Assembly: GCA_902761635.1 (NCBI GenBank)
Contig: CACWLG010000002.1
Location: 1 to 64,000, forward strand
Length of the DNA stretch: 64,000 nt
Direction: 5' to 3'
Source: Oscillospiraceae bacterium
GTDB lineage: Bacteria > Bacillota > Clostridia > Oscillospirales > Oscillospiraceae
The translations under genes were made by a program, and so were the position numbers. Under the pieces are notes generated by a model that did no database searches, was not told where the DNA came from, and saw nothing but the letters and a program-made list of their open reading frames with translations. Positions 1-64,000 of the stretch are shown piece after piece. Each line of letters begins with the position of its first letter. The first letter of the stretch is position 1.

Positions 1-271
<271 letters not shown>

Positions 272-301
272 GCTCCCGGAGACAAAACCGCATAAACCAA
301 G

Positions 302-333
302 AGGACAGGTTCGAAAGAGCCTGTCCTTTTCTT
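302..333 (+). terminator. Rho-independent terminator of eno
   Basis: An 8-bp perfect stem (302-309 with 320-327) with a 10-nt loop is followed by a short T-run. It sits 30 bases after the enolase stop, and its T-run touches the -35 box of the next promoter. Confidence 0.85.
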
Positions 334-359
334 GACGTGATCCATAATAATGATATAAT
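332..359 (+). promoter_or_regulatory. Sigma-A type promoter of the dipeptidase gene
   Basis: TTGACG (332-337), a 16-base spacer and TATAAT (354-359) lie about 37 bases before the dipeptidase start. The match to the vegetative consensus is close. Confidence 0.75.
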
Positions 360-395
360 CCTTGCATAGAAACTGTGAAAGGAGTCACCATCACC

Positions 396-1859
396 ATGCC
401 ATGCACTACCATTCTGGTCGGCAGAAATGCCAGCAATGACCGCTCCACCATGATCGCCCGCACGGACGACGGGCATTTTGACGTGAAGAAAATGATCGTC
501 GTAGAGCCGAAGAAGCAGCCGAGAAAATACAAAAGCGTCCTCTCGCACCTGGAGATCGACCTGCCTGAGGAGCCCATGCGCTATACCGCCTGCCCCAGCG
601 TGGACAAAGTCAGGGGGATCTGGGCGGCCACCGGCATCAACGCGGCGAATGTCGGCATGACCGCGACCGAGACCATCACCTCCAACCCCCGCGTTCTGTC
701 GGCGGACCCGCTGGTGGAATACAAAGAACCGAGGTCCAGGCGGGAAAAGGCGACGCCCGGCGGCATCGGGGAGGAGGACATTGTGGTTCTCGTTCTGCCC
801 TATATCCGCAGTGCGCGGGAGGGCGTTTTGCGCCTGGCCTCCCTGCTGGAAAAGTACGGCACCTATGAGTCCAACGGCATCGCCTTCAATGACCAGAACG
901 AGGTCTGGTGGCTGGAGACCATCGGCGGCCACCACTGGATGGCCCGGAAGATCCCTGACGACGCGGTGGTTATCGCGCCGAATCAGTTCGCCATGGATTC
1001 CTTCGACCTGGACGACGCCTTCGGGCGGCAGGAGGCGCACCTGTGCTCCGCGGACCTGCGGGAATTTATCGCGGAAAACCACCTGGATCTCAACCGCGGC
1101 GGCGTCTTCAATCCCCGGGATGTGTTCGGCTCCCGCCGGGATATGGACCATGTTTACAACACGCCCCGCGCCTGGTACATGGGCCGCTGGCTCGCCCCGT
1201 ATTCCCACCGCTGGGAAGGGGAGAACGCCGAGTTCGGCCCCGAGAGCGACAATATCCCCTGGGCCCTGGTGCCGGACCGGAAGGTCGATGCCGACGGCGT
1301 GGCGCATCTTCTGTCCGCCCATTACGCGGGTACGCCCTACAACCCTTACACCAAACACGACAACGGCAAGCGCGGCATGTACCGCTCCATCGGCATCAAC
1401 CGCACCGGCGTCTCGGCCATCTGCCAGATCCGCCCCTATGTGCCGGACGCCGTCAAGGGACTCGAGTGGGTATCCTTCGGCTCCACCACCTTTGCCGCGT
1501 GGCTGCCGGTCTACACCAACGCGCCGGAGCTGCCGGACTTTCTCAGCCGGGTGACGACGGACGTCTCCACGGATAACCTTTACTGGTGCAGCAGGCTGAT
1601 CGGTGCGCTGGCCGACAAATGCTATGCCGCCGCGCAGCAGAATATCGAGCGCTATCAGGACGCGGTGGCGATCCGCGGCCGGCAGCTCGTACGCGAGTAC
1701 GACCGCAGGATGGCAGAGAGCGGCGACTTCAGCCTCACGGCGGAGGCGAACACAAAGCTCTGCGCCATGTGCCGGGAGGAGAGCATCGGCGTTCTCAACA
1801 AGGTCCTGCTCACCGCAAGCGAGGCCATGAAGAACGGATTCAATCTGGCGGACAACTGA
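396..1859 (+). CDS. pepD: C69-family dipeptidase
   Basis: This is a 487-residue intracellular dipeptidase of the C69 family (N-terminal nucleophile hydrolases such as lactobacillal PepD). The N-terminal MPCTTILVGRNAS, followed by MIARTDD, matches the family; Cys3 is the expected nucleophile exposed by processing. The length is normal (about 470-500). I chose ATG 396 because GGAG at 381-384 is correctly spaced for it and it puts the Cys near the N-terminus; a GTG at 375 in the same frame would add seven residues and has no site of its own. The gene has its own promoter between the eno terminator and the start. The substrate (which dipeptides) cannot be read from sequence. Confidence 0.9.
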   Translation: MPCTTILVGRNASNDRSTMIARTDDGHFDVKKMIVVEPKKQPRKYKSVLSHLEIDLPEEPMRYTACPSVDKVRGIWAATGINAANVGMTATETITSNPRVLSADPLVEYKEPRSRREKATPGGIGEEDIVVLVLPYIRSAREGVLRLASLLEKYGTYESNGIAFNDQNEVWWLETIGGHHWMARKIPDDAVVIAPNQFAMDSFDLDDAFGRQEAHLCSADLREFIAENHLDLNRGGVFNPRDVFGSRRDMDHVYNTPRAWYMGRWLAPYSHRWEGENAEFGPESDNIPWALVPDRKVDADGVAHLLSAHYAGTPYNPYTKHDNGKRGMYRSIGINRTGVSAICQIRPYVPDAVKGLEWVSFGSTTFAAWLPVYTNAPELPDFLSRVTTDVSTDNLYWCSRLIGALADKCYAAAQQNIERYQDAVAIRGRQLVREYDRRMAESGDFSLTAEANTKLCAMCREESIGVLNKVLLTASEAMKNGFNLADN

Positions 1860-1970
1860 CCGCGTTTCCGGCGCGCAAATCTTTTCCGGCGTTCATGTGT
1901 ATATTTCCTCCTTTGCCAGGCAAAAATAGGATCGCAAGGCAAACAACTGGTTTAAGGAGGTCAAAAAAGA

Positions 1971-2693
1971 ATGAACAGCAACAGCTCCGGCCATGGGCTG
2001 GAGGGATTTCTGACGGGGAAGGGCTTCTACATAGTCCTTTTCCTCTGCGCTGCCATCATCGGGCTGTCCGCCTGGATGATGAGCGTGGGAAATGAGACTA
2101 TGGAAGACCTGAACGATTTCAGTCTGGAGCCCCGTGTGGAGACCGTGCTTGTCACGCCGGATGTCGAAGCGCCGAAGCTGGAGGTGATGGCCGTCCCGGC
2201 CGAGCCTGCAGAAGAGGCAGAGCCGGTCATGGAAGAGATCACCGAAGAAGAGGAAGCAGAACCTGCCTGGAATGAGACGGATGCGGGCGTGACCTGCTGG
2301 CCCGTCGAGGGCGAGCTGGAGCGCCTGCATGATGTGGAGCACCTGCACTACGATGTGACGCTGCGCGACTGGCGCACCCATGAGGGCGTGGATATCCTCG
2401 CGCCCCTCGGCGAGACGGTCTGCGCCGCCATGTCAGGCGTGGTGATGGGCGTGGAGGAGGACGGGCTTTACGGCACCGTCGTGACCGTGGACCACGGCGA
2501 CGGGACGCAGGCGGTGTACGCAAATCTCGCCTCCATCCCGGCGGTGAATCCCGGTGACTGGGTCATGGCCGGGGACGTGATCGGCGCTGTCGGCACCACT
2601 GCCCTCTGCGAGATCGGCCAGGGGACGCACCTGCACTTCGCCATGTACCTTGACGGCGAGAGCGTCGACCCGCTGGATTACCTGCCGGTATAA
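1971..2693 (+). CDS. Membrane-anchored M23 peptidase-like protein (SpoIIQ-like)
   Basis: A 240-residue protein with one membrane anchor (about residues 18-38), an acidic Glu/Pro-rich linker (55-105) and a LytM/M23 domain (108-240). The zinc ligands are present: His137 and Asp141 in HEGVD, and His222 in HLHF. The catalytic His220 is also present, but the second active-site His expected in the Y-x-H strand is Asn185 (YANL). This size and architecture is that of SpoIIQ, the forespore partner of SpoIIIAH in the engulfment channel, some of whose members are degenerate. A strong AAGGAGGT site precedes ATG 1971. It could act as a structural or weak endopeptidase component. Assignment to sporulation is inference from architecture; no other sporulation gene is adjacent. 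Confidence 0.75.
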   Translation: MNSNSSGHGLEGFLTGKGFYIVLFLCAAIIGLSAWMMSVGNETMEDLNDFSLEPRVETVLVTPDVEAPKLEVMAVPAEPAEEAEPVMEEITEEEEAEPAWNETDAGVTCWPVEGELERLHDVEHLHYDVTLRDWRTHEGVDILAPLGETVCAAMSGVVMGVEEDGLYGTVVTVDHGDGTQAVYANLASIPAVNPGDWVMAGDVIGAVGTTALCEIGQGTHLHFAMYLDGESVDPLDYLPV

Positions 2694-2699
2694 AAGAAG

Positions 2700-2731
2700 G
2701 AGCCCTTCGGGAAACCGAAGAGCTCTTTTTT
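2700..2731 (+). terminator. Terminator after the M23 gene
   Basis: An 11-bp stem with one mismatch (2700-2710 with 2715-2725) around a GAAA tetraloop, then seven T residues. It ends the M23 transcript before the convergent diguanylate cyclase gene. Confidence 0.85.
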
Positions 2732-2772
2732 ATGGGCGGCCGAAGCGGGAGAGGGGATCCCGCACGGCGTGC

Positions 2773-3936
2773 TCATCTGCGATGACTGCGGCGGTTGTGG
2801 CCGTCCTGACCGTAGTATTCCGCCTTGGAGGAATACATGGCCATGTCCGCCTCCCGCAAAAGCTGCTGGATCGTAAAGGCAGGGGCTTCCGACGCGAGAG
2901 CATAGCCGATGGCCACACTAAGGATCTGCCCGACCTCGCCGCGCCAGCGGGCCGTCTCCGACTTCAGGCGCGCGGCCCTGTCCTCAGCCTCCGTCCGGCT
3001 GAGATTTGCCAGCACCGCAAACTCATCGCCCCCGGTGCGGTAGCAGTGTGCCTCGTCGCCGAAGACGCTGCGGATGCACTTCGCCGCACCGCGGATCAGC
3101 TCGTCGCCGGCCTCGTGGCCCAGCTTGTCGTTGACCTCTTTGAGGCCGTTGATGTCGATGATGAAGACCGCAAGATCTTCCGGCATCATGGCGGACAGCG
3201 CATTCAGCGCATCGGAATAAGCGTGGCGGCTGGAAAGACCGGTCAGCGCATCGGTATCGAGCTGGATCTGCTGCACCGCAACCTGATCGTCGAGCTTCAG
3301 GAACGTAAATTCCGTGTAATGAATGAACATCAGCGCCGCGCCCATCGTCAGGGTCAGATACGTGGTGCGGAAATGATCCTGCATACTCTCCTGAATGCCG
3401 ACGCCGATGGCAATGAAGGCGATGATGGCATAGAGCGATTTGCGGTTGTGCCTGCGAAACGTCTGTCCGTACAGGACGAAGGAGAGGCATACCAAGGCAA
3501 TGATGAACAGGCACAGCACAATGTACAGGATATAGCCAAGGCTGTGGGTATAATGATGCGCCTCGTCCACCTTGATCATCCAGCCGGTAAAGGCCGAGAC
3601 AAGCTGATAGAGCGTGTTGAATGTGAGAACGCCGATCAGCGCCCAGCGCCAGGGAGTTCTGAGCCGCAGCTGCAGGGACAGGGCCCCGCCGGCCAGGGGC
3701 GTGAGGATATAGTCGGCACACTTTACGGCGATCAGGACCCAGACCGGAATGTGTGTCTTCCCGTCAAGCTGAACGCCGCCCCACTCGGCAAGAGAAGAGA
3801 GGATAATGAGCGCATAGGTCAGGTACAAAAGCTGCTTGTCCGATCTGGCCATCCGGTCGTTTTCCCAGATCAGAAGGCTCAGAATCATCAGGGCCATCCA
3901 GCACAGCAAAATAACAGCGGTATAATAACTAATCAT
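2773..3936 (-). CDS. Membrane diguanylate cyclase (GGDEF)
   Basis: A 387-residue protein with about seven hydrophobic segments in residues 1-210 and a GGDEF domain in 225-385. The active site reads exactly GGDEF (302-306), preceded by the conserved DALTGL and FIIDINGLKEVND blocks, so it should make cyclic di-GMP from two GTP. The RxxD inhibitory site normally just upstream of the active loop is not present, so product inhibition through that site is unlikely. The multi-helix N-terminus is a membrane sensor of unknown ligand. It is transcribed alone, toward the M23 terminator. The signal sensed cannot be deduced. Confidence 0.9.
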   Translation of the reverse strand: MISYYTAVILLCWMALMILSLLIWENDRMARSDKQLLYLTYALIILSSLAEWGGVQLDGKTHIPVWVLIAVKCADYILTPLAGGALSLQLRLRTPWRWALIGVLTFNTLYQLVSAFTGWMIKVDEAHHYTHSLGYILYIVLCLFIIALVCLSFVLYGQTFRRHNRKSLYAIIAFIAIGVGIQESMQDHFRTTYLTLTMGAALMFIHYTEFTFLKLDDQVAVQQIQLDTDALTGLSSRHAYSDALNALSAMMPEDLAVFIIDINGLKEVNDKLGHEAGDELIRGAAKCIRSVFGDEAHCYRTGGDEFAVLANLSRTEAEDRAARLKSETARWRGEVGQILSVAIGYALASEAPAFTIQQLLREADMAMYSSKAEYYGQDGHNRRSHRR

Positions 3937-4076
3937 TTCTTCTTAAAAAAACTCCTGTGATCTCACGGAATGCCGCGCATCCCTGAAGAAAGTATTAATA
4001 GTTGCTATTTTACACGTTTTTCTCCGCTTTGCAAGGGGGGGTTCCAGATTGTCACCCCCTGTTTTCTTTCCGGTGC

Positions 4077-4104
4077 TTGCATTTGGCGCGTATTGTAGTA
4101 AAAT
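4077..4104 (+). promoter_or_regulatory. Promoter of the XRE-receiver / histidine kinase operon
   Basis: TTGCAT (4077-4082), a 16-base spacer and TAAAAT (4099-4104), 61 bases before the start codon. The rest of the 3937-4165 gap holds no other signal I can support. Confidence 0.6.
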
Positions 4105-4165
4105 GTAAAAAAACGGAGATGCCGCCGACCGGGGCCGTTGACTGCGCAAGAGGGGAGATGCGGAA

Positions 4166-4765
4166 ATGAATATGCTGTTCGCGGAAACCGTGAAGAAACA
4201 CAGAATCGAGCGAGGCCTGTCCCAGCGGGAGCTGGCAGATCAGCTGAGTGTGACGCGGTCCACGGTGGCCCGCTGGGAAAACGGAAGCCGCATGCCGGAT
4301 GCCGTGATGATTTCCCGACTCTCCCAATTACTGGAAGTCAACGTCGGTACCCTTCTGGGCAGCACGGCGGAGCAGAGGGAGGCCCTGCATGTCATCATGG
4401 TGGATGACAGAAAAATCATCCTGAGCGGAGGCCTGCCCGTTCTGGAAGAGACGCTGCCGAACGCCGTCGTCACGGGCTTTCTGCGCCCGTCAGAGGCGGT
4501 CGCCTTTGCCGAAGCGAATCCGGTATTCCTGGCCTTTCTGGATATCGAGCTTGGCAAGACAAACGGGCTGGATCTCTGCCGCAGGCTGCTTGCGATCAAT
4601 CCCCGCACCAATGTGGTGTTTTTGACGGCATTCAGCGACTATTCTCTGGACGCCTGGAGTACCGGGGCCAGCGGCTTCATGCTCAAGCCCATCACGGCCG
4701 AGGGCGTGCGCGCCCAGCTGAAAAAGCTGCGCTATCCGTTTTTGCCGGGAGGTGCGGAAGCATGA
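4166..4765 (+). CDS. XRE helix-turn-helix fused to a response-regulator receiver
   Basis: A 199-residue protein with reversed order for a response regulator: an XRE-type HTH at residues 5-62 (SQRELADQLSVTRSTVARWENG is its core), then a receiver domain at 74-190. The receiver has the acidic pair Asp80-Asp81, phospho-acceptor Asp126 (FLDIELG), Thr154 and Lys174 (LKPI), so it should be phosphorylatable. It overlaps the following kinase gene by four bases (ATGA), so the two are translationally coupled and almost certainly partners. Phosphorylation presumably alters binding by the N-terminal HTH. The regulon is unknown; autoregulation would be the simplest guess. Start ATG 4166 has a GAGGGGA site. 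Confidence 0.88.
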   Translation: MNMLFAETVKKHRIERGLSQRELADQLSVTRSTVARWENGSRMPDAVMISRLSQLLEVNVGTLLGSTAEQREALHVIMVDDRKIILSGGLPVLEETLPNAVVTGFLRPSEAVAFAEANPVFLAFLDIELGKTNGLDLCRRLLAINPRTNVVFLTAFSDYSLDAWSTGASGFMLKPITAEGVRAQLKKLRYPFLPGGAEA

Positions 4766-6021
4766 ACGGAATGCTGCTGAGCGTTTACTTTGTAGCCGGC
4801 ATGCTCGTCCTGCTGACGATGCTGGGCCTCTGGGTCGCCGCCGTCATGCCCGGTCTTGACCGATGGAGCAGAAGCTTTTTCATTTCCTTCTTTTCGATTC
4901 TCATGCTGTGCCTGATCCTGTATTTTTTCGACATGCTCACCTATGACAAGCCTGAACTCCTGACGCTGCAAAAGCTGATTGTCTTTTTGGAGTATCTGCT
5001 CCCCCCGGTACTGCTGCCGATGCTGACGGTCTATCTGCTGCGCTGCTGCGGAGAGAAGTACAGGAGCAGCGCGCTTTTACATACCGAGCTTGCCCTGGGT
5101 GGCCTCTTCATCGTCCTGCTGGTGATCGCCCAGTTCGAAGAGGGCTTTTATGCCATGCAGCCGAAGTTTACCTATGGGCCTCTGCATCCGCTGCTGATGG
5201 CGCCTGTCATCGCCATGCTGCTCATTATCCTGGAAGGGACAGTCCGCAGGCGCGACCGCCTGTCAAAAAAGCACTTTCGTGCCCTGCTTGTATTCCTGAT
5301 TCCGCTGACGATCAGCATGGTGGTCTCTGCCTTCGTCTACATCCCGCTGATCGCCGACATCGGCATCTCCATCCTGGCATTGACCATGTTCATCATCATC
5401 CTCTCCGACGAGGTCGAGCAGTCCCTGCGACAGGAGCGGGAGATCGCCCGCCAGCACGCGAGCATCATGGCCCTGCAGATGCGCCCCCACTTTATATACA
5501 ACACGATGACCAGCATCTACTATCTCTGCGATCAGGACCCCGCCAAGGCCAAGCAGATCACCCTGGATTTCACCACCTACCTGCGCAGAAACTTCACGGC
5601 CCTGGAAAGTGACAAGCTCATTCCCTTCACCGAGGAACTTGAGCATACCCGCGCCTATCTCGCCGTGGAGCATGCGCAGTTTGAGGACCAGCTCCTCGTG
5701 GAGTATGACACGCCCCACACCGCCTTCCGCCTTCCGCCGCTGACCCTGCAGCCCATAGTTGAGAACGCTGTCAAACACGGCATGGACCCGGAGGCGGAGC
5801 CGCTGCATATCACGATCCGTACCCGGGACACCGGCGCCGCCAGTGAGATCACCGTGACCGACAACGGCCCCGGCTATGAAGCTGCCGACGAAGAAAAGCC
5901 CCGTGTCGCCCTGAAGAATATCCGGCGGCGGCTTGAGATGATGTGCCGCGGAAAGATGACGATCAATGTACCGGAGGGCGGCGGAACAAGGGTGACCGTG
6001 ACGATCCCGCAAGCGAAGTGA
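4762..6021 (+). CDS. LytS/YesM-type membrane sensor histidine kinase
   Basis: A 419-residue kinase. Residues 1-215 contain about seven hydrophobic helices; a short coiled segment leads to the His_kinase domain with phospho-accepting His243 in MRPHFIYNT, followed by an HATPase domain with the N-box IVENAVKHG (about 332-340) and G-box DNGPG (about 368). The His-Phe-x-Tyr-Asn form is typical of the LytS/AgrC-like group that lacks a classical DHp H-box. It is the second gene of the pair and overlaps the XRE-receiver gene by four bases. Multi-helix sensors of this kind often detect peptides or membrane state, but no ligand is evident here. Confidence 0.9.
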   Translation: MNGMLLSVYFVAGMLVLLTMLGLWVAAVMPGLDRWSRSFFISFFSILMLCLILYFFDMLTYDKPELLTLQKLIVFLEYLLPPVLLPMLTVYLLRCCGEKYRSSALLHTELALGGLFIVLLVIAQFEEGFYAMQPKFTYGPLHPLLMAPVIAMLLIILEGTVRRRDRLSKKHFRALLVFLIPLTISMVVSAFVYIPLIADIGISILALTMFIIILSDEVEQSLRQEREIARQHASIMALQMRPHFIYNTMTSIYYLCDQDPAKAKQITLDFTTYLRRNFTALESDKLIPFTEELEHTRAYLAVEHAQFEDQLLVEYDTPHTAFRLPPLTLQPIVENAVKHGMDPEAEPLHITIRTRDTGAASEITVTDNGPGYEAADEEKPRVALKNIRRRLEMMCRGKMTINVPEGGGTRVTVTIPQAK

Positions 6022-6036
6022 TTTTGCGGAAAGACG

Positions 6037-6090
6037 AAAAAGCTCCTCCGGCATGCGCAGCGTGTGCGCATTACCGGGGGAGCTGTTTGA
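6037..6090. terminator. Bidirectional terminator between the kinase and asd
   Basis: A long inverted repeat (6041-6051 with 6074-6084, extended by an inner GCGCA-containing stem) is flanked by A residues at 6037-6040 and T-rich sequence on the other side. It lies between converging genes. Confidence 0.8.
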
Positions 6091-6100
6091 TTTCGCTTCC

Positions 6101-7007
6101 TTACTTCTCCGCCAGGAGCTTGAGGATCTGTACGGCGTTGGAAGCAGCGCCCTTGCGGATCTGGTCGCCGCAGCACCAGAGAGTGAGGCCGTTTTCGTCG
6201 GTCAGATCGTCGCGGATTCTGCCGACCCACACGAGATCCTGATCGGTGGTGTCCAGCGGCGTGGGGTAGCAGCGGCCCTCATAGTTCTCGATGAGACGCA
6301 CGCCGGGATAGGCGGCGACAGCGGCCTTCGCGGCCTCGACGCTGACCTTGTCTTTCGTGTGCAGGGTGACCGCCATGGAGTGGGAGCGCATGACCGGCAC
6401 GCGCACGCAGGTGCAGTTGACCTTCAGGTCGGGGCTGTGCATGATGCGGCGGCCCTCATTCTGCATCTTCATCTCTTCCTTGGTGTAGTCGTTGCCGTAG
6501 GGGGCGTCGATGAAGGGGATGACGTTCATGGCGATCTGGGTGGCGAAGGTCTTGACCCATCTTCTCAATGGGGGAGAGATTGTTGATCGCGGCGACAGCC
6601 ATGAGCGTGATGATGGTGCAGCAGTTGGGGTTTGCGATCATGCCGTGATTCTGGAAGGCGTCCGCGCCGTTGATCTCCGGGACGACCAGGGGCACATCGG
6701 GATCGAGACGGAAGGCGGAGCTGTTGTCGATGTAGACGGCGCCGCTCTTTTTGATGGCGGGGGCGAAGCGCTTGGACATGTCGCCCTCGACCGCGCCGAG
6801 GACAAAGTCCAGACCGTCAAAGGCGTTGTCATTGGCCTCCTGGATGGGGATGTCCTTGCCCTTGAAGGACACGCACTTGCCGACACTCTTGGCGCTGGCG
6901 AGGGGGCGGAGTTCATTGACGGGAATGTCATACTCGGCGAGGATCTTGATCATTTCCTGACCGACAGCGCCCGTGGCGCCCAGAACGGCAATATTCAAAG
7001 CTTTCAT
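6101..7007 (-). pseudogene. asd: Aspartate-semialdehyde dehydrogenase, broken by an internal out-of-frame deletion
   Basis: Asd reduces aspartyl phosphate to aspartate semialdehyde, the branch point to lysine/diaminopimelate, threonine and methionine. The 5' part (7007 down to about 6558) encodes MKALNIAVLGATGAVGQ, the Ser-Ala-Phe-Arg block and the catalytic Cys in NPNCCT. After LSPIEKM the frame is lost; the 3' part, in another frame (about 6557 to 6101), resumes at VKTFATQIAMNVIPFID and runs to the normal C-terminus through YTKEEMKMQNEGR. Family members have about 40 residues between these points, including STYQAVSGAG, and these are missing. Start ATG 7007 has a GGAGGA site. Either a real lesion or an assembly error; the gene is usually essential unless another copy exists. 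Confidence 0.9.
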
Positions 7008-7129
7008 TGTGATTCCTCCAGTATAATTCAATGTATCATCGGGGCCGATGCTCTCAAAGGCCCGCTGTTTTGTACTGTGCTGCATGGATTTCGGGTCGAT
7101 CTGGGGATCGACCCCTATGGTGAAAATTC

Positions 7130-8446
7130 TTACCCCGCGAAGCGTTCGTAAATGACGCGGATGGCTTTTTCAAAGTCCTCGTTCTCGACGCCCACAATGA
7201 TCGACAGCTCGTCGGCCCCCTGGGCGATGGTGCGGATGTTGATGCCGCTTCTGCCGAGGGCGTGGAAGAGCCTGCCCGAGGTGCCGGGGCGGGAGGTCAT
7301 CTTGCGCCCGACGGTGGCGACGAGGGAAATGCCCTCCTTCACATTCACGTCGTCGGGACGGACGGCCTTCTGGATATCGGCGATCACATCGTACACACTG
7401 TCGCCCAGCGCCTTGGTGGAGGCCACAAGGGCAAAGCTGTCAAGACCGAGGGTGATATGCTCCACCGGCGCGTGGTAGCGGTCGAGGATTTCCAGCGCCT
7501 GGCGCAGGGACTCGCTGGTGTTCATGCTGCGCTTTTTGACCGTGAGGATCGTGAAGCCGCGCCGCCCGGCGATGCCGGTGATGAAGCGCTCCTCCTCGTC
7601 GCCGACCTCCTCTACATCGTCCACGATCATGGTGCCGGGATCCTGAGGCCGGTTGGTGTTGCGGATGTTGAGGGCGATGCCCTTTTCCTTGACCGGGAGG
7701 ATCGAATCCTCATGCAGGACGGAGGCGCCCATAAAGGCCAGCTCCTGGAGCTCTGCGTAGGTGATGGTGGAAATGGGGGCCGGGTTTTCCACGATGCGGG
7801 GGTCGGCCACCAGGATGCCGGACACGTCGGTCCAGTTCTCATAAACGTCCGCGTCCACCGCCGCCGCGGCCAGAGCGCCGGAAATGTCGCTGCCGCCGCG
7901 GGACATGACCTTGATCTTCCCGGTGGGGAGGCGGCCGTAGAAGCCGGGGATCAGGATGCGCTCGTATTTATCGAGGGCGTCCTTGATGGCGGCGTAGGTC
8001 TTCTCCCGGTCGATCTGCCCGTCAAAGCCGAAGAACACGCAGTCGGCCGCGTCCACAAACCTATATCCAAGATATTCCGCAAGCAGGCGCGAGGTGAAAT
8101 ATTCACCGCGGGAGACCAGCTCGTCCACGCCCATGTATTTGTCAAGGCGCGGGATCAGCTTGTCAAAATCGCCCTCCACGTCGTACTGCAGACCCAGCGC
8201 GTCGCGGATCTCGGCAAAGCGGGAGCGGATGGTGCCGACGATCTCCTCACAGCTCACGCCGTAGGTGATGTGCGCGTGGCACAGATACAGCAGATCCGTC
8301 AGCTTATGGTCGCTGCTGTCGCGCTTGCCGGCGGCGGAGCTGACCACGATGCGCCGCGCGGGATCAGCCTCGATGATAGCCTTGACCTTCCTGAACTGCT
8401 CGGCCCCTGCAACGGAGGAGCCGCCGAATTTCGCAACCTTTAACAT
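7130..8446 (-). CDS. lysC: Aspartate kinase
   Basis: A 438-residue monofunctional aspartokinase, phosphorylating aspartate as the first step to Lys, Thr and Met. KFGGSS at residues 6-11 is the nucleotide-binding signature; SRGGSDISGA and the Thr-Asp-Val-Ser-Gly block follow. The C-terminal 130 residues form the tandem ACT regulatory region (SIIVGVENEDF in the last repeat), so feedback control by an end-product amino acid is expected, though which one cannot be told. Its start codon directly abuts the hom stop, and asd follows 120 bases downstream, giving one operon hom-lysC-asd. Confidence 0.95.
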   Translation of the reverse strand: MLKVAKFGGSSVAGAEQFRKVKAIIEADPARRIVVSSAAGKRDSSDHKLTDLLYLCHAHITYGVSCEEIVGTIRSRFAEIRDALGLQYDVEGDFDKLIPRLDKYMGVDELVSRGEYFTSRLLAEYLGYRFVDAADCVFFGFDGQIDREKTYAAIKDALDKYERILIPGFYGRLPTGKIKVMSRGGSDISGALAAAAVDADVYENWTDVSGILVADPRIVENPAPISTITYAELQELAFMGASVLHEDSILPVKEKGIALNIRNTNRPQDPGTMIVDDVEEVGDEEERFITGIAGRRGFTILTVKKRSMNTSESLRQALEILDRYHAPVEHITLGLDSFALVASTKALGDSVYDVIADIQKAVRPDDVNVKEGISLVATVGRKMTSRPGTSGRLFHALGRSGINIRTIAQGADELSIIVGVENEDFEKAIRVIYERFAG

Positions 8447-9586
8447 TTATGCCTCCATGGCGGCGAAGAAGATGCTGCCGCCCTCCTTGCGTACAGAATC
8501 GGCCAGCGCGTGCATCGCGGGGACCGCAATGGGCTCGATGATGCCGCGCACGCACTCTTCATCTCCCCGGCACTCCTTAAAGCTGAAGCGCGGCGCCTTG
8601 TCCACATCGACACGCACATAGTAGGGGTGGACGCAGGCGGAGTTGTCCGCAGAGACCTTCACGCAGTCGGGGCGGAACATTTCGAGGCTGCCGAGCCCGC
8701 AGAGATCACGCACCACCGCGGAGGCAGTGGGGTAGCGGCCTGCGCCCTGGCCCATCAGGACGATGGCGCCGGCGTTCTCGCCGTTGTATTTTGCCATGTT
8801 GAAATTCTTGACCACCGAGCACTCCGGCGCGTTTGCCGGGAAGAGCACGGGCTCCACATAGGCGTATACCGTCTCACCGGCAGGGCCGCCGGAGGTGATG
8901 AGGCGGCAGGTCAGGCCCTTGAGCTGGAAGTCCGCCACGTCGGCGGCGGTGATGCTCTCAATACCCTCGCGGGAGAAGCCGTCCACCGGCAGCTTGTCAT
9001 AGGCCACCGCGCATGCCAGCATGATCTTGCGCAGCGCGTCCAGACCCGACACGTCTGCCGTGGGGTCAGCCTCGGCATAGCCGAGAGCCTGGGCCTCGCG
9101 CAGCACGTCACCGTAATCCTTGGCGTCACTCTGCATGGCGTCGAGCATAAAGTTCGTCGTGCCGTTGAGGATGCCGCCCAGAGAGAGAATGTTGTCACTC
9201 TGCGCCGCGATGGCGAGGTTATGCAGGAAGGGCACGCCGCCGCCGCAGGCCGCCGAGAAGAGAAAAGAGACTCCGTTTTCCCGGGCCAGCTCCGCCAGCT
9301 CAATACCGTGAGCCGCAACGAGGGCCTTGTTGGAGGTGACCACATGCTTGCCCGCCTTGAGCGCCATGGTGACATAGCTGTTTGCCGGCTCAATGCCGCC
9401 CATGACCTCCGCTACCGCGCCGACCGAGGGATCTGCCGCGATTGCTTCCATGGAGGATACCTTGAAGGGCTTATCCTCCTTGCCCGCTCTTACCAGAACA
9501 GGGCCCGGCTCCAGCCCGGCGCACTTTTCCAGCATTTCATACACGCCGACACCGACGGTGCCATAACCCAGAATTGCAACTTTCAT
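8447..9586 (-). CDS. hom: Homoserine dehydrogenase
   Basis: A 379-residue NAD(P)-dependent homoserine dehydrogenase, first gene of the hom-lysC-asd operon. It starts with the Rossmann motif ILGYGTVGVG and contains the family's NGTTNFMLD and the ADPTADVSGLDA block with the catalytic region. Many Firmicute enzymes are about 430 residues with a full C-terminal ACT domain; here the tail begins like an ACT strand (YYVRVDV) but is shorter, so feedback regulation by threonine may be weak or different. ATG 9586 was chosen because AGAGGAAG lies just upstream and the Rossmann fold begins immediately; an upstream in-frame extension to 9637 lacks support. Confidence 0.94.
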   Translation of the reverse strand: MKVAILGYGTVGVGVYEMLEKCAGLEPGPVLVRAGKEDKPFKVSSMEAIAADPSVGAVAEVMGGIEPANSYVTMALKAGKHVVTSNKALVAAHGIELAELARENGVSFLFSAACGGGVPFLHNLAIAAQSDNILSLGGILNGTTNFMLDAMQSDAKDYGDVLREAQALGYAEADPTADVSGLDALRKIMLACAVAYDKLPVDGFSREGIESITAADVADFQLKGLTCRLITSGGPAGETVYAYVEPVLFPANAPECSVVKNFNMAKYNGENAGAIVLMGQGAGRYPTASAVVRDLCGLGSLEMFRPDCVKVSADNSACVHPYYVRVDVDKAPRFSFKECRGDEECVRGIIEPIAVPAMHALADSVRKEGGSIFFAAMEA

Positions 9587-9644
9587 CTTGATCTTCCTCT
9601 CTGAATGTCCGTAAAATGGGGACAATTGTCTTTGCAACGGCGAC

Positions 9645-9673
9645 AGTTTAACACAAGCCGCGCCGGATTACAA
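9645..9673 (-). promoter_or_regulatory. Promoter of the hom-lysC-asd operon
   Basis: On the minus strand TTGTAA (9673-9668), 17 bases, TAAACT (9650-9645), about 60 bases before the hom start. No lysine riboswitch or T-box was seen in this leader. Confidence 0.65.
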
Positions 9674-9744
9674 GTCTTTTTTTCAAAAAAAGTTTGTCAG
9701 AATTGCGGCAAAGCCGCGGGGAGTTCTTGGTGTTTTTAAACAGA

Positions 9745-9783
9745 AAAGAAAACAAAAGGCCCGCCGCGGTTTCACGGCGGGCC
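9745..9783 (-). terminator. Terminator of the triple-repeat diguanylate cyclase
   Basis: A perfect 9-bp GC-rich stem (9775-9783 with 9758-9766) followed on the minus strand by TTTTG-TTTT-rich sequence. It lies just after the stop at 9794. Confidence 0.88.
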
Positions 9784-9793
9784 GCTGTATCGC

Positions 9794-11554
9794 TTATGGA
9801 TTCTCCTTCAGCGACTTCTTGTTCTCATACATCTGTGCGTCGGCGCGGTCAAAGACGTCCTGGAAGCGAGTATCCAGCCCCGGCACATAGTCCGACATGC
9901 CGCCCGCCACGACAACGCCGCCCTTGTCAGCGCGCGCCCGGTTCTCCGCCCGGAAGCGTTCCATCAGCTCTTTGCGCCGGTCAAAGTCCGAGGTGCTCAT
10001 GATTACCGCAAACTCATCTCCGCCGATGCGGTAGACGGGGCTGTGTTGGAAGGTCTCGCAGATGGCGGCAGCTCCCGCGCGGATATAGCTGTCACCCGCC
10101 GCATGCCCCTGGGTGTCGTTGATCTTCTTGAGGCCGTTGAGATCGAAGACCGCCACGGCAAAGGCGGTGTCCGGTTCGACCTCGATGTATCCGTCCCACT
10201 GCATTTCCGCCTCGACAAAGGCGCGCTTGCTCTTGACCCCGGTCAGAGCGTCGCGGCCGACAAGCTCCTTCGCCTTCTGCAGGGCGTTGGCCTGGGCGAG
10301 CTCCCGGCGTATGCGGGCGTCGATATTGCTCAGGCCGATGACGATGTGCGGATCGCTGCGGTCCACCATGCGGCTGGCCTTCATATGGACATAGGTGGGC
10401 ACGCCGTCGATGTCCATGAGATAGTCAAGGGAATAGCTGCCCGTATCCTCCAGCAGCGCCAGGAGCACCGACTTGTCCATCAGCTCGCGCACCCGGTCGC
10501 GATAGGCCGCGTTGACGTCGGCGAGGATCTTGGAGCGGCTGACATTGAAAAAATCCTCTCCGCCCTGCTCCACGTCCAGCTCCCGGTCCGAGTCGGTTGC
10601 ATGGTACTCGATGTAGCGGTCCGTCTCCGTATCAATGTAGAAAATCAGGAAATAGTCCGACGACAGAGCCTGGGCGATGCCGGCCTTGACGACAGCCGCC
10701 TTCTCCCGCTGCACCTCTGCATCGACGTTGCTGGTGCCGATGACGATGTGCCGCTCGTCCAGGCGTGTGGCCTTCATCAGCACATACTTCGGCTCACCGT
10801 CGAGCATCATGCGGTAGGGGATTGAAAAGCTGCCGTTTGCGTCGATCTTCTGGAGGATATTGTTCTTGGTGAAGACTGCCAGGAAGCCGGGCAGATCATC
10901 CGGGTATACAAAACGGGGCATGTTTTTGCGGCTGAGGGTAAAGAAATCATCGCCCCGCGTCTCGATCCCGAGCTTTTTGAAGCTGCCGCCTGCCTGAAAT
11001 TCAATGAAATAATCTGTCTCCACATCCACGTAGTAGATGAGAAAGATATCCTGCGCGAGAGCCTGGGCGATGCGGGAGAAGGACTCCATATTCTGCTGCT
11101 CCGCGGCCATGCGCTGTTCGGCGTTGATCTGGGAATCCACATTGCTGACGCCGATGATGATGTGGCGGAGGCTGTCCGTCTCGGCAGGGATGACCTTCAG
11201 ACGGTAGTAGATAGGCTTGCCCTCGATCAGAAGACGATAGTCCATGGAAAAGCTGCCGCGCTCCCGCAGGGTGGTGACCAGCGTGTGCTTGTCCAGGGCG
11301 TTCAGGACCTTTTCCGAGTCCTCGTTAAACACCACATGCTGGACATTGCGCCGGCACTCGCGGAAGAAGTTTTTGCCGCTGGTCTCGATCTCAAGCAGCT
11401 CATAGGAGCCGTCCGAAACATATTCAAGATAGTCGTCTGTCTCAAGATCGACGTAGTACGCACTCTCAATGTCACGGGAGAGGGCCTTGGCCAGCTCTGT
11501 ATAGTCGAGGGCAAAATCATGGGGCACGGTGCGTTTTTCACGTTTGTTTGTCAT
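9794..11554 (-). CDS. Diguanylate cyclase with three tandem PAS-like sensory repeats
   Basis: A 586-residue soluble protein with no membrane segment. Three homologous blocks of about 115 residues follow one another (roughly 23-141, 165-281, 292-411). Each starts with Ala-Leu-(Ser/Ala)-x-Asp, then a Tyr-(Val/Ile)-Asp-x-Glu-Thr-Asp strand, and ends with IIIGVSNVD, IVIGTSNVD or IVIGLSNID. This is the pattern of PAS-like sensors ending in a beta strand before a coiled linker. The C-terminal GGDEF domain (about 425-580) has intact GGDEF in YRIGGDEFAV and should make cyclic di-GMP; the RxxD inhibitory site is absent. It forms a single-gene unit with its own terminator. The ligands of the repeats are unknown. 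Confidence 0.9.
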   Translation of the reverse strand: MTNKREKRTVPHDFALDYTELAKALSRDIESAYYVDLETDDYLEYVSDGSYELLEIETSGKNFFRECRRNVQHVVFNEDSEKVLNALDKHTLVTTLRERGSFSMDYRLLIEGKPIYYRLKVIPAETDSLRHIIIGVSNVDSQINAEQRMAAEQQNMESFSRIAQALAQDIFLIYYVDVETDYFIEFQAGGSFKKLGIETRGDDFFTLSRKNMPRFVYPDDLPGFLAVFTKNNILQKIDANGSFSIPYRMMLDGEPKYVLMKATRLDERHIVIGTSNVDAEVQREKAAVVKAGIAQALSSDYFLIFYIDTETDRYIEYHATDSDRELDVEQGGEDFFNVSRSKILADVNAAYRDRVRELMDKSVLLALLEDTGSYSLDYLMDIDGVPTYVHMKASRMVDRSDPHIVIGLSNIDARIRRELAQANALQKAKELVGRDALTGVKSKRAFVEAEMQWDGYIEVEPDTAFAVAVFDLNGLKKINDTQGHAAGDSYIRAGAAAICETFQHSPVYRIGGDEFAVIMSTSDFDRRKELMERFRAENRARADKGGVVVAGGMSDYVPGLDTRFQDVFDRADAQMYENKKSLKENP

Positions 11555-11688
11555 GGCTTTCTCCTCCGGTCGGGTGGGAGTAGAGTATATTAAACAATTT
11601 TATCATACCATAGTTTTACAGAGAATACTATAGGGAAGCGGTACAAAATTCAAGTAAAATACTTTCAAAATTATTATTTTTTCTTAAG
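11555..11688. other. AT-rich intergenic region
   Basis: This gap upstream of the triple-repeat cyclase is markedly AT-rich and contains several -10-like hexamers on the minus strand, but no -35/-10 pair stands out clearly. The GGAGGAG site for the cyclase ends it. No gene seen. Confidence 0.4.
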
Positions 11689-11730
11689 AAAACCGCAGGG
11701 ACGGCTCAATGCTCGAACCCCTGCGGTTTT
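11689..11730 (-). terminator. Terminator after ftsH
   Basis: An 11-12-bp stem (CCGCAGGG core, 11690-11700 with 11718-11729) with AAAA/TTTT flanks on both sides, 15 bases after the ftsH stop. Confidence 0.85.
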
Positions 11731-11744
11731 ATAGATCGTAAGTC

Positions 11745-13763
11745 TTATTGTTTGTCCCCGGATGACTCTTCCGTCTCTTCGGCGGCGGGGGCTTCCGTTT
11801 CCTCGGCGGGTGCGCTCCCGGCGTCCTCGTCGTTGTCGACGGTCATGGAGATCTTCTTCGCCGGGCGCTCAATGGTCTTGTCCTCGCGCGCCTTGCGGGC
11901 TTCTCTCGGCGGGATGGGCATGAACTCGCCGTGCTCGAAGAAATAGTTGAACTCCTCGGCCTCCATGGTCTCGTGCTCCAGGAGGTATTCGGCCACCGCG
12001 CGAAGCTGATCTGCGTGCTCCCTGAGGATCTTTTCGCAGGCGGCGCTTGCCTCGTCGAAGATCTTTTTGACCTCCTCGTCGATCATGCCGGCGGTCTCCT
12101 CAGAATAGCTCTTGGTCTGGCCGAAGTCGCGGCCAATGAAAATGGAGTGACCGGAGTTATCGTAGGAGATGGGGCCGAGCCTGTCACTCATACCATAGCG
12201 CATGACCATGTCGCGGGCGATGGAGCTGGCCTGCTGGATATCGCCGGAGGCACCGCTGGAAATGTCGTCAAGGAAGAGCCTTTCTGCCGTCCGGCCGCCG
12301 AGGGCCATGACGATCTCCTCAAACATTTCGGAGCGGGACTTGAAGTTCTCCAGATCCTCCTGCGGACGGAAGAGGGTAAAGCCGCCTGCCGCACCGCGTG
12401 GGATGATGGTGATATAGTGGACGGGGTCCACATGCTCAAGGAAGCGCCCGGCGATGGCGTGGCCGGATTCGTGATAGGCGGTGAGGCGTCTGGCCTTGTC
12501 GCTCATCTTGCGGCTCTTCTTCTCGGGACCCATCTGGACCTTGAGGATGGCCTCGTCGATGTCCTCCATGTTGATGAAGCGGTGCTTGCGCCGCACGGCC
12601 AGCAAGGCCGCCTCGTTCATCAGGTTTTCCAGATCCGCGCCCGAGAAGCCGGGCGTACCCTTGGCGATGGAGTTGAGGTCCACGTCCTCGGCAAGCTGCT
12701 TGTCTCTCGCGTGGATCTTCAAAATGGCCTCCCGCCCGCGGATATCGGGCAGGCCCACATAGACCTGGCGGTCAAAGCGGCCGGGGCGCAGCAGGGCGTT
12801 GTCCAGGATGTCCGCGCGGTTGGTGGCTGCCATGACGATTACGCCCTCGTTGTTGCCGAAGCCGTCCATTTCCACAAGCAGCTGGTTGAGGGTCTGCTCA
12901 CGCTCGTCATGTCCGCCGCCGAGGCCGCTGCCTCTCTGACGGCCGACGGCATCGATCTCGTCAATGAAGATGATGGCGGGGGCGGCCTTCTTGGCCTGCT
13001 CAAACAGGTCGCGCACACGGCCCGCGCCGACGCCGACATAGAGCTCTACGAAATCGGAGCCGGAGATAGACAGGAACTGCACGCCCGCCTCGCCTGCCAC
13101 GGCCTTGGCCAGCAGCGTTTTGCCGGTGCCCGGAGGGCCGACGAGCAGCACGCCCTTGGGGATGCGCGCGCCCATGGAGGTGTAGGCCTTGGGGTTTTTG
13201 AGGAAGTCAACGATCTCGCTGAGCTCTTCTTTCTCCTCGTCGCAGCCTGCCACGTCGGCAAAGGTCTTCTTGTTCTTCTCGTCACTGCCGAGTCGGGTGC
13301 GGGCCTTGGAGAACTTGGCGATCCCGCCGGCCCCGCCGCCGGCTCTGCTCATCATGAAGTACCACAGCACCATTGCCCCGCCCATGACGAGGATGTAGGG
13401 CAGCATGCTGGCCCACCAGGGGACCACAAAGCCCTCGTCATAGTTGTACTTCTCGAGGATGCCCTTCTCATACTGCTCTTTGATGAGCTCGTGAAAGTCC
13501 TCGTAGAAGACGCTGAAGCTGTAGAGGTCGTAGGTCACTTCCTCCGTGGGCGGTTCGCCGTTGTCGGTGCGGACCTGGAGGATGATGGTGCTGCCCTCGG
13601 TGGTAAAGGACTTGACCTTTTCCTTCTGGAAAAGATCCACAAGGTCGGAATAGTTTTTCAGCTTCTTGGTATCCGAAGTCCCGGTCATGGTGAAGATGAC
13701 GGCGATCATGATCGCAATGAGCAGAACATAGAAGCCCAAGTCTCTGGCGCGTTTCGAATTCAA
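11745..13763 (-). CDS. ftsH: ATP-dependent zinc metalloprotease FtsH
   Basis: A 672-residue membrane AAA+ protease that extracts and degrades membrane and some cytoplasmic proteins. Two membrane helices (about 9-27 and 119-138) flank an extracytoplasmic domain. The AAA module has Walker A GPPGTGKT (209-216) and Walker B IIFIDEID (264-271), followed by the second region of homology with its arginine fingers. The zinc site is HESGH (431-435). The C-terminal 40 residues are an acidic, disordered Glu/Ala tail. It is the last gene of the conserved dnaB-tilS-hpt-ftsH series and has its own terminator. Confidence 0.97.
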
Positions 13764-13787
13764 GTTGATTTCACTTCCTTAATGATG

Positions 13788-13812
13788 CAATTGAAAACAC
13801 TGTTTTCAATTG
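13788..13812. repeat. Perfect 12-bp palindrome upstream of ftsH
   Basis: Bases 13788-13799 are exactly repeated inverted at 13801-13812 around one base. It lies between hpt and ftsH, 25 bases before the ftsH start on the minus strand, too close to be a terminator with a T-run. It could be an operator or an mRNA hairpin controlling ftsH. Confidence 0.7.
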
Positions 13813-13870
13813 ACGGACCTGCGCTTGTCGCCCGCAGCTTTAGCGCGAGGCCTCGCATGGCTCAGGGTAA

Positions 13871-13901
13871 GGTGTTTTCAGGCGGTAAAGCTGCCTGAAA
13901 A
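13871..13901 (-). repeat. Short intergenic repeat, copy A (hairpin)
   Basis: An 8-bp stem (TTTCAGGC with GCCTGAAA) in the hpt-ftsH gap. Read on the minus strand, about 35 bases here match a stretch at 17724-17758 on the plus strand at roughly 30 positions, so this appears to be a small dispersed element. Confidence 0.5.
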
Positions 13902-13931
13902 ACGATTATTCAATTCCCGCAGGAATCTTGT

Positions 13932-14465
13932 TTACGAATAAATCTCCGGCTTCAGAATGCCGATGTAGGGGAGATTGCGGTAGTGCTCGTTATAATCCAG
14001 GCCGTAGCCCACGACAAAGGCGTCCGGCACCTCAAAGCAGGAGTAGTCGGCATACACGTTGGACTTGCGGCGGGAGGGTTTGTCCATCAGCGTGACGATG
14101 GTGATGGAGGCCGGACGGCGGTTCATCAGGTAGCCCTTGAGATAGCCGAGCGTCACGCCGGAATCCAGAATGTCCTCCACAATGATGACGTGACGGCCCT
14201 CAATATCCTCGCTCAGGTCCTTGTTGATCTTCACAGCGCCCGTGGAGCTTGTGCCGCTGTAGGAGGAGACGGCCATGAAGTCCATGCTGCACTTGATGTC
14301 CACATGGCGCATCAGGTCCGCCATGAAGATGAAGCAGCCCTTCAGCACCCCGACGAAGATGGGGTCTTTGTCCCGGAAATCCTCCGTGATCCGTCTGCCG
14401 ACCTCGGCCACCTTGGCCTCAATCTCCTCTGCGCTGATGAGGATGCGTTCAATATCGTTCTGCAT
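13932..14465 (-). CDS. hpt: Hypoxanthine phosphoribosyltransferase
   Basis: A 177-residue purine salvage enzyme that makes IMP/GMP from hypoxanthine/guanine and PRPP. The PRPP-binding motif VEDILDSGVTL lies at residues 96-106; MDFMAVSSYSG and the C-terminal DAFVVGYGLDYN block are typical. Start ATG 14465 was chosen because AGGAG is placed correctly upstream and the homology starts there; the longer frame upstream runs through tilS. It overlaps the end of tilS by 17 bases, and tilS-hpt-ftsH is the order found in Bacillus and many Clostridia. Confidence 0.96.
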   Translation of the reverse strand: MQNDIERILISAEEIEAKVAEVGRRITEDFRDKDPIFVGVLKGCFIFMADLMRHVDIKCSMDFMAVSSYSGTSSTGAVKINKDLSEDIEGRHVIIVEDILDSGVTLGYLKGYLMNRRPASITIVTLMDKPSRRKSNVYADYSCFEVPDAFVVGYGLDYNEHYRNLPYIGILKPEIYS

Positions 14466-15780
14466 TCTGTTTATCTCCTGTATGATTATATGGTTCAAGA
14501 TCAAAAAAGCTGAGCTTCCAGGCACGCTCCCCGATCCGGGGCGCCGCCCTCTCGTCAAGGGCGAGGCCGCGCACGAAAACCGGCCCTTCACTGTCCCGCA
14601 GGACGGGGCAGGCGTCACGCATGGCGCGGGTATATCCGGCCTCCTTGAACAGCGCGCTCAGCTTCTTGCACACACCGCGCCCCAGGGGGCGGATGCTGTC
14701 GCCGGGCAGCCTGCCCGTACACAGGAGATCGGTAGATAATATCTCATATTTGAGGTAAGAAGTCTTGAACAAGTCGTGAATTTCTCCCCGATACAGCGTG
14801 AAAGCAGTCTCAATGCGCACGCCCGCCTCGGGAATCAGCAGCGTTGCGCCGGGAAACAGACGACGCGCAGGCAGCACGCCTTCCCCCTCGCCGTGCAGAT
14901 ACAGCCGCCCCTGCTCCCGCCGCAGCGTGCGGCCCGAAAGCTGCAAAACGCCGTATTCGCTGCTCTGCAAAAAGCGCAGCGCGGCTTCGATGCGCTCCAT
15001 GGACTGACCCGGCAGCAGCCTGCGCAGCACACGCGAGGCGATCGCCGGATGCAGGGCGCGCATCTCCCGGAGGGGGAGACTGTCCTGTATGAAATTCGTC
15101 TGGATAAACGCATCGGCGAGGGCGGCGAGGCAGTCCTCATCCTGCCGGGCAAGCCGCGCCGTGCGGGCTGCCGCCTCGTCAAAGCGGGGATTGATGTCCC
15201 GCAGCAGGGGGACGATGCGGTGGCGGATCTGATTTCGGGTATAGTCATCGCAGCGGTTGCTGCTGTCCTCCACATGGGGGATCTGGTTTTCCTTGAGATA
15301 TGCCTCGATCTCCGCCCGCGATACCTGCAGCAGGGGACGACAAAGCAGCCCCCGCCTTTGCGGGATGCCGCCGAGACCTGCCGTGCCGGCGCCGCGCGTC
15401 AGGTTAAACAGCAGCGTCTCGGCATTGTCGTCCCGGTTATGGGCGGTGAGAATGCAGTCCGCGCCGAGCTTCCCGGCTGTTTCCAGGAGAAAGGCGTAGC
15501 GCAGCTCACGCGCCGCCTCCTCGAGACTGAGGCCCTTTTCGGCGGCCCAGGCGGGCGCGTCCCCGTGCCCGAGGACGAAGGGAATGCCCTGCCCGCGGCA
15601 CCAGGTTTCCACAAAGGCGGCGTCGCGCAGGGATTCCGCCCCGCGGATGCCGTGCTCAAAGTGGGCGGCGGTCACATCATAGCCCGCTTTTAGGACAAGG
15701 TGCAAAAGGCACATGGAGTCGGCCCCGCCGGACACGGCGCACACGAGGCGCGCGCCCCGGGGCGGCAGCTCAATCCTCAT
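14449..15780 (-). CDS. tilS: tRNA(Ile)-lysidine synthetase
   Basis: A 443-residue enzyme that converts C34 of the tRNA(Ile2) CAU anticodon to lysidine so it reads AUA. The N-terminal PP-loop signature SGGADS is at residues 17-22, followed by AHFEHGIRG and the ILTAHNRDDNAET block. The C-terminal TilS substrate-binding domain follows and is of full length. The gene overlaps dnaB upstream by 11 bases and hpt downstream by 17, so the three are co-transcribed. Confidence 0.95.
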   Translation of the reverse strand: MRIELPPRGARLVCAVSGGADSMCLLHLVLKAGYDVTAAHFEHGIRGAESLRDAAFVETWCRGQGIPFVLGHGDAPAWAAEKGLSLEEAARELRYAFLLETAGKLGADCILTAHNRDDNAETLLFNLTRGAGTAGLGGIPQRRGLLCRPLLQVSRAEIEAYLKENQIPHVEDSSNRCDDYTRNQIRHRIVPLLRDINPRFDEAAARTARLARQDEDCLAALADAFIQTNFIQDSLPLREMRALHPAIASRVLRRLLPGQSMERIEAALRFLQSSEYGVLQLSGRTLRREQGRLYLHGEGEGVLPARRLFPGATLLIPEAGVRIETAFTLYRGEIHDLFKTSYLKYEILSTDLLCTGRLPGDSIRPLGRGVCKKLSALFKEAGYTRAMRDACPVLRDSEGPVFVRGLALDERAAPRIGERAWKLSFFDLEPYNHTGDKQNAERY

Positions 15781-17110
15781 GCCGGCGGTCCAGGGAGGTG
15801 AAGGAGGTGTATTCGCCCGACCAGTTGAGCTCGATGGTGCCGGTCTGGCCCTTGCGGTTTTTCAGGATGATGGCCTCGGCAATGTTGGGGCTCTGGCTCT
15901 CCTTGTTATAATACCCATCCCGGTAGAGTCCTATCACAACGTCGGCATCCTGCTCGATGGAGCCGGATTCGCGCAGGTCGGAGAGCATGGGGCGCTTGTC
16001 CTGGCGCGATTCGTTGGCGCGCGAGAGCTGAGAGGCTGTGACCACGGGCACGTTCAGCTCCTTGGCCATGATCTTGAGCATGCGGCTGATGTCGCTGACG
16101 GCCTGGGTGCGGCTCTCATTGGACCAGGAGTGGCCGCTGCCGGCCGACTGCATCAGCTGCAGGTAGTCGATGACCACAAGGCCCAGATCCGGGACCCTGC
16201 GGCACTGGGCGTTCATGTCCGAGACGGTGAGGGTGGGATTGTCGTCAATGAGGATATTGGTCATGCTCAGCGACTGGGCAGAGTCGGTGACGGCACGCCA
16301 CTGCTGCTCGCTGAGCTGGCCGGTCAGAAGAGCCTGCAGGGGGACGAGGGAGGCGCGGGAGAGCAGGCGCGTGGCAAGCTGCTCCCGGCTCATTTCCAGA
16401 GAGAAGATCGCCACGGCCTTGTTCAGGTTCAGTCCCACATGCAGGGCCATGTTCAGCGCAATGCTGGTCTTGCCCATGCCGGGGCGGCCTGCCACAAGGA
16501 TCAGCTCGGAATTGTTCAGGCCGAGGGTCACCCGGTCCAGATCGGGAAAGCCCGTGGGAAGGCCCGGGATGGCGTTGCCGGAGGAGGAGGCCTCGTTCAT
16601 CTCGTCGAACACGTTCTGCACGACCGAGGAGATCGGGATCAGACCGCCTACATTGCGGCCCTGGCGCAGGGCGTAAATCTTCCGCTCTGCCGCCTCGAGC
16701 ATGGTTTCGGCCTCGCCGCTGCCCTCATAGACCATGGCGTTGATCTCGTCCGCCGCTTCGCCGAGACGGCGCAGCAGCGCCCGGTCCTTCACGATGGCGG
16801 CGTATTCCAGAACGTTCGCCGCCGTGGGAGTGATGCGCATGACCTCTGCAAGATACTCCTCACAGTTGTCCGCGTATACGCCCCGGACCTTCATCTGACC
16901 CAGCACCGTGACCGGATCAATGACCATGCTGTAGGAGAACATGGAATAGATGGTCTCGTAGATTTCCCGGTTGAGCTGAATATAAAAATCGTCGGGCTTC
17001 AGCCGCTCAAGGACCTCCGGAATACAGCGGGAGTCAATGAGCATGGAGCCGATCACCGCCTGCTCCGCCGGGGCGGAGTGGGGCGTCTTCCTGCCCAGCA
17101 GTTCGTCCAT
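15770..17110 (-). CDS. dnaB: Replicative DNA helicase
   Basis: A 446-residue hexameric helicase of the replication fork. The N-terminal DnaB domain (residues 8-110) is followed by the RecA-like motor with Walker A GRPGMGKT (208-215), Walker B VIDYLQLM, and DLRESGSIEQDADVV near the end. The C-terminal WSGEYTSF is typical. rplI precedes it by about 110 bases, the widespread rplI-dnaB pairing, and tilS overlaps its end. Confidence 0.97.
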   Translation of the reverse strand: MDELLGRKTPHSAPAEQAVIGSMLIDSRCIPEVLERLKPDDFYIQLNREIYETIYSMFSYSMVIDPVTVLGQMKVRGVYADNCEEYLAEVMRITPTAANVLEYAAIVKDRALLRRLGEAADEINAMVYEGSGEAETMLEAAERKIYALRQGRNVGGLIPISSVVQNVFDEMNEASSSGNAIPGLPTGFPDLDRVTLGLNNSELILVAGRPGMGKTSIALNMALHVGLNLNKAVAIFSLEMSREQLATRLLSRASLVPLQALLTGQLSEQQWRAVTDSAQSLSMTNILIDDNPTLTVSDMNAQCRRVPDLGLVVIDYLQLMQSAGSGHSWSNESRTQAVSDISRMLKIMAKELNVPVVTASQLSRANESRQDKRPMLSDLRESGSIEQDADVVIGLYRDGYYNKESQSPNIAEAIILKNRKGQTGTIELNWSGEYTSFTSLDRRHED

Positions 17111-17146
17111 AGTGTTACCTCAGATTTGATATGCTGCCTGGAAAAA

Positions 17147-17220
17147 GTGAGTTAGGAGTCAGGAGTCAGGAGCTTGGAGCTTGAGGGGCGTCGCTGTGCC
17201 GCTGAAAACTCCACACTCAC
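17147..17220. repeat. Intergenic element with terminal inverted repeats, copy 1
   Basis: The 74-base stretch between rplI and dnaB begins GTGAGTTAGGAGT and ends ACTCCACACTCAC; its ends are inverted copies with two mismatches over 13 bases. Inside are short direct repeats of AGGAGTC. Related sequence recurs at 53512-53605 and 62572-62590. No coding potential. Confidence 0.6.
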
Positions 17221-17222
17221 AT

Positions 17223-17669
17223 TCAGCCCTCGACCACCAGCACGTTGACGGTGCCGCTGACTTCGTAGCCGAGCTTGGCCTTGACCTGGAAGCTGCCGAA
17301 GGTCTTGATGGGCTCGGCCTGGACGATCTTGTTCTTCTCGATCTCGATGCCGAACTGCTCCTTGAGCGCGTCGCTGATCTCCTGGGAGGTGACGGCGCCG
17401 AAGAGCTTGCCCGCGCCGCCGGCCTTGGCGCGCACGATCACCTGCACGCCCTCAAGCTTTTTGGCATTTTCCTGGGCTTCTGCCTTTTCGCGGGCCATCT
17501 GGGCGGCCTTGGCCTTCTCCTTGAGCTTCAGGGCGTTGATGTTGTCTGCGGTGGCTTCCGTGGCAAGGCCACGGGGGATGAGGTAGTTTCTGGCATAGCC
17601 GATGGAGACCTCCTTCATCTCGCCCTTTTTGCCCTGACCCTTTACGTCGGTATTGAAGATAACTTTCAT
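17223..17669 (-). CDS. rplI: 50S ribosomal protein L9
   Basis: A 148-residue ribosomal protein. The N-terminal RNA-binding domain contains the L9 signature [13 protein letters not shown] (about residues 24-36); a long helix follows (37-75) and the C-terminal domain is complete. It heads the rplI-dnaB pair and has a good AGAAGGAG site. Identification is unambiguous. Confidence 0.98.
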
Positions 17670-17723
17670 TTTATTTTCTCCTTCTATCCCAGATTTGATA
17701 TTACAGTAACCTGATCAGATTCA

Positions 17724-17758
17724 TTTTTGAGGAAGCTTTGCCGCCTTAAAAACACCCT
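17724..17758 (+). repeat. Short intergenic repeat, copy B
   Basis: A stretch between gdpP and rplI resembling, in opposite orientation, the hairpin at 13871-13901 (about 30 of 35 bases identical by eye). The hairpin is less perfect here. Confidence 0.45.
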
Positions 17759-17761
17759 TGA

Positions 17762-19753
17762 TTATGACAGATAATCGTCAATGGCGGCGCGGACCCTCTT
17801 CACGGCCTCGTCCGCCGCAAGATCCGCAAACTGTGCGGCTGCGGCGCTGCGGTTTCCGCCGCCGCCGAGCTTTTCCATGATAATCTGAACATTGATGTCC
17901 CCAATGGAGCGGGCCGAGGCGAAGGAGCCGCCGTTTTTATCCGGCGCCACCACGATGGAAGCATCCACGCCGGAGATATTCAGCAGCTCATCGGCGGCCT
18001 TGGCGGCGACGATGCGCTCCTGCACCTCCTGGGGGGCCGCCAGGGCAATGCCCCGGTAGATCTCGGCCTGCTGCAGGATCTTGTATTTGGCGACCGTCTG
18101 CGTCAGGTCCGCCTGGAACAGGCGCTTGACGCTGCTGGTATCCGCCCCCTCGCTTCTCAGCCAGGAGGCCGCGTCAAAGGTGCGCTCACCGGTACGCAGG
18201 GTGAAGCTCTTGGTGTCGAGCACGATGCCGGCAAGCAGCGCCTCCGCCTCACAGCGCAGGATGTGCTTCACATCCGGCAGCTCCTGCAGGATCTCTGTCA
18301 CCAGCTCGCATGCCGAGGAGGCATAGGGCTCGATGTAGCTGAGGGCGGCATTCTGGATATACGTGGCCGCGACCCGGTGATGGTCGATGACGGCGACGCG
18401 CTCACACTGGGTCAGAAGCGCCGGCAACTCCACCTGCTCAGGCCGGTTGGTGTCCACCACGACGAGCAGCGTCCCCGGCTCGATCTTCCCGGAAAGCTCC
18501 GTCGGGGAGATAAAGGCGTCCTCATATTCCGGGGACAGGCGCACCATGTCGGCCAGAGGCTTGGCGGCGGAATGCTGGATATCCGCCACAATGGCGGCGG
18601 GCAGTCCCCGCTGGCGGGCGATGCTGTATACGCCCACGGCAGCGCCGTAGCTGTCCATATCGCCGTTGCGGTGACCCATGATGAGCAGGCCCGTGGATTC
18701 CTGAATGAGGTGGGAGAAGGAATTGGCCGTCACGCGGGAGCGGACCTTGGTGCGCTTTTCCACTTCAGACCCGCGGCCGCCGTAAAACTCAAAGTCCACC
18801 CGGTTGCGCACGACCGTCTGGTCGCCGCCGCGCGAGAGGGCAAGCTCGGCCGCGTTGATGGCGGCCTGCATCGCCTCTGCAAAGCTGTCGGCGTCGACGC
18901 CGAGGCCGATGCTGATGGAGGCGGTGATGCCGGTGGGGCTGACAACGGAGTGGATCTCCTCCGTGATGCGGAATTTCCCTTCCTTGAGCTTTTCAAGGTC
19001 CTGCCGCTCCATCATGAGCAGATAGCGGTCCCGGTCATAGCGGCGCAGGATGCCCTGAAAGTCGGCACACCAGTGGACAAGCTTGTCCTCCACCGCGTTG
19101 CGCAGGTCGTTTGACACCCGCTCCGGCTGGTTTTTCATCAGCTCGTCCAGGTTGTCGATGATGATGATGCCGGCCACGGGGCGGCTGTTTTCAAAGGCAA
19201 TGCGGATGTCGTCATACTCCGTCACATCCACCCAGTAGGTGATGCCCATGAAGACACTGCCCGCGTCCTGCTCCTCATGGTCACTGCTGATGAGCGTCCC
19301 GTGAAGCCGATATTTGCGGCCGTTGATCTCCAGCAGCGTCGGGTAGAGGGTCTTCCCCTCCAGAAGCCAGCCGCCGGTAAACTGCGGCACAAGCTGGGCA
19401 ATGCTCGCGTCGAGACGGGTGCCGGTCTCGCCGCACATCTTGAAAAACTGGTCGTTTCCCCAGACGATGCGGGAATCCTCCAGCTTGAAGATGGCGATGG
19501 GCAGGGGGAAATTCGTCAAGGTGCTGCTCTTTGCGTTTTCCGTCTCATACAGGCGGGATTCGATATGAGCGGCGAGAGCCTTTTCCCTGCGGCTTGCCAG
19601 CAGCAGGTTTGCCACCAGCAGTACGGCGACCGCCAGAGCGCAGGCGGCGGCCAGGACGTTCTGCCCCAGCCGGACCGAGACCGCCGCGAGCAGCAGCAAA
19701 AGAATATACGGGAGTTTGCCCGGTTCCACCAGGCGGCGCAGCGTCTTGTTCAA
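17762..19753 (-). CDS. gdpP: Cyclic-di-AMP phosphodiesterase GdpP
   Basis: A 663-residue membrane protein that degrades cyclic di-AMP, the second messenger for potassium and cell-wall homeostasis. Two membrane helices (about 13-53), a PAS-like domain (75-180), a degenerate GGDEF domain (190-315) in which the active loop reads YDRDRY, a DHH domain (355-500) with MGHRNGDMDS and the diagnostic IDHH, and DHHA1 ending in GGGGNRSAAA. I take TTG 19753 as the start because GGAGGAGGTG lies five bases upstream and the length then equals the family norm (about 660). rplI and dnaB follow, an arrangement common in Firmicutes. Confidence 0.95.
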   Translation of the reverse strand: MNKTLRRLVEPGKLPYILLLLLAAVSVRLGQNVLAAACALAVAVLLVANLLLASRREKALAAHIESRLYETENAKSSTLTNFPLPIAIFKLEDSRIVWGNDQFFKMCGETGTRLDASIAQLVPQFTGGWLLEGKTLYPTLLEINGRKYRLHGTLISSDHEEQDAGSVFMGITYWVDVTEYDDIRIAFENSRPVAGIIIIDNLDELMKNQPERVSNDLRNAVEDKLVHWCADFQGILRRYDRDRYLLMMERQDLEKLKEGKFRITEEIHSVVSPTGITASISIGLGVDADSFAEAMQAAINAAELALSRGGDQTVVRNRVDFEFYGGRGSEVEKRTKVRSRVTANSFSHLIQESTGLLIMGHRNGDMDSYGAAVGVYSIARQRGLPAAIVADIQHSAAKPLADMVRLSPEYEDAFISPTELSGKIEPGTLLVVVDTNRPEQVELPALLTQCERVAVIDHHRVAATYIQNAALSYIEPYASSACELVTEILQELPDVKHILRCEAEALLAGIVLDTKSFTLRTGERTFDAASWLRSEGADTSSVKRLFQADLTQTVAKYKILQQAEIYRGIALAAPQEVQERIVAAKAADELLNISGVDASIVVAPDKNGGSFASARSIGDINVQIIMEKLGGGGNRSAAAAQFADLAADEAVKRVRAAIDDYLS

Positions 19754-19810
19754 GCGTACACCTCCTCCGTAAAAAACAGGGTTGGCAGATAATCTATGAT
19801 ACGATGTTAC

Positions 19811-19839
19811 ATTATACCAAATTTCCCGGCTGTTTACAA
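19811..19839 (-). promoter_or_regulatory. Promoter of gdpP
   Basis: Minus strand TTGTAA (19839-19834), 17 bases, perfect TATAAT (19816-19811), about 57 bases before the TTG start. Confidence 0.8.
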
Positions 19840-19922
19840 TCATAAATTGCATCGCAGCTGCAATAATAGCTCTGTACGACACATACAAAGCTGACACGCG
19901 ATCAGCAGGGAGGAGACAGAGC

Positions 19923-20942
19923 ATGAAAGCAGTGATCCTGGCGGGCGGACTGGGGACAAGGCTGCGCCCGGTGACAGGAGAGCATCCCAAGCCCATGGTG
20001 CCGCTGCTCGGCAAGCCGATGATGGAGCATATCGTGGCGCTGCTGCGGGAAAACGGATTTACCCAGGTGTGCGCCGCGCTGCACTACCGGGCGGGAGAGA
20101 TCATGGCGCACTTCGGCGATGGGCGGCGTTTCGGCGTGAGCATGGAGTACCGCATCGAGACGGAGAACCTCGGCACGGCAGGGAGCGTGCGAAACTGCAG
20201 GGACTTCTTCGGGGAGGAGGACTTCCTTGTCATCTCCGGAGATGCGGCCTGCGATTACGATCTCCGGCGCCTCATGCAGGCCCACCGGGAGAAGCATGCC
20301 GCGGTGACCATCGCCCTCAGCTCCCAGCGCCTGCCCCTGCGTTACGGCCTTGCCGTGACGGATGAGGAGGGGAATATCCGCAGCTTTATCGAAAAGCCGG
20401 ACTGGCCCCGGGTGGTGACGGATCTTGTGAACACCGGCATCTATGCCCTCTCGCCGCGGGCGATGGATTATGTGCCGGAGGGCGGCTTCGACTTCGGCAA
20501 GGATCTCTTTCCCCTCCTCCTTCGGGAGGGAGAGCGGGTCTGCGGCCTGGAGATGGAGGGCTACTGGCAGGACATCGGCACTCCGCAGGACTACTACCGC
20601 TGCTGCGCCGACGCCCTGGACGGCAGGCTCCGCCTCGAACCGGGGGAGGCCTTCCGCCTTGCCAAAAGCGAGCCCGCGGCGGACCGGGAGGAAGAGGGCT
20701 TCGTCACAAGCTGCGCCTGCGAGGACCGGGCTCGGCTCATGGGCACGCTCTCGGAGCTGATGCTGGATATGGGCGCCGAGTACGACGACGGCATCCGCCT
20801 CAAAGGGAAGGACTATGAGCTGCACATCTGTCCCAGCGCGGTGAAAAGCGCCGTGCGCATCGCGGTGCGCTCGGAGGATGCCGAGCTTGCACGCACCCTG
20901 TGCCTCACGGCAAAGGATCTGGCGGAGAAGCTCAGAATGTAA
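19923..20942 (+). CDS. Sugar-phosphate nucleotidyltransferase with a phosphomutase-like C-terminal tail
   Basis: A 339-residue protein. Residues 1-230 are a complete NTP_transferase domain: MKAVILAGGLGTRLRP with the nucleotide loop, HPKPMVP, ISGDAACDYDL with the metal Asp, EKPDW and VNTGIY. This is closest to the mannose-1-phosphate guanylyltransferase-like half of large clostridial bifunctional proteins. Residues about 270-339 (MGTLSELM...DDGIRLKG, ending ELARTLCLTAKDLAEKL) resemble the fourth domain of phosphomannomutase/phosphoglucomutase, while the mutase domains I-III are absent. So this looks like a condensed version of that fusion. The sugar is not determinable. The gene stands alone, divergent from gdpP, with GGAGGAG upstream and a hairpin after it. 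Confidence 0.85.
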   Translation: MKAVILAGGLGTRLRPVTGEHPKPMVPLLGKPMMEHIVALLRENGFTQVCAALHYRAGEIMAHFGDGRRFGVSMEYRIETENLGTAGSVRNCRDFFGEEDFLVISGDAACDYDLRRLMQAHREKHAAVTIALSSQRLPLRYGLAVTDEEGNIRSFIEKPDWPRVVTDLVNTGIYALSPRAMDYVPEGGFDFGKDLFPLLLREGERVCGLEMEGYWQDIGTPQDYYRCCADALDGRLRLEPGEAFRLAKSEPAADREEEGFVTSCACEDRARLMGTLSELMLDMGAEYDDGIRLKGKDYELHICPSAVKSAVRIAVRSEDAELARTLCLTAKDLAEKLRM

Positions 20943-20946
20943 AAAA

Positions 20947-20976
20947 GCAGAGTGCCTGATCACTCTGCTCTTGCTT
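20947..20976 (+). terminator. Hairpin after the nucleotidyltransferase
   Basis: A 9-bp perfect stem (20947-20955 with 20962-20970) followed by a mixed C/T tract rather than a clean T-run; a probable but weak terminator. The rest of the gap up to 21184 holds only a 23-codon frame and no convincing gene. Confidence 0.6.
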
Positions 20977-21184
20977 TCCCAAAAAGGATTTATGATAATG
21001 AAGAAACGCTTGGTTCTTTGCTGCTTGCACCTTGATAATACCGCAAAGATGTTTCAAAGGATACGCTGATTCTGTTACCAATTTGTAAAAACATGCAAAT
21101 ACTTTGACACTCCTCGCGAGGTGCTTCGGTCAAGTTCCTCATGCTGCTCCCCCATAAAACACAGTGTTCTATGGAAAAACAGTA

Positions 21185-21616
21185 TCAGATCATGTACACA
21201 AAACCGTCGGGATTGGGACTGGCAATATCCCGGATCGTGTAGCGACTGAGATAGTTGTTCACAAGCTCATCCAGCCCCTGCCAGAGCGGGAGCGTCCTGC
21301 ACTGCCCGGCGCGCGGACAGGTCTTGCTGCCCTCCTCCAGGCAGGCCACCGGGGCAAGCGGCCCCTCCGCCGCGCGCAGCACCTCCAGCACGGTGATCTC
21401 GCCGGGGTCCCGGCTCAGGCGGTAACCGCCGCCCTTGCCGCGCAGCCCGTCCAGCAGCCCGGCCTTGACAAGCAGCTTCACAATGCTCTCCAGATACTTT
21501 TCGGAGATCTCCTGCCTTTCGGCGATTTCCTTGAGCGTGATATAGGAATCGCCGGGGTGCTCGGCCAGATCGGCCAGCACACGCAGGGCATAACGCCCCC
21601 GCGTGGAAATCATCAT
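21185..21616 (-). CDS. Rrf2-family transcriptional regulator (IscR-like)
   Basis: A 143-residue winged-helix regulator. It begins with the family hallmark ISTRGRYALRVL, has the recognition helix region EISEKYLESIVKLL and the GKGGGYRL wing. Three cysteines, Cys92, Cys100 and Cys106, match the Fe-S ligand cluster of IscR-type proteins, so it probably holds a [2Fe-2S] or related cluster and senses Fe-S status or redox. No isc/suf genes are in the window, so its targets may be elsewhere. The promoter region contains an inverted repeat over the -10 box, suggesting autoregulation. Confidence 0.9.
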   Translation of the reverse strand: MMISTRGRYALRVLADLAEHPGDSYITLKEIAERQEISEKYLESIVKLLVKAGLLDGLRGKGGGYRLSRDPGEITVLEVLRAAEGPLAPVACLEEGSKTCPRAGQCRTLPLWQGLDELVNNYLSRYTIRDIASPNPDGFVYMI

Positions 21617-21640
21617 GTCGGTGTCCTCCTGTTCTTTTCC

Positions 21641-21677
21641 TATAACTGATTATAACGCCAGGTTGATGGGATTTCAA
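21641..21677 (-). promoter_or_regulatory. Promoter and probable operator of the Rrf2 gene
   Basis: Minus strand TTGAAA (21677-21672), 17 bases, TATAAT (21654-21649). The -10 box is part of an inverted repeat, TATAA-TCAG-TTATA (21654-21641), well placed for self-repression. Confidence 0.75.
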
Positions 21678-21715
21678 GCACTTATTAAAACAAGGCCAAA
21701 TACAAAAATTGGTGC

Positions 21716-21744
21716 TTGTGCATAGAGGAAAAATGTGCTAAGAT
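21716..21744 (+). promoter_or_regulatory. Promoter of the exported acidic protein gene
   Basis: TTGTGC (21716-21721), 17 bases, TAAGAT (21739-21744), about 76 bases before ATG 21821. Confidence 0.55.
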
Positions 21745-21820
21745 TTACATAATATCCGAAAAGCAACGGCGGCGCCCTCAGCGCGGCCGTGTAAATCTGC
21801 AAAACCTGCAGGAGGAGACG

Positions 21821-22894
21821 ATGAGAGCAGAACTGTACAGGGGGCTCTGCCTTCTGTTGATTCTGATCATGCTCTTTACCATACAGCCTGCGGCCTTCGG
21901 CGAGGAGATCCTTTTTGAGGAGTCTGTTGAATCGCCGGAGCCTGTCCCTGAAACAGAAGAGACGGCGGAGGAGCTTCTGCCCGCCCCGGAGGAGACACTG
22001 ACCGAAGACGAAGAGCATGAGCTGTGGATTGAGAATACGGAGGCCTACGAAGCCGCGGAGGAAGATGCCGCCGGCGACGTTCGCTATTCAGGCTGCGGCC
22101 TCGTCCTCAGCGATCGGATCGGGCTTGTCTTCTATGTCGACGTGCCCGAGGCGCTGCGTGACGGCGCTTACATGCGCTTTGACGGGAGCGGTATAGACAG
22201 ACGCTTCGAGATTCCGGATGCGGCGGATGAACACGGACTCTACCGATTCATCTGCTGGCTCAGCCCGCTGGAGCTTGCGCGCGAAATCACGCCTGCCTTC
22301 TGCTGGCAGGAGCTGAGCGTACCCGGTGAGGCGACCTCGGTCAGAAGCTTCATCGAGGCCGTGGGGGAGGACAGCGACCGGTATGCCCTGCTGACGGCCC
22401 TTGGAAACTACGGGCACTATGCCGAGCTCTGCTACGGCAGCACCGAAGCGGAGATGCCGCGGTATGGCGACGAGGATTATGATCATGACGCAATCTGTGC
22501 GGCTCTTTCCAATCAGAAAATGCAGTGGACAAGCGCGGGCAGGATCGCGCAGGCCGTCCCTCTGATCCGCGTGGACCCGGATTTCCGGCTTATGCTGTCG
22601 CTCGGAACGCCTGACAGCGTCGCGGAGGGGTTCGAGGTCACCGTCTACGGCGCTGTGATCGAGCCTGACGAGGATGCGTGTTATCCGCTGGCGGCGGTCT
22701 ATGTGAACGGCTTCGGAACCATGCTGGATGTGGATATCAAGGATGTCGGCGCACATGCGTCGCTGAAGCTGTCCGCCCTTTCTGTGGTTCGGGAGGCACT
22801 GGACCCCAAGAGCTCCTGCACCCCGGAGCAGAAGGATTTCTGCGCGGCACTCTATACCCTATATGAGGCGGTCAGGACTTGGAACGCGGTTTGA
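21821..22894 (+). CDS. Exported protein of unknown function
   Basis: A 357-residue protein with a signal peptide (positive start, hydrophobic 7-21, cleavage likely after AAFGE near 26-28), then an acidic Glu/Pro linker (30-75) and a folded region. The segment GLVLSDRIGLVFYVDVPE, the later LLTALGNYGHYAELCYG and DVDIKDVGAHASLKLSALSVV resemble a domain I recall from surface proteins of gut Clostridia (an IG-x-NFY-type strand followed by a LxNYGxYAQ helix), but I cannot name it. ATG 21821 is preceded by GGAGGAG. The lipoprotein gene follows 33 bases later, so they may be co-transcribed. Function unknown; probably cell-surface. Confidence 0.75.
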   Translation: MRAELYRGLCLLLILIMLFTIQPAAFGEEILFEESVESPEPVPETEETAEELLPAPEETLTEDEEHELWIENTEAYEAAEEDAAGDVRYSGCGLVLSDRIGLVFYVDVPEALRDGAYMRFDGSGIDRRFEIPDAADEHGLYRFICWLSPLELAREITPAFCWQELSVPGEATSVRSFIEAVGEDSDRYALLTALGNYGHYAELCYGSTEAEMPRYGDEDYDHDAICAALSNQKMQWTSAGRIAQAVPLIRVDPDFRLMLSLGTPDSVAEGFEVTVYGAVIEPDEDACYPLAAVYVNGFGTMLDVDIKDVGAHASLKLSALSVVREALDPKSSCTPEQKDFCAALYTLYEAVRTWNAV

Positions 22895-22927
22895 ACAAGC
22901 CCCGCCTCGAACGGAAGAGGATACAAG

Positions 22928-23560
22928 ATGAAAGAGAAGAGAACGACTGCCCGGGGCCTGCGGCTTGCCCTGTGCCTGCTGGCGGTCTGTGTGATGCTTG
23001 TAGGCTGCAGCCGGAAGCCGGCGGCGACCCCGAGTCCGGCACCGACCCCGACAGCGGCACCGACCCCAACAGCGGCGCCGACCCTGACGCCGCGCCCGAC
23101 GCCGACGCCTGCGCCTGCCCCGAGTCCGACGCCGACGCCGCTGCTGACGCCGCGCCCGAGAAACACACCGACGCCGTCCCCTTCGATGACGCCGATCCCC
23201 ATGCTGACGCCGCGTCCCACACCCTCATCGACGCCGCGCCCCACGCAAACCCCGCGCCCTGCGATCCAGCCGGCCTCTTCGCCGACACCGACGCCGAGAC
23301 CCAGCGCCGCCGTCAGCATCGTGGAGGACAACACCACCATATGGGATATCCTGTATTTTTACAAGGACCTGCTCCTTTGGCTTGACAGCCTGACGCCGCC
23401 CCCGCTCCCGCCGACGCCGACGCCCTCGCCGACACCCACCGTGACGCCGACCCCGACGCCGACACCCACCCCGACGCTTGCGCCGATCATCCCGGCAGAC
23501 GCCTGGTTTGACGGGAACCGCTGGGTCCTGGGCAGCGAGGTGGAGATCCCCCTCGGCTGA
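22928..23560 (+). CDS. Pro/Thr-rich lipoprotein
   Basis: A 210-residue lipoprotein: signal peptide with lipobox LVGC (lipid-modified Cys27), then about 95 residues of low-complexity Pro-Thr-Pro repeats (30-125), a short ordered block ([21 protein letters not shown], about 130-152, too short to classify), a second Pro-Thr stretch (158-185) and a C-terminal [20 protein letters not shown]. The repeats are based on CCGACGCCG-type codons. Such sequences act as cell-wall spacers. It follows the exported protein gene closely and may be its partner. Catalytic domain not seen. Confidence 0.75.
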
Positions 23561-23587
23561 CAATACATAGAATGAAGGGGCTGAAAA

Positions 23588-23674
23588 AAACCTGCGCGGT
23601 TGATACCGCGTAATATCAACACCGCAGGGGCGGGTACCCTCGACCGCCCGGCGGGACAGTCCGGGTAAGCGAAC
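23588..23674. repeat. Pair of intergenic hairpins after the Pro/Thr lipoprotein
   Basis: Two inverted repeats in a row: one of 15 bp with two mismatches (about 23590-23627, ending CCGCAGG) and one with a GGGCGG/CCGCCC stem (about 23628-23652). They precede the terminator and look like a dispersed intergenic repeat rather than a gene. Confidence 0.45.
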
Positions 23675-23722
23675 AAATCCCCCGGCAAATTCGTACAATA
23701 CCACGGATTTGCCGGGGGATTT
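23675..23722. terminator. Strong bidirectional terminator
   Basis: A perfect 16-bp stem (23675-23690 with 23707-23722) with AAAT/ATTT ends, between the lipoprotein gene and the converging MATE gene. Confidence 0.9.
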
Positions 23723-23779
23723 CTGCGTTTTGATAGCTTTTTTCTCGTGCGGGACGTTTTTCCGAACCCGGCACTTGTC

Positions 23780-25165
23780 TCAGGATTCGCGGTTCAGCAG
23801 TGTCTCGGCCCCGAGACGCCTGCGGCGCTGATGCCAGGCATAGATAAGCTCGATCACGCAGCAGGCGATCCAGCCCACCGGATAGCCGAAGCCCACAATG
23901 CGTGGTGTGTTGGCAACATAGCGCGTGACAAAATACAGATAGCACTGCCGCAGCACCACAAAGGTCGAGAGCATGATGACCATGGGCCCGCGGGAATCCC
24001 CTCGCCCGCGCAGTGCGCCCGCCAGCACGTGGTTGACGCAGTTGAAAATCATGAAAAAGACGTTGGTGCGCACGAAAAGCACGCCGTAGCGGATCACGGC
24101 GGGGTCTGGGGAGAACAGGCGCACAGCCCCCGGAGCAAAGGCATAGAGCAGAAGCGCGATCACGCCGGTCACGCTGCAGGTCATCTCAATGGCTGTCACC
24201 GTGCCGCGGTCGCTGCGCCGGTCATCTCCCGCGCCGATGTTCTGGCTGACAAAGGTGGTGGACGCCATGGACATGCTCTGCATGGGCAGCATGATGAACT
24301 GGTCCAGCTTGTTGTAGCCGCTCCAGCCTGCCATCACGTCCGAGCCGAAGACATTGATATAGCCCTGCACAAAGATGTTGGAGAAGGACGTGACGACCGA
24401 CTGGATGGCGGCAGGCATACCAACGGCGAAGATCTTGCCGAGGATGGCCCCGTCGATGCTGAGCTCGCGCCAGCTCATACGGTACACATCGCGCGTACGC
24501 GTGAGAAGTGTCAGGATCAGCACCGCCGAGAGAAACTGCGACAGGACCGTGGCAATGGCAGCCCCGGCGATCCCGGCCTTGAGCACGATGACGAAGAAGA
24601 GGTCCAGCAGGATATTCAGCACGCTCGTGAGGATCAGAAAGTACAGCGGCCTCGTGGAATCGCCCACGGCGCGCAGGATGCCGCTTCCCATATTATAAAT
24701 GAGAAGCCCTGCAATGCCGCCGAAGTAGATGCGCAGATAGAGCGACGCATCCTGCAGCACGTCCTCGGGTGTGCGCATGATGCCCAGCAGCGGCTTTACC
24801 AGCACGACCCCCAGAACAGAGAAGGCAAGGCTCAGCACAAAGGTGGCGGCCATGGTGGTTTCAATGGCGGCATGCAGCTTCTCTCTGTCGCGCGCGCCGA
24901 AATAACGGCTGATGAGTACCGCGGCGCCGATGGAGAAGCCGTTGAAGAAGAACACCAGCATGTTCACGATCACGGTGGTAGAGCCGATGGCAGCCAGGGC
25001 CTGCTTGCTGACAAAGTTGCCCACGATCACGGAGTCCACCGTGTTATACAGCATCTGGAAGACGTTGCCCAGCATCAGCGGCAGCGCGAAGGACACAAGC
25101 TGCTGCAGGATCGGTCCCTGCGTCATATCCCGCGCCGTGGATTGTCTCTGCGGTGAGAGTGCCAT
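23780..25165 (-). CDS. MATE-family efflux transporter
   Basis: A 461-residue polytopic membrane protein with about 12 helices. The N-terminal half has LPLMLGNVFQMLYNTVDSVIVG and ALAAIGSTT, and the second half the matching FVQGYINVFG...AGWSGYNKLDQF region, as in cation-coupled multidrug and toxic-compound exporters (MATE/DinF-like). Start ATG 25165 was chosen since AGGAGG lies about 10 bases upstream and the homology begins right after; a longer upstream frame is unsupported. Substrate unknown. It is monocistronic, converging on the lipoprotein gene. Confidence 0.92.
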   Translation of the reverse strand: MALSPQRQSTARDMTQGPILQQLVSFALPLMLGNVFQMLYNTVDSVIVGNFVSKQALAAIGSTTVIVNMLVFFFNGFSIGAAVLISRYFGARDREKLHAAIETTMAATFVLSLAFSVLGVVLVKPLLGIMRTPEDVLQDASLYLRIYFGGIAGLLIYNMGSGILRAVGDSTRPLYFLILTSVLNILLDLFFVIVLKAGIAGAAIATVLSQFLSAVLILTLLTRTRDVYRMSWRELSIDGAILGKIFAVGMPAAIQSVVTSFSNIFVQGYINVFGSDVMAGWSGYNKLDQFIMLPMQSMSMASTTFVSQNIGAGDDRRSDRGTVTAIEMTCSVTGVIALLLYAFAPGAVRLFSPDPAVIRYGVLFVRTNVFFMIFNCVNHVLAGALRGRGDSRGPMVIMLSTFVVLRQCYLYFVTRYVANTPRIVGFGYPVGWIACCVIELIYAWHQRRRRLGAETLLNRES

Positions 25166-25419
25166 AAAGCCCCGCCCTCCTTTAAAACCGTCACTGCCTG
25201 GTGAGAGTCTAATGCAAATCCCGGGTGCTGTCAAGTACGGCCAGGAGGGTGGAACCATGCTCGTTCATTTCATAAAAATGCCCTGGAGAGAGTCCCCTCT
25301 GAACTCCCCGGAAGGCGTTTCATGAAACAGCTGAGTGTAACCATAAATATTTTGTTGCATTTGCCCGCGCATGGGGATATACTGACCGGGCATGAACATT
25401 TTGCAAAGGGAGAAAAACA

Positions 25420-26298
25420 ATGGAACAGCGGAAGAAAAAAAGCGGCGACCGCTTTGATGGCTACTGGCTGCGGGACGAAGCCCCGGCCCTCGGCCAGTTC
25501 ATGGCCTACCTCATGCCCAACCGTGCCGACAATGAGGCACACATCAATGTCGATATCGACTGCCGCCCGCTCGACGCCTTTCTCGAAAAGAAGAACGCGG
25601 GACTGACAGAGGACAAATACACCTATTTTCACATTTTTCTTGCCGCCATGGTCAAGTGCTTTGTGCTGCGCCCGCGCATGAACCGCTTCATCTCCGGCAA
25701 CCGCCTGTATATGCGCGATCATATCTCCGTGTCCTTTGTGGTCAAGAAGAAATTCGAGGACAAATCCGAAGAAGGGCTTGCCTATAAAAAGTACGATGAG
25801 AACGACACCATCGACACCCTCCACAAGTCCATCCTGGAGGAGATCCACCAGTGCCGCCGCGAAGATGTGCTGGATAATTCCACCGACATGATGACAAAGC
25901 TTTTGAGGCTGCCGCGCTGGCTGCTTCGTATCATCGTGGACATTCTCTTTGCCCTCGACCGCAACGGGAAGGTACCGTATGATCTCATCAAGGCTGATCC
26001 CAACTATTCCTCCATCTTCCTGACAAACCTCGGCTCCATCGGCCTTGACAGCGGTTACCACCACCTGAACAACTGGGGCACCAACTCCTTCTTCGGCGTG
26101 ATCGGCAAAAAGCACCTGGCCCCCGAATGGCATGAGGACGGCACGCACACGGTCCGTCCGGTGATCACGCTGGGCCTTACGCTCGATGAGCGCATCGGCG
26201 ACGGCTTTTATTACGCCGGGACGGTGCGCCTGCTGCACAAGATCCTGGAGAACCCCGAGATCCTGGAGCAGCCCTTCTCCACACCTGTGGAATACTGA
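25420..26298 (+). CDS. Stand-alone 2-oxoacid-dehydrogenase acyltransferase (E2)-like protein
   Basis: A 292-residue protein of the CAT/E2 acyltransferase fold without lipoyl or E1/E3-binding domains. The C-terminal block, FLTNLGSIGLDSGYHHLNNW followed by VITLGLTLDERIGDGFYYAG, corresponds to the E2 catalytic core, where the standard motif is DHRxxDG. Here the catalytic His is Glu (DERIGDG), so ordinary lipoate-dependent transfer is doubtful. The next gene, an acyl-CoA ligase, starts 21 bases downstream, so the two likely act together on an acyl-CoA. GGAGAAAAAC supports the ATG. Substrate unknown. Confidence 0.75.
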   Translation: MEQRKKKSGDRFDGYWLRDEAPALGQFMAYLMPNRADNEAHINVDIDCRPLDAFLEKKNAGLTEDKYTYFHIFLAAMVKCFVLRPRMNRFISGNRLYMRDHISVSFVVKKKFEDKSEEGLAYKKYDENDTIDTLHKSILEEIHQCRREDVLDNSTDMMTKLLRLPRWLLRIIVDILFALDRNGKVPYDLIKADPNYSSIFLTNLGSIGLDSGYHHLNNWGTNSFFGVIGKKHLAPEWHEDGTHTVRPVITLGLTLDERIGDGFYYAGTVRLLHKILENPEILEQPFSTPVEY

Positions 26299-26318
26299 CG
26301 CATACAAGGAGCAGCGAT

Positions 26319-28040
26319 ATGGAAATCACCGCAAAGCGCCCGTGGCTTTCGAGCATGGGCGGCGTGCCCGCCAGTCTGGATTACTTCCAGGGCTCCATGG
26401 TGGAGATGCTGGAGAATAACGCCAGACGCTATCCCAACAGCATTGCCTTCGACTTCATGGGCAAGTCCACCACCTATAAGGAGATGGTGGCAAACATCGA
26501 AAAATGCGCACGGAGCCTGCGCACCATCGGCGTGCGCGAGAACGACCGCGTCACCGTTGCCATGCCGAACTGCCCCCAGGCGATCTATATGTTCTACGGC
26601 CTGAACATGATCGGCGCCGTGGCCAATATGGTCCACCCCCTCTCGAGCGAGAAGGAGCTGGAGTTTTACATCAACGAGTCCGAGAGCGTCACGGTCGTGA
26701 CCCTCGACCAGTTCTACCATAAGTTTGAAGCTATCCGTGAAAATACCTGCGTGGTGAACGTGGTCATCGCCCGCATCCGGGACGCCTTATCAAAACCCCT
26801 GCGCGTGGGCTATATGCTGACGGAGGGGCGCAAGATCAAAAAGATCCCGGAGGACGCGCCCGTCATCATGTGGGATGAGTTCATGCACCTTGGAAAGGCC
26901 TGCTTCTGGAACTACAAGGTAAAGCGCGGCGCAAACGACCCTGCCGCCATCCTCTATTCCGGCGGAACCACCGGCACCACCAAGGGCATCCTCCTGACAA
27001 ACCTGAACTTCAACGCTCTCTCCGCTCAGATTATTGCCACAAATCCCATGTTCCGCCCGGGGGACAAGATGCTGTCCGCCATGCCGCTCTTCCACGGCTT
27101 CGGCCTCGGCGTCTGCATCCACTCAATGCTGGCCCAGGGCGGACGGTGTATCCTGGTGCCGCGCTTTACCGCGGAGAGCTATTCCAAGCTCATCACCAGG
27201 TACCGCTGCAACTTCATCGCGGGCGTGCCCACGCTCTATGAAGCCCTGCTGCGCCTGCCGAATATGGAGAAGGCGGATCTGAGCTGTCTCAAGGGGGTCT
27301 TCTCCGGCGGCGATTCCCTGTCCGTGGAGCTCAAGAAGAAGTTCGATAAATTTCTCTATGACCACAAGGCCGTCATCCAGGTCCGTGAGGGCTACGGCAC
27401 CACCGAGACCGTTACCGCCTGCTGCCTCACGCCCATCAACAAGGCCAAGGAGGGCAGCATCGGCATCCCCTTCCCGGACACCTACATCAAGATCGTAAGG
27501 CCCGACACGGAGGAGGAGCTTCCATACGGCGAGGAGGGCGAGATCCTGCTGGCCGGTCCCACGGTCATGAAGGAGTACATCAAGCACCCCGAGGAAACCG
27601 CCCGGACCCTGCGCCGCCATGCCGATGGTCTGACCTGGGTTTACACGGGCGATCTCGGGTACATGGATGACGAGGGCTTTATCTACTTCCGCGGCCGCTC
27701 CAAGCGCATGATCATCTCCTCCGGCTACAACATCTATCCCGCCCAGCTTGAGAATATCTTTGACGCAAACGAGCTTGTGCAGATGAGCTGCGTCATCGGC
27801 GTGCCCGACCCCTACCGCATGCACCGGCCCAAGGTTTTCGTCACCCTGAAGCCCGGCGTCCCCGCCAGCGAGGAGACGCGCAAGGCCATTATGGACTACG
27901 CCGCGAAGTACATCGCCAAATACGCCATGCCCAAGGAGCTGGAGTTTCGCGAGAGCCTGCCGAAAACCCTTGTCGGCAAGGTGGCCTACCGCCAGCTCGA
28001 GGAAGAGGAAGCGGCAAAGCGCAAAGCCGCGGGAGAATAA
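26319..28040 (+). CDS. AMP-forming acyl-CoA ligase
   Basis: A 573-residue ANL-superfamily enzyme that would activate a carboxylic acid as acyl-AMP and transfer it to CoA. Adenylation motifs are intact: LYSGGTTGTTKG (about 212-223), GYGTTET (about 363), YTGDLGYMDDEGF and the hinge FRGRSKRMIISSGYNIYP, and the C-terminal lysine region SLPKTLVGKVAYR. It forms a pair with the E2-like gene upstream. No membrane or targeting signal. The acid substrate cannot be inferred; fatty or branched short-chain acids are both possible. Confidence 0.88.
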   Translation: MEITAKRPWLSSMGGVPASLDYFQGSMVEMLENNARRYPNSIAFDFMGKSTTYKEMVANIEKCARSLRTIGVRENDRVTVAMPNCPQAIYMFYGLNMIGAVANMVHPLSSEKELEFYINESESVTVVTLDQFYHKFEAIRENTCVVNVVIARIRDALSKPLRVGYMLTEGRKIKKIPEDAPVIMWDEFMHLGKACFWNYKVKRGANDPAAILYSGGTTGTTKGILLTNLNFNALSAQIIATNPMFRPGDKMLSAMPLFHGFGLGVCIHSMLAQGGRCILVPRFTAESYSKLITRYRCNFIAGVPTLYEALLRLPNMEKADLSCLKGVFSGGDSLSVELKKKFDKFLYDHKAVIQVREGYGTTETVTACCLTPINKAKEGSIGIPFPDTYIKIVRPDTEEELPYGEEGEILLAGPTVMKEYIKHPEETARTLRRHADGLTWVYTGDLGYMDDEGFIYFRGRSKRMIISSGYNIYPAQLENIFDANELVQMSCVIGVPDPYRMHRPKVFVTLKPGVPASEETRKAIMDYAAKYIAKYAMPKELEFRESLPKTLVGKVAYRQLEEEEAAKRKAAGE

Positions 28041-28096
28041 CAGATACCCTCACATTCCGCTTTACGAAAGAACATCAATAATAGGACGGTGGAAAA

Positions 28097-28717
28097 ATGA
28101 AGAGAATACTTAGTATGGTTTTATTATTATCTTTATCGTTGACCACTGCCTCATGTATGCAGATCAATCCTGCTCCGTCACTTACGCCTGCTTCTTCACC
28201 GGATACAACAGCTGCAACAGACGCTGAATCTTTAGAATCCCATATTCAATGTGAAGTAGAGACACTTCCTACGGATATCACCGATGGTGCATCCGAGATT
28301 TATACCTCAATGCTTGATCAAGAATATGGTTATCTTCTGAAAAGAGGTTATCCAGCCGCAGGCCAAATGTTCAGCTTCCTATACCGCACAATGGATGGAA
28401 AGAATTGGAAACTTATACGAGAACTCCACGATGATGTACATAACTATCCAAAAAGTTTGCTCTTCTGGAGCAAAACCGATGGTGTTATATTGACAAATTA
28501 TCATGGTTATGAAGATTGTGTCTATATAACGCACGACGGAGGTGATAGTTGGCACCCCGTGCCGATATTGGTTCCAGATGAAATCCGCAATTATTCTTAT
28601 TATGAGGGAGAAAATGCCCGGGTTGAAACCGGCAAACTGCTTCTTGAACTTTCAGCACATTTTGAGGACAAAAATCCAGTTATTTTTACAGTATCCATAG
28701 ACGCAAGTACTGAATAA
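28097..28717 (+). CDS. Putative lipoprotein with a BNR-like motif
   Basis: A 206-residue protein with a lipoprotein-like signal (MKRILSMVLLLSLSLTTASC, Cys20 as likely lipid site, though Thr rather than Leu is at -3). The mature part contains YITHDGGDSWHPV, an Asp-box/BNR-type hairpin, and an earlier YRTMDGKNWKLI of the same form, so the fold may be beta-propeller-like. Base composition is much more AT-rich than neighbouring genes and codon use differs (many TTA, AAT, TAT), which suggests recent acquisition. Function unknown. Confidence 0.7.
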   Translation: MKRILSMVLLLSLSLTTASCMQINPAPSLTPASSPDTTAATDAESLESHIQCEVETLPTDITDGASEIYTSMLDQEYGYLLKRGYPAAGQMFSFLYRTMDGKNWKLIRELHDDVHNYPKSLLFWSKTDGVILTNYHGYEDCVYITHDGGDSWHPVPILVPDEIRNYSYYEGENARVETGKLLLELSAHFEDKNPVIFTVSIDASTE

Positions 28718-29032
28718 CAGATAAACATAAATGGTTTATGTTAGTATAATGTGCTCCGTAAATCCGGAATGAAGAAAACTAAATCGGCTTGCCCAGTATT
28801 CCAGTATTATTATAACAAGGGCAAACCTTTTTTAATACGTCGGCGTTGCATACCCATAGACGGAGGTAACCGCTCAATAATACGCCGCCTGTACAAAAGC
28901 AGATATCCCGTTGTTCATCTGCAAAAATTTAAAGATTATTTCTTGAGGAATACAAGGCACTGTGGTATGATAAACTAAAGAGCAAGTATTCGAATTGAAA
29001 TAACGCAGCGTGACGGGAAAGGGTGATTGTCT
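28718..29032. other. AT-rich intergenic region (about 315 bases)
   Basis: Holds the promoter at 28943-28971 for the toxin-antitoxin pair. A 75-codon plus-strand frame at 28751-28978 exists but lacks a ribosome-binding site and any recognisable composition, so I do not call it. Nothing else recognised. Confidence 0.5.
28943..28971 (+). promoter_or_regulatory. Promoter of the toxin-antitoxin pair
   Basis: TTGAGG (28943-28948), 17 bases, TATGAT (28966-28971), about 60 bases before the antitoxin start. Confidence 0.6.
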
Positions 29033-29269
29033 ATGCTGGCTGTACATGGATATTATGATGGCGTGGCCATTAAACCGTTGGAAAAGATTCCGGCAAAGCC
29101 CAACCAGCGCGTCATCATCACAATTATGGACGAATTTGTGGAGCCGATAAAGGAAACACAGAAAAAAGGCATGCGCGGTATCCTTGCCGAATATGCCGAT
29201 CCGAATCTGGCACAGAAGGAAAAGAGCGCCTGGGAACAGGCCATGATAGAAAAGTATGGTAATTCTTGA
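29033..29269 (+). CDS. Putative antitoxin of a VapBC-like pair
   Basis: A 78-residue small protein directly upstream of a PIN-domain toxin and overlapping it by 14 bases, the standard antitoxin-toxin arrangement. The sequence (MLAVHGYYDGVAIKPLEKIPAKPNQ at the start, a short helix-rich tail EKSAWEQAMIEKYGNS) resembles the beta-strand-first antitoxins found with PIN toxins rather than an HTH type; I cannot assign a named family. ATG 29033 is preferred over an in-frame TTG at 29027. The expected roles are to bind the toxin with its C-terminus and to repress the promoter. Confidence 0.7.
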   Translation: MLAVHGYYDGVAIKPLEKIPAKPNQRVIITIMDEFVEPIKETQKKGMRGILAEYADPNLAQKEKSAWEQAMIEKYGNS

Positions 29270-29621
29270 TGCCAACATGATACTGAGGTATCTTCTGAAT
29301 GACAATCAGGAGATGGCAGATCAAGCTGAGCAGTATCTGAACAGTGAAAATGCGTTTGTAACGATTGAAGTGATCGCAGAGGTCGTTTATGTGCTTAAAA
29401 GTGTTTATTCCCTGAAACGTACTGCAATTGCCGATACAGTCAAGGGTTTTCTGAATCTTGCCGACTGCCGGGAGATGGATGTGGTGAGAGTTGCCCTGGA
29501 CACTTTTGCTGCGCACAATCTTGATTTTGTGGACTGTGTGTTATATGGATATAACCGCGTAAAGGGAATTCAAATTGCGACGTTCGATAAAAAACTGCTA
29601 AAGCTGATTGCTGAGCATTGA
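29256..29621 (+). CDS. PIN-domain toxin (VapC-like RNase)
   Basis: A 121-residue PIN nuclease. The acidic metal-binding set is present: Asp5 (ILDANMILRYLL), Glu38/Glu42 (TIEVIAEVVYVL), Asp90 and Asp93 (LDFVDCVLYG) and Asp111 (ATFDKKL). VapC-type toxins cleave tRNA or rRNA when released from their antitoxin. It overlaps the antitoxin gene and ends at a bidirectional terminator. The pair lies in an AT-rich islet, consistent with mobility. Target RNA unknown. Confidence 0.85.
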   Translation: MVILDANMILRYLLNDNQEMADQAEQYLNSENAFVTIEVIAEVVYVLKSVYSLKRTAIADTVKGFLNLADCREMDVVRVALDTFAAHNLDFVDCVLYGYNRVKGIQIATFDKKLLKLIAEH

Positions 29622-29635
29622 TACTGCCCATATTG

Positions 29636-29683
29636 AAAACCGTGCCGTAAATTCGTACATCCGCGAATTTATGGCACGGTTTT
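29636..29683. terminator. Bidirectional terminator between the toxin gene and the feo operon
   Basis: An 11-bp perfect stem (AAAACCGTGCC, 29636-29646 with 29673-29683) extended by an inner AAATTCG stem, with A and T runs at its ends. Confidence 0.88.
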
Positions 29684-29705
29684 GGTTTGCAATGATTTGG
29701 GGTTT

Positions 29706-29882
29706 CTATTGTCTGCACGTCCCGCAGCCATGGCAGACGCCGCAGTCGGCGCAGCTTCCGCCGCAGGAGGATTTGCCGGCCTTCCTGTCGCGGACCATGC
29801 CGCGCACAATGAGGCCGAGCAACGCCGCGACCGCGAGGATCAGCACGAGATTGACAAAATTTGCCGCGAGCCACGCGAGCAT
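29706..29882 (-). CDS. FeoB-associated Cys-rich membrane protein
   Basis: A 58-residue protein: one membrane helix (about residues 8-28), a short basic stretch (RDRKAGK) and a cysteine-rich tail with Cys at 40, 44, 47, 50, 53 and 56 in small C-x2/x3-C spacings. This is the form of the small proteins that accompany FeoB in Firmicutes and are thought to help ferrous iron entry or to fill the role of FeoC. It lies 73 bases downstream of feoB and ends the operon before a terminator. AAAGGATGTG supports the ATG at 29882. Confidence 0.85.
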   Translation of the reverse strand: MLAWLAANFVNLVLILAVAALLGLIVRGMVRDRKAGKSSCGGSCADCGVCHGCGTCRQ

Positions 29883-29955
29883 GGGATCACATCCTTTCCA
29901 GAGATGGCGGCGGTGCCGGACGGGCCGACACCGCCAAAGAGGAAGAAAAAGGGGA

Positions 29956-32238
29956 TTACTTTACGCTGAGCTTCTGCGACTCCTTGTAGGGCTTGAAGAG
30001 CTGCCAGCAGATCGCTGCCAGCAGGCAGATCGCCGCGGCAAGGCCGATCAAGTTTGCACCGCCGGCAAAGGCGCAGCCGAGCTGCCAGACGATCAGAGCG
30101 GTCACATAGGCGAAGCAGCACTGATAGCAGATCGCAAACCAGGTCCATTTGCGGCTGTTCATCTCGCGCTTGATGGCGCCGATGGCCGCAAAGCAGGGGG
30201 CGCAGAGGAGGTTGAAGATCATGAAGGCATAGGCCGCAAGCCTGCCGTGACCGCCGGAGAAGGCGTTGAAGTCCTTGGCCACCTGGTCCCAGATCTGCTC
30301 GCCGTTTTCCTCCAGCTCCTCCTCGCCGTCCTTGTCGTCGTAGTTATACAGGACGCCGAAGGTGCCGACCACCTCTTCCTTGGCCACAAGGCCGGTGACG
30401 GTGGCGACGGTGGGCTTCCAGTCGCCGAAGCCCAGGGGCTTAAAGATAAAGGAGACAGGCTGCGCGGCGCGGGCCAGGATGGAGTCGTCCATGGGCTCGA
30501 CCTCGTCCTCGGGAATGTTCATGCGCTTTGCTACCTGGGAAACATACTCCTCGGTAACGACGGTTTTATCCTTATACAGCTCCTTGACCATGCCGAAGCG
30601 GCCGTTGACCGTACCGAAGCCGGAGAGGAACCAGATGATGACGGAGGCGATGACGATGACGGAGCCGGCGCGCTTGATGAAGGACCAGCCGCGCTCCCAG
30701 GTACCGCGCAGGACGTTGCCCCAGGCGGGGACGTGATAGGGCGGCAGTTCCATGACGAAGGGGGCGGGATCGCCCGCGAACATCTTCGTCTTCTTGAGCA
30801 TGATGCCGGAGATGACGATGGCGGCTATGCCGATGAAGTAGGCGGAGGTGGCGACCAGGGTGCTGCCGCCGAAGAGCGCGCCGGCAATCAGACCGACGAT
30901 GGGCATTTTCGCGCCGCAGGGGATGAAGGTGGTGGTCATGATCGTCATGCGGCGGTCACGTTCGTTTTCAATGGTGCGCGAGGCCATGACGCCCGGGATG
31001 CCGCAGCCGGTGCCGACCAGCATGGGGATGAAGCTCTTGCCGCTCAGACCGAAGCGGCGGAAGATGCGGTCCATGATGAAGGCAATGCGGGCCATGTAGC
31101 CGCAGTCCTCAAGAATGCAGAGCATCAGGAAGAGGACCAGCATCTGGGGAACAAACCCGAGCACCGAGCCGACGCCGGCAAGGATGCCGTCGGAGATGAG
31201 GCCCACGAGCCACGGGGCCGCGCCCCAGCTCTCCAGCAGCGAGCGGGAGCCGCCCACCAGCACCTCGCCGCCCAGCACGTCGTTTGCCCAGTCGGTGAGG
31301 AAGGTGCCGATGCCAAGGCCGCCGTCGGCGATGGAGGTGCCCATGGAGACGGCGTAGACCAGGTACATGACAAGAGCGAAGATGGGAAGCGCCAGCCAGC
31401 GGTTGGTGACGATCCTGTCGATCTTGTCGGAGACCGTGAGCTCTCCGGTGTTTTTCTTTTTATAGCAGGCCTTGATGGTGGAGCCTATGCAGAGGTAGCG
31501 CTCGTTGGTGATGATGCTCTCGGCGTCGTCGTCCAGCTCCTTTTCGGCGGCTTTGATGTCCTGCTCGATATGTTCCAGTGTGGCGGCGGGCAGATTCAGC
31601 TTCTGCATCACCTTCTCGTCGCGCTCGAAGAGCTTGATGGCGTACCAGCGCTGCTGCTCCTCGGGCAGGTTATGTACCGTGACCTCCTCGATATGGGCCA
31701 GGGCATGCTCCACAACGCCGCTGAACTTGTGCTGCGGGACGGTCTTCGTGCCCTTGGCGGCTCTGACGGCGGCCTCGGCCGCGTTCTGGATGCCGTCACC
31801 CTTGAGGGCGGAGATCTCCACCACCTCGCAGCCGAGCTGGCGCGACAGCTCCCGGATGTTGATCTGGTCTCCCTTGCGGCGGACGATGTCCATCATGTTG
31901 ATGGCCACCACCACAGGGATGCCGAGCTCCGTGAGCTGGGTGGTGAGGTAGAGGTTGCGCTCCAGGTTGGTGCCGTCCACAATGTTGAGAATGGCGTCGG
32001 GGCGCTCGTCAATGAGATAGTTTCTTGCAACCACTTCCTCCAGCGTGTAGGGGGAGAGCGAGTAAATGCCGGGCAGGTCCGTGACGATGACGCCGTCATG
32101 CTTTTTGAGCCTGCCTTCCTTCTTCTCCACTGTGACGCCGGGCCAGTTGCCGACGAACTGAGTCGAGCCGGTCAGCGCGTTAAACAGCGTTGTTTTGCCG
32201 CTGTTGGGGTTGCCGGCCAGGGCAATACGAAGTTCCAT
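29956..32238 (-). CDS. feoB: Ferrous iron transport protein B
   Basis: A 760-residue Fe(II) transporter. The N-terminal G domain has G1 GNPNSGKTT (9-17), the Switch I region NWPGVTVEKKEG, G3 DLPGIYSL, and G4 NMMD. A helical spacer follows and then about ten membrane helices with the conserved Gate motifs (GCGIPGVMASR and CGAKMPI; later LLCAPCFAAIGAIKREM). ATG 32238 was chosen because AAAGGA lies eight to nine bases upstream; a TTG two codons earlier is less likely. It is the third gene after two feoA genes. GGTTAG and CTAACC half-sites lie just upstream. Confidence 0.97.
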   Translation of the reverse strand: MELRIALAGNPNSGKTTLFNALTGSTQFVGNWPGVTVEKKEGRLKKHDGVIVTDLPGIYSLSPYTLEEVVARNYLIDERPDAILNIVDGTNLERNLYLTTQLTELGIPVVVAINMMDIVRRKGDQINIRELSRQLGCEVVEISALKGDGIQNAAEAAVRAAKGTKTVPQHKFSGVVEHALAHIEEVTVHNLPEEQQRWYAIKLFERDEKVMQKLNLPAATLEHIEQDIKAAEKELDDDAESIITNERYLCIGSTIKACYKKKNTGELTVSDKIDRIVTNRWLALPIFALVMYLVYAVSMGTSIADGGLGIGTFLTDWANDVLGGEVLVGGSRSLLESWGAAPWLVGLISDGILAGVGSVLGFVPQMLVLFLMLCILEDCGYMARIAFIMDRIFRRFGLSGKSFIPMLVGTGCGIPGVMASRTIENERDRRMTIMTTTFIPCGAKMPIVGLIAGALFGGSTLVATSAYFIGIAAIVISGIMLKKTKMFAGDPAPFVMELPPYHVPAWGNVLRGTWERGWSFIKRAGSVIVIASVIIWFLSGFGTVNGRFGMVKELYKDKTVVTEEYVSQVAKRMNIPEDEVEPMDDSILARAAQPVSFIFKPLGFGDWKPTVATVTGLVAKEEVVGTFGVLYNYDDKDGEEELEENGEQIWDQVAKDFNAFSGGHGRLAAYAFMIFNLLCAPCFAAIGAIKREMNSRKWTWFAICYQCCFAYVTALIVWQLGCAFAGGANLIGLAAAICLLAAICWQLFKPYKESQKLSVK

Positions 32239-32260
32239 AGCCAAAATCCTTTCCTTTCAT

Positions 32261-32278
32261 GGTTAGAATACACTAACC
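32261..32278. promoter_or_regulatory. Inverted repeat GGTTAG-n6-CTAACC before feoB
   Basis: A perfect 6-bp inverted repeat with a 6-base spacer in the feoA-feoB gap. The half-sites equal those of DtxR/IdeR iron boxes (which use a one-base spacer), so it may be a variant metalloregulator site or a second-site operator. Confidence 0.5.
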
Positions 32279-32338
32279 TCAGTGCTTAAAAAAACAGGGG
32301 CCGCCGCCCCGGCAATCTGCGCCTGGATCGGGTCTGCC

Positions 32339-32560
32339 TTATTCGACCTCGACCATCTCGGCATCGGCCTTGCGCAGGCTCAGCTCGTAATTGCGTACCG
32401 TGACCTCCACCGGATCACCCAGCGGCGCCACCTTGCGCACGTATACAGACACGCCCTTGGTGATGCCCATGTCCATGATGCGGCGCTTGACCGCGCCCTC
32501 ACCGTGGAGCTTGACGACCTTGACGGTCTCGCCGATCTTTGCGTCCCGCAGTGTTTTCAT
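32339..32560 (-). CDS. feoA: FeoA-family protein (SH3-like), second copy
   Basis: A 73-residue FeoA domain, a small SH3-like partner of FeoB that is thought to modulate its GTPase or transport. IMDMGITKGVSVYVRKVAPLGDPVEV is the diagnostic core; it is split here by position: IMDMG at about 28-32 and APLGDPVEV at about 45-53. It follows the first feoA and precedes feoB in the same direction. A GGAGGAAG site lies upstream of the ATG. Confidence 0.93.
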   Translation of the reverse strand: MKTLRDAKIGETVKVVKLHGEGAVKRRIMDMGITKGVSVYVRKVAPLGDPVEVTVRNYELSLRKADAEMVEVE

Positions 32561-32589
32561 GCTTGTCTCTTCCTCCGTTCACAATAAAA

Positions 32590-32802
32590 TCATACCATGA
32601 TCCGCCGGGCCATATCCGCGTCCAGCGCGATCCTGGCGTTCTTGACGTTCACGATCACGTTTCCGTTCAGCACCGTGACCAGCGTGACGGTCCCGCCCAC
32701 TACGAAGCCGAGATCCTCCAGATGCTTTTTCACCTCGGGACTGCCGCCGATCCTGCGGATCAGGTTCTCCTCGCCCGGTGCAGCCAGATTCAATGGCATC
32801 AT
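32590..32802 (-). CDS. feoA: FeoA-family protein, first copy
   Basis: A 70-residue FeoA-like domain, first gene of the feo operon: LEDLGFVVGGTVTLVTVLNG corresponds to the FeoA core but lacks the PLGDP loop of the second copy, having NGNVIVNVKNARIAL instead. Two different FeoA proteins before one FeoB are common in Clostridia, and the FeoA pair may form a heteromeric regulator. AAGGAG lies ten bases before the first of two ATGs. Confidence 0.9.
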   Translation of the reverse strand: MMPLNLAAPGEENLIRRIGGSPEVKKHLEDLGFVVGGTVTLVTVLNGNVIVNVKNARIALDADMARRIMV

Positions 32803-32829
32803 GTTCCTGTCACTCCTTCTCTTCTCTCA

Positions 32830-32921
32830 AAAGTTAAGCACCGCTAACTTTCAGAGCCTATAATAGTTGCTCGCGGCTAACTTGTCAAGAGCTTTTGCAA
32901 AAAAAGATAGCGGAGGCTAAC
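32830..32921 (-). promoter_or_regulatory. feo promoter with DtxR-like half-sites
   Basis: On the minus strand TTGACA (32888-32883), 17 bases, TATTAT (32865-32860). GTTAGCC half-sites occur at 32921-32915 (upstream) and 32881-32875 (inside the spacer), and a near-palindrome of AAAGTTAGC/GCTTAACTTT lies at 32851-32830, just after the -10. The layout suggests iron-dependent repression by a DtxR/IdeR/MntR-family protein. Confidence 0.75.
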
Positions 32922-32964
32922 GGGCGGGCAAACCTTAAGATTTCCTAAAACTCTTTTCCCGCGC

Positions 32965-32993
32965 TTGTAAAAACGGCCTGCGGCGCTTATAAT
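32965..32993 (+). promoter_or_regulatory. Promoter of the LysM mini-protein gene
   Basis: TTGTAA (32965-32970), 17 bases, perfect TATAAT (32988-32993), divergent from the feo promoter and 67 bases before the start codon. Confidence 0.75.
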
Positions 32994-33059
32994 TTTAGCA
33001 TCGTTATGGCCGTGCGGCGACTTTGCCTGCCCGGCCGCAGAAAAGAAGGAGGGACACAC

Positions 33060-33290
33060 ATGAGCGACAAGGAGATGAAGCGACTTGACGATGCCGGTCT
33101 CGACAAGGTCAGCGGCGGCGCGCAGGAAGTGCGAAAGCAGAAAATCGGCTACACGGTCAAGCGAGGCGACACCCTGATCAAGATCGCGGCGATGTTTGAT
33201 GTGTCGGTTCTGGATCTGATCGCCTGGAACGATATCCGCAATCCCGATCTCATCTATGCCGGCCAGACCCTGGTCATCTACAAGTCTTGA
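33060..33290 (+). CDS. LysM mini-protein with double-glycine leader-like N-terminus
   Basis: A 76-residue protein. Residues 30-74 are one LysM domain (YTVKRGDTLIKIAAMF and the NPDLIYAGQTLVIY end), which binds peptidoglycan or other GlcNAc polymers. It has no Sec signal or membrane helix. Instead, residues 1-20 read like the leader of a double-glycine peptide: acidic/amphipathic, LDDAGLDKVSGG ending at Gly19-Gly20, as in bacteriocins and Nif11-type precursors exported by C39-peptidase ABC transporters. No such transporter is in the window. AAGGAGG precedes ATG 33060. It may be a secreted wall-binding peptide or a cytoplasmic or spore LysM protein. Monocistronic. Confidence 0.8.
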   Translation: MSDKEMKRLDDAGLDKVSGGAQEVRKQKIGYTVKRGDTLIKIAAMFDVSVLDLIAWNDIRNPDLIYAGQTLVIYKS

Positions 33291-33295
33291 AACAT

Positions 33296-33334
33296 GCGCG
33301 GCCCCGGAATCGACTTCTGATTCCGGGGCCGCGC
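33296..33334. terminator. GC-rich hairpin after the LysM gene
   Basis: A perfect 16-bp stem (33296-33311 with 33319-33334) between converging genes. No T-run follows on the plus strand, so it may act as a transcript end stabiliser. Confidence 0.6.
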
Positions 33335-33348
33335 ACGCTGTCGGGGGC

Positions 33349-34167
33349 TCACAGCTTCAAAAACGCCTCAAAGTTTTCGCCCAAAATCATCTCATTCAGG
33401 CGGTCTCCGAGCTTGAGAGAGAAAAAGCGCTCCAGTTCCTCGCCCGGCTCCCACATGGGGTAGTCGGTGCCGAAGAAGATATGCGTCGGATCAAAGCTCT
33501 CAATGGCCTTGCGCGCCGCGTCATAGGCGTTGAAGGGCAGGGTGCTGCTCGTGTCGATATACACGTTCGGCAGCTTCAGGCATGCCCGGGCTTCACGCCA
33601 TTCACTCCAGCCGCCGCAGTGGGGGGCCACGCAGCGCAGCTTCGGGAAACACTTTGCCACATGGGCCATGCGGCTCGGCGAGGAGTAGTCGTAACGGTAG
33701 TCGCCTGTGTGGGCGATGAGGAAGAGGTTTTCCGCGCTCATGATCTCGTAGAGGGGCATGAGCCGCTCATCATCCAGGTGAAAGCGCTGGATATCCGGGT
33801 GCAGCTTGATGCCCTTGAGCCCCGCCTCCTTCATGCGCCGAATCTCGCCCTCGAAGTCAGGGTAATCCGGGTGCATGGTGCCCACGCCGATGAGCTGCGG
33901 GTTATCCCGGCAGGTATCGCGGATAAAGCGGTTGATGATCTCCACCTGGTGAGACGCGGTGGCAGTGGAGAAAACCACGGCACGCGCAACGCCGTCACGC
34001 GCCATGCGCGGCAGCAGGTCCTCCGCGGTGCCCGGCAGATGGCCGAGAGCGACAGGTTTGGGAATCTCCGCGTTGCAGGAGCCTTCATAGAAGCTGTTGG
34101 TCGCCATCACGGCAGCCAGGGCAATGCGGGGCTGAAAGATGTGTACATGTGCGTCGACAATGTGCAT
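33349..34167 (-). CDS. Amidohydrolase family protein (amidohydrolase_2 type)
   Basis: A 272-residue TIM-barrel metal-dependent hydrolase or decarboxylase. HIVDAHVHIF at the start gives the HxH metal pair, followed by GIKLHPDIQRF, FLIAHTGDY and the C-terminal metal Asp in FFGTDYPMWEP. This set matches the family that includes ACMS decarboxylase and other aromatic-acid decarboxylases, as well as lactonases. Substrate unknown. ATG 34167 is preferred over a GTG three codons upstream. Its start faces away from the Leu T-box operon on the other strand, and I see no link with its neighbours. Confidence 0.85.
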   Translation of the reverse strand: MHIVDAHVHIFQPRIALAAVMATNSFYEGSCNAEIPKPVALGHLPGTAEDLLPRMARDGVARAVVFSTATASHQVEIINRFIRDTCRDNPQLIGVGTMHPDYPDFEGEIRRMKEAGLKGIKLHPDIQRFHLDDERLMPLYEIMSAENLFLIAHTGDYRYDYSSPSRMAHVAKCFPKLRCVAPHCGGWSEWREARACLKLPNVYIDTSSTLPFNAYDAARKAIESFDPTHIFFGTDYPMWEPGEELERFFSLKLGDRLNEMILGENFEAFLKL

Positions 34168-34271
34168 AGGGCTCACCCGGTCTCGTTGGATTTGCGAAGA
34201 GTTTAGCGAGTGAAAGTCAAATTGTCAAGAATTATTTCAGATCCCGCATGAAAAAATGGTAATTTATACAG

Positions 34272-34300
34272 TTGACGCTGGGAGAGGCCTGTGTTAAAAT
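34272..34300 (+). promoter_or_regulatory. Promoter of the Leu T-box operon
   Basis: TTGACG (34272-34277), 17 bases, TAAAAT (34295-34300). Confidence 0.75.
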
Positions 34301-34309
34301 CCGCAGTGT

Positions 34310-34582
34310 GAAAACGGAAAACAGCGATGAGGGAAAATCGCTTCCGAAGGATCGCCACAGAGAGCCGGCGGCTGGTGCGAGTCGGCGCGGGAAACGGAAA
34401 GCGTCTCGTTCCTGAGCGGGATCTGTGAAAGAAATAGTAGCGGATCACGGGAGGCCCCGTTACAGGCCATGGGTTTATTGGAACCCGAGAGAGTCCGCCG
34501 GGCCCGGCGGAAAAAACAGGGTGGTACCGCGAATACAAATTCGCCCCTGAGGTCGCAGTGACTTCAGCGGGCTTTCTTTTTT
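34310..34582 (+). ncRNA. T-box leader, probable leucine (CUC) specifier
   Basis: Class I T-box riboswitch. Stem I contains AGAGAGCCGG with the matching TGCGAGTCGG; the base of the stem pairs ACAG (near 34321) with CTGT (near 34423). In the specifier loop the codon position reads CTC (34405-34407), nine bases before the end of CCTGAG, as in leucine T-boxes. The 14-base T-box AGGGTGGTACCGCG is at 34518-34531, and a terminator with a T-run lies at 34542-34582. Uncharged tRNA-Leu would let transcription continue into the isopropylmalate-synthase-like gene. The specifier call is by position and alignment in my memory, not folding. Confidence 0.92.
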
Positions 34583-34660
34583 ACCGAAAAAGCTCTGCGC
34601 CGCAGGACCGTTCCTCCGATCGGCCCGAACGCCGGGACAGAATCAAGGAGAGTGCATACA

Positions 34661-36076
34661 ATGGACAAAATCCGCGTCAGCGACATTACCATGAAACAGC
34701 TTGCCAGGCAGGGGGACAACAGCCTGAGCTTCAAGGGAAAAATCGAGGTCGCAAAGCTTCTGGACAAGCTTGCGGTCTCTGTCATTGAGATCGAAGGCAT
34801 CCGCTCTGCCCGGGCCGACGCCCTGCGCATCAAGTCCATCGCCTCCGCTGTGAAGGACAGCATCCTTGCCGTGCAGGTGGAGCTGGACGAGCAGAGCGTG
34901 GCGGATACCTGGGAGGCCCTCAAGGGAGCCCGGCACCCGCGCCTGCAGGTCATGGCCCCGGTGAGCACCGTGCAGATGGAGTATCTTTCCCGCAAAAAGC
35001 CGGAAGCCATGCTCGAGACCATCGGGAGCATCGTGCGCGCCTGCGCCGAAAAGACGGAGGACGTGGAATTTCTCGCCGAGGACGCCACCCGCAGCGACGA
35101 GGCCTTTCTCAAGCGCGCCATCGAGTCCGCGATCGACGCCGGGGCGAAGACCGTCACCGTCTGCGACGCCACCGGAGCGCTGCTGCCGGAGGAGCTTGCG
35201 GCCTTCCTCAAAAACCTTCTGGACACGATCCCGGCCCTGCAGGGCGTGACCCTGGGCGTGGCCTGTGCCAACACCATGGCCATGGCGGACGCCTGCTGTG
35301 TGGCGGCGGTGCGCGCCGGTGTGCGCGAGGTGAAGACCGCCTGCGCCGGGGACACCGCCTCGCTGCAGAATGTGGCGGGCATCCTCTCGGCAAGGGAGGA
35401 GCTCTTCGGCGTCACATGTCCCCTGCACACGGTGGAGCTCAAGCGCATCGTGCGTCAGATCGTCTGGATGGTGGAGACCAAGCGCAACAAGACTTCGCCC
35501 TTTGACGACGGGGTGCAGGACACGGCAAAGGAGTTTGCCCTTGCCATCGGGGATGACGCGGTGAGTGTCGCCAATGCCGCGCGGGAGCTGGGCTACGACC
35601 TCAACAGCGAGGATATTCAGGCCGTGTGGGAGGCCGTGCAGGAGCTGCTGCACCATAAGGAGCAGGTCGGCGCGCGCGAGCTCGACGCCATCATCGCCTC
35701 CGTGGCCCTGCAGGTGCCGCAGAGCTATACCATCGAAAGCTACGTCATCAACAGCGGCAGCAATATCTCCGCCATGGCCCACCTGAAGCTCAACCACGAG
35801 GGGGAGATCCTTGAGGGCGTCACCCTCGGCGACGGGCCCATCGACGCTGCCTTCCTGGCCCTTGAGAAGATCGTGAACCGCCACTATGAGCTGGACGATT
35901 TCCAGATCCGCGCCGTCACCGAAGGCCGCGAGGCCATGGGCGAGACGGTGGTGCGCCTTGTGTCCAACGGAAAGCTCTACTCCGGGCGCGGCATCTCCAC
36001 CGACATCGTCTATTCGAGCATTCTGGCTTATATGAATGCGCTCAACAAGATCGTGTATGAGGAGGGTGAGGCATGA
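34661..36076 (+). CDS. 2-isopropylmalate synthase-like protein lacking the usual catalytic motifs
   Basis: A 471-residue HMGL-like protein with a LeuA-type C-terminal regulatory domain (355-465: YVINSGSNIS, LGDGPIDAAF, STDIVYSSILAYMNALN). In true LeuA the barrel starts DTTLRDGEQ and has HCHND for metal binding. Here the first region reads SDITMKQLARQGDN (7-20) and the HxH position is ACANT (201-205), though EDATRSD (140-146) is kept. So the metal site seems absent and catalysis by the standard route is doubtful. ATG 34661 has AAGGAG. It is the first gene after the Leu T-box and overlaps the ligase fusion by four bases. It could be a leucine sensor or an enzyme of altered mechanism. Confidence 0.85.
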   Translation: MDKIRVSDITMKQLARQGDNSLSFKGKIEVAKLLDKLAVSVIEIEGIRSARADALRIKSIASAVKDSILAVQVELDEQSVADTWEALKGARHPRLQVMAPVSTVQMEYLSRKKPEAMLETIGSIVRACAEKTEDVEFLAEDATRSDEAFLKRAIESAIDAGAKTVTVCDATGALLPEELAAFLKNLLDTIPALQGVTLGVACANTMAMADACCVAAVRAGVREVKTACAGDTASLQNVAGILSAREELFGVTCPLHTVELKRIVRQIVWMVETKRNKTSPFDDGVQDTAKEFALAIGDDAVSVANAARELGYDLNSEDIQAVWEAVQELLHHKEQVGARELDAIIASVALQVPQSYTIESYVINSGSNISAMAHLKLNHEGEILEGVTLGDGPIDAAFLALEKIVNRHYELDDFQIRAVTEGREAMGETVVRLVSNGKLYSGRGISTDIVYSSILAYMNALNKIVYEEGEA

Positions 36077-38550
36077 GGCTTTCCTTTTCGACCCGCGGCT
36101 GGCAGTCTCTGGACTGGGAGCAGCTGCTCGAATCCGCCAGAGAGAGCGGCATGAACGGCATTGAGCTCTATGACCTCTATAAGCGTCATGATCTCATCGA
36201 CCGCGGCTGCGCCTTCGACCGCTATCACGCCGCCGCGACGGCCCGGCAGCTCCGGGAAAACGGCATGGCTGTGCCCTGCCTTGACAGCTCCCTCGATCTC
36301 TCCGTGCCCGAAACGGACCCGGAGGGGATCTACAAGCACTTCGAGATCGCAAACGCCATCCGCACACCCTATGTCTCCCTCATCGCTCTGGAGGAGCGGG
36401 AGGACCTGGTGCGGGAGCGCCTGAAAAAGCTCCTGCCGAAGGCGGACAAAGCGGACGTGACGCTGCTCATCAAAACCACCGGCATCTATGCCGACACGGG
36501 GAGGCTGCGCGCTCTGCTGGATGATTTTGCCAGTGACCGCCTCGCGGCCCTCTGGGATATCCACCATCCCTGCCACGACTGCGGGGAGGATGCCGACACC
36601 ACCATCAAAAATCTCGGCGCCTATGTGCGCCATGTGCATATCCGCGACTCGGACGAGTCCGGCGGATACACCGTCATCGGCGAGGGGAGCCTGCCGGTGG
36701 ATGAGATGATCCGCGCCCTCGGCTCCATCGACTACGACGGTTATATCTCCCTCGTCTGGAAGCCGGAGTGGATCGAGGACATGGACGACCCCGACATTCT
36801 CTTCCCCCATTTCGTCAACTACATGAGCCGCTTTGAGAACACCCGCGGCAAGAAAAAGCGCCTCTACCCGAACCACGACGGGACCGGCGAATATGTCTGG
36901 AAAAAGGACGAGCTGCTGGATCTCAACTTCTCCCAGGTCCTCGACCGCATGGTGGAGGAGTTCCCGGACCAGTACGCCTTCAAGTACACGACCCTCGACT
37001 ACACCCGCACCTATGAGGAGTTCCGCGAGGATGTGGACCGCTTCGCCCGGGCCCTGGTCTACCTCGGCGTAAAGCCCGGCAGCAAGGTCGCCGTCTGGGC
37101 CACCAACATCCCCGCCTGGTACATCACCTTCTGGGCCACCGTCAAGCTCGGGGCGGTACTCGTCACGGTGAACACCGCCTACAAGAGCCATGAGGCCGAA
37201 TACCTTCTGCGCCAGTCGGACACCCACACCCTCATCATGATCGAGTCGTGCCTCGATTCCAACTACCGCGCCATCATCAACGAGCTCTGCCCCGAGCTCA
37301 AGGGCCACGACAAGGATAAGCCCCTGCACTGCCGCAAGCTCCCGTTTTTGAGAAACGTCATCACTGTGGATTTTAAGCAGGAAGGCAGCCTCACTTTTGA
37401 GGAGGCCATGTCCCGCGCGGAGCTTGTCCCGCAGGAGACGGTCAACGCCATGGCCGCCCAGGTCAAGCCGGACGATGTGTGCAACATGCAGTACACCTCC
37501 GGCACGACGGGCTTTCCCAAGGGTGTCATGCTCACGCACTACAACGTGGTCAACAACGGCAAGTGCATCGGCGACCGCATGGGCCTTTCCACCGCGGACC
37601 GCATGATGATCCAGGTGCCCATGTTCCACTGCTTCGGCATGGTCCTGTCCATGACCTCCTCCATGACCCACGGGGCCACGCTCTGCCCCATGCCCTATTT
37701 CTCCGCAAAGAGCTCCCTTGCCTGCATCCAGCAGGAGAAGATCACCTGCTTTAACGGCGTGCCCACCATGTTCATCGCCATGTTCAACCACCCGGACTAC
37801 CGCAGGACGGACTTCTCCCACATGCGCACGGGCATCATGGCCGGGGCCGGCTGCCCGCCGGAGCTGATGCGCCGCGCCGCCCGGCCGGACGAGATGAACA
37901 TGCGCGGCATCGTCTCCGTATACGGCCAGACCGAGTCCGCCCCCGGCAGCACCATGTCCGCCTGGACCGACTCCCTGGATGTGCGCACCGACACCGTGGG
38001 CTACGCCTTCCCACACGTGGAGTGCAAGATCGTAGACCCCGAGACCGGGCTTGAGCTCGGCGACAACCAGACGGGTGAATTCTGCTCCCGCGGGTATAAT
38101 ACCATGAAGGGCTATTACAAAATGCCCCGCGCCACCGCCGAGACCGTGGACAGCGAGGGCTGGCTCCACTCCGGAGACCTGGCCGTGCGGGATGAAAACG
38201 GCAACTACCGCATCACCGGACGCCTCAAGGATATGATCATCCGCGGCGGCGAAAACATCTACCCCAAGGAGATCGAGGAGTTTATCTACACCCATCCCAA
38301 GGTGCAGGACGTGCAGGTCATCGGCGTGCCTGACAAGAAGTACGGCGAGGAGGCCTATGCCTGCATCATCCTCAAGGAAGGGGAGAGCATGACCGAGGCG
38401 GAAATGCGGCAGTATATCACCGACCACATGGCCCGCCACAAGGTCCCGCGCTATATCACCTTCACCGACGCCTTCCCCATGAACGCCGCGGGGAAGATAC
38501 TCAAATACAAAATGCGCGAAGAAGCGGCAAAAGCACTGAATCTTGAATGA
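36073..38550 (+). CDS. Fusion of a sugar-phosphate-isomerase-like TIM barrel and an acyl-CoA ligase
   Basis: An 825-residue protein of two parts. Residues 1-255 form a xylose-isomerase-like TIM barrel (MRLSFSTRGWQSLDWEQLLE, NGIELYD, LWDIHHP, YVRHVHIRDS); the usual final metal Glu strand reads ISLVWKPEW. Residues about 285-825 are a full AMP-forming acyl-CoA ligase with YTSGTTGFPKGVMLTH (474-489), YGQTES, HSGDLAVRDENG and the C-terminal NAAGKILKYKMREE. The barrel may bind or modify the acid before activation. The start codon overlaps the upstream stop (ATGA), so both genes are translated together under the Leu T-box. A substrate related to leucine, for example isovalerate, is my inference. Confidence 0.9.
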   Translation: MRLSFSTRGWQSLDWEQLLESARESGMNGIELYDLYKRHDLIDRGCAFDRYHAAATARQLRENGMAVPCLDSSLDLSVPETDPEGIYKHFEIANAIRTPYVSLIALEEREDLVRERLKKLLPKADKADVTLLIKTTGIYADTGRLRALLDDFASDRLAALWDIHHPCHDCGEDADTTIKNLGAYVRHVHIRDSDESGGYTVIGEGSLPVDEMIRALGSIDYDGYISLVWKPEWIEDMDDPDILFPHFVNYMSRFENTRGKKKRLYPNHDGTGEYVWKKDELLDLNFSQVLDRMVEEFPDQYAFKYTTLDYTRTYEEFREDVDRFARALVYLGVKPGSKVAVWATNIPAWYITFWATVKLGAVLVTVNTAYKSHEAEYLLRQSDTHTLIMIESCLDSNYRAIINELCPELKGHDKDKPLHCRKLPFLRNVITVDFKQEGSLTFEEAMSRAELVPQETVNAMAAQVKPDDVCNMQYTSGTTGFPKGVMLTHYNVVNNGKCIGDRMGLSTADRMMIQVPMFHCFGMVLSMTSSMTHGATLCPMPYFSAKSSLACIQQEKITCFNGVPTMFIAMFNHPDYRRTDFSHMRTGIMAGAGCPPELMRRAARPDEMNMRGIVSVYGQTESAPGSTMSAWTDSLDVRTDTVGYAFPHVECKIVDPETGLELGDNQTGEFCSRGYNTMKGYYKMPRATAETVDSEGWLHSGDLAVRDENGNYRITGRLKDMIIRGGENIYPKEIEEFIYTHPKVQDVQVIGVPDKKYGEEAYACIILKEGESMTEAEMRQYITDHMARHKVPRYITFTDAFPMNAAGKILKYKMREEAAKALNLE

Positions 38551-38967
38551 TGCTGCGGGCGGTTTTCGTCAAAAAGGCGAATCTCTTTAAATGGCGAAAG
38601 TTTCTCCTTGACAAATGCACAAATTTGCGGTAATAATTGAGGCAACATTCACAAAGGCTGTGACGAAGACGGCTGAAGGGAAGCGTACACAGAGAGCCGA
38701 CGGATGGTGCGAGTCGGAAACGCCAGCTTCAAATGCCCATCACTTCCGAGCCGGAGACCCGAAAGACGGCAAGTAGGCGTCTCCCGTTCCGCCCGCGTTA
38801 AGGGATAGGGCCTGTTAGGGCCTGAAGCGGCAGCGTCTCGCTGCAATTTGAGTGGTACCGCGGGTTCATGACAGCTCGCCTCAAGTGTTCTTGGGGCGGG
38901 TTTTTTTCATTCCATTTGCATTGTTACCGCAATCAACGATTTCTTTTCAGAAACGGGAGAAAGACTT
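38551..38967 (+). ncRNA. T-box leader, probable isoleucine (AUC) specifier, with its promoter
   Basis: Promoter TTGACA (38608-38613), 17 bases, TAATAA (38631-38636). The leader runs from about 38650 to 38907. Stem I has CAGAGAGCCGAC and TGCGAGTCGG; its base pairs CGGCT (near 38670) with AGCCG (near 38750). The specifier codon position reads ATC (38739-38741), followed by ACTTCCGAG, the spacing seen in the other T-box of this window. The T-box GAGTGGTACCGCGGG is around 38850-38864 and the terminator stem CGCCTCAAG/CTTGGGGCG with seven T residues at 38878-38907. Uncharged tRNA-Ile would open the downstream operon. Specifier assigned by position, not by folding. Confidence 0.9.
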
Positions 38968-41265
38968 ATGAACGTACAAACCGCAGACAATCAGCTTTTG
39001 CAGATCGCCCTCCGTATCCGGGAGCTGCGCGATATCGTCGGCTTTTCCACCCAGGAGATGGCGGCGCGCACCGGCATCACCGAGGAGCAGTACATCGCCT
39101 ACGAATCCGGCCAGGTGGATCTGCCCTTCACCTTCCTGCACAAGGCCGCCATGGCCATGGGGGTCGAGCCGATCCAGCTTCTCGAGGGCCGCAGTGCAAG
39201 GCTGACCTCCTATGCCGTCAACCGCAAGGATCAGGGCCTTGTCACCGCCGTGGAGGACGGTATCGTCATCCAGAACATGGCGGCCCTCTTCCGCAAGAAG
39301 ATGGCTACGCCCTACTGGGTCACCTACCAGTATTCGGCAGAGCTTCAGAACGAGCCCATCCACACCACCACCCACGCCGGGCAGGAGTTCGACCTCATCA
39401 TCAAGGGCACCCTGCGTGTTCGCATCGGCGACCATGAGGAGATCCTGCACGAGGGCGACAGCATCTATTACGACAGCTCCACGCCCCACGGCATGATCGC
39501 GATCGACGGGCACGACTGCACCTTCCTCGCCATGATCATGGCGGCGGACGAGACCGTGCAGAAGCCGGGCCTCGTCCTCGGCGAGGAGGAGGAAGCGGCA
39601 AAGCCCGCCCTCAAGCCCGAGAAGGAGCCGCTGCTGTGCCAGAAGTTCATCGAGGCCGAAGAGGACGCCGCCGGCTGCCTGCGGGATCTGCGCTTCAAGA
39701 ACGAGGACAGCTTCAACTTTGCCTTCGATATTGTAGATGAGATCGCCCGCAAGACGCCCGAGAAGCTCGCCATGCTTCATGTCGCAAACGACATGACCGA
39801 GCGGCGCTTCACCTTCAAGGACATCAAGGACGCCTCCTCCCAGGCGGCCAACTACTTTACCTCCCTCGGCATCAAGCGGGGCGACCGGGTCATGCTGGTG
39901 CTCAAGCGCCACTATCAGTTCTGGTTTGCGATCCTCGGCCTGCACAAGCTCGGCGCCATCGCCATCCCGGCTACAAACCAGCTCCTCTCCCACGACTTTG
40001 AGTACCGCTTCAAGGCTGCCCGCGTGTCCGCCATCCTCTGCACAGCCGACGGTGATGTGGCCCACCAGGCCGAGCTCGGCGAGCAGGCAGCCGGCATGAG
40101 CCTTACGAAGATCCTGGTCGGCGGCCGGCGCGAGGGCTGGCACGATTTCGATTCCGAGTACGGCCTCTTCTCCCGCCGCTATCGCCGGAGCGAGGATTCT
40201 CCCTGCGGGGACGATCCCATGCTCATGTTCTTCACCTCCGGCACCACGGGCTACCCGAAGATGGCCCTTCACAGCTACAAATACGCCCTCGGCCACTACG
40301 TCACTGCCCGCTACTGGCACCTTGTCGAGCGGGACGGCCTGCACTTCACCATCTCCGAGACCGGCTGGGGCAAGGCGCTCTGGGGCAAGCTCTACGGCCA
40401 GTGGCTCTGCGAGGGGGCGGTGTTCACCTATGACTTTGACCGCTTTGACGCGGACAAGATCCTGCCCATGTTCGCCAAATACCATATCACCACCTTCTGC
40501 GCGCCGCCCACCATGTACCGCATGCTCATCAAGAGTGACATTTCCAAGTACGATCTCTCCTCCATCCGCCATGCCACCACAGCAGGCGAGGCGCTCAACC
40601 CCGAGGTCTTCTATCAGTTTGAAAAGCTTACGGGCCTGCGCGTGGCGGAGGGCTTCGGCCAGACCGAAATGACCCTCGGCATCGCAAACCTTGTGGGCGA
40701 GACCATCAAGCCCGGCTCCATGGGCAAGCCCGTCCCCGCCTATGGGGTGGACATCCTCGACCGCGACGGCAAGCCCGTCGAGGACGGCATCAGCGGCGAG
40801 ATCGTCATCAAGGCCGATGAGAACGGCAAGCGCAAGTGCGGCCTCTTCCTCGGTTACTACAACGACGAAGAGCGCACGCGCGAGGTCTGGTACGACGGCT
40901 ATTACCACACCGGCGACGAGGCCTGGCGCGATGAGGACGGCTTCTATTGGTACGTTGGCCGCGTGGATGACGTTATCAAGTCCTCCGGCTACCGCATCGG
41001 ACCCTTCGAGATCGAAAACGTCATCATGGAGCTGCCCTACGTGCTCGAGTGCGGCGTCTCCGCGGCGCCGGACGAGATCCGCGGTCAGGTCGTCAAGGCC
41101 AGCATCGTCCTCGTCCCCGGCAAGGAGGGAACGGATGATCTCAAGAAGGAGATCCAGAACTACGTCAAGCAGCACACCGCACCCTACAAGTACCCGCGCA
41201 TCGTCGAATTCAAGACCGAGCTTCCCAAGACGATCAGCGGAAAAATCATGAGAAACAAGCTGTGA
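38968..41265 (+). CDS. XRE-cupin-acyl-CoA ligase fusion
   Basis: A 765-residue three-part protein. Residues 10-70 are an XRE-type HTH (RIRELRDIVGFSTQEMAART), residues about 115-190 a cupin (HTHAGQEFDLIIKG is the metal/ligand region, with THAGQEF and the HEGDSIYYDSSTPHG end), which is the standard XRE-cupin regulator layout. From 240 onward it is a complete AMP-forming acyl-CoA synthetase (FFTSGTTGYPK near 420, GFGQTEMT, YHTGDEAWRDEDG, GRVDDVIKSSGYRIGPFE, PKTISGKIMRN), of the medium/branched-chain type. A regulator and enzyme in one chain is unusual. It is the first gene after the Ile T-box. The enzyme half probably activates a short branched acid. Confidence 0.92.
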   Translation: MNVQTADNQLLQIALRIRELRDIVGFSTQEMAARTGITEEQYIAYESGQVDLPFTFLHKAAMAMGVEPIQLLEGRSARLTSYAVNRKDQGLVTAVEDGIVIQNMAALFRKKMATPYWVTYQYSAELQNEPIHTTTHAGQEFDLIIKGTLRVRIGDHEEILHEGDSIYYDSSTPHGMIAIDGHDCTFLAMIMAADETVQKPGLVLGEEEEAAKPALKPEKEPLLCQKFIEAEEDAAGCLRDLRFKNEDSFNFAFDIVDEIARKTPEKLAMLHVANDMTERRFTFKDIKDASSQAANYFTSLGIKRGDRVMLVLKRHYQFWFAILGLHKLGAIAIPATNQLLSHDFEYRFKAARVSAILCTADGDVAHQAELGEQAAGMSLTKILVGGRREGWHDFDSEYGLFSRRYRRSEDSPCGDDPMLMFFTSGTTGYPKMALHSYKYALGHYVTARYWHLVERDGLHFTISETGWGKALWGKLYGQWLCEGAVFTYDFDRFDADKILPMFAKYHITTFCAPPTMYRMLIKSDISKYDLSSIRHATTAGEALNPEVFYQFEKLTGLRVAEGFGQTEMTLGIANLVGETIKPGSMGKPVPAYGVDILDRDGKPVEDGISGEIVIKADENGKRKCGLFLGYYNDEERTREVWYDGYYHTGDEAWRDEDGFYWYVGRVDDVIKSSGYRIGPFEIENVIMELPYVLECGVSAAPDEIRGQVVKASIVLVPGKEGTDDLKKEIQNYVKQHTAPYKYPRIVEFKTELPKTISGKIMRNKL

Positions 41266-41301
41266 TCCCTCATGCCTCCCCCAGCTTCTTGCGGTGTCAG
41301 G

Positions 41302-41371
41302 GAGAGGATTCTGACGCGTGGGAAGCGTGCGACATTCCAAGCTCTGCTGACCGCGAAGCGGTGGAAGGGGT
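41302..41371 (+). repeat. Operon-internal repeat, copy 1
   Basis: About 70 bases in the gap after the ligase gene that match 45561-45631 at roughly 60 positions, sharing GCGACATTCCAAGCT and AGCGGTGGAAGGGG. It is preceded by a CCTCCCCC/GGGAGAGG hairpin and ends with a CCGC/GCGG mini-stem; another hairpin (GCTCCCTC/GAGGGAGC) follows at 41402-41420. Confidence 0.75.
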
Positions 41372-41425
41372 CGTATGACCCCCACAGTCGCTGCCGCGAC
41401 AGCTCCCTCAGAGAGGGAGCCAAAG

Positions 41426-42142
41426 ATGAAGGATATTCTTATGAATCATAAACGCTTAACTCTCTTTGCCGGACATTACGGCAGCGGAAAAACCAATATC
41501 GCCCTGAACTATGCCCTCTGGCTCAAGCGGCAGGGGCTGCGGGTAACGGTCGCGGATCTTGACATCGTAAACCCCTACTTCCGCACCAAGGACGGGGAGC
41601 AGCAGCTCAAGGAGGCGGGCGTGCGCCTCATTTCCTCGGACTACGCAAACTCCAACGTCGACCTGCCCGCTCTGCCGGGAGAGGCATACGCTCTCGTGGA
41701 CGACAAGAGCGCCTGCGGCGTCATCGACGTGGGCGGCGACGACCGGGGCGCCCTCGCCCTGGGGCGCTATGTGCCTGCCATCCGGGATGAGGGAGACTAT
41801 GAAATGCTCTTCGTCCTCAACAAGGCCCGACCCCTGACACGCACCGTGGACGATGCGCTGGAGGTCTTCTATGAGATCGAGGCCGCCTGCAGTCTGCCCT
41901 TTACCGCGATCGTGAACAACACGAACCTCGGCCCGCTGACAAAAGCGGAGGACGTGATCGCAGGGGAGGGCTTTGCCGAGGAAGTGGCAAAGCGCGTGGG
42001 ATTGCCGGTCAAGATGAGCTGCGCGTCCGAAAAGCTCAGTGCGGAGCTTCAAAACAAAGTGAGCAATTTCTTTCCTATACAGATCATGCAACTATACTAC
42101 ATGGAGAAAGAAGGAACAAGCCTTGGCAAAACTAACCTTTAG
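41426..42142 (+). CDS. P-loop ATPase (CobQ/MinD-like)
   Basis: A 238-residue nucleotide-binding protein. GHYGSGKT at about residues 16-23 is a deviant Walker A; VADLDIVNPYFRTKDGEQ follows, and GVIDVGGDDRGALALG is the Walker B-like block of CobQ/CobB/MinD/ParA ATPases. An alternative ATG at 41441 with AAGGA is about equally likely. The ferredoxin gene overlaps its end by 20 bases, and such ATPases regularly accompany VOR-type oxidoreductases in gut Firmicutes, so a role in maturation or cofactor loading of the complex is plausible but unproved. Confidence 0.8.
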   Translation: MKDILMNHKRLTLFAGHYGSGKTNIALNYALWLKRQGLRVTVADLDIVNPYFRTKDGEQQLKEAGVRLISSDYANSNVDLPALPGEAYALVDDKSACGVIDVGGDDRGALALGRYVPAIRDEGDYEMLFVLNKARPLTRTVDDALEVFYEIEAACSLPFTAIVNNTNLGPLTKAEDVIAGEGFAEEVAKRVGLPVKMSCASEKLSAELQNKVSNFFPIQIMQLYYMEKEGTSLGKTNL

Positions 42143-42329
42143 AGAGGAAATCTGCAAGGGCTGCGGCCTGTGTGTCGCGGCATGTCCGAAGCAGATCCTG
42201 GCCCTTTCTAAAACCAAACTCAACCCCAAAGGATATTCCCCCGTGGAGCTGACGAAGCCCGAGGAGTGCATCGGCTGCGCAAGCTGCGCCATGATGTGCC
42301 CCGACTGCGTCATCACCGTGGAGCGTTAA
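42123..42329 (+). CDS. vorD: Ferredoxin-type delta subunit of 2-oxoacid:ferredoxin oxidoreductase
   Basis: A 68-residue 2[4Fe-4S] ferredoxin with two complete cluster motifs, CKGCGLCVAACP and CIGCASCAMMCP. It passes electrons between the TPP centre of the oxidoreductase and free ferredoxin. The start is a TTG at 42123 with GAAGGA upstream and overlaps the ATPase gene by 20 bases, indicating translational coupling. The alpha subunit gene begins 17 bases after its stop. Confidence 0.92.
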   Translation: MAKLTFREEICKGCGLCVAACPKQILALSKTKLNPKGYSPVELTKPEECIGCASCAMMCPDCVITVER

Positions 42330-42345
42330 GGAAAGGAGCAGGCGT

Positions 42346-43416
42346 ATGAGTGAAACCGTCCTTATGAAAGGAAACGAAGCCCTCGCGGAGGCCGCCATTC
42401 TGGCCGGCTGCCGCCACTACTTCGGCTATCCCATTACCCCGCAGACCGAGGTCGCAGCCTACATGGCCAAGAAGATGCCCAAGATCGGCGGCACCTTCCT
42501 CCAGGCCGAGAGCGAGATCGCGGCCATCAACATGGTATACGGTGTCGCCGCCACCGGCCACCCGGCCATGACCTCCTCCTCCAGCCCCGGCATCTCCCTG
42601 AAGACCGAGGGCATCTCTTACCTCGCCGGCGCGGATCTGCCCGCTCTCATCATCAATGTCCAGCGCGGCGGTCCCGGCCTCGGCGGCATCCAGCCCTCCC
42701 AGTCCGACTACAATCTTGTCACCCGCGGCCCCGGCCACGGCGACTTCCATGTGCTGGTCTTTGCTCCGGCCTCCGTCCAGGAAATGGCCGACCTCACAGG
42801 CCGTGCCCTGCATCTGGCGTGGAAGTACCGCATGCCCGCCATGCTGTTGGCTGACGGCACCATGGGACAGATGATGGAGCCCGTTACCCTGCCCGAGCCC
42901 TGCAACGCTTTTGGCGACGACAATCCCTGGGCCGCGACCGGCACGGAGATGAAGCGCCCCCACAACGTTGTCAACTCGCTGTATCTCTCCCCGGATGAGC
43001 TGGAAAAGTTCAACTTTGAGCGTTTCGCGCGCTACGCGAAGATCGAAGAGGACGAGCCCCTGTGGGAGGAGTACATGATGGATGACGCCGAGATCTGCAT
43101 CGTGTCCTGCGGCATTACCGCCCGCGTCTCCCGCAATGCCATCGTCGAGGCAAGAAAACAGGGCATCAAGGTCGGCATGCTCCGTCCCATCACGCTCTGG
43201 CCCTTCCCGAAGAAGGCCCTTGCGGCCGCTGCCGATAAGGTCAATGCCTTCCTCTGCGTGGAGATGAACATGGGCCAGATGAAGGACGACGTGGAGCTGG
43301 CGATCCGCTGCCGTAAGCCCGTCGCCCTCTGCAACCGCGTCGGCGGCATGATCCCCACGCCGGACGAGGTGCTTGCGCATATCAAGAAGATCGCAGAAGG
43401 AGGAACTGAAGCATGA
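42346..43416 (+). CDS. vorB: 2-oxoacid:ferredoxin oxidoreductase alpha subunit (VorB-like)
   Basis: A 356-residue alpha subunit. [25 protein letters not shown] at the start, [20 protein letters not shown] and the [16 protein letters not shown] run are the hallmarks of the VorB type acting on branched 2-oxoacids (3-methyl-2-oxobutanoate and relatives), and [13 protein letters not shown] is characteristic. Written in pieces: GYPITP near 26-31, SSSSPG near 77-82. With beta, gamma and delta subunits it interconverts a branched 2-oxoacid plus CoA and acyl-CoA, CO2 and reduced ferredoxin; the reaction is reversible. AAAGGAG precedes the ATG. Beta overlaps its end by four bases. Confidence 0.9.
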
Positions 43417-44150
43417 TCGTGTTTGAAAAGCCCCATGCCCTGACCGACACCCCCCTGCACTACTGCCCGGGCTGCACCCATGGCATCGTGCACCGGCTTG
43501 TCGCCGAGGCCATTGACGAGCTCGGCATCGAGGGCAGGACCGTCGGCATCGCGCCCGTCGGCTGCTCCGTGCTTGCCTACAACTACTTTAACTGCGACAT
43601 GATCGAGGCTGCCCACGGCCGCGCCCCCGCTGTCGCCACCGGCGTCAAGCGCGCCCTGCCCGACAACATCGTTTTCGCCTACCAGGGCGACGGCGACCTT
43701 GCCTCCATCGGCATGTGCGAGACGGTCTCCACCGCAGCTCGCGGCGAAAACATCACTGTCATCTTTATCAACAACGCTATTTACGGCATGACCGGCGGCC
43801 AGATGGCCCCGACCTCCCTGCTCGGCCAGGTCACCCAGACCTCTCCCTACGGCCGCGACCCCAAGACTCAGGGCTACCCCATCCGCGTTTGCGAGCTGCT
43901 CTCTACGCTGGATGCTCCCGCCTACCTCGAGCGCGTCACCGTCAACAACGTGAAGAATGTCCGCAGCGCCAAGCGCGCCATCAAAAAGGCCTTCCAGAAC
44001 CAGATCGACGGCAAGGGCTTCTCGTTTATCGAAGTCCTCTCCGCCTGCCCCACCAACTGGGGCATGACGCCGCAGAAGGCCCTGCAGTGGATCGACGAGG
44101 CCATGATCCCCCAGTATCCGCTGGGTGTGTTCCGGGATAAGGAGGCGTAA
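43413..44150 (+). CDS. 2-oxoacid:ferredoxin oxidoreductase beta subunit (TPP-binding)
   Basis: A 245-residue subunit that binds thiamine pyrophosphate. [13 protein letters not shown] near residues 18-30 and the TPP/Mg motif [13 protein letters not shown] (about 91-103) followed by [18 protein letters not shown] are standard. It starts within the last four bases of the alpha gene, and the gamma gene starts three bases after its stop. It contributes the active-site cofactor for cleavage or reductive carboxylation. Confidence 0.94.
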
Positions 44151-44152
44151 GT

Positions 44153-44692
44153 ATGGCACATCATGAAATCGTGATCGCCGGCTTCGGCGGACAGGGCCTG
44201 CTGTTTATCGGCAAGATCCTGGCCTATGCCGGCCTCGTGGAAAAGCGCCAGCTCAGCTGGCTGCCCTCCTACGGCCCCGAAATGCGCGGCGGCACCGCAA
44301 ACTGCAACGTCATCCTTTCCGATGACCCTGTGGGCTCGCCCATTGTACAGCACCCCAACGTGCTCATTGTCATGAACACCCCCTCCCTCGACAAGTATGA
44401 GAGTGCGGTTGTCCCCGGCGGCAAGATCTTTGTGGACTCCACCCTTATCTCCCGCAAGGTCGAGCGCGACGATGTGGATGTGTACTATATCCCCGCCACC
44501 CAGATGGCCAAGGATCTGGAGCTCGGGAATCTTGCCAACATGATCCTGCTCGGCAGCGTGATCCGCGAGACGAAGTGCATCAGGGAAGAGACCGTGGAAG
44601 AAGCCCTCAGGCACGTGATCCCCGCCCGCAAGGCAAACCTCCTGGAGGTCAACCTCAAGGCCATTCAGGCCGGAAAGGATTACCGCCCGTGA
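44153..44692 (+). CDS. 2-oxoacid:ferredoxin oxidoreductase gamma subunit
   Basis: A 179-residue gamma subunit: [20 protein letters not shown] at the N-terminus and [19 protein letters not shown] are the family signatures (POR gamma domain), and [12 protein letters not shown] is near the end. It completes the delta-alpha-beta-gamma set of a four-subunit oxidoreductase. The stop overlaps the GTG start of the amidase gene. Confidence 0.94.
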
Positions 44693-45474
44693 TCATCGCC
44701 TGCTGCCAGATGGATGTGCGCCTGGGAGACCCCACGTACAACTTTGCCCATGCGGAGGCGCTTGTCCGCAAAGCCGCCGCCGAAGGCGCGGATGTGGTCA
44801 TGCTGCCCGAGACCTGGAACGTCGGCTTTTTCCCGAAAGAGAATCTTGCAGAGCTTGCGGACCCGAACGGGGAGAATGTGCAGCGCCTTTTCGGCACGCT
44901 TGCCAGGGAAGCGCATGTAAACATCGTAGCGGGCAGCGCCGCGACAGTGCGCGGGGAGAAGGTTTTCAACACCGCCTGTGTCTTCGACCGCGAGGGCGCC
45001 TGCGTGGCGGCTTACAACAAGACCCACCTCTTCACCCCCATGGGCGAGCATGATTATTTCACTCCCGGCGATCATCTCTGCTCCTTCACACTGGACGGCA
45101 TCAGGTGCGCGCTCATCATCTGCTACGATCTGCGTTTCCCGGAGCTGACCCGCACCCTCGTCCTGCAGGGGGCCGACCTGCTCTTCGTCCCGGCTGAGTG
45201 GCCCGCTGTGCGCATGCTGCATTGGCAGACGCTCAACCGCGCCCGCGCCATCGAGAACCAGATCTTCCTGGCCTGCTGCAACGGCTGCGGCACGGCGGGG
45301 GAGACGGTGTACGGCGGCCATTCCGCCATCTACGATCCCTGGGGCGAGGTGAAGGCCGAGGCCGGTGCTCAGGAAGAGATCATCCTTGCCGACTGCGACT
45401 TTTCAGTCAAGGAGCAGATCAGAAACAGCATCAACGTCTTCCGGGACAGAAGACCGGAAATGTATCACGTTTAA
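44689..45474 (+). CDS. Nitrilase-superfamily amidase (omega-amidase-like)
   Basis: A 261-residue carbon-nitrogen hydrolase with the Glu-Lys-Cys triad: Glu41 (LPETWN), Lys111 (NKTHLF) and Cys145 (ICYDLRFPE). The closest kind known to me is the Nit2/omega-amidase group, which hydrolyses alpha-ketoglutaramate or alpha-ketosuccinamate, the products of glutamine or asparagine transaminases. That would fit its place between the oxidoreductase and the aminotransferase. GTG 44689 has GGAAAGGA and overlaps the gamma stop (GTGA), so it is coupled to the complex. Other amide substrates remain possible. Confidence 0.86.
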   Translation: MIIACCQMDVRLGDPTYNFAHAEALVRKAAAEGADVVMLPETWNVGFFPKENLAELADPNGENVQRLFGTLAREAHVNIVAGSAATVRGEKVFNTACVFDREGACVAAYNKTHLFTPMGEHDYFTPGDHLCSFTLDGIRCALIICYDLRFPELTRTLVLQGADLLFVPAEWPAVRMLHWQTLNRARAIENQIFLACCNGCGTAGETVYGGHSAIYDPWGEVKAEAGAQEEIILADCDFSVKEQIRNSINVFRDRRPEMYHV

Positions 45475-45476
45475 TC

Positions 45477-45631
45477 CCCTTGTCTCCCCCGGCCGCCTGC
45501 TGCGCTTGGGGAGGGAGACCGCTGATCCCCTTGCCTCCCCCGGCTGCCTGCGGCGTTTGGGGGAGGATGCTGACACGCGGGAAGCGCGCGACATTCCAAG
45601 CTTTGCTGACCGCTTCAGCGGTGGAAGGGGT
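45477..45631 (+). repeat. Operon-internal repeat, copy 2, with tandem hairpins
   Basis: Two similar hairpin units of about 40 bases (45477-45516 and 45527-45567, each CTCCCCCGG...TTGGGGAGG) followed by 45561-45631, which matches the element at 41302-41371. It fills the gap between the amidase and aminotransferase genes inside the Ile T-box operon. Confidence 0.75.
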
Positions 45632-45666
45632 TCTGCCTACAAAACTATATTCAAAGGAGAACCATC

Positions 45667-46752
45667 ATGGACTACAATTTCCCCGTAACCCGCACCACCC
45701 ATCCCAAGCCCCGGCCTGAGGATGAGAGCAAGCTCGGCTTTGCCAAGTACTTCACCGACCACATGTTCGTCATGGATTGGGACGAGGGCCAGGGCTGGCA
45801 TGACGGACGCATCGTTCCCCACGCCCCTATCGAGATCGAGCCCGCTTCCTGCGTACTGCACTATGCACAGATGATGTTTGAGGGCATGAAGGCATACAAG
45901 ACCGCCGACGGTCACGTCCAGCTCTTCCGCCCCGACATGAACATCGCCCGCATGGTCCGAACCAACGAGCGTATGTGCATCCCCGAGCTGCCCGGTGATC
46001 TGTTCCTGGCCGCCGTCAAGGCTGTCATCTGGGAAGACCGCGACTGGATCCCCAGCTCCCCCGGCACGGCACTGTATATCCGCCCCTTCATCTTCGGCGA
46101 TGAGGTCTCCTTCTCCGTTCTGCCCGCCAAGCACTATCGCTTCATGATCATCCTGACCCCGACCGGCTCCTACTACGCGGCCAATGACGGCGGTCTCTCC
46201 ACCACCCGCATCTTCGTGCAGGATACCTATATCCGCGCTGCCCGCGGCGGCACAGGCTATGCCAAGGTCGGCGGCAACTACGGCGGCGGCATGCGCGCCT
46301 CCCTGGACGCCATGAAGTACAACTGCAAGGACGTGCTGTGGCTGGACGCGGCCGAGAACAAGTACGTGGAAGAGATCGGCACCTCCAATGCCTTCTTCCG
46401 CATCAATGACGAGGTCATCACTGCCCCCCTGGATTCCGGCACGATCCTGCCTGGCATCACTCGCAACTCCGTCATTCAGCTCCTGAAGAAGTGGGGCGTC
46501 AAGATCTCCGAGCGCAAGCTCTCCATCGACGAGATCATCGCCGCCTCCAAGAACGGCACCCTGCAGGAGATCTTTGCCTCCGGCACCGCCGCCGTCATCT
46601 CCCCGATCGGCTGCCTGAACTACAAGGGCACCGACTACAAGGTGGCGGACGAGAAGGTCGGCCCCGTGGCCCAGAAGCTCTACGACACGATCTACGGCAT
46701 GCAGACCGGCAAGGTCGAGGACGACATGGGCTGGACCTACAAGCTGTTCTGA
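45667..46752 (+). CDS. ilvE: Branched-chain amino acid aminotransferase
   Basis: A 361-residue PLP enzyme of fold type IV that interconverts Leu, Ile and Val with their 2-oxoacids using glutamate. The catalytic lysine is Lys200 in YAKVGGNYGGG; VLHYAQMMFEGMKAYK, YIRPFIFG and TSNAFFRIND are family marks of the eukaryote-like BCAT2/IlvE type with full length. It ends the operon (a terminator follows), with the repeat at 45477-45631 and an AAAGGAGA site upstream. In context it would aminate the 2-oxoacid formed by the oxidoreductase. Confidence 0.95.
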   Translation: MDYNFPVTRTTHPKPRPEDESKLGFAKYFTDHMFVMDWDEGQGWHDGRIVPHAPIEIEPASCVLHYAQMMFEGMKAYKTADGHVQLFRPDMNIARMVRTNERMCIPELPGDLFLAAVKAVIWEDRDWIPSSPGTALYIRPFIFGDEVSFSVLPAKHYRFMIILTPTGSYYAANDGGLSTTRIFVQDTYIRAARGGTGYAKVGGNYGGGMRASLDAMKYNCKDVLWLDAAENKYVEEIGTSNAFFRINDEVITAPLDSGTILPGITRNSVIQLLKKWGVKISERKLSIDEIIAASKNGTLQEIFASGTAAVISPIGCLNYKGTDYKVADEKVGPVAQKLYDTIYGMQTGKVEDDMGWTYKLF

Positions 46753-46771
46753 TCGATAACCCATAAAAAAT

Positions 46772-46806
46772 TGCTTCCCGTTCACATCGAACAGGAAGCA
46801 TTTTTT
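46772..46806. terminator. Bidirectional terminator of the Ile T-box operon and ogt
   Basis: A 12-bp stem with one bulge (TGCTTCC near 46772-46778 with GGAAGCA at 46794-46800), flanked by AAAAAA and TTTTTT. The last codons of the converging ogt gene lie within it. Confidence 0.88.
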
Positions 46807-47294
46807 ATACCCTCAAGCGAGAGCAGGAAGCGCTTTTTGTCAACGCCGCCGGCATAGCCGGTGAGGCTGCCGTTTGACCCGACGACCCGGTGGCAGGGGA
46901 TGATGAGGGAGATAGGGTTTCGCCCCACCGCGCCGCCGACCGCACGCGCGGACATTCTGTCAAGGCCGCGCTTCCCGGCAAGCCGCGCGGCGATTTCGCC
47001 GTAGGTCACGACCTGCCCGAAGGGGATCGTCAGCAGGATCTCCCAGACGGCCTCCTGAAAGGGCGTTGCCGAGATGGAGAGCTTCGGCGTAAAGCCGGGG
47101 TCTTTTCCGGAGAAATAGAGATCGAGCCATTTCACAGCCTCTTCCAAAATCGGGAGAGGCTTTTCCTCCTGCGCTCCGTGCAGCGCCGCGTTGAAGTGCT
47201 TCTGTCCGTCAAACCACAGCCCGGTCAGCGCCTCGCCGTCGCTTGCAAGGGTGATGCCGCCGAGCGGGGAATCGTAATGCCAGGTATAGTCCAT
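46782..47294 (-). CDS. ogt: Methylated-DNA-protein cysteine methyltransferase
   Basis: A 170-residue suicide repair protein that removes O6-alkyl groups from guanine in DNA. The active site IPCHRVV has acceptor Cys134; [14 protein letters not shown] forms the DNA-binding helix region with the arginine-finger segment [10 protein letters not shown]. The N-terminal domain is of the short Ogt type with no Ada domain. Its stop lies inside the terminator hairpin shared with ilvE, so the last few residues are encoded by the stem. The PII-like gene sits immediately upstream (3 bases), so they may be co-transcribed. Confidence 0.95.
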
Positions 47295-47297
47295 GGC

Positions 47298-47978
47298 TTA
47301 TTCTATCACCTCGTCAAACTCTCTTGCGCGCAGCCCCATGACGCTTGAAATCGGCAGGGAAAAGCAGATCCCGTGCGCCTCGGTCGCAGGCCCGGCCTTT
47401 GCGGCGATGGCCTTCATGACGGCGGCTTTTTCACTCTTGTGAGCGACAATATAGAGCATGTCCTTTTCAGCGGCAAAGCGGACGCTGAAAAACTTTTCGC
47501 CCCGCGCACTGCCGGTGCCCTTGGCGTGCAGCACGGTGCCTCCGCCGGCCCCGGCTTCTCTGCCTGCGTCCATGGCAAGATCCGCAAAGCCGGCGTCGAG
47601 CACGACTACAATCAGCTCATATTCAAAATCCATTGTCGGCGTCCCTCCTGTGATTGCGCTGTCAGTCAGATAAGCCAGCGTTTGTTGTCCGGCTACAGCC
47701 TTGATGGGAATGGCGGCCAGAATACCGTTGCCGGGGATGTCCATATACAGCATCTTTCGCGCAAGCTTAAAGATCATCTGCTGCTGGGATGCGTTGGCGA
47801 CAGCGGCAACAATGCGTTTCTCGGTCTGGGCCAGCCCGTAGCGGGCCAGAATATCATGCCCGGCGGTCCCATGGGCAGGCTGGCTGTAGCCCACAACGGT
47901 TCCGGCTGTTCGGAAGACCCCTTCGAGCTTTTTCTCCTTTTCACGGTCAACCACCGCGATCAATTGATACAGTTCCAT
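47298..47978 (-). CDS. Tandem PII-like regulatory protein
   Basis: A 226-residue protein made of two PII-like (GlnB-fold) halves: residues 2-108 (YQLIAVVDREKEKKLEGVFR...VANASQQQMIFKLA) and 117-215 (YELIVVVLDAGFADLAMDAGREAGAGGGTVLHAKG). The second half has the GTVLHAKGTG stretch where PII proteins have the T-loop base. PII proteins sense ATP/ADP and 2-oxoglutarate or related ligands and act on transporters. It starts three bases before the end of the DUF1538 membrane gene region, so the pair forms a likely sensor-transporter unit. The ligand is unknown. Confidence 0.82.
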   Translation of the reverse strand: MELYQLIAVVDREKEKKLEGVFRTAGTVVGYSQPAHGTAGHDILARYGLAQTEKRIVAAVANASQQQMIFKLARKMLYMDIPGNGILAAIPIKAVAGQQTLAYLTDSAITGGTPTMDFEYELIVVVLDAGFADLAMDAGREAGAGGGTVLHAKGTGSARGEKFFSVRFAAEKDMLYIVAHKSEKAAVMKAIAAKAGPATEAHGICFSLPISSVMGLRAREFDEVIE

Positions 47979-47980
47979 AC

Positions 47981-49498
47981 TCAGGCAATCTCCCAGAGTT
48001 CAATGATCTCATCCCCGCCGCCGAAGACAACGGGCGCTTTCCTGCGGGACTTGATTACAAAGACCGCGCCCATACCCTGCACGGTGATCAGCGGCATCAT
48101 CGCCACCATGGACACAAGACCAAAGGCGTCGGCCATCACATTGCCGCCCAGCGTCCGGGAGGCGCCCATGGCAAAGAGCAGCATGAAGGTCGCCGTCAGC
48201 GGGCCGGAGGCCACGCCGCCGGAGTCAAAGGCGATGCCTGTAAAGGTGGGCGGGACAAAGAAGCTCAGGGCAAGCGCAGCGGCATAACCCGGAATCAGAT
48301 AATACAGGATCGGGATTCCTGTGAGCACGCGCACGAGAGCCAGCGCGTTGCCCATTGCCACCGCGAGGGAGAGACTCAATTCCATGGCCTTTTCGCTCAC
48401 GGCCCCGGCTGTCAGCTCCTCGACCTGCTTGGTCAGCACATGTACCGCAGGCTCCGCCTGAATGATATACCAGCCCATGAGCATGGAAAGCGGAATCATC
48501 ATCCAGCGCCAGCGGCTGATAGCGATCATGCCGCCCAGCGTCTCACCCAGGGGAGAGAAACCCACGTTCACGCCCGTGAGAAACAGAACCAGGCCCGCAT
48601 AGGTATAGACGATGCCGACAATGATCTGCGAAAAGGGCTTGCGGCGCAGCCGAAGCGAAACCACCTGAAACAGGAGGAAGAACGCAAAAATGGGCAGCAG
48701 CGCCAGGGCCATTTCCCGGAGATAGGTGGGGAAGGCGGCAATATAGCCGTCACCGACGGCTGTCGTTGTAAGAAAGTTGGGGAGAGGCTTGAGCGCTGCT
48801 TCGCCGTTTTCGGGCTTGAAAATGAGGCTCAGCAGCATGACGGCAATGACCGGTCCCACCGAGCAGAGGGCTACCAGACCGAAGCTGTCCTCCTTGGCCC
48901 GCCCGTCGCTGCGGATGGAGGAGACGCCGACGCCGAGCGCCATGATAAAGGGCACCGTCATCGGCCCGGTAGTGACGCCGCCCGCGTCAAAGGACAGGGG
49001 CAGCATATCCGGCTTCAGGAAAAAAGCCAGCAGGAACACAATACCGTAGAGAACGAGCAGCATGGTGCGCAGGGAGATCGCAAACAGGATGCGCAGCATG
49101 GCAAGCGCGAGAAAGAGCCCCACGCCCGTCCCCACAGTCAGCAGCAGCACAGGGTTCGAGATGCCCGGCACGTTGGAGGCCAGTACCTGCAGATCCGGCT
49201 CTGCCAGGGTGATGGCGGTGCCGAGCAGGAAGCTTGTCAGAAAAATCAGCCAGAGCTTTCGCGACGCAGTCATGGCTGAGCCGATATGCCCGCCGATTTT
49301 CGACATGGACAGGTCCGCCCCCACGGAAAACAGCCCCATGCCGATGATCATATGTACCGCGCCCAGCAGAAAGGCCAGCATCAGGCCGGACGGAATGGGC
49401 ACGAACAGGAAGCACACCACGGCAACGATGACCGTGATGGGCAAAATGGAATTGATGGACTCCTGTATTTTTTCAATCAGGAGGTTATGATGGATCAT
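47981..49498 (-). CDS. DUF1538 membrane protein with internal duplication
   Basis: A 505-residue protein of about 12-14 helices. The two halves repeat: AEPDLQVLASNV (99-110) parallels AEPAVHVLTKQV (348-359), FDAGGVTTGPMT (170-181) parallels FDSGGVASGPLT (424-435), and FSVGADLSMSKIGGHIG (57-73) parallels VGFSPLGETLGGMI (312-325). This is the DUF1538 family, polytopic proteins commonly next to PII-like proteins. An inverted- or direct-repeat transporter is likely. ATG 49498 has GGGAGGA five bases upstream and is preferred over a GTG at 49519. Substrate unknown. Confidence 0.85.
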   Translation of the reverse strand: MIHHNLLIEKIQESINSILPITVIVAVVCFLFVPIPSGLMLAFLLGAVHMIIGMGLFSVGADLSMSKIGGHIGSAMTASRKLWLIFLTSFLLGTAITLAEPDLQVLASNVPGISNPVLLLTVGTGVGLFLALAMLRILFAISLRTMLLVLYGIVFLLAFFLKPDMLPLSFDAGGVTTGPMTVPFIMALGVGVSSIRSDGRAKEDSFGLVALCSVGPVIAVMLLSLIFKPENGEAALKPLPNFLTTTAVGDGYIAAFPTYLREMALALLPIFAFFLLFQVVSLRLRRKPFSQIIVGIVYTYAGLVLFLTGVNVGFSPLGETLGGMIAISRWRWMMIPLSMLMGWYIIQAEPAVHVLTKQVEELTAGAVSEKAMELSLSLAVAMGNALALVRVLTGIPILYYLIPGYAAALALSFFVPPTFTGIAFDSGGVASGPLTATFMLLFAMGASRTLGGNVMADAFGLVSMVAMMPLITVQGMGAVFVIKSRRKAPVVFGGGDEIIELWEIA

Positions 49499-49511
49499 AA
49501 AATCCTCCCGC

Positions 49512-49940
49512 TTATTCACCGTCCTTTTTGATCTCCACGGTCATGCCGTCGGCCTCGGTTGCGCTGACCACGTCGTCAAAATCGCCGATCTCCACGTCGA
49601 TGTCGTTCTGATCGGTAAGGCCGGAGCTTTCCTTGAGCGCTTCGATCCTGGCCCGCCGCTCACGGATGCCGTCGCTGATACGGCCTGCCTGCTCAAAGAG
49701 CGGAACAAAGACGCCCTCGGGCGCCGCCGTGTGCTGCTCGTAGTAGAGCTGCCCGATCTCGGCGTAGATGCGCTTGAGCTCCTCCTGCTCCCGGCTCAGC
49801 TCCACCGTGAGCTTCGTAAGCTTTCCAAAGGCCCTGGCGCGGTTTGCGCCCTGGGCATACACGTCCATCACGCCGCTGGACTCCGCCGCGTCCTTGACCT
49901 TGTCGGCGAGCTTTCCCAACAGCTCCTTATAATCCGCCAT
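49512..49940 (-). CDS. Small coiled-coil protein of unknown function
   Basis: A 142-residue soluble protein rich in helix: residues 1-100 contain heptad-like Leu/Ile spacing (MADYKELLGKLADKVKDAAE, VELSREQEELKRIYAEIGQLYYE), and the tail (115-142) is acidic and probably disordered. I know related proteins in Firmicutes beside lgt or wall genes, but none with an assigned function. ATG 49940 has a GAGGAGGAATC upstream site and lies within the last codons of lgt, so the genes overlap by 14 bases and are translationally coupled. Confidence 0.65.
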   Translation of the reverse strand: MADYKELLGKLADKVKDAAESSGVMDVYAQGANRARAFGKLTKLTVELSREQEELKRIYAEIGQLYYEQHTAAPEGVFVPLFEQAGRISDGIRERRARIEALKESSGLTDQNDIDVEIGDFDDVVSATEADGMTVEIKKDGE

Positions 49941-50838
49941 GTGATGATTCCTCCTCTTTCTTTTCAATGATCATGCCCGCTTCCTTCGCGGCCACACGGT
50001 TGACGTACAGATGGTCCGGGGAAAAGGGCTGGCTGCGCATATACAGCAGCAGTGCCCCCGAGGCGAACACCAGCACCAGACTCAGCGCCTGAGAGACGCG
50101 GATGCCGGTATTGCCGAGATAGAGACTGTCGGTCCGCAGCCCTTCGATAAAGAAGCGCCCAAGGCCGTACAGCAGGAAATAGAGCGTGACGCAGTGCCCG
50201 TCAAAACGGCGCCTGCCCGTCTTCTCAAACCACAGCAGAAACAGCAGCACACCAAGATTCCAGAGACTTTCATATAAAAAAGTGGGATGTACGTAGATCG
50301 TGGTGCCGTCCGGGGCGGTCAGCCCCATGCGGCAGAAGACCGTAGTCTCGGCGCCGAAGGCCTCGCGGTTCATGAAGTTGCCCCAGCGCCCGATGATCTG
50401 CCCGATCAGCAGCCCGTAGCACAGGTTATCCAGCATGGCCCCGACGGGGATCTTCTTTTTGCGGCAGACCAGGATCACCGTGATCACGCCGGCGATAACG
50501 CCGCCGTAGATGGCAAGGCCGCCGTTGTGGATGGCAAAAAGCTCCTCCGGGTGCTGCAGATAGTAGTCCAGGCGAAAGAGCACATAGTAAAGCCGCGCCC
50601 CGAGGATGGAGCAGGGGATGAGCCAGATGGCCACATCATACATGTCGTCCTCTTTCAGACCGAAGCGCTTTGCGCGCCTTGCGCAGAAGAGAATGGCCAG
50701 CAGAAAGCCCAGACCGATCAGCACCCCGTAGAAATAGATAGGCCGCCCGAAGAGCAGAAAATAGGAGGGCGGGTTGAGCGTCAGCCCCCCCAGCATCGGA
50801 AAGGAGATCACAGAATCACGCTGTATGGTTTCAAGCAT
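49927..50838 (-). CDS. lgt: Prolipoprotein diacylglyceryl transferase
   Basis: A 303-residue integral membrane enzyme that moves a diacylglyceryl group from phosphatidylglycerol to the lipobox Cys of prolipoproteins. The Lgt signature GRWGNFMNREAFG is present, with the HNGGLAIYGGVI block and the C-terminal RFFIEGLRTDSLY. About seven membrane helices. It sits immediately downstream of the M16 peptidase gene (three bases) and overlaps the coiled-coil gene. The lipoproteins coded in this window (22928 and 28097) would be its substrates. Confidence 0.96.
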   Translation of the reverse strand: MLETIQRDSVISFPMLGGLTLNPPSYFLLFGRPIYFYGVLIGLGFLLAILFCARRAKRFGLKEDDMYDVAIWLIPCSILGARLYYVLFRLDYYLQHPEELFAIHNGGLAIYGGVIAGVITVILVCRKKKIPVGAMLDNLCYGLLIGQIIGRWGNFMNREAFGAETTVFCRMGLTAPDGTTIYVHPTFLYESLWNLGVLLFLLWFEKTGRRRFDGHCVTLYFLLYGLGRFFIEGLRTDSLYLGNTGIRVSQALSLVLVFASGALLLYMRSQPFSPDHLYVNRVAAKEAGMIIEKKEEESSHGGL

Positions 50839-50841
50839 CGT

Positions 50842-52137
50842 TTATCCCGCCGCCTCTCTTGTCTTCGGCGCGATAACCGAGAGAGCCAGACGTTCGGGCG
50901 CAAGCTCCTCCTGTACGAAGCGGCGGCAGTCCTCCGCCGTGATGGCTTCGAGCAGGTCGAAGCTGTCAAAGCTGCAGTAGCCGTCAAAGTGATCCATGGC
51001 GAGGGAGACGCACACGTTGTCAAAATCCTCCAGCGCCCTGAGGCGCGCCCCCAGGGAGGCCCGCTTGGAGCGCTGAAACGTGGCCTCGTCAAAGCCCTCG
51101 GCTGCGATGCGCGAAACCTCAGCGTTGAACGCCTGGAGCACCGTCTCCGGTGTCCGGCTCTCCCCGCCGAGAATGAAGGTGATCGTCCCGGCGCTGGCAT
51201 CCACCTCGTAGTCGAAATCCATGTTCAGCGTCCCGTCCGCATAGAGGCGCGTGAAGAAGGGGGAGGAGGTGCCGCAGAGCATGCGCAGGGCCAGGGACGC
51301 GATCAGGCGCTCCCGATGCGCCTCCGGTCCTCCGTGATCGGGAGTGAGCTTGGCCCCAATGAGAAACTGGGGGGCAGAGACCTCCATCTCTGCTTTGGAA
51401 AAACGCTCCGCCGGGTACAGGCTCTCCTTCTCACCGAAGTCCGCCTTGGGCACCGGGGCCTTATCCTTCGGCAGGACCTCTTCCGCAATACGACAGACTG
51501 TCTCGGGGTCCACGTCACCCTCCACGCACAGGATCATGTTGGACGGGGCGTAGAAGACCCTGTGGCAGTCGTAAAGCGTCTCAGCGGTGATTTGGGCGAT
51601 GCTCTCCACCGTGCCGGCCACCCGGTCGCGGATGGGGTGATGGGCATAGAGCATCTGCAGCAGATTATAATAGATCGCCATGCCGGGGTTATCCTCCCCC
51701 ATGCGGATCTCCTGGGAGATGATGCCCTGCTCCTTCTGCACGGTCTCCTCCGTAAAGTAGGGGGTGGAAACAAAGTGCAGCAGCATGCGCAGATTTTCCT
51801 CAAAGCCCTCGGTGCACTGAAAGTAGTAGCAGGTGATGCCGGAGGAAGTGAAGGCATTGGGATCGGCCCCGTTTGCCGAGAGAATGTTCAGGGCATTGTC
51901 GCCGTTTGGCAGGTCGAACATCTTGTGCTCCAGATAATGGGCCACGCCTGCCGGCGTGTCAAGCTGCTTTCCGTCCACCGTGAAGCGGCGGCAGGCCCCG
52001 CCGTAATTGGTGGCGAAGGCGGCATAGAAGGTGGAAAAATCCTTCTTCGGCACCACGCGCACCTCAAGCCCGTTATCCAGGACCGCGCTGTAAAGCGTCT
52101 CCCCGATGCCGGGGTAATCATGCCGTTCAATGTTCAT
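50842..52137 (-). CDS. M16-family zinc peptidase, catalytic partner
   Basis: A 431-residue M16B peptidase (YmfH-like). The inverted zinc motif HYLEH, with His67, Glu70 and His71, is intact in AGVAHYLEHKMF, and the downstream Glu needed for zinc is expected in the same domain. ATG 52137 was chosen since GGAGGCGGAAG lies directly upstream; it sits in the last codons of the partner gene, an 11-base overlap. Together the two form a heterodimeric clamshell peptidase, degrading short peptides or processing secreted precursors. Next is lgt. Confidence 0.9.
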   Translation of the reverse strand: MNIERHDYPGIGETLYSAVLDNGLEVRVVPKKDFSTFYAAFATNYGGACRRFTVDGKQLDTPAGVAHYLEHKMFDLPNGDNALNILSANGADPNAFTSSGITCYYFQCTEGFEENLRMLLHFVSTPYFTEETVQKEQGIISQEIRMGEDNPGMAIYYNLLQMLYAHHPIRDRVAGTVESIAQITAETLYDCHRVFYAPSNMILCVEGDVDPETVCRIAEEVLPKDKAPVPKADFGEKESLYPAERFSKAEMEVSAPQFLIGAKLTPDHGGPEAHRERLIASLALRMLCGTSSPFFTRLYADGTLNMDFDYEVDASAGTITFILGGESRTPETVLQAFNAEVSRIAAEGFDEATFQRSKRASLGARLRALEDFDNVCVSLAMDHFDGYCSFDSFDLLEAITAEDCRRFVQEELAPERLALSVIAPKTREAAG

Positions 52138-53446
52138 CTTCCGCCTCCTCATCCTCCGCAGACTCTGCCCCGTCCTCGCCCCGCAGGAAGTAGACAAGGT
52201 CCAGCTCCACGCTGCGGGCGACAGACATGACGTCCTCCTTCGTCACATCCTCAGCAAGCTCTGCAAGCTCCATGGGGCTGTATTCCAGCCCGTCCAGGGC
52301 CTGACTGAGCCAGTAGCCCTCCAGCTCGCCCTGGCTGTCCATGGCTGCGCGCAGATCGGAGGCCACCGCCCGCTTTGCCCATAGCAGCTCCTCGTCCGTA
52401 ATGTCGCCGTTTTTCACGGCCTCCAATTGGGCAAGGATCTCTGCCCTCGCCGCCTCGAGCTTTTCAAAGCTGATGCCGGAGGAGACGAGCATCAGTCCCT
52501 TGCGCAGAATGACGGCGGAGCTTGCATAGTAGCACAGCGACAGCTTTTCCCGCACATTCAGGAAGAGCCTGGAGGTGGCGCCGCTGCCGTAGAGAGCGTT
52601 GAAAACATGGATCGCGGCCCGGTCCGGGTCCTCCATGCACTCGCCGAGGCGAAAGCCCAGCACAAGCTTGCCCTGGGTCACGTCCAAGCGCTCTTCGTAG
52701 TACCGGGGTTCGGCCTCGACGGCGTTCATGCGGATCTCGGTACCGATGTCGTAATCCACCTCGCCCCGCGGCATCCCGGCAAAGGCCTCGCGCAGGGCCT
52801 GCTCCACCTCGGCAAGGGGGGCCTGCCCGCAGTAGAAGAGCTCTACCGGGCTTGTGCGCAGAAGCTCCCGATAATGCCGGGTGAGCTTTTTGTAGTGGAT
52901 GCCCTCGGCCTCTTCAATGCTGCCGAAGCGGGAGACGGCAAAATCTTCATAGCAGCACATCTCCTCCAGGCAGCGCTGTACGGCATAGCTGCGCTTGTCA
53001 TTGACACGGCTGCGGATAAGATCCAGGAGCTTTTCCTTTTCGCTGTCCACGTACTGCGGCAGCAGCAGCCCCCCGCGCGTGACCGGGGAGAGCAGCATCT
53101 GGGCCATCAGACCGCTCATCTCGCCCAGCAGCTTTTCGCCCTTCGGGAGAAAGGCGGGCTCCGGGAAGCTCGCGAAAAAGCCGAGGCAGTGTACCTCGCC
53201 CACGCGGCGGATCACCGGCTCGATGGCCGCGCCGTAGAGCTCGTCCAGGCGGGCGGAGAGCTTCTCCATATCCGGATAGCGCGTGGTGCCGCGGCGCAGC
53301 ACGGCAGGGATCAGGGCGTTCATGGACGCGGTTTCGCGTCTGAGCTGCGTGAGAAGATTGACGCTCATGCAGGCGGTTTTGAATTTATCGGAGCACAGAT
53401 GACTCAGAAAAACGCCCGGCATCAGCTCCGACCGGGAATACTCCAT
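52127..53446 (-). CDS. M16-family peptidase-like protein, non-catalytic partner
   Basis: A 439-residue M16B protein (YmfF-like). The fold is complete, with the C-terminal halves recognisable (GFRLGECMEDPDRAAIHVFNALYGSGATSRLF, split at about 265-300), but the HxxEH motif is absent, so it would be the structural, substrate-holding half of the dimer with the following gene. The 30-residue acidic tail is probably disordered. It is the first gene of the operon with lgt downstream; a -10 hexamer TATAAT lies at 53487-53482 on the minus strand. Confidence 0.88.
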   Translation of the reverse strand: MEYSRSELMPGVFLSHLCSDKFKTACMSVNLLTQLRRETASMNALIPAVLRRGTTRYPDMEKLSARLDELYGAAIEPVIRRVGEVHCLGFFASFPEPAFLPKGEKLLGEMSGLMAQMLLSPVTRGGLLLPQYVDSEKEKLLDLIRSRVNDKRSYAVQRCLEEMCCYEDFAVSRFGSIEEAEGIHYKKLTRHYRELLRTSPVELFYCGQAPLAEVEQALREAFAGMPRGEVDYDIGTEIRMNAVEAEPRYYEERLDVTQGKLVLGFRLGECMEDPDRAAIHVFNALYGSGATSRLFLNVREKLSLCYYASSAVILRKGLMLVSSGISFEKLEAARAEILAQLEAVKNGDITDEELLWAKRAVASDLRAAMDSQGELEGYWLSQALDGLEYSPMELAELAEDVTKEDVMSVARSVELDLVYFLRGEDGAESAEDEEAEDEH

Positions 53447-53511
53447 GGGGCACCTCCGGCTTTCGTTTTTTATATACAGTGATTATACCACCGGGGAAGG
53501 AAAAAAGGAAG

Positions 53512-53605
53512 AGCGGAGTTCGGAGGAGTTTGAAGTTTGGCGTTATATTGTGCCTGGGGAACGGATTGAAATAGATCGCGCAGCGGCACTTTAACTCCAC
53601 ACTCG
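53512..53605. repeat. Intergenic element with inverted ends, copy 2
   Basis: A 94-base stretch between the M16 operon and the glucan synthase gene. Its right end AACTCCACACTC is identical to that of the element at 17147-17220 and is preceded by a related GCGGCAC stretch; its left end GAGTTCGGAGGAGTT is a partial inverted copy. No coding potential. Confidence 0.55.
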
Positions 53606-53613
53606 AAACCGGC

Positions 53614-56600
53614 TTAAATCCCTTCTCCGTCGTACTGCCCGCCGTCAACGTACAGCGTGCCGCCCTTTGCCTCAATGCGGTGCTCTTTGCCCTTCGCGTC
53701 GGTCCAGCGGATCGCAGTATCCCCGCGCAGGGCTGCCGCAGGGCTGACGTGGAGCTTGCCGTCCAGCAAGCGAAGGCCGAGAAGCCCCTCGCACACGGCG
53801 CGGAAATACCATCCTGCAGAGCCGGTGTACCAGGTCCAGCCCGCCGTGCCTTCATGGCCGGGCGCGGCGCAGACGTCCGCCGGGAGAACAAAGGGCTCGG
53901 CCTCGTAGCGCTTGAGATCCCGCGTCTCGGGCAGCAGCATGTGCATGAGCTCCCGCCCCTCCCGCTCCTGTCCGCGCCTGAGGCAGGCCAGAGCCAGCCA
54001 GATCGCGGCATGGGTGTACTGTCCGCCGTTTTCCCGGAAGCCTTCGCCGTAGCCGCTGAGATAGCCGGGGCTGTCCAAAGCGGTATAGGGCGGGGCCAGG
54101 AGCCTGATGATACCGTGCTCCCGATCCACCAAACGCTCGAGCGCGCTCTCAAGGGCGAGCTCCACCTTCTCGGGACTTGCCCAGGGACAGAAGGCCGCCC
54201 AGCTCTGGGAGAGGGAGTCGATGCGCTCCCCGTCGCCGAGGGGCCTGCCGTCGCCTCTCCAGGCGCGCAGATACCAGCGCCCGTTGAAGGCTGCGTCCGC
54301 CGCCCGCCCGAGCTGCTCGGAGAGCTCCCGGCAGTGGGCGGCGCGCTTGTCGTCCAGCTTTTCCAGCAGTTCGGCAAAGCGCAGCGTGCAGCAGGAGAAA
54401 AACCAACCCAGCCAAACGCTCTCTCCGCCCGTGCGGTCGAGACCGTCGTTCCAGTCGCCGCTGCCCATCCATGGCAGACCGTGGGGGCCGAAGCCCCGCG
54501 TCCGCGCCAGCTCGATGGCAAGAAAGGCATGCTCCAATACCGTGGCCCGCTCCTCCGTCCGCTCCGGCGTCTCATAGCGGTCCCGCTCCTCCTCCCGCAG
54601 TTCGGGAGATCGAACGAAGGAAAGCTCTCTCGCACAGAGGTCCAGGTCGCCTGTTCCCTCCGTGTATTCGCACAGAGCCCAGGGGAGCCACAGCAGATCG
54701 TCCGAGCAGCGGGTGCGCACGCCCCGGTCGCCGTTCGGGTGGCGGTGCCACCAGTGCATCACATCCCCCTCCCGGTACTGGTGGCGGCAGCAGTCGAGGA
54801 TCTGTTCCCGGCAGAGACCGGGGTCGATGAGCAGGAGGTTGACGCTGTCCTGGAGCTGGTCCCGAAAGCCGATGGCCCCGCCGCTCTGATAGAGGCTGCT
54901 GCGGGCAAGGAGCCTGCAGGCATAGCACTGGTATACCGCCCAGGTGTTCATGAAATGCATAAGGGCCATGTCCGCGCACTCAAGCTGGAAACGGCCGAGA
55001 AGCTGCCGCCACCGGCGTTGGGTTTCCCGGAGCATGGCCTCCGCCTGCCCGGGGAAGAGGGCGCGGTTTACGCTCTCCTCCTCCGTCCCGAGCAGGAGCA
55101 GGGTCGTGTCCTCCGCCTCCAGCGTGAGGCGCAGCGCCGCCGGGCAGAAGTCCTTTTCAACGCGCAGCGGCACGGAGGCCGCGGCAAAGAGCGCCGTTCC
55201 CGTCAGCCAGCTCCCGGCGTCCGTGAGGCGCAGAAGCCCGCTGCCCTCTTGAACCTGCAGCCCCGACGCGTCTTCCGTGCCGAGGCGGGGATGAAGCTCC
55301 CAGCCGAGAGTCAGGCCGCCCGCCCCGCGAATCAGCAGGATACGCAGATCAAGACCCATCGGGATAAAGAGCGCCGTCTCCACCTGCCGCCCCGCGATCT
55401 CCTTCCGCCAGACGCTGACTGCCGGGGAATACGCCACGGCGCAGGGGCTCTGTCCATCGGCAAAGAGGCTCACCGCCCCGCCGGGGGTCCAGGCGTACAG
55501 GGCTTCGGTCCCAGTCGTATCCCGAATGTCATCCGGGGGCGGCAGCAGGCGCATCTCCCGCGCGTTCCTGAGCCAGAGCCCTGCCGGGCCGAAGTCGGCG
55601 GCAAAGGCCGAGAGGCTGCCGTTGGTGATCACATGCTGCCAGATGCGCGGCGGCAGACTCTTTTCAACCGTGTAGGAAAAGCGTTCGCCGTCCCAGCCGT
55701 GGGCGGGGATCTCCCGCCCGCGCCGTGGGGCAGGGAGCGCCGGCAGCAGGGGAGGGGGCAGGAGCTTCTGCCTGCCGACAAAGACGGCGGCGCGATTTTG
55801 CATAGTTTCGCCCGCCTCCGTAGGCGCGCTCAGCACCCCGCCGCGCACGCCGAAGAGCGCCTCAAGCCCGAAGGAGGCAAGGCGGCGCTCCAGCTCCCGC
55901 ATCCGCGGGCGCAGATATTCGCCATGCTCGTCGGAGAGATAGACAAGCTCTGCTTCCAGCCCGCAGCTTTTGAGCAGACAGAAGGCGCGCAGCAGCCGTT
56001 CGCTCTCCGCCGCCCCCGCCTCACAGCAGATCAGCGGTACGTCGCCGGAGATCCCCCAGCGCCAGAGGGCGGATTTCGGCGCGGCATTCATGAGGCGGTT
56101 TTCCCACAGCGGCAGCACGAGGTCCATCGCCTCCCCCAGCTCCTCTCCGCTCATCCCGAGTCGCAGGGCCGCAGCGCGCGTCATATTGCCTGCGGCATCG
56201 GACGGGGCTGCGAGAATGCGCGTCGCCGCCCCAATGGCCTCGTCGGCACTCCTGCCGAGAGCAAGGGCGAAGCGGACAAAGGTCTTCCGGTTTGCGGTGA
56301 CGGAGAGCGTGACACGCGCGGACACCAGTGGGGACAGAAGCGCCCCCAGCCCGCCGCGCGCATCGGCGTCAAAGACGGCGGGCGCATCGGCGGCAAGGCA
56401 GAGCCAGCGCTCGGCCTCCCCGTGCTTGGAGAGCCTGTGCAGCAGCAGGCAGTTGTCGCGCGTGTCGCCGCTCATGCCGAGCTGCCAGTAGGCGCGGTGG
56501 CTCTCCCAGTCCCTTTCGGCGGCGAGGATGGGCGTAAAGCGCAGGGCGAGGGACAGCGTCTTCGTCTCCGCACTCAGGACGGAGACCTGCAGCGCTTCGC

Positions 56601-59600
56601 CGAGCTCCCCTTCGGCACTTTGCCGGGTGAGCGCCCAGGAGACACCCTCGGCCTGCTGCTCCCAGCGGCAGTGCTCCTCCCCAAATTCCCACCGGCAGGG
56701 GACCGCAGCGGGCAGCAGTGTCCGCTCACCGAGCTGAAGGGACAGGCCTGGGTCATTCCCCTCCGACCGGTAGACGCAGAGATCGCCGAGAAATGCGGCG
56801 CTCTCTCCGCTGTCCTTCAGGCGCAGGCTGTAGGCGCCGTTGGAAAGCAGGCAGGCTCGGGGCTTTTCGCCTGCGCTGCCGCTCTGCTCCCAGGCGCGGC
56901 GCGGACTTTTCTCCGGCCGTTCCGGCACCGGGGCAAGCTCCCGGCAGATCACGGCGGCGGAGTCCGGCAGCTTCTCCTGCAGCAGGAGCGTGAAGGCCGC
57001 CATCTCCGGCTCGCTCATGAAAAGCGAGCGCACAAGGCCCTTATCCACGGTGTTGAGGGCAGCCAGGATGCTCATGCCCACGTGGTGCGCCATCCAGCAG
57101 CGCACCTTTTCCCCGTCCCGCCGGGTACAGCGTCCGGGGGTGAAGTCCAGCGCCTCCATATAGCCCAAGCGCCCCACGGCGCCCAGCTCCCGCAGCCGAC
57201 GCAGATTGCGCGCGGCGGCGCCCGGCTCCACCATGAGGGCGAGAAAGCTTGCGTACGGGGCAATGACCAGATCCTCCTCCTGCCCGTGCTTGAGGGCCAG
57301 GGCCGGACAGCCGTGGGCTTTGTAGCGGTAGCTGTTTGATGCGTCCAGCGAGTAAAAGGCGCTCTCCGAGATGCCCCAGGGCTTTCCCGGCAGGTGTCGC
57401 CGCCGCTGCACATAGAGGCAGAAGCGGGCGCTCTCATACAAAAGACTCGAGCGGTAGAGGGGCAGAAAGAGCATGGGCATCAGGTATTCAAACATCGTGC
57501 CCGTCCAGCTTGCCAGACCCCGGAATCCGTCCTTCTGCAGCTGCGCACGGCTGAGCTGCCGCCAGTGACGCAGGGGTACCTGACCGCGGGCGAGAGCCAT
57601 ATAGCTTGTGAGCATGGCCTCGCTTGCCATCAGATCGTACCAGCCGCCGGCGCCGCGCTCCTTTTCGGCATCATAGCAGATATAGAAGAGCTCCCGCCGC
57701 GCATCATAAAGCGGGGCAAAATCCATCTCCTCCCAGAGACTGCGAAGCCGCGCCTCCAGGGCGTATTCGCCCCAGCGCCGGAGGGCGGCGCAGGCGGTGA
57801 TAAGTCCGGCACAGAGGTTGCCGCTGTCCACGGTGGAGACAAAGCGCGGCCGCAGGGGGCGGAGCGAGCGGGTGTCATACCAGTTGAAGAAGTGACCCCG
57901 GTGCTTTTCCATGCCCTCGAGGGTTGGCAACATGCGACCGAGAAAGGCCACGGCCTCCGCCCGCGGGATCACGCCCGCCGTGCCGAGGGCTGCCGCCGAG
58001 GCAAGCGCCAGGCCGATGTTCGTCGGGGAAGTGCGGTGCGCCGTGCCGACGGGCGGCTGCTGCTGGAAGTTGTCGGGTGGGAGAAAATGATCCTCAGCAC
58101 AGCACAGTTCCTTATAATAGCCCCAACTCTCGAGAAGCGAGCGGTGCAGAAGATCGCTGTCGCGCACAGACAAAGGCGCTTCCCTTTCCGAGGGCAGAGC
58201 CAGCGCCGCCGTCGCCGCCGGGGTGAGAAGCCACATGAGGCCCGCGGCCTTGCCCGGGGCCTGGGGCGCAAAGGCCATCAGCAGCACCCCCAGCACCACG
58301 CAGGGCCACATGGCCTTTACATGCTCCCCGAGGGAAGTGCTGCCCCGAAACTCGGCAAAGGTGGTCCACTGCAAAAGCCGCCTGTGACTTACAAGCATGC
58401 GCCAGAGCGCCGTGAGCATCGCCGTGAGGCAGACCCAGGCCTCAAAGGGCAGCAGCCACAGCCGCATGAAGTTTCGCACAATGGCCCCGCCGAGCCCGGT
58501 GAGGAGCCTTGTGTGCCGTCTCAGGCGCACGCGGCCGTCCTCCCGCCGAAGGCCCGCCTCCGCGAGGGTCAGCAGCAGATCCTGCAAGAGAGTCAGCAGC
58601 GCCGCCCAGCCCGCAAGCCGGAGCCCGGGACTCGCGGAGGCAAGCCCCAGCAGCATCGCCGTCAGTGTCAAGGGGGCCAGGAGACTGCGCCGCAGACTGT
58701 CAAGCAGCCGAAAGCGGTCCATCACCGGCACTTCCCGCTTGAAGATCCAGGGGGCGTTCTGCCAGTCGCCCCGGACCCAGCGCTGCATGCGCTTAAAGTA
58801 AGCCAGGGGCTTTGCCGGGAAGGCGTCGGAAAAGGCGGCGTCGCTCATATAGGCTCCCCGCAGATATGCGCCCTCCAGCGCGTCGTGACTCAGAACGCGC
58901 TTTTCCGGCAGCTTCTCTCCGCAGCGCAGGAGCATCCCCGCGTCGAGGATCCCTTTTCCCGCAAAGCCGCCGGAGCCAAAGGCGTCCATGTAGAGCTCGG
59001 TGCTGAGACCGCCGTAAGGATCGCTGCCGCCGGGCCCGGCGAAGATGAGGGCAAAGTCCGTCTCACCCGCGCTCTCCAGCTCTGTCTCGATGCGCGGATG
59101 GATGACGGCATGACCCGAGACGGGGAGCCCCTCCGGACCCGGAAGAGGGGTGTTGAGCGGGTGCAGCGCCGCACCGATGAGCTTTCCGAGAGAGCCGGGG
59201 AAAATGCGGGTGTCCGCATCCAGCGAGATGATGTAGCGCGTGCCCCGCAGGGCGTCAGAATCCCCGGTGACCTCAAGGGCGCTTTTCTGCCCGCACAGGA
59301 GCTTTGCAAGCTCTGTCAGCGCGCCGCGCTTGCGCTCATGCCCGCTGTAGCCCTCCCCGTCAAAGCTGCGGGGGCGCAGGAAGAGATAGAAGCCGCCGCC
59401 GTATTTCGCATTGAGGGCTTCGACCCGGCGCCTGGCCTCCAGGATCAGGGCCTCATCCCCGGGCGCAGTCTCCGTCCCTGCCGCCGGCAGATCGGCCAGC
59501 AGGCCGAAGCGGAGCTCCCTGCCCTCATGGATGCTGGCAAGGCGCAGCTCCTCGAGGCGGCCGGGGTCCACACACCCTAACAGCACCGACAGCACGCAGA

Positions 59601-60630
59601 TCGTCCTGCCCTCCGGCGGCACCCCGTCCGTGAGATCGAGCCGCGGCAGGGGCTGGGGCCGTATGAAGCGCAAGAGCAGAAAGTCCACAAAGCCCTTGAC
59701 CAGGGACCAGAGCGGCACGATCAGCAGCAAAACCGCCGAAAGATCCGGGAAAAGCGTAAAGGCAATGAGGCAGCCGAAGAGCGTGAGCCCCGTGAGCGCC
59801 GCGATATAGGCCGCGCTCCCCAGCTCACCGCGCGGGGGATAGAGCAGAAAGCCCACATGCTTTCCCTCTGCCCTTGCCGTGTCCGTGAGGCGGACGGCAA
59901 GGGCCTGCTCGTCCAGTCCCTCCTCCTCCGCCATAGCGGACAGACGGCGGAGATAGTCCTCCCGGGTCTGCCGGTCCATGCGGGGAAAACTGCCCTCCGC
60001 CTCTTGGGCGAGGATCTGTCCCGGCACATCCGCCCCGTCCAGCACGGCTTCCATATCCATCGCAGCAAGCAGCATCAGCGACTGAAAGAGCGCCGCAAGA
60101 AGCTCCGTCAGCTCTTCCGGCTCACTCGAGGCGCCGAGCTTCCGGCAGGCGCCGGCAAGGGCCTCCAGGATCACCGCCCGGAGCGCTGAGGGGAAGAGCT
60201 TGAGCTCCCGCCGCTGCAGGACCGTCACCGTCTGAAAACCGCGCAGAAAGAGGCTGCAGCGCGCCTCGCTGAGCCTGCCCTGCCCTGCGTGCAAAAGCGC
60301 CCGGCAGAGCTCCGTGATCAGCAGCTTCCCGCGCCTGCAGCGCTGTCGCTCGGCTTTGCGCAGCGCGCAGCGGGTGCCGGGGTACTCCCGCTGGATGAGA
60401 TAGAAGTTGTCCAGCAGCCATTCACAGGCTGCCGGGATCTGCCCCACCCCCTCGTAGCGCCGCCGGAGCAGGCTGTGGCAGCGCCGGATCTCCTGAAAGC
60501 AGCGCTTGAGCGCCTGGGCGTCGCCGCGCCCGTCACCTCTGCCGTCGGGCCGCAGGGTCTGGGCACAGGAGACGGCGTAGTCAAAAAGCTTCTCGTCCAC
60601 GATATACGGTATCAGATTCATGCTGTCCAT
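53614..60630 (-). CDS. Cyclic beta-1,2-glucan synthase-like glycosyltransferase/phosphorylase
   Basis: A 2338-residue protein, the longest gene here. N-terminal third: membrane helices (about 270-320), then a family-2-fold glucosyltransferase of the GT84 type with ISLDADTRIFPG (about 465-476) and QRWVRGDWQ (about 615-623), and more membrane helices (about 640-810). Then a glucoamylase-like region and, in the C-terminal half, a GH94 phosphorylase-like domain with GSGDWNDGLDRT around 2055, which holds the expected acid. This is the architecture of NdvB/ChvB, which makes cyclic beta-1,2-glucans from UDP-glucose and cuts chain length. Somewhat shorter than the 2800-residue proteobacterial form. 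ATG 60630 has CGGAG. Confidence 0.85.
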   Translation of the reverse strand: MDSMNLIPYIVDEKLFDYAVSCAQTLRPDGRGDGRGDAQALKRCFQEIRRCHSLLRRRYEGVGQIPAACEWLLDNFYLIQREYPGTRCALRKAERQRCRRGKLLITELCRALLHAGQGRLSEARCSLFLRGFQTVTVLQRRELKLFPSALRAVILEALAGACRKLGASSEPEELTELLAALFQSLMLLAAMDMEAVLDGADVPGQILAQEAEGSFPRMDRQTREDYLRRLSAMAEEEGLDEQALAVRLTDTARAEGKHVGFLLYPPRGELGSAAYIAALTGLTLFGCLIAFTLFPDLSAVLLLIVPLWSLVKGFVDFLLLRFIRPQPLPRLDLTDGVPPEGRTICVLSVLLGCVDPGRLEELRLASIHEGRELRFGLLADLPAAGTETAPGDEALILEARRRVEALNAKYGGGFYLFLRPRSFDGEGYSGHERKRGALTELAKLLCGQKSALEVTGDSDALRGTRYIISLDADTRIFPGSLGKLIGAALHPLNTPLPGPEGLPVSGHAVIHPRIETELESAGETDFALIFAGPGGSDPYGGLSTELYMDAFGSGGFAGKGILDAGMLLRCGEKLPEKRVLSHDALEGAYLRGAYMSDAAFSDAFPAKPLAYFKRMQRWVRGDWQNAPWIFKREVPVMDRFRLLDSLRRSLLAPLTLTAMLLGLASASPGLRLAGWAALLTLLQDLLLTLAEAGLRREDGRVRLRRHTRLLTGLGGAIVRNFMRLWLLPFEAWVCLTAMLTALWRMLVSHRRLLQWTTFAEFRGSTSLGEHVKAMWPCVVLGVLLMAFAPQAPGKAAGLMWLLTPAATAALALPSEREAPLSVRDSDLLHRSLLESWGYYKELCCAEDHFLPPDNFQQQPPVGTAHRTSPTNIGLALASAAALGTAGVIPRAEAVAFLGRMLPTLEGMEKHRGHFFNWYDTRSLRPLRPRFVSTVDSGNLCAGLITACAALRRWGEYALEARLRSLWEEMDFAPLYDARRELFYICYDAEKERGAGGWYDLMASEAMLTSYMALARGQVPLRHWRQLSRAQLQKDGFRGLASWTGTMFEYLMPMLFLPLYRSSLLYESARFCLYVQRRRHLPGKPWGISESAFYSLDASNSYRYKAHGCPALALKHGQEEDLVIAPYASFLALMVEPGAAARNLRRLRELGAVGRLGYMEALDFTPGRCTRRDGEKVRCWMAHHVGMSILAALNTVDKGLVRSLFMSEPEMAAFTLLLQEKLPDSAAVICRELAPVPERPEKSPRRAWEQSGSAGEKPRACLLSNGAYSLRLKDSGESAAFLGDLCVYRSEGNDPGLSLQLGERTLLPAAVPCRWEFGEEHCRWEQQAEGVSWALTRQSAEGELGEALQVSVLSAETKTLSLALRFTPILAAERDWESHRAYWQLGMSGDTRDNCLLLHRLSKHGEAERWLCLAADAPAVFDADARGGLGALLSPLVSARVTLSVTANRKTFVRFALALGRSADEAIGAATRILAAPSDAAGNMTRAAALRLGMSGEELGEAMDLVLPLWENRLMNAAPKSALWRWGISGDVPLICCEAGAAESERLLRAFCLLKSCGLEAELVYLSDEHGEYLRPRMRELERRLASFGLEALFGVRGGVLSAPTEAGETMQNRAAVFVGRQKLLPPPLLPALPAPRRGREIPAHGWDGERFSYTVEKSLPPRIWQHVITNGSLSAFAADFGPAGLWLRNAREMRLLPPPDDIRDTTGTEALYAWTPGGAVSLFADGQSPCAVAYSPAVSVWRKEIAGRQVETALFIPMGLDLRILLIRGAGGLTLGWELHPRLGTEDASGLQVQEGSGLLRLTDAGSWLTGTALFAAASVPLRVEKDFCPAALRLTLEAEDTTLLLLGTEEESVNRALFPGQAEAMLRETQRRWRQLLGRFQLECADMALMHFMNTWAVYQCYACRLLARSSLYQSGGAIGFRDQLQDSVNLLLIDPGLCREQILDCCRHQYREGDVMHWWHRHPNGDRGVRTRCSDDLLWLPWALCEYTEGTGDLDLCARELSFVRSPELREEERDRYETPERTEERATVLEHAFLAIELARTRGFGPHGLPWMGSGDWNDGLDRTGGESVWLGWFFSCCTLRFAELLEKLDDKRAAHCRELSEQLGRAADAAFNGRWYLRAWRGDGRPLGDGERIDSLSQSWAAFCPWASPEKVELALESALERLVDREHGIIRLLAPPYTALDSPGYLSGYGEGFRENGGQYTHAAIWLALACLRRGQEREGRELMHMLLPETRDLKRYEAEPFVLPADVCAAPGHEGTAGWTWYTGSAGWYFRAVCEGLLGLRLLDGKLHVSPAAALRGDTAIRWTDAKGKEHRIEAKGGTLYVDGGQYDGEGI

Positions 60631-60722
60631 GTCTTTCTCCGATCTGCAAAAGATATACGCGAAAACATTTTTTCCCATTTGACCCGGGATATACATTTTG
60701 CGGGGCTGACAAGAAAAAAGAC

Positions 60723-60751
60723 TTGACAGATCACGTAAGAGCGCGTATACT
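60723..60751 (+). promoter_or_regulatory. Promoter of the ylxM-ffh operon
   Basis: TTGACA (60723-60728), 17 bases, TATACT (60746-60751), 38 bases before the YlxM start; near-consensus and probably strong. Confidence 0.82.
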
Positions 60752-60788
60752 CTGTTAAGCTTGAAGACTTGACAGGGAGGCGCTTGCC

Positions 60789-61139
60789 GTGGCGGAGAGC
60801 AGATGGACACAGAGCATGCTGCTGGACTTCTATGGCGAGCTTCTGACGGAAAAGCAGCGAGAGTGCTTCGACCTGCATTACAACGAAGACCTGTCCCTGT
60901 CTGAGATCGCCGAGCAGCTTGGCATATCGCGCCAGGGCGTGTGGGACAACATCCGCCGTGCCGAGAGCGCCATGCTTGAGATCGAAGAGAAAACCGGGCT
61001 CATCCGCCGCGCCGAGCGCACAAAGCGGGCGCTGGAGACGATCCGGAAGCAGGCAGAGGAAATCGGAACGCTCACCCGGGGCCGGGCACAGGATATTGCC
61101 CGGGACATCCTGCGTGAGATCGAAGGGCTTGAGGAATAA
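60789..61139 (+). CDS. ylxM: YlxM-family HTH protein
   Basis: A 116-residue sigma70-region-4-like helix-turn-helix protein (DLHYNEDLSLSEIAEQLGISRQGVWDNIRR at about 28-57, given here by position) with a C-terminal helical tail. YlxM genes always sit just before ffh; the protein is thought to modulate the signal recognition particle. The start is GTG with GGGAGG upstream. The ffh gene begins three bases after its stop. Confidence 0.92.
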   Translation: MAESRWTQSMLLDFYGELLTEKQRECFDLHYNEDLSLSEIAEQLGISRQGVWDNIRRAESAMLEIEEKTGLIRRAERTKRALETIRKQAEEIGTLTRGRAQDIARDILREIEGLEE

Positions 61140-61142
61140 ACA

Positions 61143-62513
61143 ATGGCATTTGAGAGCTTATCCGAAAAACTGAATGAAGCCTTCAAGAAGCTGCGCGGCA
61201 AGGGCAGACTCACGGAGAACGACGTCAAGGAGGCAATGCGCGAGGTGCGCATGGCCCTGCTTGAGGCGGACGTGAGTTATAAGGTGGTGCGTGACTTTAC
61301 CAAGTCCGTCACCGCAAAGGCCGTCGGCTCCGACGTGCTGGAGGCCCTGAACCCCGCCCAGATGGTCATCAAGATCGTCAACGATGAGCTGTGTGATCTC
61401 ATGGGCAGCGAGAACCGCAAGCTCAACATCAGCTCGAAGACGCCGAGCGTCGTGATGCTGGTGGGCCTGCAGGGCGCCGGCAAAACCACCAACGGCGCAA
61501 AGCTTGCCGCTTACATGCGCAAGCAGGGCAAGCGCCCGCTGCTGGCCGCCTGCGACATCTACCGTCCCGCCGCCATCAAGCAGCTCGAGACCGTGGGCGC
61601 ACAGCTCGATATCCCCGTTTTCCAGATGGGCACCACCAATCCCGTGGACATCGCGAGAGCTGCGGTGGAGCACGCCAGGAAGCACGGCAACGACCTGGTG
61701 TTTCTCGATACAGCGGGCCGCCTGCATATCGACACCCAGCTCATGGACGAGCTAAAGAATATCAAGGCGGCGGTCGAACCGGCGGAGATCCTGCTGGTGG
61801 TCGACGCCATGACCGGTCAGGACGCGGTGAGTGCCGCCACCGCCTTTGACGAGGCGCTGGACGTCACCGGCGTCATGCTCACCAAGCTCGACGGCGACGC
61901 GAGAGGCGGCGCGGCCCTGTCCATCACGGCCGCCACCGGCAAGCCAATCAAGTTCATCGGCGTGGGAGAAAAGCTCGATATGATCGAGCCGTTCTATCCC
62001 GACCGCATGGCCTCGCGTATCCTCGGCATGGGCGACATGCTGACGCTCATCGAAAAGGCGCAGCAGAGCTTTGACGAGAAGAAGGCCATGGAGGCCGCCG
62101 AGAGGCTCAAGGCCAACCGCTTCACCCTCAGCGACTACCTGGACCAGATGAACCAGCTCAAGAGCATGGGAGATCTGGAAAGCGTACTGGGCATGATCCC
62201 CGGTGTGGACGCCAAGGCCCTCAAAGGGGCCAAGCTCGACGACAAGGCCATGAGCCGGCAGGAGGCCATCATCCTGTCCATGACCAGGGCTGAGCGGGAA
62301 AACCCCGCCATCCTTAACTCCAGCCGCAAAAAGCGCATCGCCGCGGGCTCCGGCACCACGGTGGTGGACATCAACCGCCTGCTCAAGCAGTTTGAAGCCA
62401 TGCAGCAGATGACCAAGCAGCTCACCGGCAAGAACATGAAGAAGCTGCAAAAGAAAATGGGGCGCATGGGCGGCGGCGGAGGCGGTCTTTTCGGCGGCTT
62501 CCCGGGACTCTGA
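61143..62513 (+). CDS. ffh: Signal recognition particle protein Ffh
   Basis: A 456-residue SRP54 GTPase that binds signal sequences of membrane proteins as they leave the ribosome. N domain 1-90; G domain with G1 GLQGAGKTTNGAKLA (about 108-122), DTAGRLHID and TKLDGDARGGAAL; M domain from about 300 with the methionine-rich tail MQQMTKQLTGKNMKKLQKKMGRMGG ending in a Gly-rich stretch. Length and order are standard. The SRP RNA gene is not within the window. Confidence 0.97.
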   Translation: MAFESLSEKLNEAFKKLRGKGRLTENDVKEAMREVRMALLEADVSYKVVRDFTKSVTAKAVGSDVLEALNPAQMVIKIVNDELCDLMGSENRKLNISSKTPSVVMLVGLQGAGKTTNGAKLAAYMRKQGKRPLLAACDIYRPAAIKQLETVGAQLDIPVFQMGTTNPVDIARAAVEHARKHGNDLVFLDTAGRLHIDTQLMDELKNIKAAVEPAEILLVVDAMTGQDAVSAATAFDEALDVTGVMLTKLDGDARGGAALSITAATGKPIKFIGVGEKLDMIEPFYPDRMASRILGMGDMLTLIEKAQQSFDEKKAMEAAERLKANRFTLSDYLDQMNQLKSMGDLESVLGMIPGVDAKALKGAKLDDKAMSRQEAIILSMTRAERENPAILNSSRKKRIAAGSGTTVVDINRLLKQFEAMQQMTKQLTGKNMKKLQKKMGRMGGGGGGLFGGFPGL

Positions 62514-62514
62514 G

Positions 62515-62696
62515 CCGATTCAAAGCCCAACGAAGTGGGTTTGAATCGGAAAGGAAGAAGGAGGGAGCGGATGTGGAGTTTTCGCGGCGCTTACGGAAAC
62601 CGCGGAAACGGAACGCAGCGAGCTTCTTCTGACGTGTTTGCAATGCGCGAAAGCGCTTGTAATATATTTTGATATTCAACATGGAGGTGAATATAC
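62515..62696 (+). other. Gap after ffh: hairpin and dispersed-element fragment
   Basis: A 14-bp hairpin with one mismatch (62515-62549) begins right after the ffh stop without a T-run. The stretch TGTGGAGTTTTCGCGGCGC at 62572-62590 matches the end of the element at 17147-17220 (minus strand) and is its third copy or a fragment. No gene seen; the S16 ribosome-binding site GGAGGTG ends the gap. Confidence 0.55.
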
Positions 62697-62933
62697 ATGG
62701 TTAAAATCAGACTTCGCAGAATGGGCGCCAAGAAGGCACCTTACTACCGCATTGTCGTTGCGGATTCCCGCAGCCCGCGCGACGGCCGCTTCATCGAGGA
62801 GATCGGCATTTACGATCCTATGGCCGACGGCGAGAAGATCAAGGTCGATATGGAGCGCGCAAAGTACTGGATCGCGAACGGCGCTCAGCCCACCGACACC
62901 GTGCGCGGCCTGCTCAAGAAAGTTGAGGCCTAA
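62697..62933 (+). CDS. rpsP: 30S ribosomal protein S16
   Basis: A 78-residue ribosomal protein: [20 protein letters not shown] at the start and [36 protein letters not shown] are the S16 signature, cut into these pieces at 2-21 and 30-65. Position between ffh and the KH gene is the normal Firmicute order. Confidence 0.98.
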
Positions 62934-62953
62934 TTTAAGGAGTTCATGACCGC

Positions 62954-63184
62954 ATGAAAGAGCTTTTGACCTACATCGTGCAGAGCCTGGTGGATGAACC
63001 CGATCAGGTCTCTGTGACCGAGCGCAAGGCCGACGGCGAGACCGTTTATGAGGTCCGCGTCGCTGACGGCGACATGGGCAAGGTCATCGGCCGGCAGGGG
63101 AGGATCGTCAAGCAGATCCGTATCCTCATGCGGGCCGTCGCCCAGAGAAAGGGCAAAAAAATATCAGTTGAGATTGTGGACTGA
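62954..63184 (+). CDS. khpA: KH-domain RNA-binding protein KhpA
   Basis: A 76-residue KH protein, with the GxxG loop in VIGRQGRIVKQIRILM (about 43-58). KhpA works with KhpB (Jag/EloR) as an RNA chaperone that influences cell size and division in streptococci. It lies 20 bases downstream of rpsP and ends at the bidirectional terminator. Confidence 0.94.
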   Translation: MKELLTYIVQSLVDEPDQVSVTERKADGETVYEVRVADGDMGKVIGRQGRIVKQIRILMRAVAQRKGKKISVEIVD

Positions 63185-63231
63185 AAAGACCGACAGCCGG
63201 CTCTTGCAAAAGAGTCGGCTGTCGGTCTTTT
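63184..63231. terminator. Bidirectional terminator after khpA
   Basis: A perfect 16-bp stem (63184-63199 with 63216-63231) bounded by AAAA and TTTT, serving khpA and the converging regulator. Confidence 0.93.
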
Positions 63232-63238
63232 TACAGAT

Positions 63239-64000
63239 TCATTCCTCCATGGCGTAGCTGATCTCATCAAGCTCCGCGTGGACGTATTCGGGCCAGCTGT
63301 ACTGGTTCATATAGTCGCCCATGTAGTGGTATTTGGAGTTCTGGCCGTTTTTGAGCCAGTCGTACAGATCGCATTCGATGCGGTCGGCTGCGATAGCGAG
63401 ACTGCCGCGCTGCTTGAGGATGATGCCGTTGAGGCGCAGCCGGGTAAAGGTGTTCTGCAGATCCTGGCGGAGATTGCTGAGATAGGAGGCCTTCTTTTCC
63501 GGGTCGCCGTCGTCCTCCCAAAGGTTCGCGATGATCTCGCCGTTGGTGGTCTGGGCGCCGCGATTATTCACCAGCACGGCCACCAGCTCCTTGGTGCGGT
63601 TGTATTTGAAGCTGACGGGCTTTCCGTCCACAAAGAGCTCAAAGTTTCCGAAGGTCTGGGCGAAGACACGCTTGTGCTTCTTCTCAAGCTCCGGGTGGCG
63701 CAGATCCTCCAGCTCCCGCTTCAGGGCGGCCTGCTCAACGGGCTCCAGCAGATATCCGCTGGCGTGTATGGTCATGGCCTCAAAGCCGTGTCGGCGCTTG
63801 TCTGCCACAAAGATCAGATTCATGAGAGGGTTCAGCTCCAGGAGGTATTTTCCAAGATCCAGGCCGCCGAGCTCCGGCGTCTCAACGCGCAGGATGGCCA
63901 CGTCGATCTCCGACTTTCTGGCGGTGCGGAGAGCCTCCAGACTGCTGCCGCTGGACAGAAGCTCCGCCTCCGGCATGAGCTCCCTTGCAAGATCCGAGAC
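63239..64000 (-). CDS. SARP-type response regulator, cut by window end
   Basis: The 254 readable C-terminal residues of a regulator. The first readable part is a receiver domain without its start (DVAILRVETPELGGLDLGKYLLEL, then LIFVADKRRHGFEAMTIHASGYLLEPV). The second is a winged-helix DNA-binding part plus bacterial transcriptional activation domain, beginning VFAQTFGNFELFVDGKPVSFKYNRTKELVAVLV, with split positions at about 113-145. The chain continues past base 64000, so ATG 63976 is not the true start. The combination is the LytTR-unrelated SARP group of response regulators in Clostridia. Regulon and kinase unknown. Confidence 0.82.
   Translation of the reverse strand, partial: VSDLARELMPEAELLSSGSSLEALRTARKSEIDVAILRVETPELGGLDLGKYLLELNPLMNLIFVADKRRHGFEAMTIHASGYLLEPVEQAALKRELEDLRHPELEKKHKRVFAQTFGNFELFVDGKPVSFKYNRTKELVAVLVNNRGAQTTNGEIIANLWEDDGDPEKKASYLSNLRQDLQNTFTRLRLNGIILKQRGSLAIAADRIECDLYDWLKNGQNSKYHYMGDYMNQYSWPEYVHAELDEISYAMEE

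Follow-up and report, generated by a model that had tools for sequence, protein, structure and literature searches.

The locus described here raises the question of whether an operon that places an acyl-CoA ligase, VOR and a branched-chain aminotransferase behind an isoleucine T-box builds isoleucine from a branched short-chain acid or breaks it down. The window analyzed is a stretch of 64,000 nucleotides of an Oscillospiraceae genome, and all features given below lie on its + strand. We consider it very probable that the operon is the Ile arm of a biosynthetic system leading from branched short-chain acids to branched-chain amino acids, a reading built on gene order, T-box specifiers, protein families, a correlation among specifier, clade and one ligase residue, and the absence of IlvC and IlvD. 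A preliminary description of the window had proposed an Ile-regulated pathway from acid to amino acid, and this is supported, by inference, through the Ile specifier, the IlvC/IlvD absence and the kinship of the ligase. Because a Leu T-box unit and a Val-T-box paralogue of the ligase also exist, the operon appears to be part of a system for three amino acids.

The leader (38651-38886) matched the T-box model RF00230 over the whole model at 78.8 bits (E 2.4e-17 when 701 bases were searched, 2.9e-17 genome-wide), a score below the Rfam gathering score of 93, as are those of the tyrS, pheS (two), alaS and thrS T-boxes of the same genome, each located 5′ of its cognate gene. It is classed as a T-box despite this score because other features are present, namely the specifier AUC (38739-38741), an antiterminator core with UGGN (38850-38863), and an intrinsic terminator (38873-38902) consisting of a 13-pair hairpin with a T run. 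A sigma-70-like promoter, TTGACA-18-AATAAT, lies at 38608-38637 (one found, compared with a mean of 0.2 in shuffles). Specifiers were read by a rule of three letters, one letter, five letters and GAG, with the site taken at 92-102 bases from the start of the leader; ten T-boxes were detected in this genome by covariance-model search, and for all eight outside this finding the rule gave the expected codon (trpD TGG, TrpB-like TGG, tyrS TAC, pheS TTC in both, alaS GCC, thrS ACC, and GTC for valS, which lies behind a YcxB gene). The Ile T-box of the preliminary description was thus borne out, and its proposal to fold the leader and confirm the specifier succeeded in part: the covariance model matched and the rule gave AUC, while plain free-energy folding recovered the terminator hairpin but no T-box fold (z -0.41, like shuffles). 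Since free-energy folding is unusable as support here, the evidence for the T-box is its covariance-model match together with its conservation. We infer that the operon is switched by uncharged tRNA-Ile at this element.

The genes downstream run in one direction, and profile matches agree with the set previously named, i.e. ligase fusion, P-loop protein, VOR, amidase and IlvE. The first, lig1 (38968-41265), fuses HTH (aa 16-73), cupin (134-188) and AMP-binding acyl-CoA ligase (257-759) domains and is proposed to be a 2-methylbutyrate-CoA ligase. After a P-loop NTPase (about 41441-42142) come the subunits of VOR: VorD, a 2x[4Fe-4S] ferredoxin subunit with a TTG start (42123-42329), VorB (42346-43416), the thiamine-diphosphate subunit VorA (43413-44150) and the gamma subunit VorC (44153-44692). 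VorB exceeds its cut-off (NF005507, 525.5 bits vs 399), and VorA, VorC and the ferredoxin were recognized by Pfam, with VorA and VorC scoring below NCBIfam cut-offs. The operon continues with an omega-amidase-like enzyme of the nitrilase superfamily with a GTG start (44689-45474), which matched Pfam CN_hydrolase and the Nit2 structure 2w1v (135.9 bits) with no NCBIfam model over cut-off, and then a type II IlvE (45667-46752; TIGR01123, 357.7 bits vs 250; NF009897, 444.4 vs 307). The overlaps reported earlier hold at three junctions (P-loop/VorD, VorB/VorA and VorC/amidase) but not throughout, with gaps of about 175 bases 3′ of the ligase and 192 bases 5′ of IlvE.

In the biosynthetic reading, uncharged tRNA-Ile would, during isoleucine shortage, keep the AUC T-box in its antiterminator form and the operon would be transcribed. 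Lig1 would convert 2-methylbutyrate to 2-methylbutyryl-CoA, VorDBAC with ferredoxin would carboxylate this reductively to 2-oxo-3-methylvalerate, and isoleucine would form when IlvE aminates the product. Should glutamine be the amino donor, the amidase may draw this amination forward through removal of the oxo-amide. The ligase substrates and the direction of VOR, like the switching of the T-box, are what we infer in this scheme. Shared VOR and IlvE would also serve valine, with the paralogue as isobutyrate ligase, and leucine, with a third ligase, lig0. In this scheme each acid would have one ligase, controlled by the matching tRNA.

The textbook route seems to be missing from most bacteria with this gene set. 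For the present genome, a draft that is 85.8% complete and 4.7% contaminated, a search for two of the three genes suggested by the preliminary description gave no IlvD match and a sole IlvC match of 23.1 bits, far below cut-off. Both proteins were absent at curated cut-offs in 41 of the 50 named carriers, or in 35 on a lenient count that heeds sub-cut-off IlvD-like matches in seven more; IlvC was kept in 8 of the 50 and IlvD in 8, and the control IleS was over cut-off in 47. The congener G049, a carrier, has an IlvD over cut-off. Among class-level genomes (n=196), IlvC was found in 9/41 with the full fusion vs 104/155 without it (Fisher p 2.6e-7, with genomes counted as independent despite kinship). 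Absence of IlvC is by itself no sign of a branched-acid route, because in the genus searched only 1/61 genomes had IlvC over cut-off and the ligase occurred in only 6/61. VOR is reversible and operons containing it are often regarded as catabolic, so that IlvE and VOR could instead oxidize isoleucine to 2-methylbutyryl-CoA, with the ligase reversed to yield ATP and 2-methylbutyrate. This is very unlikely in our view, given that T-boxes turn genes on under shortage of their amino acid, that the other eight T-boxes detected in the genome precede tRNA-ligase genes (one behind YcxB) and trp genes, that AMP-forming ligases mostly act in the acyl-CoA direction, and that most carriers have no IlvC or IlvD at cut-off.

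Relatives carry a triad of ligase units, each with its own T-box: an Ile T-box precedes an MbcS/Macs-like ligase, a Val T-box precedes a paralogue of that ligase, and a Leu T-box precedes a third ligase together with a LeuA-like protein. These ligases frequently have VOR and IlvE next to them, with VorA, VorB and VorC occurring jointly in 52/80 named loci and IlvE in 40/80, many loci being short. Of 153 ligase rows kept, with five specifier labels assigned by hand, 78 have an Ile specifier 5′ of the ligase and 34 a Val specifier, and these 112 ligases separate by one change on the tree. Residue 468, which aligns with Val310 of acetyl-CoA synthetase (Acs), is Gly in 78/78 Ile-labelled and Ala in 34/34 Val-labelled ligases, and it is the one fixed difference in the ligase domain between lig1 and the Val-T-box paralogue. 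In the remaining 41 rows a T-box was absent by script; some of these are second genes or lie on cut contigs, some are pattern misses, and some seem to be free of a T-box. The present genome has a paralogue of the ligase elsewhere, whose leader has lost stem I (L061); its counterpart in relatives is preceded by a Val T-box.

The closest solved chain to lig1 is 3ETC (618.6 bits), the Methanosarcina acetivorans acyl-CoA synthetase MacsMa, for which 2-methylbutyrate is given as the preferred acyl substrate (PMC10455477). Trp450, the equivalent of MacsMa Trp259, and Gly564, the Gly that replaces an Acs Trp (residue roles from PMC10455477), occur in 153/153 rows, the Trp450 tally being made with a numbering offset of one. 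Lig1 and MacsMa thus share the ligase domain and acyl pocket residues of Trp259 type, and a preference for 2-methylbutyrate is proposed as common to them, whereas MacsMa is archaeal and without HTH-cupin and its match covers only lig1 residues 245-762. The best NCBIfam match of lig1 is MbcS (NF047394) at 432.2 bits, about half the cut-off of 850, and lig1 may work like MbcS yet is not classed as an MbcS equivalog. MbcS of S. aureus is described as activating 2-methylbutyrate and isobutyrate, with poor activity on isovalerate, and as routing the former two into fatty acids (PMC10026030); the poor use of isovalerate fits a distinct ligase in the Leu arm. As MbcS supplies fatty acid synthesis, the acyl-CoA could likewise prime branched membrane lipids, with amino acid synthesis secondary. 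We give this even less credence than the catabolic reading, considering the amino-acid-specific T-boxes, the presence of VOR and IlvE in the operon, the missing IlvC and IlvD, and the finding that none of the Ile operon genes matched a fatty-acid synthesis family. It might also be that VOR and ligase have different substrates, e.g. straight-chain or aryl acids, and that isoleucine does no more than control the operon; MacsMa is indeed reported to adenylate a wide range of acids (PMC10455477), and the substrates given for lig1, its paralogue and lig0 are predicted ones. Nevertheless, the Gly/Ala split in the pocket tracks the Ile and Val specifiers and the nearest enzymes favor small branched acids, and we regard this as the least credible of the alternatives.

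The Leu T-box unit lies directly before the Ile operon (34318-38550). Its leader (34318-34551; cmscan 114.4 bits, over gathering score) has the specifier CUC (34405-34407) and is followed by LeuAx (34652-36076), a 2-isopropylmalate-synthase-like protein with the LeuA_dimer domain kept (Pfam; alignment to 3rmj), and by lig0 (36073-38550), a TIM barrel (AP_endonuc_2) fused to an acyl-CoA ligase and proposed, from its Leu T-box, to be an isovalerate-CoA ligase. In an alignment judged by eye, the LeuAx metal site has lost the first His in 26/26 rows, the second in 25/26 and the Asp in 25/26, and compared with 3rmj the LeuAx of the window does not present the ligands Asp and His-x-His. Given these missing ligands, we reject LeuAx as a working isopropylmalate synthase. 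LeuB was over cut-off in 1/21 carriers, but its scarcity alone is weak evidence because only 9/14 control genomes reach the cut-off and 15 other carriers match below it, with up to 147 bits.

It is conceivable, although we hold it rather doubtful, that for each amino acid the ligase is controlled at two levels, through a T-box that reads the cognate tRNA and through a protein that senses the end product. In the Leu arm the retired LeuAx, with its allosteric LeuA_dimer, would then relay leucine feedback to lig0. For Ile and Val the sensor would be the HTH-cupin half of each ligase, which could also render the ligase a self-regulating DNA-binding protein.

The chemistry proposed is already known. 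Work on rumen anaerobes from the 1960s on (Allison 1966; Robinson and Allison 1969; Allison and Peel 1971; via PMC7356843) is cited for the same reductive carboxylation, leading from isovalerate to Leu, 2-methylbutyrate to Ile and isobutyrate to Val (PMC7356843), and many of the 80 named loci come from samples titled ruminant gut. Compared with those studies, what we propose in addition is a gene set in which each acid has one ligase and each ligase its cognate T-box. Branched-chain supply genes of Bacillales and Clostridia are likewise under T-boxes in Wels 2008, the main text of which does not mention VOR, ferredoxin or CoA ligases (PMC2494555); in contrast with those systems, IlvC and IlvD were not found here, and it is VOR and ligases that the T-boxes would control. 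No description of the gene set with this control was found in full-text searches of open-licence papers, and no T-box joined with VOR or branched-acid ligases occurred among the matches listed from open-licence titles and abstract openings. The gene set and its amino-acid-specific control may be new. Gut bacteria seemingly without the textbook route appear to rebuild Ile, Val and Leu from branched short-chain acids, which, if true, gives a testable gene basis for rumen bacteria feeding on these acids and would explain possible amino acid independence of genomes without IlvC and IlvD. Specifier and residue 468 together would form a readable code that predicts from a genome which acid goes to which amino acid, and labelling carriers as auxotrophs, or their VOR operons as catabolic, may mislead.

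The P-loop protein could be assigned to no family from its sequence. A structural model (pLDDT 79.9) had its closest matches in HypB and SRP-type NTPases, at TM-scores that were modest (0.44-0.58 by query length), and at a guess the protein is possibly a maturation factor of VOR.

The T-box that the preliminary description placed upstream of the HTH-cupin-acyl-CoA ligase fusion lig1 (38968-41265) is real, matching RF00230 at 38651-38886 with an AUC specifier at 38739-38741. The match spans the entire Rfam T-box model and scores 78.8 bits (E 2.4e-17), short of the gathering threshold of 93; the same holds for five other T-boxes of this genome (G000), which precede tyrS, pheS (two), alaS and thrS. 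The leader is framed by a promoter-like site and a terminator; plain folding did not recover the T-box structure for it (z -0.41). The rule for reading specifiers, which seeks the site 92-102 bases into the leader, was tested on all ten T-boxes found in G000 and returned the expected codon for eight of the eight other than the Ile and Leu ones: TGG for trpD and for a TrpB-like gene, TAC for tyrS, TTC for pheS (twice), GCC for alaS, ACC for thrS and GTC for valS (behind a YcxB gene). The last of these, a Val T-box (GUC) ahead of a YcxB-like gene and valS that served as a control, lies 9 kb past the window (L079:8978-12341, contig C2 from 72978). The two pheS genes of this draft genome, each with a Phe T-box (L007 on C11 and L010 on C124), may reflect contamination (given as 4.7%) or a paralogue.

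Sequence and family matches bore out the listed genes behind the Ile T-box, among them a P-loop protein (41441-42142), VorD (42123-42329, TTG start), an amidase (from 44689, GTG start) and the branched-chain aminotransferase IlvE. The same description proposed that this operon makes isoleucine from branched acids. In such a pathway the ligase would convert the acid to acyl-CoA, VOR would form the 2-oxoacid from acyl-CoA, CO2 and ferredoxin, and IlvE would aminate the 2-oxoacid to the amino acid; for this chemistry in rumen bacteria PMC7356843 cites work by Allison and co-workers from 1966-1971. The main weight of the case falls on the leaders, the operon and the ligase split; directly observed were the leaders and their specifiers, gene order, protein families, and the way in which specifier, clade and residue 468 vary together. 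The amidase, which matched no curated model above cut-off, may act as an omega-amidase. The P-loop protein gene adjoins the VOR genes and its structural model most resembles HypB and SRP-type NTPases, from which a maturation role might be guessed.

A second HTH-cupin ligase copy occurs in G000 on contig C42, with 57% identity, and in two relatives (G027 and G037) the leader of this paralogue is a T-box with the valine specifier GUC. In G000 itself (L061, ligase starting near 10590, minus strand) only promoter, antiterminator core and terminator are left by eye and stem I of the T-box is absent, an appearance that would fit decayed or rewired control; in G049 and G054 the leader was, also by eye, a remnant or none. 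The full set occurs elsewhere among relatives, with three consecutive T-boxes, CUC, AUC and GUA, in G081. Near the Val-T-box ligase of G027 are TRAP transporter genes DctM and DctP (L063:147-3072), a possible uptake system for acids.

Ligase rows for comparison were drawn from the window, loci L041-L065 and the best 80 loci of a scan of named genomes (L087-L166), and were kept if at least 75% of lig1 was covered with a start within the first 30 residues; L066-L078, unfused or weaker matches, were excluded. By upstream specifier the 153 rows comprised 78 Ile, 34 Val and 41 unlabelled, with five labels assigned by hand ahead of tree building (L092 Ile; L112 and the second copy of L045 Val; L057 and L166, where the script had read other codons, reset to none). 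One Ile/Val change suffices for the 112 labelled rows on the FastTree tree, and with unlabelled rows as a third group 25 changes were needed versus a shuffled mean of 64. The ranked list held a single ligase-domain position without Ile/Val overlap, residue 468: all 78 Ile rows have Gly there and all 34 Val rows have Ala. This split is no independent test because the position was chosen from the same rows; its pocket location is one. In the alignment residue 468 falls on Val310 of acetyl-CoA synthetase from E. coli, a part of the acetate pocket. Gly468 would be expected to leave more room in the pocket, for 2-methylbutyrate, and Ala468 less, for isobutyrate. Among unlabelled rows the residue was Gly in 21, Ala in 18, and Met and Leu in one each. 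Six HTH-cupin positions (59, 96, 97, 102, 116 and 120) were likewise without Ile/Val overlap, suggesting that this half of the protein also distinguishes Ile from Val rows, and cupin residues His136, Glu140 and His174 were present in all 153.

The nearest solved structure to lig1 by sequence was 3ETC (MacsMa, 618.6 bits), an enzyme described in PMC10455477 as preferring 2-methylbutyrate and as having the Trp of acetyl-CoA synthetase replaced by Gly, with its place taken by Trp259. The ligase rows share both features with MacsMa, the equivalents Gly564 and Trp450 occurring in 153/153, where Trp450 was equated with Trp259 by hand count from the alignment, allowing an offset of one. Among NCBIfam models the top match, far below cut-off, was S. 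aureus MbcS, for which PMC10026030 gives 2-methylbutyrate and isobutyrate as substrates and isovalerate as a poor one; this is in keeping with a leucine arm that has a third ligase from a different subfamily.

Upstream of the Ile unit is a T-box at 34318-34551, stronger than the Ile T-box at 114.4 bits and with the leucine specifier CUC, followed by the LeuA-like protein LeuAx (34652-36076) and lig0 (36073-38550), in which an acyl-CoA ligase is joined to a TIM barrel. LeuAx can be aligned to solved isopropylmalate synthases and lacks their Asp and His residues, the metal ligands of LeuA: in the window protein Asp is replaced by Gln and both His by Ala, and in the alignment of 26 rows, inspected by eye, the first His was missing from every row and the second His and the Asp from 25 rows each. 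This loss led us to reject LeuAx as a working isopropylmalate synthase. The mean majority share was higher in the LeuA_dimer part (0.74) than in the barrel (0.57), and LeuB was above cut-off in one of 21 carriers with weaker matches in 15 more, a weak test because only 9/14 control genomes passed that cut-off. From the lost ligands, the better kept LeuA_dimer part and LeuB mostly below cut-off, we infer that LeuAx is a non-catalytic partner, perhaps leucine-sensing. The script found a Leu specifier upstream of 18 of the 26 rows and no T-box for six, and misread two (L112 and L127), which have CTC on separate inspection. With its leucine-type regulatory domain well kept, a Leu T-box and an adjoining acyl-CoA ligase, LeuAx is possibly a retired enzyme turned sensor.

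The textbook IlvC/IlvD route appears to be missing in many carriers. G000 had a single IlvC match of 23.1 bits, far below cut-off, and no IlvD match. In the first 50 of the best 80 named loci, in rank order, IlvD and IlvC were each above cut-off in eight carriers (union nine, by hand), leaving both missing at cut-off in 41/50; seven further carriers had IlvD-like matches below cut-off, one in two pieces adjoining IlvC, and taking all IlvD-like matches as IlvD both were missing in 35/50. The control IleS was above cut-off in 47/50 and matched in 50/50. Among 38 order-level relatives IlvC was found in 2/15 with the full fusion versus 14/23 without (p 0.006, kinship ignored; counts by hand, with G061 and G074, each with an in-frame stop, included in the 15). 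The corresponding figures for 196 class-level genomes were 9/41 and 104/155 (p 2.6e-7, kinship ignored), where the 41 were full-length fusions at E < 1e-270 picked by hand and truncated (G188) or broken (G190 and G263) fusions were counted as non-carriers. A simple reading of IlvC loss is countered by the window's genus, in which just 1/61 genomes had IlvC above cut-off and most also lack the ligase, and by carrier G049, which has IlvD above cut-off. The genus members lacking both may be auxotrophs or users of another ligase. The VorB model was matched in 99/99 genomes and above cut-off in 75.

The chemistry is old and the riboswitch class known; the gene set and control scheme were not found described. 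Among the papers listed by full-text searches of open-licence literature, none joins T-boxes with VOR or branched-acid ligases by title or start of abstract, and the T-box surveys PMC2494555 and PMC3766115 say nothing of VOR, ferredoxin or CoA ligases in their main text. The ligase itself was matched at E <= 1e-100 in 33/99 genomes (G000 and relatives), with 6/61 in the same genus and unfused ligases included in the remaining 27, and at 1e-200 in 61 of the 196 class-level genomes (at least 90% complete, G000 aside). The named-genome scan gave at least 593 matched stretches, and 586 of the 593 listed encode a relative. The best 80 carry MAG or uncultured titles, named Clostridia, Oscillospiraceae, Ruminococcus and others, many from ruminant gut. 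Counted by script in these loci, many of them shortened by contig ends or the 10 kb flank, 52 contain all of VorA, B and C, 59 the P-loop protein, 40 IlvE, 35 LeuAx, 29 lig0 and 10 the amidase. A ligase has an Ile T-box ahead of it in 63 loci and a Val T-box in 30, with both kinds in 24; a Leu T-box preceded length-filtered LeuAx in 12 (two labels assigned by hand), and all three kinds occurred in seven.

Weaker ligase homologues with internal stop codons (G263, G190, G247, G070, G093 and G065) may be broken copies, or their HTH-cupin and ligase parts may be encoded by two genes instead of one fusion. Shortly past the operon, on the minus strand (47298-49519), are adjoining genes for P-II-like and DUF1538 proteins, and at 25420-28040 a 2-oxoacid dehydrogenase acyltransferase catalytic-domain protein (292 aa) adjoins another acyl-CoA ligase.
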